Made by a program: the position numbers and the translations under genes
Shown: one piece after another, positions 1 through 45,804 of the stretch
How the letters are laid out: every line of letters begins with the position of its first letter
How positions within the stretch are numbered: position 1 is the first letter of the stretch
The notes under the pieces: model-generated
Databases searched by the model: none
What the model was told of the DNA's origin: nothing
Seen by the model: only the letters and a program-made list of their open reading frames with translations
IMG/VR virus record: IMGVR_UViG_3300021424_000074
Location: 1 to 45,804 of that record
Strand: one strand, 5' to 3'
Origin: a virus
DNA: 45,804 nucleotides

Positions 1-2
1 AA

Positions 3-2984
3 CCAAAAAAAGATTTAATAAAAAATTACACAGAACAAGAAATAAAAAAAATATTTGAAAAAGGTAAAATAAAACTAGGTAACAATACTAATTCTAGTTT
101 TTATATGCCAACAAGTGGAGACATAAACAATGAAAATAGATCAATAATAAATAATTCTTATTTTGAATATCTTATTTTTGATAAAGATTCATTAATTGAC
201 CAATCTAATAAAGTCTATATGATGATCCCATCATGTGGAGGTATACCTTTTAATCAGGCAAATTACGAATGTTTTACAATAGATAAAAAATTAAATCAAG
301 AAGTAAAAGATAATAGTTCCATATATAATGGTACAATAAGAAGTTTTTGGGGATGCTCTCAATTTGGTTATTTTGATAATAATTCTTTAAAAAAACCAAG
401 CATTTTTGAAGAACTTAATTATTTGGGTACCGATTACCAATCTGTAACACAAATTTTTTCTGCGTTTGACAAATCAAAATTAGATGATTTTGAATCATTA
501 TTTTTACAATTCTGTGAACCAAACCCAATCACGACAAATTCAATTATACAAAACGAAAATACAATTGAAAAAACAAGAAATTCAGGACTTAAACAATTAA
601 AATTTGTTTTAAAGGATTTATTTACCATTAAAGAAAGTGAACTAACACTTTCAAACCAACAAAATAATGATGGGGAACTTTTGGCACAAAAACAAGTATT
701 TAACCTAACTCAAAAAATAAAAACGTTTTCTAAATATGATTTAATACTAAAAATAGGTAATTCCGGACAATTTGATAGAAGACTCTTTGGTAGTCTAGCA
801 AATAATACCTCATTAAAACCACAAAATCCAATAGTACCGATTGGAAATGGTTATAAAAAAGGAACACTTCCAGGTGACGGAACATCTGTAAATCTATTGC
901 AAAGTAAAGTATCAAATAAAGATGCATGGGAATCATTATATTTAAATGTTGGTTTTTATGTTAAAGACATTTCTTTTGAAGGCGTTGAATACTCAACATA
1001 TACCGATACAGGATCAACAATTTTTGACTTTTTTATTGATAACAATATTGAGTTTAATAAAAGTAACGTTGAGGTTTATTCTAAATTAATAAAAATATAT
1101 TCAACACAAAAAAATAAAAAACTCCTTAATAATGAAACTTATGGTAACACTGAGTTTATAAGTGAGTTAGAAACTTTTTTATTAGAAAAAAATAAAATAT
1201 TAGATGATAGTGTTGTAGAAGTTTTTACTTATTTAAATAAAAATTTACCGACAGTTACTGTAAATAATAAAAACACAAAATCAACATTAGATGGTAACGT
1301 ATCTAAATTAAGTATATATAATACATTTCAAGCATTTAACGACAAATGGATTGCTGGGAGTGATTTAACAACAAGAACAATTTTTGAAGACTTTTTGTTT
1401 CATGATCCCGCAAACCACGATATTGGTGATGAGTTACAGGTTGATGTTTTAGCAATAAAAGATATGTTAAAAAATAGCGATCCTGCCACAGACATACTTT
1501 TAATAATTGGTTCTATTTTAAAATCGGCTGGAGATTTACTTTTCTTTTCAATGCCGGCGTACATTAACTTTTATGGTATTAATAACGCTACAAAAACACC
1601 AAACCCACAGAATATTGACGTACCAAATTCACTATTTGGTACTTGGACAAACGTTAATTATTTAGACTCAAGGCCCAAATTTTTGTGTGTTTATGTCGGT
1701 AAAGAATCTGAAAGACCCGTTTCTAAAGAAAATGAATTCATGTTATATGCCGACGATAGTTTTGATTTAAGAAACCCAACAACCAACCCAAATAGAATTG
1801 AAGTAGATAAGCAAAATATATCACTTTCTAATAAAGTGGTTGCCTTTAATGTAGATTTTGGTATAAGAAATCAAAATATGTTTACAAACATAAATGTAAA
1901 TATGAATGATAAAAAACCAACTAATGCAACTTTTTTAGTAAACGATCAATTAGCAAATGGTGTTAATGGAGATAAAATAGCACAACAAACAACATCATTA
2001 TATAGTCTTTATAAGTCCATGAGTTATTCTTGTACTGTAGAATCTTTAGGTAATGTTATGATACAACCACTCATGTATTTTAATTTAAGACACGTTCCAT
2101 TATTTTATGGGCCTTATTACATTTACAAAGTAAAACATACAATAAGGGAGGGAGAATTTAAAACAAGTTTTGATGGTTCTAGGATGCCAAAATATGCTTT
2201 ACCACAACCAGATAGTTTAGGAACATTTATAAAAATAAATTATTTAGAAAATTTTAAATCTGAAATATTAAAGGCGGGTAGTGACACGGTTGTCGAAGAA
2301 ACCACACCGACAATTTTAGATCCAGAAAGAGCAGCTGAAAGAGAAAATTTAGTACCAAACGATAACGAACAATGTCAAATAAAAATTATTGAAAAATATA
2401 AAACATTAGAAGAAGACCCTATTAGACGAGGTACTATGACGTTTGAAGATTTAAAAAATTTAATAAACGAAAACGTATCTTTAGATAGGTCAATAAAAAC
2501 ACTTTTATTTACTATTGTCATAACTAGAACAACAAATTTAGTTCAAAATGAGTTAATACAAATATTAAATAATAACTTAACTGAAGTTAGGGCAACAAAC
2601 GAATGGCCCGATAGATCCGATCTAAACAAGTGGGTTTGTTATAATAATGGAGTTGAGGCTGTACCATATTTTTCTTTTGATCAACTTAAAGACTCGATAT
2701 TATTAACAAGAGATTGGTTCAAAAATGTATTACCTATTATATCAGAATTGAACGCATTAAATAAACAAGTTAATTTAACTCAAGAAGAAGTTGAACAAAT
2801 AACATTATCACAAGCAATAATTTCATATTGGGACACAATTTTAGGTTTTGGACCACCACCATTAAGTGCAAACGAAATAAAAACAATTATAGATACAAAC
2901 TTACAAAATGAGAGGTTACCAAAAGTAGCCTTTGACAATTATAAATATAACGTTAAAAGGGCTCAAAAGTATTTTCCATTTTAA
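3..2984 (+). CDS. Baseplate hub-like tail protein, 5'-partial
   Basis: The reading frame is open from the left edge of the window, so the visible 993 residues probably lack the true N-terminus; the first ATG at 105 has coding-like sequence in frame before it. Near visible residues 680-740 lies a segment with LGNVMIQP, then VPLFYGPYYIYKVKHTI, then FKTSFDGSRMPKY. This order (low-relief surface, F-x-G-x-Y-x-I-x-K-V-x-H, T-x-F-x-G-x-R) is what I know from hub/needle proteins of contractile tails. The rest shows no recognised domain and no signal peptide or membrane segment. The role inferred is structural, in the baseplate hub or tail end. A small unknown gene follows after 38 bp. Confidence that it is a real structural gene is high; the hub assignment is moderate. 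Confidence 0.6.
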   Translation, partial: PKKDLIKNYTEQEIKKIFEKGKIKLGNNTNSSFYMPTSGDINNENRSIINNSYFEYLIFDKDSLIDQSNKVYMMIPSCGGIPFNQANYECFTIDKKLNQEVKDNSSIYNGTIRSFWGCSQFGYFDNNSLKKPSIFEELNYLGTDYQSVTQIFSAFDKSKLDDFESLFLQFCEPNPITTNSIIQNENTIEKTRNSGLKQLKFVLKDLFTIKESELTLSNQQNNDGELLAQKQVFNLTQKIKTFSKYDLILKIGNSGQFDRRLFGSLANNTSLKPQNPIVPIGNGYKKGTLPGDGTSVNLLQSKVSNKDAWESLYLNVGFYVKDISFEGVEYSTYTDTGSTIFDFFIDNNIEFNKSNVEVYSKLIKIYSTQKNKKLLNNETYGNTEFISELETFLLEKNKILDDSVVEVFTYLNKNLPTVTVNNKNTKSTLDGNVSKLSIYNTFQAFNDKWIAGSDLTTRTIFEDFLFHDPANHDIGDELQVDVLAIKDMLKNSDPATDILLIIGSILKSAGDLLFFSMPAYINFYGINNATKTPNPQNIDVPNSLFGTWTNVNYLDSRPKFLCVYVGKESERPVSKENEFMLYADDSFDLRNPTTNPNRIEVDKQNISLSNKVVAFNVDFGIRNQNMFTNINVNMNDKKPTNATFLVNDQLANGVNGDKIAQQTTSLYSLYKSMSYSCTVESLGNVMIQPLMYFNLRHVPLFYGPYYIYKVKHTIREGEFKTSFDGSRMPKYALPQPDSLGTFIKINYLENFKSEILKAGSDTVVEETTPTILDPERAAERENLVPNDNEQCQIKIIEKYKTLEEDPIRRGTMTFEDLKNLINENVSLDRSIKTLLFTIVITRTTNLVQNELIQILNNNLTEVRATNEWPDRSDLNKWVCYNNGVEAVPYFSFDQLKDSILLTRDWFKNVLPIISELNALNKQVNLTQEEVEQITLSQAIISYWDTILGFGPPPLSANEIKTIIDTNLQNERLPKVAFDNYKYNVKRAQKYFPF

Positions 2985-3000
2985 TTTTTTACTTCTTTGA

Positions 3001-3015
3001 TATATTTATATATAA
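3001..3015 (+). promoter_or_regulatory. Late-promoter-like motif
   Basis: TATATTTATATATAA lies 8-22 bases before the start of the 74-residue gene, in the short gap after the hub-like gene. It matches the motif family TATTTATwAATAAA seen before many genes here. AT-richness makes chance matches common. Confidence 0.35.
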
Positions 3016-3022
3016 AAAAGTT

Positions 3023-3247
3023 ATGAGCGTAAAAAAATTACTTGATGATTATCTTAGAAAGGATACTAAGATTACGGAAAAACAAATAGACCCTGACCAT
3101 AAACAAGTTTGTGATTTGGATACAGGTGAATGTTATACCGTTAGAATGAAAGACGGTCTTATTGAAAGATTCGACAACACAATGAAGACTAATAGAACAT
3201 TAAGAGTTGAAACACCACAAGGAGTTAAAACATTATTAAACGGGTAA
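3023..3247 (+). CDS. Small hypothetical protein, 74 aa
   Basis: I do not recognise this protein. It is 74 residues, hydrophilic, with two cysteines five residues apart in CDLDTGEC around residues 31-37, followed by a segment that looks like short beta strands (YTVRMKDGLIERF). There is no membrane segment. It sits between the hub-like protein and the Pro-rich head-type protein on the same strand, with 11 bp to the next gene, so the two are probably co-transcribed from the motif at 3001. The start ATG is preceded by an AT-rich leader without a Shine-Dalgarno sequence, as for most genes here. It is likely a late gene of unknown function. Confidence 0.6.
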   Translation: MSVKKLLDDYLRKDTKITEKQIDPDHKQVCDLDTGECYTVRMKDGLIERFDNTMKTNRTLRVETPQGVKTLLNG

Positions 3248-3258
3248 AAAAAAATTAA

Positions 3259-3936
3259 ATGATTTCAGAAAAAAAGATTTTAGAAGAATTAAGAAGATTT
3301 AATGAAATAAATAAATATATTCTTAATGAACAAGAACCACCCCCACCCCCACCACCAGCAGGAGATGCGGGAGCAGTGCCGCCACCTCCAGCAGGAGATG
3401 CGGGTGCACCACCACCCCCACCACCAGCAGGAGATGCGGGAGCACCACCAGCAGGAGGCGCTGAAGAAATCCCTGAGCCTGTTGATGTTGCAAATGATCC
3501 CGATGTTGAAGAGGTCGATACAGAAGAGAAAAAAGAAGGTGAAGAAGAAACTGAAGAAATCGATATCACTGATTTAATTACCGCACAACAAGAAATTAAA
3601 GATAAACAAGATACCTTTATGGATGATATGTTTAAGAGATTAGACGATTTACAATCAAAACTTGAAAACATGGATCAAATTATGAGTAAGATTAGTTCGT
3701 TAGAAACTAAATTTGACAGGTACAGAGAAAAAACACCTGAAGAAAGATTAGAACTTAGGTCTTTAGATTCATACCCATACAATCAAAAACTTACAGACTT
3801 TTTTGATGATAAAAAAGTAGATATGGAAAAAACAGGTAAGAATGAATATATTTTAACATCTGACGAGGTTGAAAATTTTTCACCTAATGAAATTAAAAAA
3901 ACTTTTAATAGTTACAACAACGAAGAGGAAATGTAA
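3259..3936 (+). CDS. Pro/Ala/Gly-rich protein with capsid-targeting-like N-terminus
   Basis: The 225-residue product has three parts. Residues 1-24 form a charged helix ending in ILNE, which fits the (I/L)xE cleavage consensus of T4-type prohead proteases and resembles the N-termini of three other proteins in this window. Residues 27-67 are a low-complexity stretch of Pro runs separated by AGDAGA. Residues 68-225 are acidic and then strongly helical, with a likely coiled coil around 110-155 (MDDMFKRLDDLQSKLENMDQ). No catalytic motif is visible. I infer a head-internal, scaffold or core-associated protein; a tail or chaperone role is possible. It is the last gene before the terminator at 3944. 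The Pro-rich part has a much higher GC content than its surroundings. Confidence 0.6.
   Translation: MISEKKILEELRRFNEINKYILNEQEPPPPPPPAGDAGAVPPPPAGDAGAPPPPPPAGDAGAPPAGGAEEIPEPVDVANDPDVEEVDTEEKKEGEEETEEIDITDLITAQQEIKDKQDTFMDDMFKRLDDLQSKLENMDQIMSKISSLETKFDRYREKTPEERLELRSLDSYPYNQKLTDFFDDKKVDMEKTGKNEYILTSDEVENFSPNEIKKTFNSYNNEEEM
3337..3459 (+). repeat. Pro-run / AGDAGA coding repeat
   Basis: Three to four imperfect units of a Pro run followed by AGDAGA are encoded, with near-identical DNA (ccagcaggagatgcggg recurs three times). The stretch is GC-rich and low-complexity in an AT-rich genome. It is likely a flexible spacer between the N-terminal peptide and the coiled-coil part, and may vary in length by slippage or recombination. 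Confidence 0.75.
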
Positions 3937-3943
3937 AAATAAT

Positions 3944-3968
3944 AAGGGACCAACAAGGTCCCTTTTTT
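3944..3968 (+). terminator. Rho-independent terminator
   Basis: An 8-bp stem (AAGGGACC / GGTCCCTT) with a five-base loop is followed by a run of T. It lies just after the Pro-rich protein gene and directly before the promoter of the gp32-like gene, separating the structural and replication units. Confidence 0.85.
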
Positions 3969-3969
3969 A

Positions 3970-4000
3970 TTTGACATTCTAACAAAATCACTTATAATTG
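3970..4000 (+). promoter_or_regulatory. Promoter of replication operon
   Basis: Two readings overlap here. TTGACA (3971-3976) and TATAAT (3993-3998) are 16 bp apart, a full match to the sigma-70 consensus. TTTG (3970-3973) and TATAATTG (3993-4000) are 19 bp apart, a near match to the Bacteroidota pattern TTTG / TAnnTTTG. Either way it is the best host-type promoter on the + strand and lies about 40 bases before the gp32-like gene. Confidence 0.7.
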
Positions 4001-4037
4001 TTATAGATAAAAGAGTTAAAAATTAAAAACAAAATCT

Positions 4038-4892
4038 ATGGCAAATTCAATTGACGCAGTACTAGCACAGTACGAAAAGAATTCACAACCAAGTGGTTCA
4101 CAGAGACAAAACATCTCACAAGAAGACAGAATGAAAAAGTATTTTTCAGCAATTCTTCAAAAAAATGAAAAATCAGCACAAAAAAGAATTAGAGTGTTAC
4201 CTACAAAAGATGGTTCTTCACCATTTGTTGAGGTTTGGTATCATGAGATTCAAGTTAATGGGCAATGGGTTAAGTTGTACGACCCTGAAAAAAATGACAA
4301 CGAAAGATCCCCTTTAACAGAAGTTTATAATGAACTTATTTCAACAGGTAAAAAAGAAGATAAAGAATTGGCTTCACAATACCGTTCACGTTTATTTTAC
4401 ATCGTAAAGGTTATTGATAGAAATAACGAACAAGATGGTGTTAAATTTTGGAGATTCAAACACAATTACAAACAAGAAGGTGTGTTAGATAAAATTCTCC
4501 CTATTTGGAAAGCAAAAGGTGACGTAACTGATTCAGAAAAAGGTAGAGACCTTATTATTGAACTTATTAAAGCAAAAACACCACAAGGTAAAGAGTATAC
4601 AGTTGTTCAAACAATTATGTATGACGATCCAGCACCATTACACACAGATAAAGAAATTATGGAAGGTTGGTTACAAGATGAGTTAACTTGGAAAGATGTT
4701 TATTCTAAAAAACCTGTCGAGTATTTAGAGGCGGTTGCAGTTGGGGAGACACCTATGTGGAACTCTGAACTTAAAAAATATGTTTACGGTGAAGAAGCAG
4801 AAATCTCATTAGGTGGTGGAACACAAAAAGAAGAAACACATATTGTTGACCCACAAGCGGATGAAGATCCATCAGAAGAATTACCTTTTTAA
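4038..4892 (+). CDS. ssDNA-binding protein, T4 gp32-like
   Basis: This 284-residue protein looks like the T4 gp32 family, which coats single-stranded DNA in replication and recombination. The central part (residues about 35-240) has the OB-fold-like order of the family, including RIRVLP, FVEVWYHEIQ and KFWRFKHNYKQEGVLDK. The C-terminus is acidic and ends in EELPF, the type of tail by which single-strand-binding proteins recruit partners. T4 gp32 binds zinc through Cys/His residues; this protein has no cysteine, so that zinc site is absent. The start gives MANSID, an N-terminus of the type common here, and lies behind a strong host-type promoter. It heads a replication operon with a small unknown gene and the UvsX-like gene. 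Confidence 0.85.
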   Translation: MANSIDAVLAQYEKNSQPSGSQRQNISQEDRMKKYFSAILQKNEKSAQKRIRVLPTKDGSSPFVEVWYHEIQVNGQWVKLYDPEKNDNERSPLTEVYNELISTGKKEDKELASQYRSRLFYIVKVIDRNNEQDGVKFWRFKHNYKQEGVLDKILPIWKAKGDVTDSEKGRDLIIELIKAKTPQGKEYTVVQTIMYDDPAPLHTDKEIMEGWLQDELTWKDVYSKKPVEYLEAVAVGETPMWNSELKKYVYGEEAEISLGGGTQKEETHIVDPQADEDPSEELPF

Positions 4893-4903
4893 TTCAAAAT
4901 ATT

Positions 4904-5188
4904 ATGAATAAGATATCAGAAAAAATGTATGAAGCCCTGACCTTGAAATATAGGTCAGAAATGGCTGAAGTGGAGGCAACACTTTTAATTTACTTCAATA
5001 ATTCTGTCGGTATTGGAGAACATCCTCAACATTTAGAGGAAATGGATAAGCTTGTTGAAAAAATGACAAACGCAAAAGATAAACTTGAAATGTTGGAAAC
5101 AGTATACAAATACAATGTCAAAAGAGAGGACAAGTTTGAAGTAACAGAAGACATGTTAAAAGTTTTGAATGAACAAAAAGTGGAATGA
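4904..5188 (+). CDS. Small hypothetical protein between gp32-like and UvsX-like genes
   Basis: The 94-residue product is predicted to be almost entirely helical and charged (KYRSEMAEVEATLLIYF, then HLEEMDKLVEKMTNAKDKLEMLE), consistent with a helical hairpin or coiled coil. I do not recognise the family. It starts 11 bp after the gp32-like stop and its TGA is one base from the ATG of the UvsX-like gene, so the three are surely translated from one message. Its position between a single-strand-binding protein and a recombinase suggests a role in replication or recombination, such as a mediator, but nothing in the sequence proves this. Confidence 0.7.
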   Translation: MNKISEKMYEALTLKYRSEMAEVEATLLIYFNNSVGIGEHPQHLEEMDKLVEKMTNAKDKLEMLETVYKYNVKREDKFEVTEDMLKVLNEQKVE

Positions 5189-5189
5189 G

Positions 5190-6197
5190 ATGGCAATTAA
5201 AAAAAATGATTTTAGTTCATTAAAAAAAAAGTTTTCCACATCTGCAAAATATAAACCACAAAGGTTTTTTGATTTAGGAGAACCTTTTTTAGATGCGGTT
5301 GGTTTACCTGGACCTGCAATGGGGCACATCAATATGTTTTTAGGACATAGTGATACAGGTAAAACCACGGCTTTAATTAAAACTGCGGTTGATGCACAAA
5401 AGAAAGGAATTCTTCCTGTGTTTATTATTACTGAACAAAAATGGTCTTTTGAACACGCGAAACTTATGGGATTTGAATGTGAGGAAGTTGTTGATACTGA
5501 AACAGGAGAGTTAGAGTGGGACGGATTTTATATATTTAATAATAACTTTGACTACATTGAACAAATTACAGATTACATTAATGATTTGTTAGATGCACAA
5601 GAAAAAGGTGATTTAGATTATTCACTTTGTATTATGTGGGATTCTGTTGGTTCTGTTCCTTGTAAGATGACCTATGAAGGTAAAGGAGGTAAACAACACA
5701 ATGCAAGTGTTTTGGCCGACAAGATTGGTATGGGAATCAACCAAAGAATATCAGGTTCACGAAAAGCGGATTCAAAATATGAAAACACTTTGATTATTGT
5801 GAATCAGCCTTGGGTAGAATTACCTGATAATCCATTTGGTCAACCTAAGATCAAGGCAAAAGGTGGAGAGGCTATTTGGTTAAACTCATCCTTAGTTTTC
5901 TTGTTTGGAAATCAAAAAGGCGCAGGGACAACAAAGATTACAGCAACAAAAGACAAAAGAACTGTAAAGTTTGCATCAAGGACAAAAGTATCTGTAATGA
6001 AAAACCACATCAACGGACTCGGTTTTGAGGATGGTAAAATTATCGTAACACCACATGGGTTTTTACCAGGTAAAGAAGCATCTGAAGAAAAGGCATCCAT
6101 TGAACAATACAAAAAAGATTATGCTGAGTATTGGAAAGAAATCATTGGTGTTGATGGTGACTTTGATCTAAAAGCAGAAAAAGAAGAAGTAGAATAG
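5190..6197 (+). CDS. uvsX: UvsX/RecA-like recombinase
   Basis: The 335-residue protein is a RecA-fold ATPase of the T4 UvsX type, which forms filaments on ssDNA and drives strand exchange for recombination-dependent replication. The Walker A motif GHSDTGKTT is at residues 52-60 and the Walker B strand LCIMWDSVG ends at Asp151. A later NQPW segment and an FASRTKVSVMKNH segment fit the family core. The acidic, lysine-rich C-terminus (FDLKAEKEEVE) is typical. I chose ATG 5190 (MAIKKND) because it lies directly after the preceding stop; a second ATG at 5169 would overlap the upstream gene by 20 bases. It is followed by the exonuclease gene after 24 bp. Confidence 0.85.
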   Translation: MAIKKNDFSSLKKKFSTSAKYKPQRFFDLGEPFLDAVGLPGPAMGHINMFLGHSDTGKTTALIKTAVDAQKKGILPVFIITEQKWSFEHAKLMGFECEEVVDTETGELEWDGFYIFNNNFDYIEQITDYINDLLDAQEKGDLDYSLCIMWDSVGSVPCKMTYEGKGGKQHNASVLADKIGMGINQRISGSRKADSKYENTLIIVNQPWVELPDNPFGQPKIKAKGGEAIWLNSSLVFLFGNQKGAGTTKITATKDKRTVKFASRTKVSVMKNHINGLGFEDGKIIVTPHGFLPGKEASEEKASIEQYKKDYAEYWKEIIGVDGDFDLKAEKEEVE

Positions 6198-6221
6198 TAA
6201 GAACCCTGTAAGTTTACAGAA

Positions 6222-7229
6222 ATGACAAAAACCCTATTAGTAGACGGGAATAATTTATTAAAAATTGGTTTTCACGGAGTTAAAGATTACTTTAACGGTA
6301 CTGAACACGTAGGAGGTATTTGGCATTTCCTTAACACATTACGTAGGTTTATAAACGAAGAAAACTTCAACAAGGTTGTTGTATTTTGGGACGGAGAACT
6401 TTCAACATCCCAACGAAGATTACTCTACCCAAAATACAAACTTAACCGAAAAGGCGTAACAGATGACTTCAAAGAAGAATCATTTGGAAAACAAAAACAA
6501 AGAGTAAAACAATACTTGGAGGAAATGTTTGTTAGACAAATTGAATTTGAAAATTCTGAAGCGGACGACCTAATCGCCTATTATTGTAAAATAGCTAAAG
6601 ACGAATCTAAAACCATTTTTAGTGGTGATAGAGACCTCACACAACTTATCTCGGAAGACGTAACCCTTTATTCACCTAATACCAAAAAGTATTATAAGAA
6701 TGGAGATAAAATCAAAATACATGAAATAGAGATTCCCCACTACAATGTTAAAACATATAAGATATTATCTGGTGATAAATCGGATAATATAGATGGTATC
6801 TATTACTTAGGTGAAAAAACATTAATCAAACTATTTCCTGAGATACTTGATAAAGAGGTTAGTTTTTCGGATATTTTACAAAAAAGTGAAAAATTACTAA
6901 AAGAACAAAAAGATAATACCGTCTTAAAAAACCTATTAACAGGTAAAACAAAAGAAGGTATTTTTGGTGACGAGTTTTTTGAAATCAATAAAAAGATTGT
7001 GGATTTATCGGAACCACTTATCAGTGAAGAAGGAAAAGAATTAGTTGAATTATATTACTCTGAGTCATTGGATCCTGACGGAAGAGGATATAAGAACTTA
7101 ATTCGGATGATGATGGATGACGGATTATTTAAATACCTACCAAAAGGGGATGAACAGTGGGTATATTTTTTAAAACCATTTTTAAAGTTAACAAGAAAAG
7201 AAAAAACAAAGTTTAAAACAAAAAAGTAA
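6222..7229 (+). CDS. 5'-3' exonuclease, T4 RNase H / FEN-like
   Basis: The 335-residue protein matches the PIN/FEN nuclease family, which removes RNA primers and 5' flaps from lagging-strand fragments. Metal-binding acidic residues appear in the expected order: Asp8 in LLVDGNN, Asp57 in VFWDGE, Glu113-Asp115-Asp116 in SEADDLI, Asp136 and Asp138 in SGDRDLTQL, and Asp185 and Asp188 in LSGDKSDNI. The last is followed by the helix-hairpin-helix-like segment DGIYYLGEKTLIKLF, which binds duplex DNA. The length is close to that of T4 RNase H (305 residues). It is encoded between the UvsX-like gene and the helicase, so it belongs to the replication unit. Confidence 0.85.
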   Translation: MTKTLLVDGNNLLKIGFHGVKDYFNGTEHVGGIWHFLNTLRRFINEENFNKVVVFWDGELSTSQRRLLYPKYKLNRKGVTDDFKEESFGKQKQRVKQYLEEMFVRQIEFENSEADDLIAYYCKIAKDESKTIFSGDRDLTQLISEDVTLYSPNTKKYYKNGDKIKIHEIEIPHYNVKTYKILSGDKSDNIDGIYYLGEKTLIKLFPEILDKEVSFSDILQKSEKLLKEQKDNTVLKNLLTGKTKEGIFGDEFFEINKKIVDLSEPLISEEGKELVELYYSESLDPDGRGYKNLIRMMMDDGLFKYLPKGDEQWVYFLKPFLKLTRKEKTKFKTKK

Positions 7230-7233
7230 AATT

Positions 7234-7686
7234 ATGAAAGAGCAGAATGATGTAACAAAGGTTGAGTTTCTAATTACACTTAACAACAATTTTGTGGTTC
7301 AAAGATTCTTTAATGTAAAAGGGTATGTAGAAAAGGCTGAAAAATCAGTTGATTTGTATGACTACATTAAGTATCTATCTGAGTCACTTCAAACAAAATT
7401 AAAAAACAAGTGTATGGTTTATATGTTAGACAACAGATACCAAATTGAAGAAGACTCAAGCGTTTTAGAAACATCAAACACAGACGGACCCGAAGTATTT
7501 AATATTATTTTAAAGGTCGGAAATAAGACAATTTGTCATAGGGTAATTGATGCGAAATTGTACCCACCAAAGGTAAGATATACGCTGGATATACGACCAG
7601 ACATAAAAAACATTTTAAGAGAATTGACTGACATTTTATCAGACAAAAATTTATCTTACAACTATCTTAATTATTCGTTCGCTTAA
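7234..7686 (+). CDS. Hypothetical protein in replication operon, 150 aa
   Basis: I do not recognise this protein. It begins four bases after the exonuclease stop, so it is almost certainly co-transcribed and translationally coupled. The sequence suggests a mixed alpha/beta fold: strands around EFLITLNNNFVVQRFF and FNIILKVGNKTICHRVI, and helices around DLYDYIKYLSESLQTKL and IKNILRELTDILSD. There is no nucleotide-binding motif or membrane segment. Being between the 5'-3' exonuclease and the replicative helicase it could be a replication accessory protein, but that is only a guess from position. Confidence 0.65.
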   Translation: MKEQNDVTKVEFLITLNNNFVVQRFFNVKGYVEKAEKSVDLYDYIKYLSESLQTKLKNKCMVYMLDNRYQIEEDSSVLETSNTDGPEVFNIILKVGNKTICHRVIDAKLYPPKVRYTLDIRPDIKNILRELTDILSDKNLSYNYLNYSFA

Positions 7687-7687
7687 C

Positions 7688-7702
7688 TATATTTATCTAA
7701 AA
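7688..7702 (+). promoter_or_regulatory. Late-promoter-like motif before helicase
   Basis: TATATTTATCTAAAA in the 38-bp gap before the helicase gene matches the recurring motif of the window. It may provide a second start point within the replication unit. Confidence 0.3.
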
Positions 7703-7724
7703 CAAGGAACAAAATCTAAACATT

Positions 7725-9107
7725 ATGTCAGACAAAAAAAACTTCGGATACTTAGGAAATACTTTTCAAATTCAATTACTAAACAACATAATTACTTACA
7801 AAGATTTCTCTAATTCCATCATTCAAGTTATTGATCCTCATTATTTTGATAACCAATATTTTAAGATTATTTGTCAAATGATCAAAGAATATTATTCAAA
7901 ATATGAGCATACACCGACATTTGATACCCTTGAACAATTGACTAAGTCAGAAATCAGTTCACCGATGGCTCAAAAGAGCATTTTAGACACATTAGATCAG
8001 GTTAAGAACGTTTCAGACGAGGGTTCAATATTTGTTCAAGAAAAGTCTCTTAAATTCTGTAAACAACAAGAACTCCAAAAAGTAATGACCAAGGCTCAAT
8101 CAATCATCGATAAAGGTGATTTCGAGAGTTATGATAAGTTAGAAGAAATGGTAAGGGGAGCACTTCAAGTTGGTGAAGTAGATAAGGGAACTACTGATGT
8201 ATTTTTTAACCTTGATGAGGTATTGGATGAGGATTATAGACACCCAATTCCAATTGGTGTACCTGGTATTGACAACCTACTAAAAGGTGGTCTCGCTAAA
8301 GGTGAAATCGGTGTTATTTTAGCACCAACCGGTGTTGGTAAATCCACGTTCACAACAAAGATTGCTAACCACGCATTTAACTTAGGGTATAATGTTCTTC
8401 AGATATTTTTTGAAGACAACCCAAAAATTATCCAAAGAAAACACTTTACACTTTGGACAGGAATACACCCTGACGATCTTTCTGAAAATAGAAAAGAGGT
8501 AACAGAAAAAGTAAAAGAACTTCAATCATCTAGAAAAAACAAATTGATATTGAAAAAATTACCTTCTGATACTGTGACTATGAATCAGATTAAAAATCAA
8601 ATAAGAAAGATGGTTGCTGAAGGGATAAAAATTGATATGGTTATTTTAGACTATATTGATTGTGTGGTTCCTGACAGAGCATTAGGTGATGAATGGAAGA
8701 GTGAAGGATCAGTAATGCGAGGATTTGAAGCGATGTGTCATGAGTTGGATATTGCGGGATGGACTGCAACACAAGGTAACAGAAATTCAATATCATCGGA
8801 GGTTGTAACAACAGATCAGATGGGTGGTTCTATTAAAAAGGCACAAGTTGGACACGTTATTATTACGGTCGCAAAATCATTACAACAAAAAGAAATGAAC
8901 TTGGCAACAATTGCAATCACAAAATCAAGGATCGGTAAAGATGGAATTATATTTGAAAATTGTAAGTTCGATAACGGTATGTTAGAAATAGATACAGAAC
9001 AAAGTGTGACATTCTTAGGTCACGAAGAACAAAAAGAAGAAAAGAATAGGAACAGAATAAAAGAACTGTTGGAAAGAAAAAAACAAAAAGAACAACAAGA
9101 ATCTTAA
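7725..9107 (+). CDS. Replicative DNA helicase, gp41/DnaB-like
   Basis: The 460-residue protein is a hexameric RecA-fold helicase of the T4 gp41/DnaB group that unwinds DNA at the fork. Residues 1-170 are a helical N-terminal domain. The ATPase domain begins with PIGVPGIDNLLKGGLAKGE; Walker A APTGVGKST is at residues 200-208 and Walker B IDMVILDYID has Asp309. A conserved Gln follows in ATQGNR, and SKSLQQKEMNLATIAITKSR-like sequence near the C-terminus supplies the arginine region. The C-terminus is a Lys/Glu/Gln-rich tail. The length is near that of T4 gp41 (475 residues). No separate primase or DNA polymerase gene is in the window. Confidence 0.88.
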   Translation: MSDKKNFGYLGNTFQIQLLNNIITYKDFSNSIIQVIDPHYFDNQYFKIICQMIKEYYSKYEHTPTFDTLEQLTKSEISSPMAQKSILDTLDQVKNVSDEGSIFVQEKSLKFCKQQELQKVMTKAQSIIDKGDFESYDKLEEMVRGALQVGEVDKGTTDVFFNLDEVLDEDYRHPIPIGVPGIDNLLKGGLAKGEIGVILAPTGVGKSTFTTKIANHAFNLGYNVLQIFFEDNPKIIQRKHFTLWTGIHPDDLSENRKEVTEKVKELQSSRKNKLILKKLPSDTVTMNQIKNQIRKMVAEGIKIDMVILDYIDCVVPDRALGDEWKSEGSVMRGFEAMCHELDIAGWTATQGNRNSISSEVVTTDQMGGSIKKAQVGHVIITVAKSLQQKEMNLATIAITKSRIGKDGIIFENCKFDNGMLEIDTEQSVTFLGHEEQKEEKNRNRIKELLERKKQKEQQES

Positions 9108-9132
9108 AATAAATTATTAAATTTGAATAAAA

Positions 9133-12090
9133 ATGAATATTTCGCAAAAAATATTAAGTGACATCACTGTCTTTATGAAATACGCTAAGTTTCAACCAAA
9201 ATTAAATAGAAGAGAGACATGGGAAGAGTTGGTGACACGTAACAAAGAAATGCACCAAAGAAAATACCCTCACATTAAAGATGAGATAGAAGAGGTATAT
9301 AAAATGGTGTATGACAAAAAAGTTTTACCATCCATGAGGTCATTACAATTTGGTGGAAAACCAATTGAGATTTCACCCAACAGAATCTACAATTGTGCAT
9401 ACATGCCAATAGATCATGTAGACGCATTTTCTGAAACAATGTTTTTACTTTTAGGTGGAACAGGAGTTGGATACTCGGTTCAAAAACACCACGTCGAAAA
9501 ACTACCCGAAATAAAAAAACCAAACCCTGAAAGAACAAGACGTTATCTAATTGGTGACTCTATTGAAGGATGGGCAGACGCCATTAAAGTATTAATGGAA
9601 TCATATTTAGGTTATAAGTCATCAACACCTGTATTTGATTTTTCAGATATTAGACAAAAAGGTGCGATGCTTGTAACATCAGGAGGTAAAGCTCCAGGAC
9701 CCCAACCATTAAAAGATTGTATTCATCAAATTACAAAAGTTTTGGATAACAAAAAAGATGGTGAAAGATTCAAACCTATCGAAACACATGACATCATTTG
9801 TCATATTGCTGATGCAGTACTTGCAGGTGGTATCAGACGAGCGGCACTTATTTCATTATTTTCGGCTGACGATGAAGAAATGATTTCTTGTAAGTCAGGA
9901 AATTGGTGGGAACAAAACGCACAAAGAGGTAGAGCAAATAACTCAGCGGTACTTCTTCGTCACAAAATCACAAAAGAATTCTTTATGGATCTTTGGAAAC
10001 GTATTGAATTATCAGGAGCAGGAGAACCAGGAATTTATCTATCTAACGATAAAGATTGGGGGACTAACCCATCATTAAGAGCCGGTACAAAAGTATTAAC
10101 AACCGATGGTATTTTTCCAATTGAAGAGCTTGAAGGTAAAAACTTTAAAGTTAAGAATTTAAACGGTGTTATTTCTGATGCTCGTTGTTGGTTATCAGGT
10201 CAAAATAAACAACTTTGGAAATTAAAATTAGAAGATGGTACTGAATATTATGCAACACCAGAACACGAATGGCCGGTTTGGGATGGTGAAAAGTATGTTA
10301 AAGTTAAAACACCTGAATTAACAAATGGTGATAGATTACCAATTTTAAGAGAAGAAAAATTATTTGATGGTGATTTGGGAACACATAACGATGGTTTTCT
10401 TTGCGGTTGGATTATTGGTGATGGTTGGGCATCAAATAGAAAAGATTATACCGAATATGGTATGGTTGTTTCCGATGACGACGACGAGTCCAATATTTCT
10501 GAAACGCTAGTAAATACAATAAAAGATAATGTCCCAACCTTTTCTGGTAATTTTAAAAGAAGATTTAAGAAAACTTTTAATACTGAAGAAGAAGAAATGC
10601 AAATTACATTGGTTGAAACAAAAACTAAAGAAATTAGTATTAACAATAAATCCGTATATGATTATCTATCAAAATTTGGTTCGTTAATAAAAAGTGAAGG
10701 GTTACCAAAAACAGTTTGGGTTAATGGTAGTGAAGAATTTAGAAAAGGTATTGTTGATGCTTTATTTAGTTCTGACGGACATATCGCAAAAACACAAAAA
10801 AGATTAACATTTACTACAAAACATAAACAATTGGCTGAAGATGTTTCAGAACTATTAGGTTTCTATGGTATTAAAACCAAAATAAAAACATCGACACAAA
10901 GTTTAGAAGGGTATGATACAGAATACACAAGATATGATTTGAGAATTAGTGAAACAACATCAATAAAACAATTTAGAAATATTTTTAAATTAACAAACAA
11001 AAGAAAACAAGAAGTTTTAGATAGTTATGAATTTAGATATAATATTTTTGATGACAAACAAATTAAAGTTGAATCTGTTGAATTAACTGATCTTTATGAA
11101 GATGTTTGGGATATATCGGTGTATGATGAAACACATTGTTTTCAGATATCAAAAGTTGTTACAGGTAATTGTTGCGAAATCGCACTACGACCATACCAAT
11201 TCTGTAACCTATGTGAGGTAAATGCTTCAGATATTGAATCACAAGAAGATTTTGATAAAAGAGTTAAAGCAGCATCATTCATTGGTACTTTACAAGCTGG
11301 TTATACTGACTTCCATTATTTGAGAGATATTTGGAAAAGAACAACCGAAAAAGACGCACTTATCGGTGTCGGTATGACAGGTATTGGTTCAGGTGTTGTG
11401 TTAGGTTATGATATGAAGAGAGCGGCCAAAATGGTTAAAGAAGAAAACGAAAGAGTTGCGAATTTGATTAACATTAATAAATCAGCAAGAACAACAACGG
11501 TTAAACCATCAGGTACCTCATCATTAGTATTAGGTACATCATCAGGAATTCATGCATGGCATAATGATTACTACCTAAGAAGAATTCGTGTAGGAAAAAA
11601 TGAATCAATTTATTCTTATTTAGCAATCAATCATCCTGAATTAATCGAAGACGAATACTTTAGACCACACGATACTGCGGTTATTACAATACCACAAAGA
11701 GCACCTGAAGGGTCTATTGTAAGACATGAATCAGTATTTCAAATGTTAGAAAGAGTTAAAAAAGTTTCACAAGAATGGATTAAACCTGGTCACAGAAACG
11801 GACAAAATACTCACAACGTTTCAGCTACAGTTTCAATCAAAGAAGATGAGTGGGAATTAGTTGGTGATTGGATGTGGAATAATAGAGATTTCTATAACGG
11901 ACTTTCAGTATTACCATACAACGGAGGAACATATACTCAAGCGCCATTTGAAGATTGTACAAAAGAAGATTTTGAAAGATTAGTTAAATCATTAACAGAT
12001 GTTGATCTTACAAAAGTTATTGAGTTACAAGATAATACAGATCTTCGTGGTGAGGCCGCTTGTGCTGGAGGTGCTTGTGAAATTGTATAA
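9133..12090 (+). CDS. nrdJ: B12-dependent ribonucleotide reductase (class II) with intein
   Basis: The precursor has 985 residues; removing the intein (residues 314-679) leaves 619. The exteins match the monomeric adenosylcobalamin-dependent reductase family that makes deoxyribonucleotides without a small subunit. Seen in order are NRIYNCAYMP with Cys88 (equivalent to Cys119 of the Lactobacillus enzyme), GGTGVGYSVQ, AGGIRRAAL, GAGEPGIYLSND, the split active-site motif NP|CCEIAL, CNLCEVN, VKPSGTSS and a C-terminal CAGGACEIV redox pair. Cys680 (first residue after the intein) would be the thiyl-radical cysteine, and Cys691, 11 residues later, its redox partner; Asn312 and Glu682 are the other active-site residues. 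The spliced enzyme is shorter than the 739-residue Lactobacillus protein. It provides precursors for phage replication next to the helicase gene. Confidence 0.88.
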   Translation: MNISQKILSDITVFMKYAKFQPKLNRRETWEELVTRNKEMHQRKYPHIKDEIEEVYKMVYDKKVLPSMRSLQFGGKPIEISPNRIYNCAYMPIDHVDAFSETMFLLLGGTGVGYSVQKHHVEKLPEIKKPNPERTRRYLIGDSIEGWADAIKVLMESYLGYKSSTPVFDFSDIRQKGAMLVTSGGKAPGPQPLKDCIHQITKVLDNKKDGERFKPIETHDIICHIADAVLAGGIRRAALISLFSADDEEMISCKSGNWWEQNAQRGRANNSAVLLRHKITKEFFMDLWKRIELSGAGEPGIYLSNDKDWGTNPSLRAGTKVLTTDGIFPIEELEGKNFKVKNLNGVISDARCWLSGQNKQLWKLKLEDGTEYYATPEHEWPVWDGEKYVKVKTPELTNGDRLPILREEKLFDGDLGTHNDGFLCGWIIGDGWASNRKDYTEYGMVVSDDDDESNISETLVNTIKDNVPTFSGNFKRRFKKTFNTEEEEMQITLVETKTKEISINNKSVYDYLSKFGSLIKSEGLPKTVWVNGSEEFRKGIVDALFSSDGHIAKTQKRLTFTTKHKQLAEDVSELLGFYGIKTKIKTSTQSLEGYDTEYTRYDLRISETTSIKQFRNIFKLTNKRKQEVLDSYEFRYNIFDDKQIKVESVELTDLYEDVWDISVYDETHCFQISKVVTGNCCEIALRPYQFCNLCEVNASDIESQEDFDKRVKAASFIGTLQAGYTDFHYLRDIWKRTTEKDALIGVGMTGIGSGVVLGYDMKRAAKMVKEENERVANLININKSARTTTVKPSGTSSLVLGTSSGIHAWHNDYYLRRIRVGKNESIYSYLAINHPELIEDEYFRPHDTAVITIPQRAPEGSIVRHESVFQMLERVKKVSQEWIKPGHRNGQNTHNVSATVSIKEDEWELVGDWMWNNRDFYNGLSVLPYNGGTYTQAPFEDCTKEDFERLVKSLTDVDLTKVIELQDNTDLRGEAACAGGACEIV
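10072..11169 (+). other. Intein with LAGLIDADG homing endonuclease
   Basis: The 366-residue insert starts with Ser-Leu-Arg-Ala-Gly-Thr-Lys-Val and the usual first block LTTDGIFPIEEL, and ends VVTGN before Cys, with DVWDISVYDETHCFQI as the block before it. The splicing junction restores GTNP-CCEIAL, the canonical reductase active site. Two dodecapeptide motifs, LCGWIIGDGWA and GIVDALFSSDGHI, show a two-motif LAGLIDADG endonuclease, so this is a full-size, likely mobile intein. The penultimate residue is Gly instead of the usual His, and the first residue is Ser instead of Cys, so splicing may be slower or regulated. Confidence 0.92.
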
Positions 12091-12110
12091 TCTTAGAAAG
12101 AATAATTAAA

Positions 12111-12338
12111 ATGAATGTAGGAGCATCAAAAGATTGGGTACAACAATTATATGTTAGAGAGTTTGGACCAAAACTTCAACCAACCGATTTTTATTGGAAT
12201 GATGGTAAAATGGTTATGACAGAAGAGTACCACATAAGAAGAGGAAAGTGTTGTGGTAGTGGATGTTTACATTGTTGTTATTGGCCACCATTTAAAAAGG
12301 GCAACACAAATTTAAAAGAATCACTGAGAAATCAGTGA
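12111..12338 (+). CDS. DUF5522-like cysteine-rich protein
   Basis: The 75-residue protein contains YHIRRGKCCGSGCLHCCYWP around residues 40-59. The spacing CC-x-x-x-C-x-x-C with RG before and P after is the signature I know from the small DUF5522 proteins that are common in Bacteroidota; the cysteines likely bind a metal, but no function is established. The N-terminal half has a GKMVMTEEYH strand as in that family. It follows the reductase gene by 20 bp and probably shares its message. Its stop codon lies inside the 3' arm of the terminator at 12319. The last 12 codons belong to a sequence that is duplicated about 1.4 kb downstream. Confidence 0.75.
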   Translation: MNVGASKDWVQQLYVREFGPKLQPTDFYWNDGKMVMTEEYHIRRGKCCGSGCLHCCYWPPFKKGNTNLKESLRNQ

Positions 12339-12367
12339 TTTTTTTTTTTGAACATATATTTATAATA
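12294..12367 (+). repeat. Terminator/leader repeat, copy 1
   Basis: From AAAAAGG through the hairpin to the TATATTTAT motif this sequence recurs at 13672-13745 with only a few substitutions and small indels. Copy 1 includes the 3' end of the DUF5522-like gene, a terminator and a promoter-like motif. Both copies stand before a gene with a capsid-targeting-like N-terminus. Confidence 0.8.
12319..12349 (+). terminator. Rho-independent terminator, copy 1
   Basis: A perfect 9-bp stem AATCACTGA / TCAGTGATT closes a GAAA tetraloop and runs into at least nine T. It ends the replication/reductase unit; the stop codon of the DUF5522-like gene is in its 3' arm. Confidence 0.88.
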
Positions 12368-12369
12368 AA
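12355..12369 (+). promoter_or_regulatory. Late-promoter-like motif
   Basis: TATATTTATAATAAA directly follows the terminator and ends about ten bases before the start of the 210-residue gene. It matches the recurring motif and is identical over the first nine bases to the one at 13732. Confidence 0.45.
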
Positions 12370-12378
12370 AAAAATATT

Positions 12379-13011
12379 ATGAATAGAATGATTATATCAG
12401 AAGACGAAAAATCGAGAATACTTGAAATGCACAAAAATGCAACAAAAAAACAATATTTAGTTGAACAAAAATTACAAGGGAATGTTGATTGGGCCAATAA
12501 ACAATCATCAGTAGTCAAAAATTTAACAGCACAATGGAACTCACGAAAAATACCTTTTACTCCAGTAATTGCCGGCCCATATCTATTATCACTTAATGAT
12601 ACAAACTTCAACAACAAACCTGAAATTTTTAAAAAAAATGAAGATTACACTGGGTCTGTTACTGGTTGGAGGTTAATTTGGGGAGGATTTCCTTGTATAC
12701 AAAATATTGGAAATGGGGGTTATTATACATTTGGTTCGACAGGGTTTAAAAATTTCAATGTTAATACCGATGTAATAGTACCTAATACGATTGAAACACT
12801 TAATAATAATTTAAATCAAGTTTCATTATCGACACTTCAAACCATGTGGAAAAATATTGAACAAGATACTAATTTTGTTAAATTTTTTGATATTGTTAAA
12901 AAAAGAGTTCTCGAATATCAAAATAATCCGACAGATGAAGCTGATGGAAAAGGATTCGATAAAATTACAGGAAATGCTGCAGACTTTTTAAAATCATTAA
13001 AATTTGCATAA
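12379..13011 (+). CDS. Putative internal head protein with capsid-targeting-like N-terminus
   Basis: The 210-residue protein begins with a charged helix, ISEDEKSRILEMH at residues 6-18, which is closely related to the N-terminus of the 549-residue protein at 43672 (ISESEKRRILNMH), and ends this segment with LVE at about residue 29. LVE fits the (L/I)xE cleavage site of T4-type prohead proteases. The mature part (about 180 residues) is not recognised; it has a Gly/aromatic-rich middle (GWRLIWGGFPCIQNIGNGGY) and a helical C-terminus. I infer that it is packaged in the head and cleaved during maturation; whether it is injected is unknown. It stands alone between a terminator and a convergent gene on the other strand. 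Confidence 0.6.
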   Translation: MNRMIISEDEKSRILEMHKNATKKQYLVEQKLQGNVDWANKQSSVVKNLTAQWNSRKIPFTPVIAGPYLLSLNDTNFNNKPEIFKKNEDYTGSVTGWRLIWGGFPCIQNIGNGGYYTFGSTGFKNFNVNTDVIVPNTIETLNNNLNQVSLSTLQTMWKNIEQDTNFVKFFDIVKKRVLEYQNNPTDEADGKGFDKITGNAADFLKSLKFA

Positions 13012-13061
13012 ATAGTTTAAAAAATAAATAAGAATAGATAGGGCGTAATATCTTTTCTTTT

Positions 13062-13613
13062 TTATGGAACCATACATTGACCACAGTCTAATGTCGGATC
13101 CTCATCATCATATGTTATCAATTCCCAAAAACCTATATAATTTTCAACCATTATAATATGATCAATATAATTCTGTATACCGATATTATATAATTCTAAT
13201 ATTTCTATAGTTCGTATATTATTTAGTCTATCATTTATTTTGATACTATAAATTCCTAAAATTTTTCTGGCTTTATTAAATGTGGCTTTAAGAAATTCAT
13301 TAGTATTTTTATCTTTCATATATTCAATACCATCTGAAAAATACATCGTATCTGGAATTGATTTGAAATAATTTTTATTCCATTTTTCAAATCTATCGAA
13401 AGCTACTAAATATTGAGTTTGTAGTAATGTGTCTTCAAGTTTTTTATATTCTTCGGATATGACTTTATAACGGGTATATGGTCCGGTATAATCAATACCA
13501 TATGAATCCAAAAGTTTATTTTGACTTTGATTCAATGAAGAGAAGTTGTATATATTTTGAGAAAAAGACACAAAATAAAAGAAGGAAATCAAAATAAATA
13601 ATAAGTTTTTCAT
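13062..13613 (-). CDS. Secreted protein of unknown function, lone reverse-strand gene
   Basis: The 183-residue product starts with MKNLLFILISFFYFVSFSQ, a signal peptide of the flavobacterial type, with likely cleavage after SFS. The mature part is mainly helical and charged, with a long segment of Lys/Glu/Tyr residues, and ends in CGQCMVP, a possible metal-binding or disulphide pair. No family is recognised. It is the only gene on the minus strand in the window, has its own Bacteroidota-type promoter, and lies inside an island flanked by the duplicated terminator/leader. These features suggest a cargo gene expressed independently of phage genes, perhaps altering the host envelope (for example superinfection exclusion); that function is a guess. 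The mature protein would be periplasmic or surface-exposed. Confidence 0.75.
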   Translation of the reverse strand: MKNLLFILISFFYFVSFSQNIYNFSSLNQSQNKLLDSYGIDYTGPYTRYKVISEEYKKLEDTLLQTQYLVAFDRFEKWNKNYFKSIPDTMYFSDGIEYMKDKNTNEFLKATFNKARKILGIYSIKINDRLNNIRTIEILELYNIGIQNYIDHIIMVENYIGFWELITYDDEDPTLDCGQCMVP

Positions 13614-13642
13614 AATTTATATTTTTTTTTAAGGTTATAATA

Positions 13643-13674
13643 CAAATATATAAAAAACTATTTAATTTACCAAA
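13643..13674 (-). promoter_or_regulatory. Bacteroidota-type promoter of secreted protein gene
   Basis: On the minus strand TTTG (complement of 13671-13674) is followed after exactly 20 bp by TATATTTG (complement of 13643-13650). This is a perfect match to the Bacteroidota primary sigma consensus TTTG / TAnnTTTG and lies 30 bases before the ATG. The -33 element is within the duplicated terminator/leader repeat. Confidence 0.75.
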
Positions 13675-13745
13675 AAGGTAACACAAATTTAAAAAAATCA
13701 CTGAGTAATCAGTGATTTTTTTATTTAACAATATATTTATTAATA
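13672..13745 (+). repeat. Terminator/leader repeat, copy 2
   Basis: This copy keeps AAAAAGG, ACACAAATTTAAAA, the hairpin and the TATATTTAT motif of copy 1. It contains a relic of the DUF5522-like 3' end that no longer belongs to a gene (KKVTQI then stop). Two differences are in the tetraloop (GAAA to GTAA) and the spacer, and the hairpin stem is unchanged, as expected if its function is preserved. Confidence 0.8.
13696..13722 (+). terminator. Rho-independent terminator, copy 2
   Basis: The same 9-bp stem AATCACTGA / TCAGTGATT as at 12319, here with a GTAA loop, is followed by seven T. On the + strand no gene lies between the two copies except the 210-residue gene, so it probably terminates that transcript or antisense read-through across the reverse gene. 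Confidence 0.8.
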
Positions 13746-13748
13746 AAA
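13732..13748 (+). promoter_or_regulatory. Late-promoter-like motif
   Basis: TATATTTATTAATAAAA directly follows the terminator and ends eight bases before the ATG at 13757. It matches the recurring motif. Confidence 0.45.
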
Positions 13749-13756
13749 TTAAAAAT

Positions 13757-14095
13757 ATGAAAAGAATAATTAGATTAACTGAATCAGATCTTGCTAGAAT
13801 TGTAAGAAGAGTTATTAAAGAAAGTAATGACGATTTATTACAGTGTATTGCTAACGCTTATGGGTTAGGATTGGCTGATGTAATTAAGTTGACTCCTTGT
13901 AGTGATTGTCAAGAAAACCCTTCTCCAGAAAACGCTGAAAAATGTTTAAAGGCGGTAAAAAAAGTAGCAATATCAAAAGGATATGATATTATTGAAATGG
14001 CAAAAAGAACATTAGAGGCGTCTGCATGTCTTACAAAAATGGGTGGAGACGGTGGTCGTGTTAAAGTACCAGGTATTGGTGGTGGTATGTATTAA
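13757..14095 (+). CDS. Small putative internal head protein with capsid-targeting-like N-terminus
   Basis: I chose ATG 13757, giving 112 residues, because an earlier in-frame ATG at 13712 lies inside the terminator hairpin. The N-terminus carries RLTESDLARIVRRVIKE, a basic amphipathic helix ending in IKE, which fits the (I/L)xE prohead protease consensus. The same pattern (TESYISRIVRRVLRE) occurs in the middle of the 549-residue protein at 43672. The mature part has a CSDC pair near residue 54, two more cysteines, and a Gly-rich C-terminus ending GIGGGMY. No known family is recognised. I infer a packaged head protein processed on maturation. A terminator follows 29 bp after the stop, so the gene forms a single-gene unit. 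Confidence 0.65.
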   Translation: MKRIIRLTESDLARIVRRVIKESNDDLLQCIANAYGLGLADVIKLTPCSDCQENPSPENAEKCLKAVKKVAISKGYDIIEMAKRTLEASACLTKMGGDGGRVKVPGIGGGMY

Positions 14096-14124
14096 ATAAA
14101 AAAATTATAACAAAAAATATTTTT

Positions 14125-14152
14125 GGGTAGTCTTAAATGGTTACCCTTTTTT
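14125..14152 (+). terminator. Rho-independent terminator
   Basis: GGGTAG pairs with TTACCC (five pairs plus one G-T) around a ten-base loop and is followed by six T. It separates the small head-type gene from the baseplate operon. Confidence 0.75.
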
Positions 14153-14184
14153 ATTTATATAAAATTATATAAGATTATATTTAT
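14151..14184 (+). promoter_or_regulatory. Late-promoter-like motifs before baseplate operon
   Basis: Two matches to the recurring motif occur: TTATTTATATAAAA at 14151 and TATATTTAT at 14176. The second ends only five bases before the ATG of the gp25-like gene, so if it were a -10 element the message would start at or near the ATG; the first leaves a normal leader. Confidence 0.4.
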
Positions 14185-14189
14185 TTGAT

Positions 14190-14651
14190 ATGGCTAATGG
14201 TATTACATATGGTATAAATTTTCCTTTCAGACAAAGTCAAAAAGGAACTTATGTTAATTTAACAGAAGAAACAGGAGACGAAATACGTGCAAATTTGGTT
14301 CATCTATTACTAACAAGAAAGGGGTATAGGTATTATTTACCTGATTTTGGTACAAGACTTTATGAATATATTTTTGAACCTTTGGATGGTGAAACCTTTG
14401 ACACACTTAGATCTGAAATAGAAGACTCAGTTAATAAATATATACCTAACTTAACAATTCAAAATATTTCAATTGAACCATATATAAACTCAGAAGAATC
14501 TATAGGCGAATTACCATCAGAACAATTTGACATTCCTGTTTATAGGGTGCCTGGCGCTAATACTGAAGAATATACCGCAAAAGTTAAAATAGAATATACT
14601 GACGATAATAACCCTTTTGGATCCAGGGAATTTGTTATTATAAATTTATAG
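14190..14651 (+). CDS. Baseplate wedge protein, T4 gp25-like
   Basis: The 153-residue protein belongs to the gp25/GPW family, a conserved piece of the baseplate wedge core of contractile tails that contacts the sheath. The family order is clear: TGDEIRANLVHLLLTRKGYRYYLPDFGTRLYEYIFEP, where LLLTRKGYR and PDFGTRL are the most conserved parts, followed by a helix and a strand with NLTIQNISIEP. It is slightly longer than T4 gp25 (132 residues) because of an insertion near residues 100-130. It is the first gene of the baseplate operon and is followed after four bases by the gp6-like gene, the usual partner in the wedge. Confidence 0.9.
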   Translation: MANGITYGINFPFRQSQKGTYVNLTEETGDEIRANLVHLLLTRKGYRYYLPDFGTRLYEYIFEPLDGETFDTLRSEIEDSVNKYIPNLTIQNISIEPYINSEESIGELPSEQFDIPVYRVPGANTEEYTAKVKIEYTDDNNPFGSREFVIINL

Positions 14652-14655
14652 TAAA

Positions 14656-16494
14656 ATGGCAAACAAAAAAATATCATACACAGAAAGAGATTTTGAAGGA
14701 ATAAGAAGAGACTTATTAAACTTTACCCAACAGTATTATCCAGAGTTAATACAAAATTTTAATGATGCGTCTGTTTTTTCAGTCTTAATGGATTTAAATG
14801 CTGCGGTTGCCGATAACTTGAATTTCCACATAGATAGAAGTGTTCAAGAAACTGTTTTACAATATGCACAACAAAGGTCATCAATTTTTAACATCGCTAG
14901 AACATACGGTTTAAAAATTCCTGGATATAGACCTTCAGTTGCTGTTGTTGACATATCTATTACTGTTCCACCTTTAGGTGATAGTGAAGACACTAGATAT
15001 TTGGGTATTTTAAGAGCAGGTGCCCAATTTAATGGAGGAGGAACGACTTTTGAGACTTTATATGATATAGACTTCTCAAGTCAATTTAATGCCGAGGGTT
15101 TTATAAATAGAACAAAAAAACCAGTTTTCAATCAAAGTAACGGTTTAAATAGTTATATAATAACAAAAAGGGAGGTTGTTGTTAATGGAACAACAAAAGT
15201 TTTTAAAAGAGTAGTGAATTCTACTGACGTTGTACCATTTTTTAATTTTTTCTTACCTGAAAAAAACGTTTTAGGTGTCACATCAATAGTACAAAAAGAC
15301 GGTACGTCATACACAACAACACCATCATATAGTGATTTTAACAGTTCCACTGATAGGTGGTATGAGGTAGATTCTTTAGTCGAAGACACGATCTTTATTG
15401 AAGACCCAACTAAACCGGTAGACTCTGCGGGTGTTAAAGTTGGTAAATATCTAAAAACTGAAAATAGATTTATAACAGAATACACACCTGAAGGGTTTCT
15501 TAAAGTACAATTTGGTGCCTCAACAACAACTCCTAATGAACAACTTAGTAATTTCACAAGAACAGGTGTTCCACTAAATTTAGCCAATTACCAAAATAAT
15601 ATTGGTTTAGGTTTGACAGTAAAACCTAATACCACCTTATTTGTCCAATATAGAGTTGGTGGCGGACTGGCATCAAATATCGGTGTCGGAGCAATAACAC
15701 AAGTAGGCACTGTTGATTTTGTTGTGAATGGTCCTTCTGAACAATACAATAGAGATGTAGTACAATCATTAGAAGTAAATAACGTTACCGCAGCTATAGG
15801 TGGTGCAAATCAACCTACAATTGATGAAGTTAGAAATATGGTTACTTATAATTTTGCTGCTCAAAAAAGAGCGGTCACAATCAACGACTATAAATCTATA
15901 ATAGATACAATGCCTGGTAATTTTGGTGCACCAGCGAAAGTAGCAATAAGTGAAGTAGATAATAAAATATCAATTAAAATATTATCATATGATGATAGTG
16001 GGGTTTTAACACAGACAGTATCTAATAATTTGAAAACTAATTTAGCCACATATCTATCGAGATATAGAATGATAAATGACTACATTTCAATTGAAATAGC
16101 TAAAGTAATTGATTTAGAATTTGAGGTTTTTGTTGTTTTAGATAGTTCGGGTAGTCAAGCAGAAGTCATAACACAAATAATAAATAATATTAGTGGTTAT
16201 ATGTCACCACAATCGAGAGAGTTGGGTCAAAATGTTAATATTGCAGATATTAAAAGAAACATACAAGATATTAGTGGTGTAAATACAATAACCGAAATTA
16301 GGGTTTATAATAAAGTAGGTGGCCAGTATTCCTCATCAGAAACCTCACAAAGGTATATTGATAATACTACAAAACAAATAGAATTAATTGAAGAAACAAT
16401 ATACGCAGAACCTGATCAAATATATCAAGTTAGATTTGCAACTAAAGATATCAAAGTTAGAGTTAAAAATCTTTCAACCGTAGACTTCGGATAA
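14656..16494 (+). CDS. Baseplate wedge protein, T4 gp6 / baseplate J-like
   Basis: The 612-residue protein resembles T4 gp6 and the baseplate J family, which form the ring around the baseplate hub. The N-terminus SYTERDFEGIRRDLLNFTQQYYPEL followed by NDASVFSVLMDLNAAVADNLNFHIDR is characteristic: these helices position the protein on gp25. The middle part consists of beta-rich sequence, and the C-terminal part has the RAVTINDYKSIIDTMPGNF segment and an inter-domain dimerisation region (SPQSRELGQNVNIADIKRNI) known from gp6. Its length is close to T4 gp6 (660). It is coupled to the gp25-like gene and lies upstream of the giant 2088-residue gene. Confidence 0.88.
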   Translation: MANKKISYTERDFEGIRRDLLNFTQQYYPELIQNFNDASVFSVLMDLNAAVADNLNFHIDRSVQETVLQYAQQRSSIFNIARTYGLKIPGYRPSVAVVDISITVPPLGDSEDTRYLGILRAGAQFNGGGTTFETLYDIDFSSQFNAEGFINRTKKPVFNQSNGLNSYIITKREVVVNGTTKVFKRVVNSTDVVPFFNFFLPEKNVLGVTSIVQKDGTSYTTTPSYSDFNSSTDRWYEVDSLVEDTIFIEDPTKPVDSAGVKVGKYLKTENRFITEYTPEGFLKVQFGASTTTPNEQLSNFTRTGVPLNLANYQNNIGLGLTVKPNTTLFVQYRVGGGLASNIGVGAITQVGTVDFVVNGPSEQYNRDVVQSLEVNNVTAAIGGANQPTIDEVRNMVTYNFAAQKRAVTINDYKSIIDTMPGNFGAPAKVAISEVDNKISIKILSYDDSGVLTQTVSNNLKTNLATYLSRYRMINDYISIEIAKVIDLEFEVFVVLDSSGSQAEVITQIINNISGYMSPQSRELGQNVNIADIKRNIQDISGVNTITEIRVYNKVGGQYSSSETSQRYIDNTTKQIELIEETIYAEPDQIYQVRFATKDIKVRVKNLSTVDFG

Positions 16495-16541
16495 ATTATT
16501 TATTTTGATGATTTATAACTTATCTTAAAATTGATAAAATA

Positions 16542-16556
16542 AGTATTTATCGACAA
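16542..16556 (+). promoter_or_regulatory. Late-promoter-like motif
   Basis: AGTATTTATCGACAA lies nine bases before the ATG of the giant baseplate gene, in a 70-bp gap. The first half matches the recurring motif; the second half does not. A weak inverted repeat ACTTAT / ATAAGT (16518-16544) precedes it. Confidence 0.3.
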
Positions 16557-16564
16557 AGAAGAAT

Positions 16565-19500
16565 ATGTCTAAAAAGTATAGGTTTAGAACAAAATTAAAT
16601 CAAGATAGAGAAATAAGATTACATATTGAACAAGATTTCGATATGATAGAAATCTTATCTCTTAAACTTAAACAATCAGATGTTTATACTCGTTTCTGTG
16701 CCGATTATGGTGTGGTTGCTGGTAGGGTAATAGCAAATGGAGGATACGGTGTACCAAACGTATCAATTTCGATATTCGTACCATTAAGTGCGCAAGACGA
16801 AAATAATACAGTCATCTCAACACTATACCCATATAAGAATAGTGGTCAAAAAAACGAAGATGGTTATCGATATAATCTTTTACCATACAAATCAGAGTAT
16901 GGAGGACACACACCTACAGGGACTTTTCCTGACATTGAGGATGTTTTAAAAAGAAAGGAAGTTTTAGAAATATATGAAAAATATTACAAATACACTGTAA
17001 GAACAAATGAAAGTGGTGACTTTATGATTGTTGGTGTTCCATTAGGGATGCAAACAATAGTGATGGACATGGACCTATCTAATATTGGTTGTTTTTCACT
17101 TAGACCTTCAGATTTAGTAAGAATGGGTATGGGTGTTGAATCACAATTTGCTGGCTCACAATTTAGGGCTTCTGAAAACATTGAATCACTCCCACAAATA
17201 ATAAATTCAAGAAAAGATATTGAAGTAGCGTCATTTTGGGGAGAGACCGATATATGTGATGTTGGAATTACAAGGGTTGATTTTGATTTAAGGTCTTTAG
17301 GTATTAATATAGAACCACAGGCGGTTTTTATGGGATCAATGTTTTCCACAACTGAAGAAGATGCTTTAGGGACTAACTGTAAACCAAAATTTGATAGTGG
17401 TAACTTATGCGATTTAGTTAGTGCTCCCGGAAAGATTCTAGCAATCAGACAAACAATATACACAGACACACAAGGATTACCAATTTTAGAAGAATATAAA
17501 TTATCTGATGGAGGTAATGTTATTGATGAAGAAGGGACATGGTTAATTGAAGTACCAATGAATTTGGACTATGTAAGTACCAACGAATTTGGAGAACAAG
17601 TATTATCCAATGACCCTACAGTAGGAATACCAACAAAGGGTAAATACAGATTTAAAATACAATATCAAAATGAAAATTCCGCAACCGCACAAGTCATAAG
17701 AGCAGATTATATAGTACCAAACATAAAAGAATATGGATGGAGAAATTTACCAGGTAGTGATGAAAATGGACCTAATAATTCGAGTTTACAAGAAAAATCA
17801 TATGCATTTAGTTTAGATTGGCAAGACTATGCACAAATAGATCCAATTACTAGTGGGTTTACGACTTTAGGTCAACAAATGATACAAGAGGCGATAAACT
17901 GCGAAGATAGATTTTTCGAATTTAATTTCAATAGAGTTTATACTGTTAGTAGTTTTTTGGATAGATGGAAATGGGGTTATAATAGATCAAGACATTTAGG
18001 TATAAAAGAAATAACCAATAGGGATTGTAGTACAACAACAAACAGGATGCCGGTAAATGACGGTGTTAGAAACTTTGATTTAATATTCTTTTTGTTTAGT
18101 ATACTCATACTTATTTTACATCCAATTTTTATAATAATAATAATTTTATATCATTTTATAATTTGGGCTTATGCTCTATTGGTTGATATAGTAAATGGGT
18201 TTGTTGATTTTGTTAATAGAATTATAATAGGGTTTTGTAGAATGATTAATAGAATAAGAAGTTGGATAGGTTGGTCTCAAAAAGATTGTGAAGATGACAC
18301 AATACCAAGAATCCCCGATAGAACATTTCCAAGAATTTCATTACCGATGATTTCATATCCTGATTGTGACGCTTGTAATTGCGAAACAGTACAAAATCCA
18401 TCACAAGGTTCTCAACCAACAAATGATTTGACATTACAAAGAGTTAACACCAGTTTATTGGCAGATACAAATAGTATAGAATCATGGTCTTGGGCGGAAA
18501 CGTCCGAATATAATAAAATCCAAACCTATTACTGTGACGTTTTTCCAGAAGGTTGTGATGTTACAGAAGACGCGTTCAATTTCGCAATTAGTCAAGGTTT
18601 TGCTGGATTCTCTGGACCAACAACTAATGGTAAAGATAGATTACAAAAAATACCAATAGCCACTTGGCCATCTCAAGATTCTAGAGTTGGTGCTTTAGGG
18701 TTTAACGTATCTTGGGGTCAAAAATTGAACTTAATGAATGCAAGGGCAAGATATCATGGAAATGAGTCTGTTATGACAATAACAGTAAAAAATAAAGACT
18801 TTCAAAATGTAGAACAAGTTTCGGGGCTAATGAAAGATCAACCTTTCATTTTAATTTGTGATACAGGAACAATATCTCAATTAGGTGGTGCCGGTACACT
18901 GTTATCTTTTACGGACATAGATCAAATAAATGATCCTAACTTAACAGGAGGAACTTTAAATCAATTTGGTAATAATGCAGTTACAGGTACAACGGTTCAT
19001 AATAATATTAATTTATCCAACAAGACTCAATATTTTATAGAACCATCATACACGTCTGTTGTAAGTTCTGCAGTACTAAAATTAAAACTCACGGGGTCAT
19101 CACAATCATATAATTTTAAGGGAGGAGTTGAATATTTCCAAGTTATTACTGGTGGTACTTTAGCGAGTTTTGAACAATATTTAACAGGTGAAAGATGGGA
19201 GTCATTTTTAGGTCAATATGTTTATGGTGGTGATATGAAATTTAGATGGGGTAAAGGATGGGGGAGAGAAAAAATTTTTGGCAAAGCACCTGATAATGTT
19301 GTTATAAGTATTTCTTTAGATACCGCCGGTAATATTATCATTGGAGGTAATTTTGTTAAATATGGGACAACAACGACTAATAAAATTGCTAAAATAGATG
19401 ACAACGGTAATTATCTATCATTTAATCCCACAACAGGACTTAATGGAATTGTTTATAAACTAATAACTAATTCATCAGATGAGACCTTTGTTGTTGGTAA

Positions 19501-22500
19501 TTTTACAACATATGGTGGAAGTTCAGTACCAAAAAAAATAATGAAAATAAACGCCGATGGTACTGAAAATACAACTTTCTCAGCGAACGGAGGTGCTGGG
19601 ATTGATTTAACCACAGCCACTTCTAAGGCTAATGATGTTATTGAACAACCGTGGGACGGAAAAATATTAGTTGTAGGTAAATTCAATAAATATAATAACA
19701 CAACAATAACCGGCGATAATATTATTAGACTAAATTCCAACGGTACGATTGATGGTACATTTAACCCGCCGAACGCAAGTACAAGTGAATATAGAAGAGT
19801 TGTAGTGGACAGTAACCCGTCTAGTCCATATTATGGTTATCTTTATGTTGGTGTAAGTTTTTTTAATAACGGCTATGTTAGAAGATTTTTACCCAATGGT
19901 TCTATTGATAATACTTTCCCAATTATTGGTGCAACATTTAATATTGATATTTTAAGTTTGAAAATAGATATTAATAATAAAATTTTAGTTGGGTTTAGTG
20001 GTTCATTTACATTAAATTCTGTAACATATAAAGGTATTATAAGATTAAATACTGACGGAACAGTAGACACAACCTTCAATCAAAATGGGGTTGGTTTCAA
20101 TAATACAGTAAGTGTTAATGCAATTGAAATAGACACTAATAATAATATAGTATTAGGTGGGTCTAGCAACTTCACATATAATGGTATAAGTAGAACCAAT
20201 GTTTTAAGATTATTACCTGACGGGACTTTAGACGGTACATTTGACTACGGACTTAATTTTTCAACATTTACAGGGAAGGTATATGATTTGAAAATTTTAA
20301 GTAATCAAACTATAATTATCGGTGGTTATTTCGGAAGTTCAGTAAGTGTTGCTCAAAAAAATATAAGGTTACTTAATTCTGTTGGTCAAAATCAAGCCGC
20401 ATTTGCTTGGACTAACCCGATACCCCCTCCGCTAACTGCTTGGAACAACGTAGCAAGAGGATACATTGCATATACCTCTGATATTTTCAGAAATTTTGAT
20501 TCACATGAAATCATATTTTTAACAAGAGGTACTGATACATACACACCGAAACAAACAATAGAATATGATTTATCAAGATTATTTAATGCACCAACAGGTA
20601 CTGTCAAAGTCAAAGGTGAGTATTATTTGAATATTCCTATACAAAATAACTCACCATTTGATAATACCGTCCAAACTTGGGCAATACCTGGAGTCACATC
20701 GAACGTTTGGAAAGATAGTCATTTTACACCCGAAAGTCATGATGTTATTAATAATAAAAATCCAGTATTATATCATAAAACTTACAATGATTTTTTGATA
20801 CCACAAAATTCATGGACTGCATTTACAAATAATGCGGTAAAATATTATACGTCAACTGACAAATCTAGACGTACACATAAAGCATATAATGGAGACCAAT
20901 GGGCTCTTGAAAATTTTACATCGGCACCTGGTGTCAATTCCAATGTTAATTATGTGTGGTCAGATGGTAGTAATACGTTAGGTATTTCTTGGACAATCGG
21001 AGATCCCGAAGATATTATTGACCCACTAAACCCTACTTATACTAATAATGTTGTGTATGGTCAAGGGTTTATAGAAGGAGTGTCTGTTATGGCATCAACT
21101 GTGAGTCCGGGAACAACCCAAGATATTGAAGATCCCACATTCTTTGCAAGAATATTTGCACCCTCATATCATTTAGAAAACCCACAAGATGTATTGATAG
21201 ACAACAGACAAAGGTTGGTACTTAGAAGTGATAGATTACCAACATCAACAACGACTGAAGTCACTGGTAATAATTCTTTACCTTTATTTTTAAATGAGGC
21301 GTTTTATATTACTAAGGTTTTTGAAAACGGTGAAACATTTGAACTTAGTATTAGTATTAATCAAACAATTGATAATTCAAATACTCAGGATATCTCAGGA
21401 GACACCCCAAGTGCTATTTCAGATGCAATTATAAATAGTTTATCTTGTGACGGGTTAACGAGTTTAAGTTGTTATAGTGGTTTTGGTGGTAATTTTGGTG
21501 TTATTGCACCATGTGCAGCAAATAATGACGGCAATTTACAAACACAAAGAATCATTGGAGGGTGTTATTATTTTGTACAACCTGAATATTTAAATCAAAG
21601 TTCAATAAATACAGACATACAATTTTTTAAAGAGTGGAGAGCTAGATTTACATTAACATTTGCTGCTTGTAGAGGAGTAATAAGTCACGTATTTCAAAAC
21701 AACTGGATAAATGGATCATTATATGCTTTTTCATTCAAAAAAAAGAACATATTTAATTCTCAAGGTGAACTACAAAACTATAATTATTGTGGGTCAAATA
21801 ATGGGTTGATAAATCCAGTAAGAGAAAATCAAGGACCTATTTTTTATGAAAAAAATAAAAACACTTTTATATATAGATGTACACCTTATGAATATCAAAC
21901 AGATAAATTTATAGGACAAAAACCAAGATATAAAGAATTTTTTGGGTTAGGTGATTGGGTTAATGCGGACTTCAAAGGAATGAATAAAAGAAATATTTAT
22001 TATCCAACGACAATCATGGATTTGGGCCCAAGAGATGAGTTCGCTAAAGAAATATGTTTCAACCCGCAACTTGATGGTTATTTAGTTGAAACAATACAAA
22101 GTTCATCATACAACGACACTAGCGATATATTGTTATTTTTTATTCTTTCAAGGCTCCTTTCAAGTACTTTAGGTAATTTTATAACAACAGGTAATAAACA
22201 ATTGAACGCTCTATTCAGTAGAGAAGAAGATAGGTTAGATGGTGACGTTGTTCAAATGTTTAGTATAAATTCTGAATATGGAATTGTACCATTTAATGAT
22301 GACAATTATAATGATGACGACTTATTTATGTTCGGTGCAGTTAATTCAGAAGGAGACTTAGGACCAACAATTGGGTTATATTTTTCATCTAACACTAGAA
22401 ATAGGATACTTTTAACTCCTGGTATTCAAACATATGGGACTGTTTTACAAAATAATGGATACCCTAAAACACAAAGAGTACCTATGTATAAATGGGAATA

Positions 22501-22831
22501 TGATACTACTTCTAATTTATTTGGAAGTGAATTAAATGAGTGGTATACAGATTTAGAGTCAGGAGGATTTTATTCAATTCCATACCAAAAGATGGGTTAC
22601 AATACTGCGGCATATTTTCAGCCACAAAACGGAACAGGACCATTTAACGGGGCCACTGGGTACATCTTTAATTACGACAGTAACGGTAATCCTAATCAAA
22701 ATGTTTTGGAATGGCCAAATAACCAATCAAATCGTTTTGTGGTTGGTGCACCGTACCATTTTTATTTTGGTTTAGGTAAAGGAAAAACCGCTATGAACAG
22801 ATACATAACTAAGTATATTATAGGAGGATAA
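16565..22831 (+). CDS. Giant baseplate-associated protein with beta-propeller
   Basis: At 2088 residues this is the largest product. It follows the gp6-like gene, where T4 has gp7, and is probably a baseplate wedge component, though I see no clear gp7 similarity. Residues about 50-175 resemble a carboxypeptidase-regulatory-like fold (VVAGRVIANGGYGVPNVSISIFVPL ... ESGDFMIVGVPLG, given here in pieces). Residues about 505-555 contain two long hydrophobic segments (FFLFSILILILHPIFIIIII). Residues 910-1282 form seven delta-60 repeats, probably a beta-propeller. The C-terminal 800 residues are beta-rich and unrecognised. The gene ends with IIGG and TAA overlapping the ATG of the next gene. A Shine-Dalgarno-like AGGAGG precedes that ATG. 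A role in host contact or in sheathing the wedge is inferred. Confidence 0.65.
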   Translation: MSKKYRFRTKLNQDREIRLHIEQDFDMIEILSLKLKQSDVYTRFCADYGVVAGRVIANGGYGVPNVSISIFVPLSAQDENNTVISTLYPYKNSGQKNEDGYRYNLLPYKSEYGGHTPTGTFPDIEDVLKRKEVLEIYEKYYKYTVRTNESGDFMIVGVPLGMQTIVMDMDLSNIGCFSLRPSDLVRMGMGVESQFAGSQFRASENIESLPQIINSRKDIEVASFWGETDICDVGITRVDFDLRSLGINIEPQAVFMGSMFSTTEEDALGTNCKPKFDSGNLCDLVSAPGKILAIRQTIYTDTQGLPILEEYKLSDGGNVIDEEGTWLIEVPMNLDYVSTNEFGEQVLSNDPTVGIPTKGKYRFKIQYQNENSATAQVIRADYIVPNIKEYGWRNLPGSDENGPNNSSLQEKSYAFSLDWQDYAQIDPITSGFTTLGQQMIQEAINCEDRFFEFNFNRVYTVSSFLDRWKWGYNRSRHLGIKEITNRDCSTTTNRMPVNDGVRNFDLIFFLFSILILILHPIFIIIIILYHFIIWAYALLVDIVNGFVDFVNRIIIGFCRMINRIRSWIGWSQKDCEDDTIPRIPDRTFPRISLPMISYPDCDACNCETVQNPSQGSQPTNDLTLQRVNTSLLADTNSIESWSWAETSEYNKIQTYYCDVFPEGCDVTEDAFNFAISQGFAGFSGPTTNGKDRLQKIPIATWPSQDSRVGALGFNVSWGQKLNLMNARARYHGNESVMTITVKNKDFQNVEQVSGLMKDQPFILICDTGTISQLGGAGTLLSFTDIDQINDPNLTGGTLNQFGNNAVTGTTVHNNINLSNKTQYFIEPSYTSVVSSAVLKLKLTGSSQSYNFKGGVEYFQVITGGTLASFEQYLTGERWESFLGQYVYGGDMKFRWGKGWGREKIFGKAPDNVVISISLDTAGNIIIGGNFVKYGTTTTNKIAKIDDNGNYLSFNPTTGLNGIVYKLITNSSDETFVVGNFTTYGGSSVPKKIMKINADGTENTTFSANGGAGIDLTTATSKANDVIEQPWDGKILVVGKFNKYNNTTITGDNIIRLNSNGTIDGTFNPPNASTSEYRRVVVDSNPSSPYYGYLYVGVSFFNNGYVRRFLPNGSIDNTFPIIGATFNIDILSLKIDINNKILVGFSGSFTLNSVTYKGIIRLNTDGTVDTTFNQNGVGFNNTVSVNAIEIDTNNNIVLGGSSNFTYNGISRTNVLRLLPDGTLDGTFDYGLNFSTFTGKVYDLKILSNQTIIIGGYFGSSVSVAQKNIRLLNSVGQNQAAFAWTNPIPPPLTAWNNVARGYIAYTSDIFRNFDSHEIIFLTRGTDTYTPKQTIEYDLSRLFNAPTGTVKVKGEYYLNIPIQNNSPFDNTVQTWAIPGVTSNVWKDSHFTPESHDVINNKNPVLYHKTYNDFLIPQNSWTAFTNNAVKYYTSTDKSRRTHKAYNGDQWALENFTSAPGVNSNVNYVWSDGSNTLGISWTIGDPEDIIDPLNPTYTNNVVYGQGFIEGVSVMASTVSPGTTQDIEDPTFFARIFAPSYHLENPQDVLIDNRQRLVLRSDRLPTSTTTEVTGNNSLPLFLNEAFYITKVFENGETFELSISINQTIDNSNTQDISGDTPSAISDAIINSLSCDGLTSLSCYSGFGGNFGVIAPCAANNDGNLQTQRIIGGCYYFVQPEYLNQSSINTDIQFFKEWRARFTLTFAACRGVISHVFQNNWINGSLYAFSFKKKNIFNSQGELQNYNYCGSNNGLINPVRENQGPIFYEKNKNTFIYRCTPYEYQTDKFIGQKPRYKEFFGLGDWVNADFKGMNKRNIYYPTTIMDLGPRDEFAKEICFNPQLDGYLVETIQSSSYNDTSDILLFFILSRLLSSTLGNFITTGNKQLNALFSREEDRLDGDVVQMFSINSEYGIVPFNDDNYNDDDLFMFGAVNSEGDLGPTIGLYFSSNTRNRILLTPGIQTYGTVLQNNGYPKTQRVPMYKWEYDTTSNLFGSELNEWYTDLESGGFYSIPYQKMGYNTAAYFQPQNGTGPFNGATGYIFNYDSNGNPNQNVLEWPNNQSNRFVVGAPYHFYFGLGKGKTAMNRYITKYIIGG
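19292..20410 (+). repeat. Seven delta-60 repeats (coding), putative beta-propeller
   Basis: Seven units of about 53 residues repeat the pattern of a buried strand, IIIGGNF-like strand, aromatic-Gly turn, IxRLNxDG and TFN. Examples are IIRLNSNGTIDGTFN, IIRLNTDGTVDTTFN and LRLLPDGTLDGTF. This is the delta-60 repeat family known from secreted bacterial proteins. Seven units would close a seven-bladed propeller. At DNA level the units have diverged, so the expansion is old. Confidence 0.8.
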
Positions 22832-24600
22832 TGAGAAAACAAGATGAAATAAGAATTGTTTTAGGAAATAAGAGATATGCAGGTTCCTCTAATCAACCCG
22901 TGCAAATACAATTACCACTTAAAGGTGACGTTAGGAATTTTGTACAAGGTGATAGGTCTAACTTAGTTGATTTACAAGACATTTTTGACAGAGAAAGGCA
23001 AAACTCGACTAAATTTAGACTTGCGGGTAAAATTGTTAATATTTTTGACAACTCAGTTTCAGGTAAAACAAATTATACACCATTCAAAAATAGTCTTTAT
23101 TATGTTAAACCGGAGGTTTCTGTTACTAATAATATATGGCAAGGATTTCCACCTTATCAAGAATTTGAATTTATAAGAGAAACAATGATTAATGGACACG
23201 TTCCTTTTGTTTCTAAAAGTTCAACTACATATAATTGGTCAATTTACACGTCATACGCTTTCAGTAGTACAACGGCACAAACAATGTCATATACAGATGA
23301 AAAATTTAATGTAACAAATACTAATTTCAACGTAGCTGAAGGTATACCGTTTGTTATCAGTAACGGTTCCTTCAACGGGAAAGATCTTGTTTATTTTAAT
23401 TGTGCAACTGAACATAATCTAAGTGCTGGTGAATTTGTTAAACTCAATATTACAATTGATGGTAAAAATGTTTTTCAAGTATTTGATTTAGGTGACGGCA
23501 CATATAATACAGAAAAAAAAATATTTAGCATATATGATTTGAAATTTACTCCTGCTAGTATACAAACAGGGACTTATGGTAATTTTAAAAGAATTATAAC
23601 AATAACAAACAGTGCTGAAACACAATCAAGGTATTATATTAGATTACATAAAATTCTAACTAATCAAGATGAAACTTTTTTAACTAAAATGGCTTTTGAA
23701 AATAATCCGTTTCCTGTTAAGAAAAAATTAGAACTATCTGGACTGACACCCAATAACTTACAAAGAGTTTCAGTAAAAGACGGTAGACAATCTTACGGGT
23801 TTTCAATAAATAAAGACATTGATATTGATAATATTATTGATAATAACGGTAAACCAATTACCGAACTATTTGTAACTATTGTAAATAAAGGATATGGTGG
23901 TTGGTTCAATAATCCAGCATTAGGTGCGAATAGCGCAATTGATATTGGATGGGAGTTTAATATAACAAAAAACCAAAATAACCCTTGGTGGACACATAGC
24001 TCAACAATTAATAAAGACAGCATTCCTTTTTCATTTTACCAAAAAAATAATTATACTTTTTTTTATAATAAGACTTTAAATGTTGGTGATGTGTTGAAAG
24101 GTAGTTTTTGTGAATATAATGATATTGAACAAAAAGAATATGTTTTGTCAGACTTGTTTCATAAATATTCTTTCAATTATTTATTGTTTTCTAATAGTCA
24201 AATTAATCAAAACATACAAATAGGTGGAGGATTTTTGAGCAATATAAATTTGAGTGGGTTATTATCAGATCCAGAATTACCACAAGGTTATTTATATAAA
24301 CCACACTACTCAATACCGATAAAGTCTTTTAGTGATTATATAGAAACTGTACCAATTAATCAAATTAGTGACGTTCCATTTTACGCCTACTATTCAAATG
24401 ACAGTCAGCAATTATTATGGAGAGATATATATGAATTTGGTTTTGTTGATAGTGACGGAATAGGACTCAATTACCCATTTATAAATAACGCACATTACCC
24501 ATTTAAAGAAATATTATTTATGCAATACCCAATAAATAGAGATATTAATGGATTGACGGGATCGATAATAAACCAACCAACAACAGATAACTGTGAATAA
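22831..24600 (+). CDS. Baseplate/tail structural protein, unknown family
   Basis: The 589-residue protein is not recognised. Its ATG overlaps the preceding TAA (TAATG), so it is translationally coupled to the giant baseplate gene. The sequence is rich in Asn, Tyr, Phe and beta-strand-like segments, with no signal peptide, membrane segment or catalytic motif. A DNA-binding or enzymatic role is not suggested. Its start is unusual here in having a good Shine-Dalgarno-like AGGAGG six bases upstream, but those bases also encode the IGG end of the previous protein. It is co-transcribed with three further structural genes. Confidence 0.6.
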   Translation: MRKQDEIRIVLGNKRYAGSSNQPVQIQLPLKGDVRNFVQGDRSNLVDLQDIFDRERQNSTKFRLAGKIVNIFDNSVSGKTNYTPFKNSLYYVKPEVSVTNNIWQGFPPYQEFEFIRETMINGHVPFVSKSSTTYNWSIYTSYAFSSTTAQTMSYTDEKFNVTNTNFNVAEGIPFVISNGSFNGKDLVYFNCATEHNLSAGEFVKLNITIDGKNVFQVFDLGDGTYNTEKKIFSIYDLKFTPASIQTGTYGNFKRIITITNSAETQSRYYIRLHKILTNQDETFLTKMAFENNPFPVKKKLELSGLTPNNLQRVSVKDGRQSYGFSINKDIDIDNIIDNNGKPITELFVTIVNKGYGGWFNNPALGANSAIDIGWEFNITKNQNNPWWTHSSTINKDSIPFSFYQKNNYTFFYNKTLNVGDVLKGSFCEYNDIEQKEYVLSDLFHKYSFNYLLFSNSQINQNIQIGGGFLSNINLSGLLSDPELPQGYLYKPHYSIPIKSFSDYIETVPINQISDVPFYAYYSNDSQQLLWRDIYEFGFVDSDGIGLNYPFINNAHYPFKEILFMQYPINRDINGLTGSIINQPTTDNCE

Positions 24601-25426
24601 TAACTATTTTAGAAAAATACAAACAGTAAATGAACAATTTATCAATATCCCTATTGAGTTAACATTCGATATGGAAGGTAGAGAAGATTTAATAAGTCAA
24701 TGGGATAATCAAGTCATAGAAGAAGTATTAAATCCAATTAATGATTTCGAAATAACAAAATTTGCACACAAAGAGTATTCTGATAATAATATATTAAAAA
24801 CAGCAATAAACTACGAGTTTTATTTTTTTGATTATCTTATTGATTTAACGGCATCCACAATAACAAACTGGAATACCGATTATGAAAACGCATCTTTTAC
24901 TGATAGTGAAATATATTATTTTGCAAATTCATTTAAAGGTAGTTTTTTCAAACTAGATTTTTATGATAATAACATAAGTGAAACACAAACAATTTTATTA
25001 AGTGTAATTATACCGACACAACAAGGACTAAAAGAGACTGGAACTATCGGACCACCACTTAACCAAACACAAGTTGAGGTTAAAAAACCAAAATTTGTTT
25101 TAGACTATTCTGGTGCTGATAAAGAAGGTTTTTATATATATTGGTTAAAAGATAGGGGATATATTGATATAAACGAATTCTATGTAAGTGCTAAATTTTT
25201 TAACGCAAAAAAAGGTCAGTTCGTTAGATTATTAAACACACCACAATCATCTTTTGTTGGTAATAATAGATTTAATATAGATAAAACAGAGTATTTTTAT
25301 TATAAGTACGAATTAAATTATTCAACAAATCAATACGAAGTCTATACTTACGATAATAATATCGGAAATACTCAAAGAGTCGGGACCACAACACCCATAA
25401 CTTGGTATGAATACGCAAACCCATAA
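24593..25426 (+). CDS. Baseplate/tail structural protein, unknown family, GTG start
   Basis: The 277-residue protein starts with GTG at 24593, overlapping the preceding gene by eight bases; no ATG lies nearby, and the frame then gives MNNNYFRKIQTVNEQFINIP. It is a beta-rich, Asn/Tyr-rich protein with no recognised domain. Its TAA overlaps the ATG of the next gene (TAATG). A structural role in the baseplate or tail is inferred from the operon only. An alternative would be that translation reinitiates here after the upstream stop. Confidence 0.6.
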   Translation: MNNNYFRKIQTVNEQFINIPIELTFDMEGREDLISQWDNQVIEEVLNPINDFEITKFAHKEYSDNNILKTAINYEFYFFDYLIDLTASTITNWNTDYENASFTDSEIYYFANSFKGSFFKLDFYDNNISETQTILLSVIIPTQQGLKETGTIGPPLNQTQVEVKKPKFVLDYSGADKEGFYIYWLKDRGYIDINEFYVSAKFFNAKKGQFVRLLNTPQSSFVGNNRFNIDKTEYFYYKYELNYSTNQYEVYTYDNNIGNTQRVGTTTPITWYEYANP

Positions 25427-26508
25427 TGGAATCAGAAAGAATAAATATAATTATATCACCTGAAGTTTTAAAAAAGGATTTGTTTACTTTAAATTATGAT
25501 GGTGAATCATTTGGGTCATATTCTAGAATGTCACAAGTTTTAAGTAGTGGCGAGAACGGTAGTTCAATACTTACAGGACTAACGATACCAATTTTATTTA
25601 CTGAAACGTTTAATGATTTAGGTTTTTACGATGAATTTGACGGGTTTATTGATCAACAAGACACAATAAATAATTTTTTTATATCAGGAAACCCAACATC
25701 ACCTTACCAAGTTGTTATATATAATAGTGCCGGTTTCACAAATAATAATTATTTGGCTCTGTCTAACTATAATATTGAATGGGGTGACGGATCGAGTGCA
25801 AGCACAGTAAACATAAAACAAAATATACAAGTACATTATTATACACCAACACCTCAAACATACACTATCAAAATGACTCAAAATAATATTTGGGGAACTA
25901 CTGAGGTGATAAAATATGTTACACTACCATTTACCGGAGTTACTGTAGATAATGTTTTAGGTAATGTAACATTTACACAACAAGGTGGTAAGTGGTCAGG
26001 AATACCTTTGAATTATAACTATATTTTTACAGGAGATAGTAATAATAATGTCTCATCTCATTATTCAAGTGGCTATACACAAGTTCCTTTTATTGTCTCA
26101 GGATTTACAAACTCTAAACTAAATAGTCTTAGAAGATGGGGACCTAACCCATTTACCGTTGGTTATTTTATGAATGTTGGGAAAAATAATATAGGTTATG
26201 TTGAAGAAATAACCACCGATTATACAGCATACACAATTAATGATATAAGTTATTTTGATTTTAAAAATAAAACAACAATATATTTTGTTAATTCTTCAGG
26301 GTTTACTTCTTTAGATTTAATAGCTTCGGGATTAACTAAAAATGAATTATTACTTGACTTTGTTGCAGATCCAGAAATCAGATCTGATGTTTATGTTGAA
26401 AGAGGTAAATATTCAGGTTTTGAACAACTACAAAGACTTGGTGAGGTTGACAACATTGGAGACTTAACAAGGTATGGTTATGGATTTTTCAAAATAAAAA
26501 CAACATAA
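25426..26508 (+). CDS. Structural protein with PKD-like domain
   Basis: The 360-residue protein has one recognisable part: around residues 108-165 the segment IEWGDGSSAS followed by VHYYTPTPQTYTIKMTQN fits the PKD domain (W-x-D-G ... H-x-Y ... G/Q-x-Y-x-I-x-L), an immunoglobulin-like fold often used for surface interaction. The rest is beta-rich and unrecognised. It is coupled to the preceding gene by a TAATG overlap, and 34 bp separate it from the next gene. The likely role is a baseplate or tail structural component, maybe exposed on the virion. Confidence 0.6.
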   Translation: MESERINIIISPEVLKKDLFTLNYDGESFGSYSRMSQVLSSGENGSSILTGLTIPILFTETFNDLGFYDEFDGFIDQQDTINNFFISGNPTSPYQVVIYNSAGFTNNNYLALSNYNIEWGDGSSASTVNIKQNIQVHYYTPTPQTYTIKMTQNNIWGTTEVIKYVTLPFTGVTVDNVLGNVTFTQQGGKWSGIPLNYNYIFTGDSNNNVSSHYSSGYTQVPFIVSGFTNSKLNSLRRWGPNPFTVGYFMNVGKNNIGYVEEITTDYTAYTINDISYFDFKNKTTIYFVNSSGFTSLDLIASGLTKNELLLDFVADPEIRSDVYVERGKYSGFEQLQRLGEVDNIGDLTRYGYGFFKIKTT

Positions 26509-26522
26509 AAAACTCAATAAAC

Positions 26523-26536
26523 TCTATTTATAAATA
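26523..26536 (+). promoter_or_regulatory. Late-promoter-like motif with exact TATAAATA
   Basis: TCTATTTATAAATA includes TATAAATA (26529-26536), the exact -10 element of T4 late promoters, six bases before the ATG of the 302-residue gene. It is in the 34-bp gap after the PKD protein gene. Confidence 0.45.
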
Positions 26537-26542
26537 AAAAAC

Positions 26543-27451
26543 ATGGCACTAGGTTCATATGGTATAGTAAGACCCGCAGACGTTTCACCACAAGACGTTG
26601 AAATAATTTTGAATTACACTCCATCAAGAGACGTAACTAATGAATTCGTATTAAAAAAATTAGATACTGCAAGTATTTTTACACCTTATTTTCATAATTC
26701 AGATACTGGCGGAAATGCTAATGTTGAGATACTTGGAGGCCTTTACAATTTAAAATTACCCGCAAATGAATTTAACAAAATAGGTGTTTACACTCTATAT
26801 ATCAGACCTGCAGAAATAAGGATGAGAATTGAGGATTGTGGAGTTTTATCTGCATTACCAACAGTAAAGGGTATTGTTTTAAACTTAAATAATGTCCCAC
26901 AAGAATTTAGAAATAAATTTACAAATCAAGGTTTAGTTGGGTATAGAGTAGAATATTTAAATTCAGACGGAACAAAAATACCTAATTTTTATAGAATTAT
27001 AACATCTTCATTTTTTTGTGAACCAGTAATAACAGACCAAGTTAACACATCACAAAAAGTTATTAGATATAAATACTTAGAAAATGTTAGTGATTTACTT
27101 TTTTGTACATTATCACCATCATCGTCACCAACAAATAAACCAAACGCAACTCCATTTATAGGTCAACCAAACCAAAGGATAATAATAACAAATACATTTT
27201 TCAATCCAATAACGTTGGATATACAAATGTCAGAACATGATATAGATACTTTAGCGATAGCTCTTTATGGTAATCAAACTAAGAGTATGGATGACGGTAT
27301 ATATACTTTATATGATAGTGCAAACAACATTTACAAACAATATAACCTATTTGAGGTTAGAGATAATTTTAACGAGTTACTATACGAAGTAAGACAAGAT
27401 AGAGGAACAAATATAGACTTTAGTAAAAACTTTACAAATATTATTAGTTAA
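26543..27451 (+). CDS. Baseplate structural protein, 302 aa, unknown family
   Basis: The 302-residue protein begins MALGSYGIVRPADVSPQDVEI. It has a beta-rich body and a helical C-terminus (IDTLAIALYGNQTK, then LYEVRQDRGTNIDFSKNF). No known family is recognised with certainty. Position after the gp6-like region would correspond to gp8 in T4, but I see no sequence sign of gp8. A TAATG overlap couples it to the 995-residue gene. I infer a baseplate component. Confidence 0.6.
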   Translation: MALGSYGIVRPADVSPQDVEIILNYTPSRDVTNEFVLKKLDTASIFTPYFHNSDTGGNANVEILGGLYNLKLPANEFNKIGVYTLYIRPAEIRMRIEDCGVLSALPTVKGIVLNLNNVPQEFRNKFTNQGLVGYRVEYLNSDGTKIPNFYRIITSSFFCEPVITDQVNTSQKVIRYKYLENVSDLLFCTLSPSSSPTNKPNATPFIGQPNQRIIITNTFFNPITLDIQMSEHDIDTLAIALYGNQTKSMDDGIYTLYDSANNIYKQYNLFEVRDNFNELLYEVRQDRGTNIDFSKNFTNIIS

Positions 27452-30438
27452 TGGCAAAAACTAAATTTATATGTCCACCGCAAGCCGCAGTAGGTACGAG
27501 CACTTTTTCTGATGATTTAGTCGGGTTGCAGCTTGTTGCGGGTGGTGGTTTAACTTTAGGTAATTTTCAATTTACAACAGCAGTAAGTGGAAGAAATAAC
27601 AGAAGCTTTACGACAGGTGTTTTTTCTGAACCATTTAATTTAGAAAATATTAATATACCCACAATAGAACAGGCTAAATTAATAGTTCAAAAAAACTTTA
27701 GTGTATTTCCTAATTTTGACTTATCGCAAATTACTAGTTTTTCACTTTACGGTTCTTTGCAAAAAAGATTGGCCAGCTCAATAACTAAAATAATTAATTA
27801 CTTTCCTGCTGGTATACAAATTAATTCACAAAATTTAATTTTACAAACAGGAAATACGGCATTCAATATTACATATAACGAAATTGAAGATGAAACTACC
27901 TTTGATTCTGATATCACATTTTTTAATAATCCATTTGATATAGATTATTCAGAAAATGCTAATATTAATATTTCAAATAGACCAATAGCTGTATCTAAAT
28001 ATAGAAATATTACTGACAATTTTTCTGATTTTTCACTTTATGTTGGTAATTTAAATAATGAATATAATGTTGTCGATTTTGAACCATCACAAACTTTAAC
28101 AGGTGGCACAGTCACATTAACGGTTAAGGGTAAACCATTCACTTCAACAACAACCACAACAACAATTTTAGTAAAACCAAACAATTTAACAACAGAAAAA
28201 ATATTCAAGGACGATTTTGATGAGGTTGAGGATTTTTTATTAAATAGAAAAATAAATCCAGCATATACCACAGTGTTTAAATACCCAGATTATGATTCAG
28301 ATGGTAATTATGTAATGTTCACTAAAGAAATAACTTGGAAATTGGATGGTTTTTGGAATTTAGATATAAGAACAAGTAAGTTTGATGATTACTTACAAAT
28401 TATTAATGAAGTTGCTGAAAATTTAGATGAATATAAAACTAATTTAATTAGTAGATTTTTAATATCGGGTTCATTAAAAGAATTTGATACTGCAGATCAA
28501 AAAATAGAAAAGGTTCTACAACTATATGGTAGAAGTTTCGACGAAGTTAAAAAATTCATAGACTCATTAACATATATCACCTCTGTAAATTATATAGTTG
28601 GTAACGACATACCGTCACAATTATTAGTAAATTTGGCACAAACATTAGGGTTTAACAAAAACATGTCACCAATCACTAATGATAGTTTACTTGAAAGTAT
28701 TTTTTCAACTACTAATCAAATAATTTATCCTGGACAAACAAAACAACAAACACCAACAGAATTAAATTATCAATATTATAGAAATTTGATTTTGAATGCT
28801 GGTGAACTTTTTAGAACAAAAGGAACAAGAAAATCTATTGAATATATATTGAGAATGGTTGGTGCTCCTGAAGCACTTATTGAGTTTAATGAATACATTT
28901 ATATTGCAGATCAAAAAATATCAGTAGATGATTTTTATGAAAAATATGTAGAATTTTCAGGAGGAACTCAGTTCATATCACAACCATCATACTTAACAAC
29001 TAATCTTTTTAAAATACAAGGGGTACAATATACGGGATTTTCTACCACAGGAACTTTAAGACAAACAAATTTAGATTTGATATATTACCCAATAAATTTA
29101 AAAAACGGTTATCCCGAAACACCAGTTTATACCGATGATTATTTTTTCCAAAAAGGAGCCGGATGGTTTGAAGTTACACCCGATCATAGATCAACTGAGT
29201 TTATTGATACCAATCTTTCTAATTTTAATGTTACACCACCAATAATAAAAACATCTTTGAAACCATTTACCTACGGAGAGGAATACTTAGATAGGTTTAG
29301 AAAATTCCCATTTATGGATTTTGGATATAATTTAACAAAAACAATAGATAATAAAAAATCTTGGGTTTCTACAGAAAACGGAATTAGAAGTAACAATCAA
29401 GAATTGTCACAAACAAGATATTACATTGAAGACGAAAAATTAAGTCTGAACGTCAAAAATATGGAAGTCTATTTGAATATGGGACAAGGTATAACATACG
29501 ATATATGGGAAATGTCCGCAAGGTTCGGTTACCCGATACCAAATTCGGGATTGACTGCACCTTACCCTAGTCTTGGATTAAATGATTGGACAGTCATAAA
29601 CCCAAAACCAAACAAAAAAACTTTTGCAGAGTTCGCTCAAACCTTTTATAATAATTTAATTAATGTAAGAAATAGACAAACAATTTCTGATGGAAAAACA
29701 GGAGGTTATCCGACATTACAATCAATTTTTTGGAAATATTTGCAAACTGAAAACACAGTAAACATACCAACCAATAAATTCACACATCAAAAAATGATCG
29801 ATTTTACTTTAGGTATTGGTGATTATTGGGTTAGATTATTGGAACAATTTGTTCCTGCGACAACCATTTGGAATGCAGGACAAAAAATGGACAACTCAAT
29901 TTTTCACAGACAAAAATTTGTTTGGAGAAGACAAAGAAGTTGTGAGTTAATACCTTTGGCTTGTATACCATGTGAGTATATTGGACAACCATTTAATTAT
30001 GATTGTATAGATCAAACAACGCAGTGTACACTACCGGTTTTCGATCCCGCAACAGTGCTTAATACAAAAGTAAATGATATAATTTCTTCACAAGGTTACC
30101 TACCAAATCAATGTAATAGTAATACCACAATATCTACATGGGGAGTTATTGTTTCTTTGAAAGATATTATAACACAAAATGAAACTGAGTTAATTAATAG
30201 TGATTTTTTTGTTGGATACGGTCAAAACGCAACTGATCCAATAACAGGTTTACCTTTGAGTTATCCTAACATTTTAAATTATATAGATAATGAAATGGAG
30301 TATTTATATCAAAGCGGATTAAATTATTATTTCATTGGAGGGAACTTAATTATAAGTAACTCTTCATGTTATGATAATTTTACAAATAAACAACTAATTT
30401 TAAAAATTAGTTTGGACGTTCAAATTAATTGTGGGTAA
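27451..30438 (+). CDS. Large baseplate/tail protein
   Basis: The 995-residue protein contains near residue 449 a segment [19 protein letters not shown] followed by [15 protein letters not shown]. This pattern (helix, F-R-T-K-G-T-R, helix, hydrophobic turn, E-Y) occurs in tail proteins of the P2 gpI type and related baseplate proteins that link the baseplate to fibres. The rest is beta-rich with some helices around residues 320-370 ([20 protein letters not shown]). The C-terminus has cysteine-rich segments. It is coupled on both sides by TAATG overlaps, with the 302-residue gene before and the SprB-repeat fibre after. Linking the wedge to the fibres is inferred. Confidence 0.65.
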
Positions 30439-33191
30439 TGGCTTGTATTTCAGGGTATACTGATGAGATTTATTTTAGTTATTTTGATTGTTGCGGAAAC
30501 ATACAATCAGGTATTGGACCTTTATATCAATCTGTTTGTGCGGATCAGGCTCTTTCAGGTTCTTCGGTTGGTGTTTATTTAGACCCTTCACTTGTTTGTA
30601 CTGAGGATTGTGACACAGGACCATTAAGTTATAACTTTACAACAAGTGGTAATTGTGGTAATGTTTCTGCCGGAACAATAACTTTAAATGTTTATGGTGG
30701 ATTTGGTCCATATACTGTTGATAATATTGTACCAGGTTCTTTATCCTCACAAACGTTTAATTCACAAGCAACATACACCGGACTAACAGGAGGTACGTAT
30801 GTTTTTAGAATTAATGATAGTCAAGGAATACAAAATAATGAAATTTACTTCAATGCGATAATTTCAGAATGTTTTGAAGCAACAATAAGTGATGTCAATG
30901 GAACTAATTGTGGTTTAAGTGACGGGCAATTTACCGTAAACTCTACATCAAATAGTTCGCCATTTAAATTAATATTAAATAAAAATGGGTTATTTTCACA
31001 ATATATTGAAACGGGATCATTACCATATCAGTTTACTGGTTTAGATTATGGTATATATGATGTAACTGTTTATGACTTTGGGTTTACTACCGCAAAAACA
31101 GAAAATGTTGTTCTAAGTGCAAGCACAGAAATAGATTATGGTTTTTGGGTTGTAAATGCCGCGAACTGTGTGACAAATGGAGGTAAAGCCGCAGTCACAG
31201 GAACAACAGGTGTTGGTCCCTATAGTTATTTATGGTCTGATGGACAAACTACTCAATTGGCAACAGGATTGACTCAAGGAGTATACAGTGTACAAGTAAC
31301 TGATTTTTATGGATGTGTTACAGAAAAAGACGTTTTGATAGGTCAGGCACAACCTTTAGGTATTGGGTTATTAACAAGCGTTAATCCATCTTGTAATGGT
31401 TATGATGGGTCAATCACAATTAATTTAACAGGAGGAACCGCACCATTTTTCTATTCTGCAAATACAGGAACCGTTGGTTATACTTTATCAAATTCTTTTA
31501 CTTTAAATAACTTATCTAGTGGGTCTTACAATTTATTTATCAGAGACGCTAATTTCTGTCCATTAAATGCTTCTGTTTTTTTAACCGCACAAAACGGTAT
31601 ATATAATGTCGCAAATACTGTAACAAATTCAATTTGTAATCAAAATTCAGGTTCAATATACACAACATTTAATGGACCATACGCGAATAGTTTTCTTTTA
31701 GGATTAACAGGACAAACAACTAATGAGGTTAGAAATATAAGCACCGCAAATCAAAATTATACATTTCAAAATTTACCAAACGATACTTATACATTGGTAA
31801 TATCAGCACAAAATGGTACGTGTACTTATACTGATACAGTAACTGTAAATTCGCAAGAAAAATTTAATGTTAATATTTCAACAACAGGAGCCACTTGTGG
31901 TTCAGCTAGTGGTAATGTATTAGTAAATGTAGGTACGGGTTATACTAATTGGCAAACGGTAGGGTTATTAGATTATGTTTTAAGTAATGGTCAACAAGTT
32001 TATGATATTAGTTTAACATCGTTTACTTATAATAACTTGTCTGTTGGTCCATATACATTAACTGTGACAGATGAGGAAAACTGCTCAGTTACAAAAACGT
32101 TTAACATAACTCAAGGCGGGTATTTAAACAGTTCTTTATTATCAAATGATTGTCAATTTGGAAATGATGGTAATGCGACTGTTTTAATATTCGATGGAGA
32201 ACCAACATTCACATATGATTGGTCACCAAATATACCTGTAGGACAATCAGGATCCACTATTAGTGGGATGTCAGGAGGAACATATTATGTGACAGTTACG
32301 GATAGTAGTGGGTGCACAAATTACCACACTTTTTACATTGATTGTACAAGCACTTTGGTTACTGGTTCAACAACATATAATCTTTGTAGTTCTAACTTTG
32401 TGACAACATCTGGAACAAAAAGAGGTATTAGTGAAATGATTAGTGAAGGTTATTTAGATTTAACATCAGGGTATACCAACTGTATTTTAAATTCGGCGGA
32501 TCTAACATGTTCTATAACAATCAACAATAGTGCGTTTACTCAAACATTTATCGTTACAAACGACGCAACATGGCAACAAACTATAGAGTCTATTTTATCA
32601 ACAATTCCACAAGTCGGTTACTACTCAGTAGATTTATTAAATAACAAAATAACAATAAAGACTAATTGTGTAAATGGTTTGGTTGATCCCATAGGTAACG
32701 GTAATTTTATTTTAGAATTAGATATAGTTTTTGACATTTCTTGCCAAGACATTATACCTACACCAACACCTACACCAACACCAAGTCCTACACCAACACC
32801 AAGCCCAACACCAACACCAAGTCCTACACCAACACCAAGTCCTACACCAACACCAAGTCCTACACCGACTCCTACTCCTACACCTACATTTGCATCTATT
32901 CAATGGTTTGGATCTTACAATAGATACCCAAGTGCACTGTCGTTTGGTGCTTGCACAGAATCAAACTGTAGTGTAATTTACTATACAACAGGAAGTTCCA
33001 TTAATAACGGTGATGTTATCTATACCAATCCGGCATTAACAATAAACGCAGGCTCGACAGCACAAAATTATCCACCATCACAAGGAGGCTATGGGTTTAT
33101 GTATTTAGATACCACATGCCCACCAACAGGTACTAGAAATGTGTTTAGACTTAATAATTTAGGAGTAGTGTCAAGTAAATTTATTTGTTAA
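30438..33191 (+). CDS. Tail fibre/adhesin with SprB-like repeats and Pro-Thr linker
   Basis: I chose ATG 30438 (917 residues), whose ATG overlaps the stop of the previous gene; a TTG at 30429 would add three residues. Residues about 70-636 comprise seven repeats of the SprB type (C-x(4-6)-G, GG-x-x-PY, Y-x-W-SDG, G-x-Y-x-V-x-V-T-D-x-x-G-C), known from flavobacterial gliding adhesins. A unique domain follows at about 640-770, then a 44-codon Pro-Thr/Ser linker (774-817) and a C-terminal domain of about 100 residues with several cysteines that may bind the receptor. No signal peptide is present. The protein is probably a long adhesive fibre; the repeats form immunoglobulin-like modules. Confidence 0.75.
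30648..32345 (+). repeat. Seven SprB-like repeats (coding)
   Basis: Seven units of about 75-85 residues begin with a cysteine and small residues ([56 protein letters not shown]) and end in TDxxGC-like turns. The third and seventh are the closest to the flavobacterial pattern ([17 protein letters not shown]). Units differ strongly, so they are not a recent expansion. Confidence 0.75.
32757..32888 (+). repeat. Pro-Thr-Ser linker repeat (coding)
   Basis: Forty-four codons encode alternating Pro-Thr with a Ser in every third position (PTPTPS units). The DNA is a short tandem repeat of ccaacaccaagtcctaca. The same kind of linker occurs in the gene at 37334. It is likely an extended, possibly glycosylated stalk. 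Confidence 0.9.
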
Positions 33192-33192
33192 C

Positions 33193-33480
33193 ATGCCATA
33201 CTCAATAGATATAACATCACTAACAGGAGGTATTGCACCGATAAATATTTATGCTTGTGACGAATACGGAAATAATTGCACATTATTAGGCACATCACCT
33301 GGAATTTACGTATTACCAACATTGTTACAGACCGCTACTACCATTATGGTTAAATCGGTTGATAGCACGGGTTGTATTTACTTCAAAATTATTTCTTGTG
33401 CTCCTGAAGATGAATATTTTATCCTTACAGAATTGGGTGATTTTTTAACAACAGAAGGTGGGGACGCGTTAGTTTTGTAG
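33193..33480 (+). CDS. Small Cys-containing module, stand-alone
   Basis: The 95-residue protein begins MPYSIDITSLTGGIAPINIYACDEYGNNC and then has a VDSTGCIYFKIISC segment. The same pattern (I-x-x-L-T-G-x-x-P-x-x-I-y-x-C, later V-D-x-x-G-C-x-x-x-x-x-x-C) forms the N-terminal 75 residues of the next protein and the whole of the 71-residue protein at 38968. It is thus one of three paralogous modules in the fibre region. The function is unknown; a fibre-tip, fibre-chaperone or trimerisation role is possible. It starts one base after the SprB-type fibre stop, so it is co-translated. Confidence 0.65.
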   Translation: MPYSIDITSLTGGIAPINIYACDEYGNNCTLLGTSPGIYVLPTLLQTATTIMVKSVDSTGCIYFKIISCAPEDEYFILTELGDFLTTEGGDALVL

Positions 33481-33485
33481 TAATA

Positions 33486-33497
33486 AATATTTATTAT
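33486..33497 (+). promoter_or_regulatory. Late-promoter-like motif
   Basis: AATATTTATTAT lies in the 18-bp gap before the BspA-like gene and ends two bases before the ATG. At this distance a transcript from it would be leaderless or nearly so. Confidence 0.25.
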
Positions 33498-33498
33498 T

Positions 33499-35208
33499 AT
33501 GATAATTAATATAACAGGAGATACTGGTGGTGTTGAACCATATGACGTTTTTTTATGTGAACAAACCAACTATAGTTGTTTTTATATATCGGGACTAACA
33601 TCAATCCCAGGAACAGTTGAAATAAATAGCCAATATTATTTTCCAAATGAATATTTGTTATATTTGAAAATTGTTGACACAATTGGTTGTGTCAAATTAT
33701 TCCCTTTAGATTGTGGTCAATCAAAATTTGAATCAACTTGGGATACAAAAAATCTTGGTGTTTCAGCGGCAAACCAAATACAACTTCCTTTGGAGTCTTC
33801 TGGAGCATATAACTTCTTTATTGAATGGGGTGATGGAAATTATGATACAATTACAGTTTGGAATGATCCTGCAACATTACATACATACACAACACCTGGA
33901 CTATACACAATAAAGATTTATGGACAAATAGAAGGTTTTAGATTTAATTATGTTGGTGATAGAGAAAAAATATTAAGTATTCAATCTTGGGGTTCTGATT
34001 TTAGATTGGGTAATAATGGTGGATATTTTTACGGTTGCACAAATTTAGATTTAAGTTCAGTTTCAGATATTTTAGATTTGACAGGAACTTTATCTTTGTC
34101 TTCTGCTTTTAGTGATTGTGCGTCTCTTACAACGGTCAACAATATGAATTTGTGGGATACATCTTCTGTTACAAATATGAGTTTAATGTTTTTGTATGCA
34201 ACATCATTTAATCAACCAATTGGAACTTGGGATACATCTTCCGTTACAGATATGCTTGGTATGTTTTTTAATGCAACATCATTCAATCAACCAATTGGAA
34301 CTTGGAATACATCTTCTGTTACAAATATGCGTCAAATGTTTGAAGATGCAACATCATTCAATCAACCAATTGGAACTTGGAATACATCTTCTGTTACAGA
34401 TATGAGTTTAATGTTTTTTAATGCAACATCATTTAATCAACCAATTGGAACTTGGAATACATCTTCCGTTACAGATATGCTTGGTATGTTTGCTAATGCA
34501 ACATCATTTAATCAACCAATTGGAACTTGGAATACATCTTCCGTTACAGATATGCTTGGTATGTTTTTTAATGCAACATCATACAATCAACCAATTGGAA
34601 CTTGGGATACATCTTCTGTTTCAAATATGGGTACTATGTTTAATGGTGCAACATCATTTAACCAACCAATTGGAACTTGGAATACATCTTCTGTTATAAA
34701 TATGGGTGCTATGTTTTTAAATGCAACATCATTTAATCAACCAATTGGAACTTGGAATACATCTTCTGTTACAAATATGATTGAAATGTTTCTAGACGCA
34801 ACATCATTTAATCAACCAATTGGAACTTGGAATACATCTTCTGTTACATTTATGGATAATATGTTTAATGGTGCAACATCATTTAACCAACCAATTGGAA
34901 CTTGGAATACATCTTCTGTTACAGATATGAATAATATGTTTCAAAATGCAACATCATTTGACCAAGATTTGGGTTCTTGGGATGTTACATCATTAACATC
35001 CGCAGCAAATATGTTTTTAGGTGTTACACTATCAACACCAAACTATAATTCACTACTTATTGGTTGGGCATCATATGGTGGTGCTTTACAATCTAACGTT
35101 CCTTTTCACGGAGGCGGTTCTATTTATACAATAGCAATAGCTGGTGCTTCGAGAAATTATTTAACAGGAACAAAATTATGGACAATCACCGACGGAGGTG
35201 GAATTTAA
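33499..35208 (+). CDS. BspA/DUF285-like repeat adhesin
   Basis: The 569-residue protein has three parts. Residues 1-75 are the small Cys module. Residues about 78-205 begin [20 protein letters not shown] and include [13 protein letters not shown], a PKD-like fold, ending in YFYGCTNL; this is the usual lead-in to BspA-like repeats. Residues 234-483 are ten units of 25 residues ([19 protein letters not shown] plus variable residues around MF), with degenerate units on both sides. Such DUF285 repeats occur in surface proteins of Bacteroidota and mollicutes and bind host or partner molecules. There is no signal peptide or anchor, as expected for a virion protein. It is a good candidate for the receptor-binding fibre. 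Confidence 0.8.
34198..34947 (+). repeat. Ten tandem 75-bp repeats (DUF285/BspA-like)
   Basis: Exactly ten 75-base units start with gcaacatcatt. The first 57 bases of each are nearly identical, including synonymous positions; the differences cluster in codons 18, 20-21 and 24-25, the last four around the fixed Met-Phe (for example LG/FN, RQ/ED, SL/FN, IE/LD, NN/QN). An eleventh, diverged unit follows ([11 protein letters not shown]). The DNA identity points to recent expansion or gene conversion. Confidence 0.9.
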
Positions 35209-35211
35209 TCA

Positions 35212-35226
35212 TTTATTTATTAATAT
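35212..35226 (+). promoter_or_regulatory. Late-promoter-like motif
   Basis: TTTATTTATTAATAT lies in the 48-bp gap before the first glycosyltransferase gene and matches the recurring motif except at its 3' end. About 30 bases of AT-rich leader follow. Confidence 0.35.
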
Positions 35227-35256
35227 CATTTTTTATTTTTAAATTAAAAATATTAA

Positions 35257-36498
35257 ATGAATACAATATTTATTCAAATCGCGTCATATAGAGATCCGGA
35301 ACTTTTACCAACAATAAGATCTTGCTTAGAAAACGCCAAATACCCACAAAATTTGACATTCGGTATTGCAAGACAATTTCACCCAAATGATAAATTTGAT
35401 AATCTTACTGAATATGAAATCGATGATAGATTCACCATATTAAATATACCGCACCGAGAATCAAAAGGTGTTTGTTGGGCACGTAATCAAGTACAACAAT
35501 TATATAAAGGAGAAGAGTATACCCTACAAATTGATTCTCATATGAGGTTTGAAAAATATTGGGATGAAACTTTAATTGATATGATAAAACAATTACAAGA
35601 ATTAGGAATACCAAAACCTTTATTAACGGGGTATGTTTCATCATATAATCCAAATAATGATCCACATGGAAGAGTAAGAGTGCCTTGGAGAATGGCGTTT
35701 GATAAATTTATACCTGAAGGTGCTGTCTTTTTTTTACCTGAAGCAATCCCTGATTGGCAAAATATAGACCTACCAATACCATCAAGATTTTATTCTGCAC
35801 ATTTTTGTTTCACATTAGGACAATTTTCAAAAGAAGTACAACACAATCCTGATTTTTATTTCCATGGAGAAGAAATATCAATTACAGTTAGAGCGTTTAC
35901 GCAAGGATATGATTTATTTCATCCACATAGAGTTGTTTTATGGCATGAATACACAAGAAATGGTAGAGTTAAACAGTGGGATGATGATAAAGAATGGTGG
36001 AAGTTAAATGAAAACGCACATTTATTGAATAGAAAACTATTTGGTATGGATGGTGAAACACAAGAAGGACATTATGGAAAATATGGTTTAGGTAACGTAA
36101 GAACTTTAAGAGATTATGAAAAATATGCTGGACTATTATTTGAAAAAAGAGCAGTACAAGAGTACACATTAAATAAAAATTACCCACCAAACCCTGAGTA
36201 CGATACAGAAAAAGAATGGTTAGAAAGTTTTACAAGAAATTTTGATTATTGTATTAATTTAGATGTCGATGAACTTAAAGAACCTGACTATGATTTTTGG
36301 GCGGTAACTTTTCACAATCAAACAGGAAGTGAAATACATAGAAAAGATTGTACGGAAGATGAAATAAAAAATTATCTAAATAACGGTTTTGTAAATATAT
36401 GTAGAAATTTTTTAGTGACAGAAACACCAAAATCATGGTCTGTTTGGGTACATTCTAAAACAAAAGAATGGATAAAACAATATACGGGTAATGTATGA
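35257..36498 (+). CDS. GlcNAc-transferase-like glycosyltransferase
   Basis: The 413-residue protein fits the GlcNAc family (PF11397), which includes the Skp1 hydroxyproline GlcNAc-transferase of eukaryotes and many bacterial and viral relatives. Visible marks are FIQIASYRDPEL at residues 5-16, GVCWARNQVQ at 71-80, and QIDSHMRFEKYWD with the DxH metal/sugar-nucleotide motif at 93-95, then FYFHGEEISITVRAF and VVLWHEYTR, all in family order. The C-terminal 120 residues are not recognised. The protein is cytosolic, with no membrane segment. It sits between the BspA-like fibre and the Pro-Thr-linker fibre and overlaps the next glycosyltransferase gene by four bases (ATGA), so they act together. 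Substrate: a fibre protein or host glycan, inferred. Confidence 0.78.
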   Translation: MNTIFIQIASYRDPELLPTIRSCLENAKYPQNLTFGIARQFHPNDKFDNLTEYEIDDRFTILNIPHRESKGVCWARNQVQQLYKGEEYTLQIDSHMRFEKYWDETLIDMIKQLQELGIPKPLLTGYVSSYNPNNDPHGRVRVPWRMAFDKFIPEGAVFFLPEAIPDWQNIDLPIPSRFYSAHFCFTLGQFSKEVQHNPDFYFHGEEISITVRAFTQGYDLFHPHRVVLWHEYTRNGRVKQWDDDKEWWKLNENAHLLNRKLFGMDGETQEGHYGKYGLGNVRTLRDYEKYAGLLFEKRAVQEYTLNKNYPPNPEYDTEKEWLESFTRNFDYCINLDVDELKEPDYDFWAVTFHNQTGSEIHRKDCTEDEIKNYLNNGFVNICRNFLVTETPKSWSVWVHSKTKEWIKQYTGNV

Positions 36499-37277
36499 TA
36501 AAAAGGTCAGTGATTGTAACCGCTTTATTTGATATCGGAAGAGATAAATGGAATAATTATAATCAATCATATAATACTTATTTATTTTGGATGGATAATA
36601 TTTTGAATGTCGATTCTGATTTTATTATTTATACTGAACAAAAGTTTTTAGATAGGATAATAGAAAGTAGAAAAAAAATAGATAAAGATTTATCTAGAAC
36701 TAAAATAATTATACAAAATTTTGAAGATCTTAATTCTTATAAAAAATTCCATCGAAAAATAGTAAACTTAATGTCATCAGAAGAGTTTAAAAAAAAAATA
36801 CACTTCCAAGTTCCAGAAATGTTGTATGCAGAATATAATACTATAATATTTAACAAGTTTTATTTTATTAAAAATGCAATAGAAGAAAGTGATTATGATT
36901 TTTATGTTTGGTGTGATGCTGGATTATTGAGAGACAATAGTAAACAAGGTAAAATTTTTCCAAAAATTGAAAAATTAGAAGAAGATTATTTAAATAAAAT
37001 AACGTTTTTCAGTCACGATACAAATTTTAAAATAACAAACAGAGAATTACATTTACTATCACAATATAGGTATATACACGGAGGTTGTTTTTTCGTTCCA
37101 AAAAAATCGAACATTAATTTTTTAATAAATTATTTTGAAACCTTATTACAAAAATATTTTGATTTTGGATACGTTGGTAGCGAAGAAAAGTATTTTGATT
37201 TTTGTTATGAAGACAATAAAGATGAATTTAACATAGTTAAATCAGATTGGAGGCAATATTTTGAACTATTCGGATAA
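36495..37277 (+). CDS. HtrL/YibB (WlaTC)-like glycosyltransferase
   Basis: The 260-residue protein resembles the HtrL/YibB family, which contains the WlaTC-type glycosyltransferases. Matching features are VTALFDIGRDKWNNY at the N-terminus, WMDNIL, DFIIYTEQKF, IIIQNFEDL, FNKFYFIKNA, YDFYVWCDAGLLRD (the acidic residue for metal or sugar nucleotide), and YIHGGCFFVPK near the C-terminus. The length is near the family norm. It overlaps the preceding glycosyltransferase gene by four bases and is followed after 56 bp by the fibre with Pro-Thr linkers. I infer that the two enzymes add successive sugars to the same acceptor; the sugar and acceptor are unknown. Confidence 0.75.
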   Translation: MIKRSVIVTALFDIGRDKWNNYNQSYNTYLFWMDNILNVDSDFIIYTEQKFLDRIIESRKKIDKDLSRTKIIIQNFEDLNSYKKFHRKIVNLMSSEEFKKKIHFQVPEMLYAEYNTIIFNKFYFIKNAIEESDYDFYVWCDAGLLRDNSKQGKIFPKIEKLEEDYLNKITFFSHDTNFKITNRELHLLSQYRYIHGGCFFVPKKSNINFLINYFETLLQKYFDFGYVGSEEKYFDFCYEDNKDEFNIVKSDWRQYFELFG

Positions 37278-37304
37278 AATACACTTCAATAAAATGAACT
37301 TGTG

Positions 37305-37319
37305 ATTATTTATATAATA
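37305..37319 (+). promoter_or_regulatory. Late-promoter-like motif
   Basis: ATTATTTATATAATA lies 14 bases before the ATG of the Pro-Thr-linker fibre gene, in the 56-bp gap after the glycosyltransferases. Confidence 0.4.
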
Positions 37320-37333
37320 AAGTCTAATTTTTA

Positions 37334-38962
37334 ATGGCAAATTTAAGATTCGAGGGTTGTTGTTATGAAGGTTATCAATATGTAACTGATGATGCTACTT
37401 GGAACGCAACTGGAGCAACAACCGCATTAACCACAACATATCATTTTTCGGGTGATGCGGTTGTTCCTGATGGTTGTTATACTATTGTATCCGCATTTAC
37501 TTCTGGTTTTAGTGCAACTACTTTCACAACATATAACGGAGTATATACAATACAGTCCGATTGCTCAACAATTTTATGTGATACAGGTCATTGTTGTAGT
37601 AATGAAATATGTGTTAATATTTCTTTTGACAGTTATTCTGGCTTCAATGGTAACTATATTGTTTCAGGTAACTTTAATAGTTATCCTTTTTGGACAGGCG
37701 GTACAAGTGGATCAACTATCTATTTCAATAACACTAATTGGTGCCTTTCAACAGGACTGACATCTACTTGTGTTTTTTTTGGCAATAATCCTACTTTCGA
37801 TTTATGCCCCGATTTTGATATTACCGTCGCAACAAGTGGCACTTGTGTACCAACACCAACACCATACGACCCATGTTCAATATTAGATTTTGATGTTCTA
37901 ACTCTCTGTGATATACCAACACCAACACCTACAGCGTCACCAACACCCACGCCTACCCCAACACCCACCCCAACACCTACAATTGGTCCTTGTGCAACAT
38001 ACACCGTTGGCATATCTTTTAGCGGGTATACCCCACCACCTACACCAACTCCAACACCATCACCTACTCCTACGCCAATAATATATCCATATAATATAAA
38101 TTCTGGAGTTACTTATGTTATTGATAGTGGAAATTTTGTCTGTGTTAATAGTAAAATACTTGAAGATTGTAATAGCAATGACATTTATAGTGTATTAGGT
38201 CCTTTGTTATTCTCTGGTAATACAATAATCACTGGAACAACATTCTTTGCATTCATTAATGGAGAATACAAATGTTTGAAATACATTGAAGACGATAATG
38301 GTAGTCCAATTGATTATTTAAGTGACATATTTTCAACAGCAAGTACTTGTTCAACCTGTGTTCTTGTTACACCAACACCTACACCAACGCCTACACCGAG
38401 CCCAACACCGACACCTACACCTAGTCCAACACCTGCACCTACATACCCTATTAATACTAACTTTGTTTTCACATCATGCACAAATAATACAATGATAATA
38501 CAATACAGTATACCTCCTTATAACATATCTAACGGTTCTATCTTAAAAGATTTGTCAGGTAATTGTTATTCATATGTTGGGTATTTCACTAACTATACAC
38601 CACCTTCGGGATATATGTGGTCAGTGATTGAAACTTTTACAGGAACAAGCGCAACAACATACACGAATTGCTTGACTTGTCTTACACCAACACCAACACC
38701 TGGACCTTCATATAAGGTTTGGTCAGGAAAGGGTGAATTTACAGTATCTTGTCCTACTTGTGATTTAGTAAATGGTGGTAGTGATATAACTTTCTACACG
38801 TCTTCAGGCGTGACATCAATAAATGAAAATGTTTATGTTTATGAAGATAGTTCTTTAACTATACCTTTGTTTACATCATATATAAAATATTCGAATAAAA
38901 TTTACTCAGTCAACCAACAAGGAAAACTTACAGAATTTTGTTCAGTAAATGGAAATTGTTAA
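37334..38962 (+). CDS. Cys-rich tail fibre with several Pro-Thr linkers
   Basis: The 542-residue protein alternates small Cys-rich, Gly/Thr/Tyr-rich modules with Pro-Thr linkers. Modules are at about residues 1-185, 217-232, 250-345, 372-450 and 460-542; linkers at about 195-216, 234-248, 346-370 and a short one at about 451-458. The first module begins [17 protein letters not shown]. Near residue 350 the C-T-C motif (STCSTCVLV) precedes a linker. No known fold is recognised, and no signal peptide is present. A fibre built of disulphide or metal-stabilised beads on a stiff linker is inferred. It is the first gene after the two glycosyltransferases and the most likely glycoprotein substrate besides the gene at 30438. 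Confidence 0.65.
37916..37981 (+). repeat. Pro-Thr linker repeat 1 (coding)
   Basis: Twenty-two codons of alternating Pro-Thr with one Ala-Ser break are encoded by an imperfect ccaacaccc-type tandem repeat. It is similar in DNA to the linkers at 32757 and 38369. Confidence 0.85.
38033..38077 (+). repeat. Pro-Thr linker repeat 2 (coding)
   Basis: Fifteen codons encode Pro-Pro-Pro-Thr followed by Pro-Thr/Ser alternation. It separates a 17-residue beta-like insert ([16 protein letters not shown]) from the next module. Confidence 0.8.
38369..38443 (+). repeat. Pro-Thr linker repeat 3 (coding)
   Basis: Twenty-five codons of Pro-Thr/Ser/Ala alternation, the longest linker in this gene, are encoded by a tandem repeat like that at 32757. 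Confidence 0.85.
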
Positions 38963-38967
38963 AAAAT

Positions 38968-39183
38968 ATGGCAACATTAGTATCATTAACAGCAACAACA
39001 GGGACTCTTCCATTAGATATTTGGATTTGTGATTCGTGTTTGAGCACTGCGACTTGTGTTTATTACGACACAACAAATGCTTTACCATATTCTTTTACAT
39101 TACCTGAAGAATATGAAAATAACGCAGTTTATGCGATAAGAGTTATTGACAATAATAGTTGTGAATACTGTATAGAAAATTAA
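38968..39183 (+). CDS. Small Cys-containing module, stand-alone, copy 3
   Basis: I chose ATG 38968 (71 residues, MATLVSLTATTGTLP), five bases after the preceding stop; a TTG at 38938 would overlap the fibre gene. The sequence follows the pattern of the 95-residue protein at 33193 and of the N-terminus of the BspA-like protein: LTATTGTLPLDIWICDSC, then YAIRVIDNNSCEYCIEN. It ends in CEYC, a pair in place of the longer C-terminal stretch of the other copies. The function is unknown; its position between two fibre genes supports a fibre-associated role. It is co-transcribed with both neighbours. Confidence 0.65.
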   Translation: MATLVSLTATTGTLPLDIWICDSCLSTATCVYYDTTNALPYSFTLPEEYENNAVYAIRVIDNNSCEYCIEN

Positions 39184-39187
39184 TATT

Positions 39188-40810
39188 ATGTCAATTTATA
39201 GTGGTAACAGTTGTAATATAATAACATTATTTCCAATGAGCGTTCAATGTTCGGTTGTAAATGCTTATTCACCTGAAACAAATGATGGAGGGGTTTATTT
39301 AATTATTACTGGGGGAACTCCACCGTATAGTATTTCTTGGACAAACGGATCGCAAAGTCAAAACTTAATCGGTGTTGGTGCGGGTGAATACACCGCAACA
39401 GTAACCGATTATTATAACGATTTTAGTGCTACAACAACTTGTATAGTGGGAACCAATAGTTTTTATTTAGAAGAGTTTTTCAGTTGTGTGGAACCCACAA
39501 ATAAATTATATTATTTAGCCAATTTAAATTTTTTATACCCAACAGGCGATACGTTTACAATTACATCACAATCGGGATGTTGGGTAAGTAATGGTTTAAC
39601 ACTATATTCAGGTCAAAGTTATTACAATTATAGTGCAACCACAACATCAGGACCATTTGAAGACTGTACTGAATGTTTACCTATTACTCCTGAGTTTGAA
39701 AATACTTCAGGTTTATGTTTGAATACCGTTGGTTTTACTATTGTCGGATTTCAAGTAACTTCACAATTAACCCAATATCAATTCTTTTCTGCGGGAACAT
39801 ATAACGGATACCCAAGTTGGACATCATCAACACCTAGTCAAAAAATTTATTTCAATTCTGCAACTAATAATTGGAACGTATCTGGATGGACATTAACCGG
39901 CGTTCCGGTACTTGGACAACAAATTTCACCACCAATAGGCATATGGACGGTAAACGGAGGTAATAGAACTGTAAACGTAACACAAGGTAATTGTGGGACA
40001 AACATAATAGCAAACATACAAAAAACAAACCCAACTTGTAATTTATCAACAGATGGTACAATAATAGTAAATAACGTTGCTGGAGGAACTTCACCATACA
40101 CATATTCACTCAATAATATAACGTATCAAAACTCTAATATTTTTAATAACCTATCAACAGGTAATTACACAATTTATGTTAAAGACGTTATTGGGAATAT
40201 CTCAACATTTGGTGCGGTCTTAACACCTCAACAATCAACAACAACATACCAAGTAGATTTAAGTTTTGTTCCAAGTAGTCCAACATCAATAAGTACGACA
40301 AATAGTGTTCAAAAAACCGCTAATTGGGTTATTAGTGTTACTCCACCGTTACCGACTAACAGAGTGGTTAATATGACTATTTATAACACTACATCTATGT
40401 CTGCGGGGACCGCAAGTAACGGATCACCAACTTTAACATATTCTAACGTTACTGGAACTACTGGAACTGCACAATTTTTAACTTCTAACATACAAACAAC
40501 AACAAATAGTTATCCAAATATAGTTGCTTGTCACCCTAATTTTTATACCACAGGTATAACAAGAACATACACCGTTAGTATTTCAGGTACAGGGACTGTT
40601 ACAGGTACAATTTTTCAAAAAGTACAAGTGGTAAATTCGGGGCAAGGTTGTGTTACAAAAGGAACAATTGGTGATACTATTTCTATCGGAAATATCGTGT
40701 TATTAAATCAACAAACTTGCGAAACTATAAGTAACAATGTGACACCGATAACAGTTTCGGTAAATAAAGAAGGTAGTTTAGCATTTTCACAAAATAATCA
40801 AACAGGATAA
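39188..40810 (+). CDS. Tail fibre with SprB-like repeats
   Basis: The 540-residue protein contains at least two SprB-like units. The first, residues about 18-80, has GGVYLIITGGTPPYSISWTNG and then GAGEYTATVTDYYND. The second, about 280-345, has NPTCNLSTDGTIIVNN, GGTSPYTYSLNN and STGNYTIYVKDVIGN. Between them is a beta-rich part with the segment NGYPSWTSSTPSQKIYFNSATNNW, which also resembles a module in the gene at 37334 ([22 protein letters not shown]); the two fibres thus share a domain. The C-terminal part is Thr/Ser/Val-rich and unrecognised. No signal peptide is present. It begins four bases after the small Cys module gene. Confidence 0.7.
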   Translation: MSIYSGNSCNIITLFPMSVQCSVVNAYSPETNDGGVYLIITGGTPPYSISWTNGSQSQNLIGVGAGEYTATVTDYYNDFSATTTCIVGTNSFYLEEFFSCVEPTNKLYYLANLNFLYPTGDTFTITSQSGCWVSNGLTLYSGQSYYNYSATTTSGPFEDCTECLPITPEFENTSGLCLNTVGFTIVGFQVTSQLTQYQFFSAGTYNGYPSWTSSTPSQKIYFNSATNNWNVSGWTLTGVPVLGQQISPPIGIWTVNGGNRTVNVTQGNCGTNIIANIQKTNPTCNLSTDGTIIVNNVAGGTSPYTYSLNNITYQNSNIFNNLSTGNYTIYVKDVIGNISTFGAVLTPQQSTTTYQVDLSFVPSSPTSISTTNSVQKTANWVISVTPPLPTNRVVNMTIYNTTSMSAGTASNGSPTLTYSNVTGTTGTAQFLTSNIQTTTNSYPNIVACHPNFYTTGITRTYTVSISGTGTVTGTIFQKVQVVNSGQGCVTKGTIGDTISIGNIVLLNQQTCETISNNVTPITVSVNKEGSLAFSQNNQTG

Positions 40811-40823
40811 TATTTATTAAAAT
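40809..40823 (+). promoter_or_regulatory. Late-promoter-like motif
   Basis: AATATTTATTAAAAT lies directly before the ATG at 40824, overlapping the TAA of the previous gene. A transcript from it would be leaderless; chance similarity is equally possible. Confidence 0.22.
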
Positions 40824-43013
40824 ATGTCATATATAATTAAAGATACTAGCGGAATATTAAATACATTATTAACTGATGCTGCGAGAAAAAAAATCTCACA
40901 AGGTAAATTTAACATCGCATATTTTCAAGTGGGCGACAGCGAAGTTAGTTATAATACAATAAGTGGTCAAAATTACAATAACTTAAATGTATTAATGCCA
41001 CAATATAATGCGGATAATAATACCCCAATACCTGAATTTAATAGGTTGAACGTTAAATACCCATTCTTTGTTGATTCAACTTCAGGTAGTACTTTTGGTA
41101 TTCCTTTCGATTCGTCGTATGTTGATAATATTTATAATTCTGCAGCACCAAGAGGTTTTTTCACAGGAAACACATTATACACAACATCGGCGTATACTAT
41201 TAACCCCAATTTTATTATAAATAATAGTGATTTAATGTCTGGCGATACTATTATAGTTTCTGCAAATACAATTGATGCATCGGCATCAGGAACAGTAACT
41301 ACAGGTATGTTTGTAACTTTATTTACAAATAACAGCATTAATCCATTAAGTGGTAATTCACCTTCATTTACGTATGTTGTTATTGGTGTCACGGGAAATA
41401 CGTCATCCGCGAGTACGGTGACGATTCAATTAGACAGACAAGTACCTGATTTTTTATCTATGGGATACACTGGCACATCATCAATTGTTTTTTATCCGGC
41501 AAACATGACACAACTTTATGATTCAGTTACTCCTGAACCATTTTGGGCAACTAATGTTTTTAATTTTGAAACAAATTGTGATGTTTCACAAACAGATGTC
41601 AAAGTTTGGAATATGAATATTCCTTGGACTGAATCACCAGCAGGATTATTTGATACAATTAATCAAGATTATAATAATTATTCAGCAGCAACTTATGTCG
41701 GAACTAAGGAATATTTAGGATATGGAACTAATAATGGACAATTAGATACTGGTTCTGTGTATTTTAACAACTCTTTAAGTGAAAAGATCAATTTTAGTCC
41801 ATCTGATCAAAAGGCAATCGCAATAGTTCATTATACTAATCAATCAATTGATAATTTTTATGGTGAAAAATTCGCACAACAAGAATATGATCCATCAAAT
41901 CCAGGCAATACGGGACAAGCAAGAAACTTTAAAATAGGTTTACCTTGGTTGATGTACCATAAAAATACGACAGGAACAATCGGTGAATATTTTTACACAG
42001 ACCCAACCGGATTTACACCGGATTTGTTTCAAACATTTTATATAAAATCAAAAAGAAGTGCGGATTTTAATAAACCAGGAATCAGATACTACAATTTATG
42101 GGACACATACGTAACCCCAACAGGTTACCCAAATAGGGTAGGTAAAGTTTTTCCTGATTTAAAAATGGTGGTTTTTGATGATGATGAAATAGTTGCAGCA
42201 ATGAGTAATAAATCTAATAGATCTTGGACATTGCCGGCACCAAAAGTAGGTCAAATAATACCAAACGCGTGTGATGGTGTTTTAGGTCAAGATGAAGGTG
42301 CGGTTAGTGCAGGAACAGAATCAATATTTGTTACTTATAGGTTTAATAATTCGGCATTTACAAATTCATTACACTGTAATTACTATACTAAATTAACACC
42401 AACACAAGTAGATCCAACACAATCAACATATAATATTTTCTTGAAATTTGGAAACGAATTCAAATTTTTAAATTCAGAAAACACAACAATACCATCAGGA
42501 TATACCGCAAATGAAATGAAAGTATTGGCTCAGATTGTATCAACCGGAACAACTAGACCACAACCCGATGAATGGAGAGAAATTGATGTTATGTCCCAAT
42601 TATCTGCAAGTACAACAAACGGGTTTTTAACGGTTAGTGGACTTACAGGAACAACAATACAGATTACAAAAGATATGTATGACAATGCTCCAACATATGA
42701 CCTTTATGACTACATCAACATACCGACACTTAATCAAACGGGGACGACTTTCAATTTTGGAGGAGAATACTATTTTTATGGTACTTTACAAACAGACATT
42801 CAGGCAACAATTTATGTTATGAATTATCTTTGTAATTTAGGACAAACACAGTTTTTAACTTCTTCTAACCCTACTTGGGACGGAACAACAAAACCATTTA
42901 TAACCGAAGTTGCTCTTTACAATGAAGATAGAGAACTTATGGTTATTTCTAAGGTACAATCCCCACAAAAAAGACAAGGAATCCAACAGTACCCCGTTAA
43001 ATTAGATTTTTAA
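40824..43013 (+). CDS. Virion structural protein, probably fibre attachment
   Basis: The 729-residue protein begins MSYIIKDTSGILNTLLTDAARKKISQG, followed by FNIAYFQVGDSEVSYN. A start of the form T-D-x-x-R-x-x-I-x-x-G, F-x-I-x-y-F-x-x-G-D is typical for proteins that connect fibres or baseplate appendages to the tail in large myophages. The rest is beta-rich, with YYNLWDTYVTPTGYP and KVFPDLKMVVFDDDEIVAAMSN in the middle and LYNEDRELMVISKVQSP near the end. It is the last structural gene of the cluster; the resolvase gene begins six bases after its stop. The structural call is solid; the precise role is inferred. Confidence 0.6.
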   Translation: MSYIIKDTSGILNTLLTDAARKKISQGKFNIAYFQVGDSEVSYNTISGQNYNNLNVLMPQYNADNNTPIPEFNRLNVKYPFFVDSTSGSTFGIPFDSSYVDNIYNSAAPRGFFTGNTLYTTSAYTINPNFIINNSDLMSGDTIIVSANTIDASASGTVTTGMFVTLFTNNSINPLSGNSPSFTYVVIGVTGNTSSASTVTIQLDRQVPDFLSMGYTGTSSIVFYPANMTQLYDSVTPEPFWATNVFNFETNCDVSQTDVKVWNMNIPWTESPAGLFDTINQDYNNYSAATYVGTKEYLGYGTNNGQLDTGSVYFNNSLSEKINFSPSDQKAIAIVHYTNQSIDNFYGEKFAQQEYDPSNPGNTGQARNFKIGLPWLMYHKNTTGTIGEYFYTDPTGFTPDLFQTFYIKSKRSADFNKPGIRYYNLWDTYVTPTGYPNRVGKVFPDLKMVVFDDDEIVAAMSNKSNRSWTLPAPKVGQIIPNACDGVLGQDEGAVSAGTESIFVTYRFNNSAFTNSLHCNYYTKLTPTQVDPTQSTYNIFLKFGNEFKFLNSENTTIPSGYTANEMKVLAQIVSTGTTRPQPDEWREIDVMSQLSASTTNGFLTVSGLTGTTIQITKDMYDNAPTYDLYDYINIPTLNQTGTTFNFGGEYYFYGTLQTDIQATIYVMNYLCNLGQTQFLTSSNPTWDGTTKPFITEVALYNEDRELMVISKVQSPQKRQGIQQYPVKLDF

Positions 43014-43019
43014 AAATTT

Positions 43020-43622
43020 ATGGCAAAAACAGATTTAAAAAACTCACCAAAAGTCTTGGGTTTAGATGTATCAACTCGTACAATAGGTTGGTCAATATTT
43101 GATATTAAATCACAAGAATTATTAGAACTAACACATTTTTCACCAGTTATAAAACCAAAACCCGAAGATAAAATTGAGGAATTGATTTTAAAGGTGAGAG
43201 CGTTTGAAGAAAAATTAGAGGGTTATAGAAATCTAGGAATTACAAAAGTAGTCATTGAAGAACCTTTATTAAATTCAAATAATATATGGACAGTAGGAAC
43301 CTTATTAAGGTATAATTCAATGATTACAAAATCAATATATGATATTTTAGGAATTGTTCCATCATTTATATCAACATATAACTCAAGAAAATTTGCATGG
43401 CCCGACTTTGTTCAACAAAATGATAAAGGAAAACATGTATTATTTGGAGGACTACCAAAAGACATTGATAAAAAAGAATTAATTTGGAAAAAGGTTTCAG
43501 ATAAGGAACCACAAATTACTTGGTTATATACCAAAAATAATACTCTGAAAAAAGAGTGCTATGACATGGCCGATTCATATACTTGTGTATTAGGATATAT
43601 GAAACAAGAAAATATTTGGTAA
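43020..43622 (+). CDS. RuvC-like Holliday-junction resolvase
   Basis: The 200-residue protein has an RNase H-fold nuclease pattern. Asp16 lies in VLGLDVSTRTIGWSIFD, Glu80/Glu81 in KVVIEEPLL, and Asp182 and Asp185 in KECYDMADSYTCVLGY; these match the four acidic residues of RuvC, the last two in D-x-x-D before a helix. RuvC-like enzymes resolve branched DNA; T4-like phages need this before packaging and use a different enzyme family (gp49). The insertion between Glu81 and Asp182 is larger than in RuvC. It is coupled to the structural operon, suggesting late expression, as expected for a packaging-related resolvase. A T-rich stretch follows the stop. Confidence 0.8.
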   Translation: MAKTDLKNSPKVLGLDVSTRTIGWSIFDIKSQELLELTHFSPVIKPKPEDKIEELILKVRAFEEKLEGYRNLGITKVVIEEPLLNSNNIWTVGTLLRYNSMITKSIYDILGIVPSFISTYNSRKFAWPDFVQQNDKGKHVLFGGLPKDIDKKELIWKKVSDKEPQITWLYTKNNTLKKECYDMADSYTCVLGYMKQENIW

Positions 43623-43645
43623 AATTTGTTTTTTTTTATTTTATT

Positions 43646-43660
43646 AATATTTATAAATAA
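43646..43660 (+). promoter_or_regulatory. Late-promoter-like motif with exact TATAAATA
   Basis: AATATTTATAAATAA contains TATAAATA at 43652-43659, the T4 late -10 element, and ends 12 bases before the ATG of the 549-residue gene. It is in a 49-bp gap with a T-rich stretch that could end the upstream transcript. Confidence 0.5.
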
Positions 43661-43671
43661 ATTAATAGTCT

Positions 43672-45321
43672 ATGAAAAAATTTTTAATTTCAGAATCAGA
43701 AAAAAGAAGAATATTAAACATGCATAATAATTACCGAAATAGACACGAGTCTTGGGTAATTAACGAAGGTTTCAGCGCAAGTCCAGGTGATGGTTATGGT
43801 GGAGATGTAGAAGCATGTAAAAAAGATTTACCTTACAACGTTGCTGTCAAAACAGGACAAATAAGTTCTTATGCTCAATGGAAACAATTGAGACAAGATT
43901 GGGGTTCTGACGGTTCAATTGCTCAAAATATTAAAATGAGAGACGACATGTGTAATGGGTGGAGATCGGGAGATTCAAATGAAGGTGTTGATGGTGATAT
44001 GGAAATGGATAATGTTAATGGTGACATGGTGGCAGTTAAAAAATCTGAAATAATGAAACTATTAAATGACATAGAAAATGATGATATGTATTCGTATGCC
44101 GAAGAAGAAGACAAACAAACAATATCGGATGCTAAAAATAAAATCAATACTATAACTTCTGAAAACGTTTGTAGTCAAGAAAATCTAACATACTACGATC
44201 AAAGTATTAATGAATTAAATGAGAAGAAAGAAAAACCTAATACAAAAACATATGCTCCGAATATATCAAAAAATATGGGAGAAATTGCAAATAAATTAGA
44301 AGAAATTAAACTTTTTTGTTCATCACAAAAAGAAAATGAATCATCAAGTCCTGAAAATTCAGAAATTGAATATGAAGATGTTGATTTAGGTGGTAATTCA
44401 GAGGAACAAGGAAATTCGGCAATGGAAGACATATTAGTTTCAAAAAAACAAGAAATTAAAGATTTAATTGAAGAAATTGAAAATGATGGAATGTATTCAG
44501 CTGCCGATCCGGATGATCAAAAACTTGTTGAAGAATCTAAAAACAAAATTGAAACCATAACTTTGGAAAATGTTTGTAGTTCAGAAAACTTAACGTATTA
44601 TAATGACAGTATTGCAAAATTAAACGAAACTAGAAAAAAACAAAAAATCAAAATGTTCGCCCCTAACATTGGAAACAACATGGGTAAACTAGTTGAAAAA
44701 CTTGAGGAAATAAAAACATTTTGTTCTACTCAAATGACTGAGTCATACATTTCAAGAATAGTAAGAAGAGTTCTTAGAGAACAATATGAAGAAGAAAAAA
44801 TGCAAACATTACCGGTGCAAGAAATACCTAGTAATTTACCCAACACTATAAATTCAGATATTGAGGATTTATATAAAAAAAGAGATGAATTGAGTCAAGA
44901 ATTTATTACGTTGGAACGTTCAAGTGGTAGATTAATGGGTAGATTGAAAAACAAAGTAGGTGATAAAATGGGTGAGTTAGAGGATAGTGCAAAAGAAGAA
45001 ATTGAAAGAATTAGAGTAAACATATTAATGAAACTTGACGATATTAAAAGAAAATTCCAATACCTAAGATTAGTGGCTAGAAAAAGAAAAGAGGAAAAGA
45101 ATAAAAAACAAGATATAGAAAGGTTAGAAAAAGACATTGAAAAATTAGAAAAAAGTATAGATCAAATTAAAAATAAAAAAGTGGTAACCGCTATAGATTT
45201 ACAAAACTTAAAAAATATTCTATCAATCAGTGGTATGTATATGACTATGATCGGAAGTATAATCGCAAGATTTATATATATGGCTAAAGAAGATCAACCA
45301 AAACCTTCGTGGAACCAATAG
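43672..45321 (+). CDS. Large putative internal head protein with two capsid-targeting-like peptides
   Basis: The 549-residue protein starts with a charged helix containing ISESEKRRILNMH (residues 6-18), close to that at 12379, and reaches INE at residue 32, which fits the (I/L)xE prohead protease consensus. Residues 122-219 and 257-354 are a 98-residue tandem duplication. At residue 355 a second targeting-like peptide starts (MTESYISRIVRRVLRE), matching the N-terminus at 13757, with LRE at 368-370. The C-terminal 180 residues are a long Lys/Glu-rich coiled coil with a hydrophobic stretch near the end (SGMYMTMIGSIIARFIYM). The protein looks like two precursors fused head to tail. No enzymatic motif is seen. 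It is a single-gene unit between a late-type motif and a strong terminator. Confidence 0.65.
   Translation: MKKFLISESEKRRILNMHNNYRNRHESWVINEGFSASPGDGYGGDVEACKKDLPYNVAVKTGQISSYAQWKQLRQDWGSDGSIAQNIKMRDDMCNGWRSGDSNEGVDGDMEMDNVNGDMVAVKKSEIMKLLNDIENDDMYSYAEEEDKQTISDAKNKINTITSENVCSQENLTYYDQSINELNEKKEKPNTKTYAPNISKNMGEIANKLEEIKLFCSSQKENESSSPENSEIEYEDVDLGGNSEEQGNSAMEDILVSKKQEIKDLIEEIENDGMYSAADPDDQKLVEESKNKIETITLENVCSSENLTYYNDSIAKLNETRKKQKIKMFAPNIGNNMGKLVEKLEEIKTFCSTQMTESYISRIVRRVLREQYEEEKMQTLPVQEIPSNLPNTINSDIEDLYKKRDELSQEFITLERSSGRLMGRLKNKVGDKMGELEDSAKEEIERIRVNILMKLDDIKRKFQYLRLVARKRKEEKNKKQDIERLEKDIEKLEKSIDQIKNKKVVTAIDLQNLKNILSISGMYMTMIGSIIARFIYMAKEDQPKPSWNQ
44035..44328 (+). repeat. 98-codon duplication, unit 1
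   Basis: The unit encodes a segment with DIENDDMYS, ENVCSQENLTYYDQS and APNISKNMG, ending CSSQ. Unit 2 at 44440-44733 has the same length and the corresponding motifs, roughly half identical at protein level. A 37-codon acidic spacer separates them. Confidence 0.85.
44440..44733 (+). repeat. 98-codon duplication, unit 2
   Basis: The unit encodes EIENDGMYS, ENVCSSENLTYYNDS and APNIGNNMG, ending CSTQ, and is directly followed by the internal targeting-like peptide. Equal length and the retained Cys positions point to a duplicated folded domain. Confidence 0.85.
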
Positions 45322-45345
45322 ATAATAATATAAATAAGATAACAT

Positions 45346-45372
45346 AACCCACCCCATAAAGGTGGGTTTTTT
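45346..45372 (+). terminator. Rho-independent terminator
   Basis: An 8-bp stem AACCCACC / GGTGGGTT with a seven-base loop is followed by a T run. It ends the 549-residue gene unit and lies just before the HNH gene. Confidence 0.88.
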
Positions 45373-45380
45373 GTTTTGTA

Positions 45381-45395
45381 AATATTTATATAATG
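45381..45395 (+). promoter_or_regulatory. Late-promoter-like motif
   Basis: AATATTTATATAATG lies right after the terminator and just before the HNH start at 45397. It matches the recurring motif. Confidence 0.35.
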
Positions 45396-45396
45396 T

Positions 45397-45804
45397 ATGT
45401 GTAAAGTATGTATAATTTGTAAAATTGAAAAACCATTAACAGAATTTCATAAACATAAAAGAAGAAAAGATGGTTATAGGGAACAGTGCAAAATATGTAG
45501 ATCTAATAATTTTAAAGAAAATTACGAAGATATAAAAATAGAACATAGGAAAAGGGCCAAAACTTTTAGAGAAAATAATAAAGATTATTTAAAAGAATTT
45601 TATAAAAACTATTATAAAAAAAACAAACATGTCCATTCTTGGAGGACTTTACTTTATCGGACAATAAAACATTTAAAGATTTAAAAAAAAAATCACACAA
45701 TAAATATTTTGGGGTATAGTGCGGAAGATCTTAAACAACATTTAGAAAAAAACTTTAAAGAAGGGATGTCTTGGGAAAACTACGGTTTATGGCATATAGA
45801 CCAT
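45397..45804 (+). pseudogene. HNH homing endonuclease, interrupted by in-frame TAA, right-truncated
   Basis: The first 95 codons encode MCKVCIICKIEKPLTEFHKH and KDGYREQCKICR, a two-CxxC zinc ribbon typical of phage HNH homing endonucleases, then a Lys/Asn/Tyr-rich linker with repeated YxxN-type units. A TAA stands at 45682-45684. Reading through it in the same frame gives ILGYSAEDLKQHLEKNFKEG and then MSWENYGLWHIDH, exactly the conserved start of the HNH core (GYSAEDLK-x-H-x-E, W-x-NYG-x-W-x-IDH) up to the window edge. A single substitution from a sense codon would explain the break. The gene is probably inactive, unless the stop is read through or the C-terminal part is made from an internal start. 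Such genes are self-mobile and insert between phage genes. Confidence 0.7.

Follow-up and report, generated by a model that had tools for sequence, protein, structure and literature searches.

A fixed array of seven SprB-repeat units as the probable shaft of a baseplate-proximal phage fibre with exchangeable tips

Repeats of the Pfam family PF13573 are named after SprB, and in Bacteroidota they occur in SprB and its paralogues as tandem units of ~75-90 aa with the pattern GG-PY-W...VTD-GC. Tandem Ig-like domains also occur in GhpA, the Aureispira grappling hook (PDB 9flp, 9fly, 9flw), which serves a bacterium in predation and is T9SS-secreted, heptameric, and about 5000 aa long. Among phages, such domains occur in probable structural proteins, namely T4 Hoc-like proteins and further decoration or fibre proteins of the Ig-like type, and a close precedent is a crAss-like phage tail protein with tandem BACON repeats, which are likewise common to Bacteroidota surface proteins (PMC6949934). 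Components of the gliding apparatus have been proposed as receptors of flavobacterial phages (PMC7345892, PMC13288928), and phages can be carried passively by gliding swarms (PMC10434198). A literature search on SprB repeats in phages found nothing relevant and no description of these repeats as phage fibre modules. Here we examine an array of PF13573 units in a viral record (IMGVR_UViG_3300021424_000074; the whole stretch analysed, 45,804 nucleotides, is referred to as the window). The array shares profile family, unit length, and pattern with SprB and its paralogues, but differs from them in its seven fixed positions, its baseplate-gene neighbourhood, and the T9SS C-terminal domain, which was not found. 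It is set apart from T4 Hoc-like proteins by adjoining baseplate-region genes and by its SprB sequence family, and from the crAss-like protein by its different domain family and its fixed number of seven units.

The first-pass annotation had reported SprB-type repeats in two genes of the window, which begin at 30438 and 39188, and both pass the PF13573 gathering score of 28 (37.5 and 36.9 bits). When this family was scanned alone, it gave six matches in the window, all inside these two genes and none outside them. The reported number and position of the units held as well, since a profile of nine units recovers exactly seven tandem units in gene 30438 and two in gene 39188. Each unit was also scored with a profile from which it had been left out and compared with 1000 shuffles of itself: eight of the nine outscored all of their shuffles, while unit 5 was the weak one, with 1/1000 shuffles scoring equally well. 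Gene 30438 starts at the ATG at 30438 (MACISGYT...), which overlaps the upstream stop, and the same start is seen in orthologues. The features of the two proteins are as follows.

30438..33191, + strand: seven-unit SprB-repeat (Ig-like) protein, putative fibre or shaft, 917 aa (PF13573 over gathering score; seven units by profile; orthologues in 80 viral loci)
30624..30866, + strand: Ig-like unit U1 (profile; 20.7 bits when left out)
30870..31124, + strand: Ig-like unit U2 (profile; 25.3 bits when left out)
31131..31352, + strand: Ig-like unit U3, the most canonical, with ...VQVTDFYGC (profile; 46.8 bits when left out; PF13573 match at 31164)
31368..31595, + strand: Ig-like unit U4 (PF13573, 39.4 bits at 31374-31472)
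31599..31859, + strand: Ig-like unit U5, the weakest (profile; 12.1 bits when left out; CarboxypepD_reg-like beta-sandwich by Pfam)
31863..32117, + strand: Ig-like unit U6 (profile; 28.6 bits when left out)
32124..32351, + strand: Ig-like unit U7 (profile; 30.3 bits when left out)
39188..40810, + strand: second protein (540 aa), carrying SprB-repeat units at two places, 39233-39457 and 40004-40237 (PF13573 over gathering score; profile; PHROG 26672, virion structural protein)

The span 30438-40810, to which the repeats had been ascribed, also holds unrelated genes, namely one with PARCEL repeats, two glycosyltransferase-like genes, and one encoding a proline-threonine-rich modular protein.

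An AlphaFold2 model built with 48 orthologues consists of tandem beta-sandwich domains (mean pLDDT 79), with a pTM of 0.36, so that the domain-to-domain arrangement is not fixed by the model. The units are thus predicted to be Ig/FN3-like beta-sandwiches. In Foldseek, the best PDB matches were segments of GhpA, followed by Ig and complement-type proteins; GhpA provides the solved structures closest to the model (E down to 6e-19), even though its identity to the phage model is only about 15-18%. VIA-align returned FN3 tandems at Z of about 11, with a large rmsd across several domains. The best viral structural match was UniProt A0A6J5LD72, entered as 'SprB repeat' [uncultured Caudovirales phage], which matches nearly the whole core (TM 0.51, 30% identity) and is apparently a member of the same family; its annotation is automatic only, and we found no paper describing it. 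Two groups of sequence matches to the full protein were rejected: PDB entries 8zvk, 6ncl, and similar ones fall on its proline-threonine linker, as do the NCBIfam matches to BimA and SslE, which are far below cut-off. The first-pass annotation had set a special closeness to SprB against placement in a generic immunoglobulin-like family; such a placement applies to the fold of the units, but not to their sequence profile.

A scan of IMG/VR viral contigs with unit 3 yielded at least 136 relatives, from which the best 80 loci were fetched; the relatives are by this choice phages with a unit 3, and any without it would escape the scan. Among the 69 fetched loci with a complete 3' gene end, 64 have exactly seven detected units and the remaining five have six above threshold, while the bacterial SprB-repeat proteins that we fetched have from a few to about 50. 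PF13573 was matched by all 48 orthologues (E 0.001 or better). We then compared the units by position in 36 representatives of less than 80% identity to one another, and for 251 of the resulting 252 units the best match was the positional counterpart in another phage. Units scored 190 on average against their counterparts elsewhere, far above the 81 reached by the highest-scoring other unit of their own protein, and each of the seven positions formed its own clade in a tree of the units. Because the number of units is fixed and orthology runs position by position, the array is best regarded as an old structure of fixed length. By sequence, it is a constant component, specific in each position, of an uncultured aquatic phage lineage that forms a large group. 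Its appearance is that of a long-established structural shaft and not of a SprB imitation acquired recently, and a recent capture is contradicted by these results. A single clade for all phage array units was not rejected (p-AU 0.22), with too few columns to decide between one and several origins. In a nucleotide search of phage records there was no match, and a protein search of phage records with the core found only LR756502, a 642-kb metagenomic phage, at 31% identity. One of the two units of 39188 has a match at 36-37% in the Polaribacter phages P12002L/S, but these phages were discarded, as their protein has no PF13573 match.

The surroundings of gene 30438 point to the baseplate region of a T4-like phage, with the following features upstream.

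14190..16494, + strand: T4-like baseplate wedge genes, gp25-like at 14190 and gp6-like at 14656 (PHROG 261/43 and 219/10646)
27451..30438, + strand: conserved protein upstream of the array gene, a candidate P2 gpI-like baseplate wedge with a related C-terminal domain (sub-threshold PF09684 and TIGR02242; adjoins the putative fibre gene in 80/80 loci; hhalign)

Within the window, the P2 gpI families PF09684 and TIGR02242 match gene 27451 alone, with both scores below cut-off, and in relatives the TIGR02242 match lies in an equally large open frame. The block upstream of the array gene (24593-27451) has matches in 79-80 of the 80 best relatives. At their C-termini, 27451 and 30438 carry domains related to one another (hhalign probability 97, E 4e-11). 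The structure of 27451 was predicted with low confidence (pLDDT 60), and a structural search with that model gave no match. The P2 gene order is W-J-I-H. The order of gp25-like, gp6-like, candidate gpI-like, and putative fibre gene in the window resembles it. A 2088-aa protein with DUF5122 beta-propeller repeats is encoded at 16565-22831, after the gp6-like gene and before the fibre block.

Downstream of the seven units, the locus has the following features.

32427..32744, + strand: conserved-core C-terminal domain of alpha/beta type, related to the 27451 C-terminus (AlphaFold2 secondary structure; hhalign)
32756..33188, + strand: proline-threonine linker (32756-32888), followed by a short C-terminal extension specific to the lineage (tandem repeats; comparison of complete orthologues)
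33193..33753, + strand: gene 33193 together with the first 85 aa of gene 33499, docking-like domains related to each other and degenerate relatives of the Ig-like units (hhalign)
33499..35208, + strand: putative exchangeable tip protein with 11 PARCEL/DUF285 repeats (PF03382, 568 bits; TIGR02167; tandem repeats; partial homologue fused in L087)

The extension is missing in many orthologues, which end at the core, and in others it ranges variably from tens to several hundred residues. The 33193 family and the family of the 33499 N-terminus matched each other at 98.9% in hhalign, and against the units they reached 92.7% and 67.4%. Within the fetched loci, the 33499 tip recurs in just two: in L019, which is near-identical, and, as a partial homologue, in L087, a single relative in which one gene (L087:7314-10772) joins the seven-unit core, a proline-threonine linker, and the partial tip homologue (122 residues, 43% identity). 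L003 and L004 carry other fibre and LRR proteins at the tip region, judging from a reading of their sequences. On this comparative evidence, the locus has the pattern of a shaft that stays constant and tips that are exchanged. In gene 33499, positions 34153-34959 hold eleven PARCEL/DUF285 DNA repeats of 75 bp that are almost identical, and arrays of this kind can expand or contract. Also inside the adhesion locus, 35257-37277 holds a GlcNAc-type glycosyltransferase gene (PHROG 24687; homologues in 44/80 relatives) and an HtrL/YibB-like gene (10/80), the products of which may glycosylate the fibres. The protein encoded at 37334-38962 has modules connected by proline-threonine linkers; it is conserved in 38/80 relatives and matches no Pfam family.

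We consider it probable that the product of gene 30438 is a conserved fibre or whisker, situated near the baseplate in an uncultured lineage of T4-like phages that probably infects Bacteroidota, and that this protein serves as a shaft with exchangeable tips. Its N-terminal domain would dock on the tail, the seven tandem Ig-like SprB-repeat domains would form a shaft of fixed length, and the C-terminal domain would cap this shaft and, in some phages, bear a variable adhesive extension. The exchangeable tips would be encoded next door, as PARCEL/LRR proteins here and as other modules in relatives, with 39188 belonging to the same adhesion locus. The repeats would then act as spacers, possibly with weak glycan binding, and receptor choice would reside in the variable tips. 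We infer the location of the protein on the virion from its gene neighbourhood and from PHROG annotation, and findings that count against a tail fibre include the naming of head decoration in the PHROG matches and the gpI matches below cut-off. If this reading is correct, it defines a conserved adhesion locus for a large uncultured aquatic phage lineage, with a constant shaft and variable tips, and once a member phage is isolated, the locus tells which parts to test for host recognition.

The same array could instead decorate the capsid or neck in the manner of Hoc, attaching weakly to surfaces or mucus-like glycans, which we regard as unlikely. The PHROG family 'Hoc-like head decoration' was matched by 21 of the 48 orthologues, and weak PDB profile matches fell on decoration and neck-whisker proteins; however, the PHROG matches may mirror the shared Ig fold only. 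A decoration protein is also at odds with the position of 30438 directly after baseplate-region genes in every one of the 80 loci, with the kinship of its C-terminal domain to that of 27451, and with the fusion of its core to tip modules in L087.

Whether SprB itself supplied the repeats bears on a further set of readings. The annotation of the repeats as a family named after SprB and common to Bacteroidota surface proteins is borne out by the PF13573 matches, but a special closeness to SprB is not. The best bacterial matches to the units are scattered over Saprospiraceae, Crocinitomicaceae, Chitinophagaceae, Runella, and other lineages, and those to unit 3 stem from many Bacteroidota families, with one in the gammaproteobacterium Marinicella; a scan of genome contigs with phage-specific stretches found nothing, while the scan with unit 3 gave bacterial matches. 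The seven array units are nearer to units of other phages than to any of 1373 bacterial units, and the two units of 39188 are slightly nearer to bacterial units, in a comparison where most bacterial loci had been picked as best matches to unit 3 and are therefore favoured for that unit. Only three of the candidate sprB loci fetched held units, several holding none detectable. These three putative SprF-linked flavobacterial adhesins, encoded near PorP/SprF and used as stand-ins for F. johnsoniae SprB, had ranks that changed with the unit, from first place down to unranked, and were not consistently preferred. A T9SS C-terminal sorting domain (TIGR04131/TIGR04183) was found neither in the window proteins at E 0.1 nor in nine full-length family members, including that of the window, at E 0.01. 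GldG was over cut-off in 23 of 27 PF13573 carriers versus 4 of 91 non-carriers (118 Bacteroidota genomes, counted by hand), an association that could be partly or wholly explained by phylogeny. As PF13573 is typical of Bacteroidota with gliding genes, this supports a Bacteroidota host, a phylum that we infer as the probable one, rather than a SprB mimic. The shared repeat family perhaps reflects an ancient common origin of the phage and Bacteroidota repeats.

It is conceivable, albeit improbable, that the Ig-like units bind a partner of the host's own T9SS adhesins, such as a surface glycan or adhesin, with the shaft joining in attachment to gliding hosts; if so, the phage shaft would attach through a module common to its hosts' adhesins. 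The idea advanced at first, that the repeats were captured from a host gliding adhesin and kept so as to engage its binding partners or move along with the gliding machinery, is very doubtful. In its favour are a Pfam family common to host adhesins, the concentration of PF13573 in GldG genomes, and the gliding components proposed as receptors; however, the putative SprF-linked adhesins are not specially close, the array is fixed and ancient, and the structurally nearest protein is GhpA, which also belongs to the T9SS proteins but is not SprB. That gliding would transport the phage protein through SprB's own signal is unlikely because the T9SS sorting domain was not found, and neither mimicry nor transport is supported. 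It is similarly hard to credit that phages passed the repeat on to bacterial adhesins or that both drew on a common ancient pool, with the array as a pure spacer devoid of binding: a single clade of phage units is not rejected and a fixed number suits a length-determining shaft, but Bacteroidota hold the repeat in far greater abundance and variety, a point in favour of a bacterial origin, and binding by the units remains compatible with the data. A PF13573 match does not equal a gliding adhesin, the family being a broad Ig-like module in surface proteins of Bacteroidota and in phages.

Elsewhere in the window, at 9133-12090, a ribonucleotide reductase gene is split by an intein that bears a LAGLIDADG endonuclease domain.

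Follow-up and report, generated by a model that had tools for sequence, protein, structure and literature searches.

Polypeptide GalNAc-transferases of family GT27, the mucin-type enzymes of the eukaryotic secretory pathway, act on Pro-Thr-Ser domains and carry a ricin-type lectin domain. The founder of family GT60, the Skp1 hydroxyproline GlcNAc-transferase, is cytoplasmic and requires a hydroxyproline supplied by a prolyl hydroxylase. Regarding phages, virion glycosylation by phage-encoded enzymes is already known: mycobacteriophages encode enzymes that attach sugars to structural proteins of their own virions (Freeman et al. 2023, cited in PMC12619734 and PMC11600133), the targets in these citing accounts being the C-termini of capsid and tail-tube proteins, with no Pro-Thr stalks described there. 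Virions of the Xanthomonas jumbo phage XacN1 contain at least two glycoproteins, which the main text does not assign to ORFs, and its authors suggested the phage glycosyltransferases, ORF334 included, as their makers (PMC5852040). A further likeness is offered by the aquatic Moraphages, which are large, T4-related, found in freshwater, linked to Bacteroidota and equipped with several core glycosyltransferase orthogroups, to which no target is assigned (PMC12619734). In view of the XacN1 and mycobacteriophage work, the statement of an earlier sequence-only reading that no such system had been described goes too far; what is new here is the type of initiator, the logic of the cassette and its association with the Pro-Ser/Thr stalks that contractile machines carry.

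The window, a 45.8-kb IMG/VR fragment, contains two glycosyltransferase genes joined by a 4-base ATGA overlap at 36495-36498 (...GTATGATAAAAAG), and both the ORFs and their Pfam matches bear out the GlcNAc-transferase-like and HtrL-like assignments made beforehand (Table 1). The surrounding genes are regarded as a putative fibre cluster, because they follow the baseplate genes gp25 (14190) and gp6 (14656) and carry SprB/DUF285 repeats. The pair had been placed between Pro-Thr-rich fibres, which is correct for its downstream side, where the next ORF has 68 residues in PT runs, compared to a maximum of 14 among shuffled sequences; the gene immediately upstream has none, and the PT-bearing ORF on that side lies three ORFs upstream of the GT60 gene.

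Table 1. Features of the window around the glycosyltransferase pair.
Feature	Position	Strand	Evidence
Conserved tail-region protein p302, 302 aa, anchor of the co-occurrence test	26543..27451	+	
SprB-repeat fibre/adhesin-like protein, 920 aa, 44-residue PT/PS linker at aa 777-820	30429..33191	+	
DUF285 (BspA-like) tandem-repeat protein, without PT run, directly 5' of GT60	33499..35208	+	
GT60-type glycosyltransferase (PF11397), 413 aa	35257..36498	+	Pfam, AlphaFold model, motif
HtrL_YibB-family glycosyltransferase (PF09612), 260 aa	36495..37277	+	Pfam, structure model
Cys-rich fibre-like protein, 542 aa, Pro-Thr/Ser linkers at aa 195-216, 233-248 and 345-370	37334..38962	+	
SprB-repeat fibre-like protein, 540 aa, context	39188..40810	+	
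Conserved tail-region protein p729, 729 aa, synteny marker	40824..43013	+	

The first enzyme matches PF11397, 'Glycosyltransferase (GlcNAc)', with 222.4 bits against a cut-off of 21 (E 1.6e-65), the alignment spanning profile positions 94-351 and an N-terminal stretch, and the annotation of the gene pair adds a match to PHROG 24687, 'glycosyltransferase' (E 9e-155). It consists of a GT-A domain (about aa 1-300) and a beta-rich C-terminal module (about aa 318-413), the latter shared with some HtrL proteins (hhalign 99%), and its D93-S94-H95, a DxH metal/UDP motif, is invariant across 47 sequences. As PDB sequence searches with either enzyme or their alignments returned nothing useful, a fold search was carried out with structure models, whose alignments were built without rows from annotated phage records. 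The top 32 PDB matches of the GT60 model (pLDDT 92.8) are all ppGalNAc-transferases, the mucin-initiating enzymes, the best being 6h0b_B (E 3.5e-11, TM 0.53 by query length), and the polymer-acting TarS and GlfT2 are also among the matches. Thus, GT60 has its closest fold and the DxH motif in common with GT27, and putatively the Pro/Thr-rich acceptors; in contrast, identity is only about 12%, and Pfam finds neither a ricin-type lectin domain nor a GT27 sequence-family match in the ORF. We propose that it initiates a glycan on fibre Ser/Thr. A hydroxyproline route, as for Skp1, whose enzyme shares the Pfam family, is unlikely, since only 3 of 16 records with GT60 contained the companion 2OG-Fe(II) oxygenase family (PF13640), which is absent from the complete jumbo genomes of XacN1 and RAS14; likewise, a Pfam scan of window ORFs showed no prolyl 4-hydroxylase of this type.

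The second enzyme matches PF09612 (HtrL_YibB) with 76.3 bits against a cut-off of 24.1 (E 3.8e-21) and misses the NCBIfam YibB equivalog cut-off (80.4 vs 264.9); judged by its sequence, it is a member of this family and not YibB itself. Its model (pLDDT 93.9) resembles XXYLT1, LARGE1, LgtC, glycogenin and GlyE, a predicted GT-A fold near GT8/24-type enzymes, and a role in glycan extension is proposed for it.

In related phages, the order is conserved as GT60, variable sugar genes, HtrL and Pro-Thr fibre, where GT60 opens a cassette of other glycosyltransferases, methyltransferases, UDP-galactopyranose mutase and carbamoyltransferase that is usually closed by HtrL, and the two-gene arrangement of the window is a reduced form of it. 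In XacN1, a GT60 homolog (ORF334, 44% identity) and an HtrL-domain protein (ORF330) belong to one cassette near baseplate genes and a giant Pro-Ser/Thr-bearing ORF; unlike the window, this cassette includes a carbamoyltransferase and two further ORFs and belongs to another phage lineage and host. The Stenotrophomonas phages RAS14 and CM1 group with XacN1 as carriers, while tblastn against 50,697 phage records revealed no mycobacteriophage homologs of either window enzyme. Neither p302 nor the PT fibre matched sequenced phages, so that isolates could be reached through the glycosyltransferases alone. A quick tree of GT60 gives at least three separate phage groups, two of which lie upstream of one fibre family.

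Co-occurrence of the genes with Pro-Thr linkers in other phages, a check suggested by the sequence-only reading, was observed at 34 of 41 distinct PT-fibre loci, where GT60 lies upstream with only cassette genes in between; a GT29-like gene occupies its place in 4 of the remaining 7, as in loci L140-L143, which keep the PT fibre without GT60. Among 48 records anchored on p302, GT60 is present in 20/22 with a full PT fibre compared to 5/26 without (p=5e-7). The linkage counts are not independent phylogenetically, and loci with GT60 served as seeds of the searches. GT60 was also found in 11/79 random PT-repeat contigs, compared to 1/79 collagen-repeat control contigs (p=0.005); the PTfib profile detects PT repeats as such, and its matches in random loci were not scored as orthologs. 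A 324-aa protein 5' of the PT fibre in L180-L182, resembling by eye a plant Hyp/Ser glycosyltransferase, was not used as evidence, because it has no meaningful Pfam or NCBIfam match.

In Burkholderiales, GT60 sits inside type VI secretion (T6SS) clusters. The VgrG spikes linked to GT60 have tandem Pro+Ser/Thr tails in all 13 cases, compared to 0/20 unlinked VgrGs of the same genomes and 0/29 VgrGs of congeneric genomes without GT60 (controls 0/49), and the repeat units differ among the tails (PT, PPTEP, PETEEP, AASDEEP, PPSEEP, PEPSDEQ, STPEP, PDET and TGP). This control replaced a measure of PT-run proximity at bacterial loci, which is weak alone: 8 genes lay at a distance of up to 4 kb and none farther away.

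The adjacency to Pro-Thr fibres in many unrelated phages, together with the T6SS form, makes glycosylation of the stalks the most likely explanation. GT60 and HtrL are probably the start and end of a fibre-glycosylation cassette acting on Pro-Thr linkers. That the phage O-glycosylates its own fibres had been proposed from the sequence, and this is now the best-supported explanation through the co-occurrence, the GalNAc-transferase-like fold and the T6SS comparison; we infer what the acceptor and the sugar are, in which order the enzymes act and how the phage benefits, as follows. The cytoplasmic GT60, a fold relative of the mucin-initiating enzymes, would add the first sugar, most likely a HexNAc because of the enzyme family, to Ser/Thr of the linkers in neighbouring fibre proteins ahead of virion assembly. 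HtrL would then extend or cap the glycan, as would the intervening glycosyltransferases and sugar-modifying enzymes of related phages. The main acceptor may be the Cys-rich fibre-like protein directly downstream, with the 920-aa SprB-repeat protein as a second candidate, and the benefit would be an extended, protease-resistant and variable glycan surface; the purposes named in the sequence-only reading, such as stiffness, protease resistance and mimicry, are conjectural.

An unlikely alternative is that the cassette is mobile cargo of a fibre locus that is itself hypervariable; the Pro-Thr repeats would then be plain linkers, and hitchhiking or shared ancestry would explain the association. 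The loci are related, some cassette genes turn over fast, and the majority of PT-repeat phage loci lack GT60: 85/99 random PT-repeat ORF loci have neither GT60 nor another profiled glycosyltransferase in the stretch scanned, and PT linkers therefore do not require GT60. Cargo would nevertheless hardly account for GT60 keeping its place at the head of the cassette with an invariant catalytic motif, apparently after at least three separate origins in phages, nor for the VgrG tails, which persist beside GT60 despite many changes of repeat unit and are missing from the controls.

It is also improbable that the cassette alters glycans on the host surface (LPS, capsule) in the course of infection, blocking superinfection or changing the receptor, and lies next to fibre genes because genes for binding receptors and for modifying them travel together. 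The serotype-conversion genes of temperate phages are a model for such neighbours. The UDP-galactopyranose mutase, GT25 and carbamoyltransferase of related cassettes would also suit polysaccharide synthesis, and an HtrL_YibB gene is part of an LOS outer-core locus (PMC4172580). However, neither a flippase nor a polyprenyl-phosphate transferase was recognised among the scanned cassette genes, the nearest folds of GT60 act on polypeptides, and the strong linkage to Pro-Thr stalks and VgrG tails would not be expected. Glycosylation of phage DNA bases, as by T-even glucosyltransferases, has a precedent in T4-like phages and is cited as a usual role of phage glycosyltransferases (PMC12619734), but is very improbable for a cassette in a tail/fibre cluster with no base-hypermodification gene found beside it, whose enzyme families and fold neighbours differ and whose GT60 family also occurs in bacterial T6SS loci.

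Returning to stalk glycosylation, a mobile cytoplasmic module, composed of a GT60 initiator and replaceable extenders, could quite plausibly serve contractile injection machines generally, where cassette swapping diversifies the glycan and leaves the initiator and its Pro-Ser/Thr acceptor in place. The stalks concerned are phage tail fibres and the T6SS VgrG spikes of Burkholderiales and kin, and, given the contrast of 13/13 with 0/49, the proposed acceptor is open to a direct test in environmental Paraburkholderia that can be cultured. If true, mucin-like cytoplasmic protein O-glycosylation would exist in phages and on some bacterial T6SS spikes, with a simple acceptor code, the Pro-Ser/Thr repeats adjoining the gene, and a swappable glycan. 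It would account for the many glycosyltransferases of large aquatic phages, alter how host adsorption, protease resistance and fibre recognition are read from sequence, and provide a compact, bacterial-compatible tool to decorate Pro-Thr linkers.

The 45.8-kb IMG/VR fragment carries T4-type genes, namely those of a gp32-like SSB, a UvsX-like recombinase, a DnaB-like helicase and the gp25 and gp6 baseplate wedge. The two overlapping glycosyltransferase genes proposed by the sequence-only reading are borne out by their Pfam matches and by the ATGA shared between the two ORFs (see table). Their proposed placement between Pro-Thr fibres holds for the directly downstream gene, but not for the directly upstream DUF285 gene. 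The downstream 542-aa protein (PT fibre) has 68 residues in PT runs, compared to a maximum of 14 in shuffled sequence. The DUF285 repeats are near-identical and of a kind used by bacterial adhesins. Elsewhere, a LAGLIDADG domain lies in the intein of the ribonucleotide reductase, and the size and domain of the DUF5122 protein are unusual for its place in the baseplate region.

Features of the window and of related loci (L-numbers)
Feature	Coordinates	Size	Position or remark	E-value
Ribonucleotide reductase ORF, LAGLIDADG endonuclease in intein	9133-12090	985 aa		
DUF5122 beta-propeller repeat protein	16565-22831	2088 aa	downstream of gp6	
p302, conserved protein	26543-27451	302 aa	tail region	
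SprB-repeat protein		920 aa	three ORFs upstream of GT60; PT/PS linker of 44 residues	
DUF285 (BspA-like) repeat protein	33499-35208	569 aa	directly upstream of GT60; without PT/PS linker	
PF11397 glycosyltransferase (GT60)	35257-36498	413 aa	tail region	1.6e-65
HtrL_YibB protein (HtrL)	36495-37277	260 aa	tail region	3.8e-21
Cys-rich protein (PT fibre)	37334-38962	542 aa	directly downstream of the pair; several Pro-Thr/Ser linkers	
GT29-type gene, L140	9329-9919		minus strand; GT60 position	
324-336-aa family, L180	8426-9400		upstream of Pro-Thr fibre, no GT60	
324-336-aa family, L182	8323-9300		as L180	
324-336-aa family, L118	16768-17778		as L180	

Polypeptide GalNAc-transferases initiate mucin-type O-glycans, and those of animals and Toxoplasma make up the 32 best PDB matches of the predicted GT60 model (pLDDT 92.8; best 6h0b_B, E 3.5e-11), whose DSH motif is conserved without exception across 47 sequences. 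TarS and GlfT2 rank next, so the fold alone leaves a protein acceptor unproven. Hydroxyproline is an unlikely acceptor, because a 2OG-oxygenase family was found in only 3 of 16 GT60 records. The HtrL model (pLDDT 93.9) resembles retaining, glycan-extending GT-A enzymes (XXYLT1, LARGE1, LgtC, glycogenin and GlyE), and HtrL relatives also occur in LOS loci. In L026-L028, the HtrL proteins end in the beta-rich module that GT60 also has at its C-terminus (hhalign 99%), which suggests that the two enzymes may act on a common partner.

Searching with the PT fibre itself gave 41 distinct loci, a set biased towards GT60 because its seed alignment was drawn from GT60 loci; GT60 starts the immediately upstream gene run in 34, a minus-strand gene takes its place in four (assigned to GT29 by Pfam in L140 and of equal length in L141-L143) and a 324-aa protein without family assignment in three. 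The GT29 (sialyltransferase-type) gene by the PT fibre is seen in L140, L142 and L143. The 324-336-aa family ('VTAQPDVPYFHWQ') of L180, L182 and L118 has no Pfam match, and by eye we take it that it may resemble plant Hyp/Ser glycosyltransferases. With p302, a less biased anchor, GT60 was present in 20 of 22 records with a full PT fibre vs 5 of the remaining 26 (n=48; Fisher p=5e-7). The co-occurrence that the sequence-only reading asked to check was seen for this fibre family. PT linkers also occur without GT60: the fetched stretch of 85/99 random loci with PT-repeat ORFs held neither GT60 nor another profiled glycosyltransferase. Among random contigs, GT60 was found in 11/79 with PT repeats vs 1/79 with collagen repeats (p=0.005). 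Of the distinct phage loci with GT60, 18 of 21 also contain Pro-Thr/Ser-rich ORFs; among the three that do not, two are truncated at the GT60 gene. These counts are of loci related by descent, not phylogenetically independent. A quick tree requires at least three separate GT60 phage groups plus the jumbo isolates, and two groups (the window type and a 398-400-aa type next to Verrucomicrobia) lie upstream of one fibre family. L432, a contig binned as Planctomycetaceae that looks phage-derived, carries GT60 and a two-domain glycosyltransferase between two Pro-Thr-rich fibre-like ORFs.

In IMG/VR relatives, GT60 is followed by a variable gene series (DUF3431, methyltransferases, GT25, GT34, a PLOD-type GT domain, UDP-galactopyranose mutase and GT-like proteins without family assignment); HtrL usually comes last, in some cases as a fusion with a further domain. 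The cassette of the window is of the smallest form, GT60 and HtrL only. In each of the jumbo phages XacN1 and RAS14, a single cassette encodes both GT60 and a protein with an HtrL domain; in XacN1 a carbamoyltransferase is annotated there too. The GT60 homologue of XacN1 is ORF334, and the nearby 3313-aa ORF325 has Pro-Ser/Thr segments. According to the authors of the XacN1 study, the virion proteome includes at least two glycoproteins, whose makers they suggested to be phage-encoded glycosyltransferases, naming ORF334 (PMC5852040).

As an independent case, one scan of bacterial genomes placed GT60 relatives within type VI secretion (T6SS) clusters in Burkholderiales and in one member of the Neisseriaceae; TssF, TssG and TssA adjoin GT60 and an HtrL-profile match in L438, and VgrG and RHS lie nearby in Paraburkholderia and Trinickia. 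All 13 VgrG spike proteins close to GT60 on the same contig (within about 7 kb in 12, about 20 kb in one) carry a tail of tandem repeats whose unit contains both Pro and Ser/Thr, vs 0/20 unlinked VgrGs of the same genomes (p=2e-9; 2/22 when two further tailed VgrGs on other contigs, set aside, are included) and 0/29 from congeneric genomes where GT60 was not found (p=4e-11), both p values uncorrected for shared ancestry. The units differ (PT, PPTEP, PETEEP, AASDEEP, PPSEEP, PEPSDEQ, STPEP, PDET, TGP), and a changing unit with Pro and Ser/Thr kept is what an acceptor function predicts. GT60 lies inside T6SS clusters with such a VgrG in L438, L444 and L447, and in L447 it neighbours a gene for a MrkD-like fimbrial adhesin. 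In the Bacteroidota genomes L423 and L429, GT60 and HtrL (with a carbamoyltransferase in L429) adjoin a Pro-Ser/Thr-rich protein whose N-terminus by eye resembles an export signal.

Virion glycosylation by phage-encoded enzymes is already known; no description was found, in the literature searched, of a GT60/GalNAc-transferase-like initiator that is combined with an exchangeable cassette and with acceptors in Pro-Ser/Thr stalks, and is common to T6SS spikes. The mechanism joins observed genes, folds, gene order and linkage to a putative acceptor, sugar, direction and benefit. Cytoplasmic GT60 would place the first sugar on Ser/Thr of the Pro-Thr linkers, HtrL and other enzymes would extend it, and the stalks would be assembled after decoration. 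Glycosylation of Pro-Thr fibre stalks by GT60 and HtrL is most likely the mechanism.
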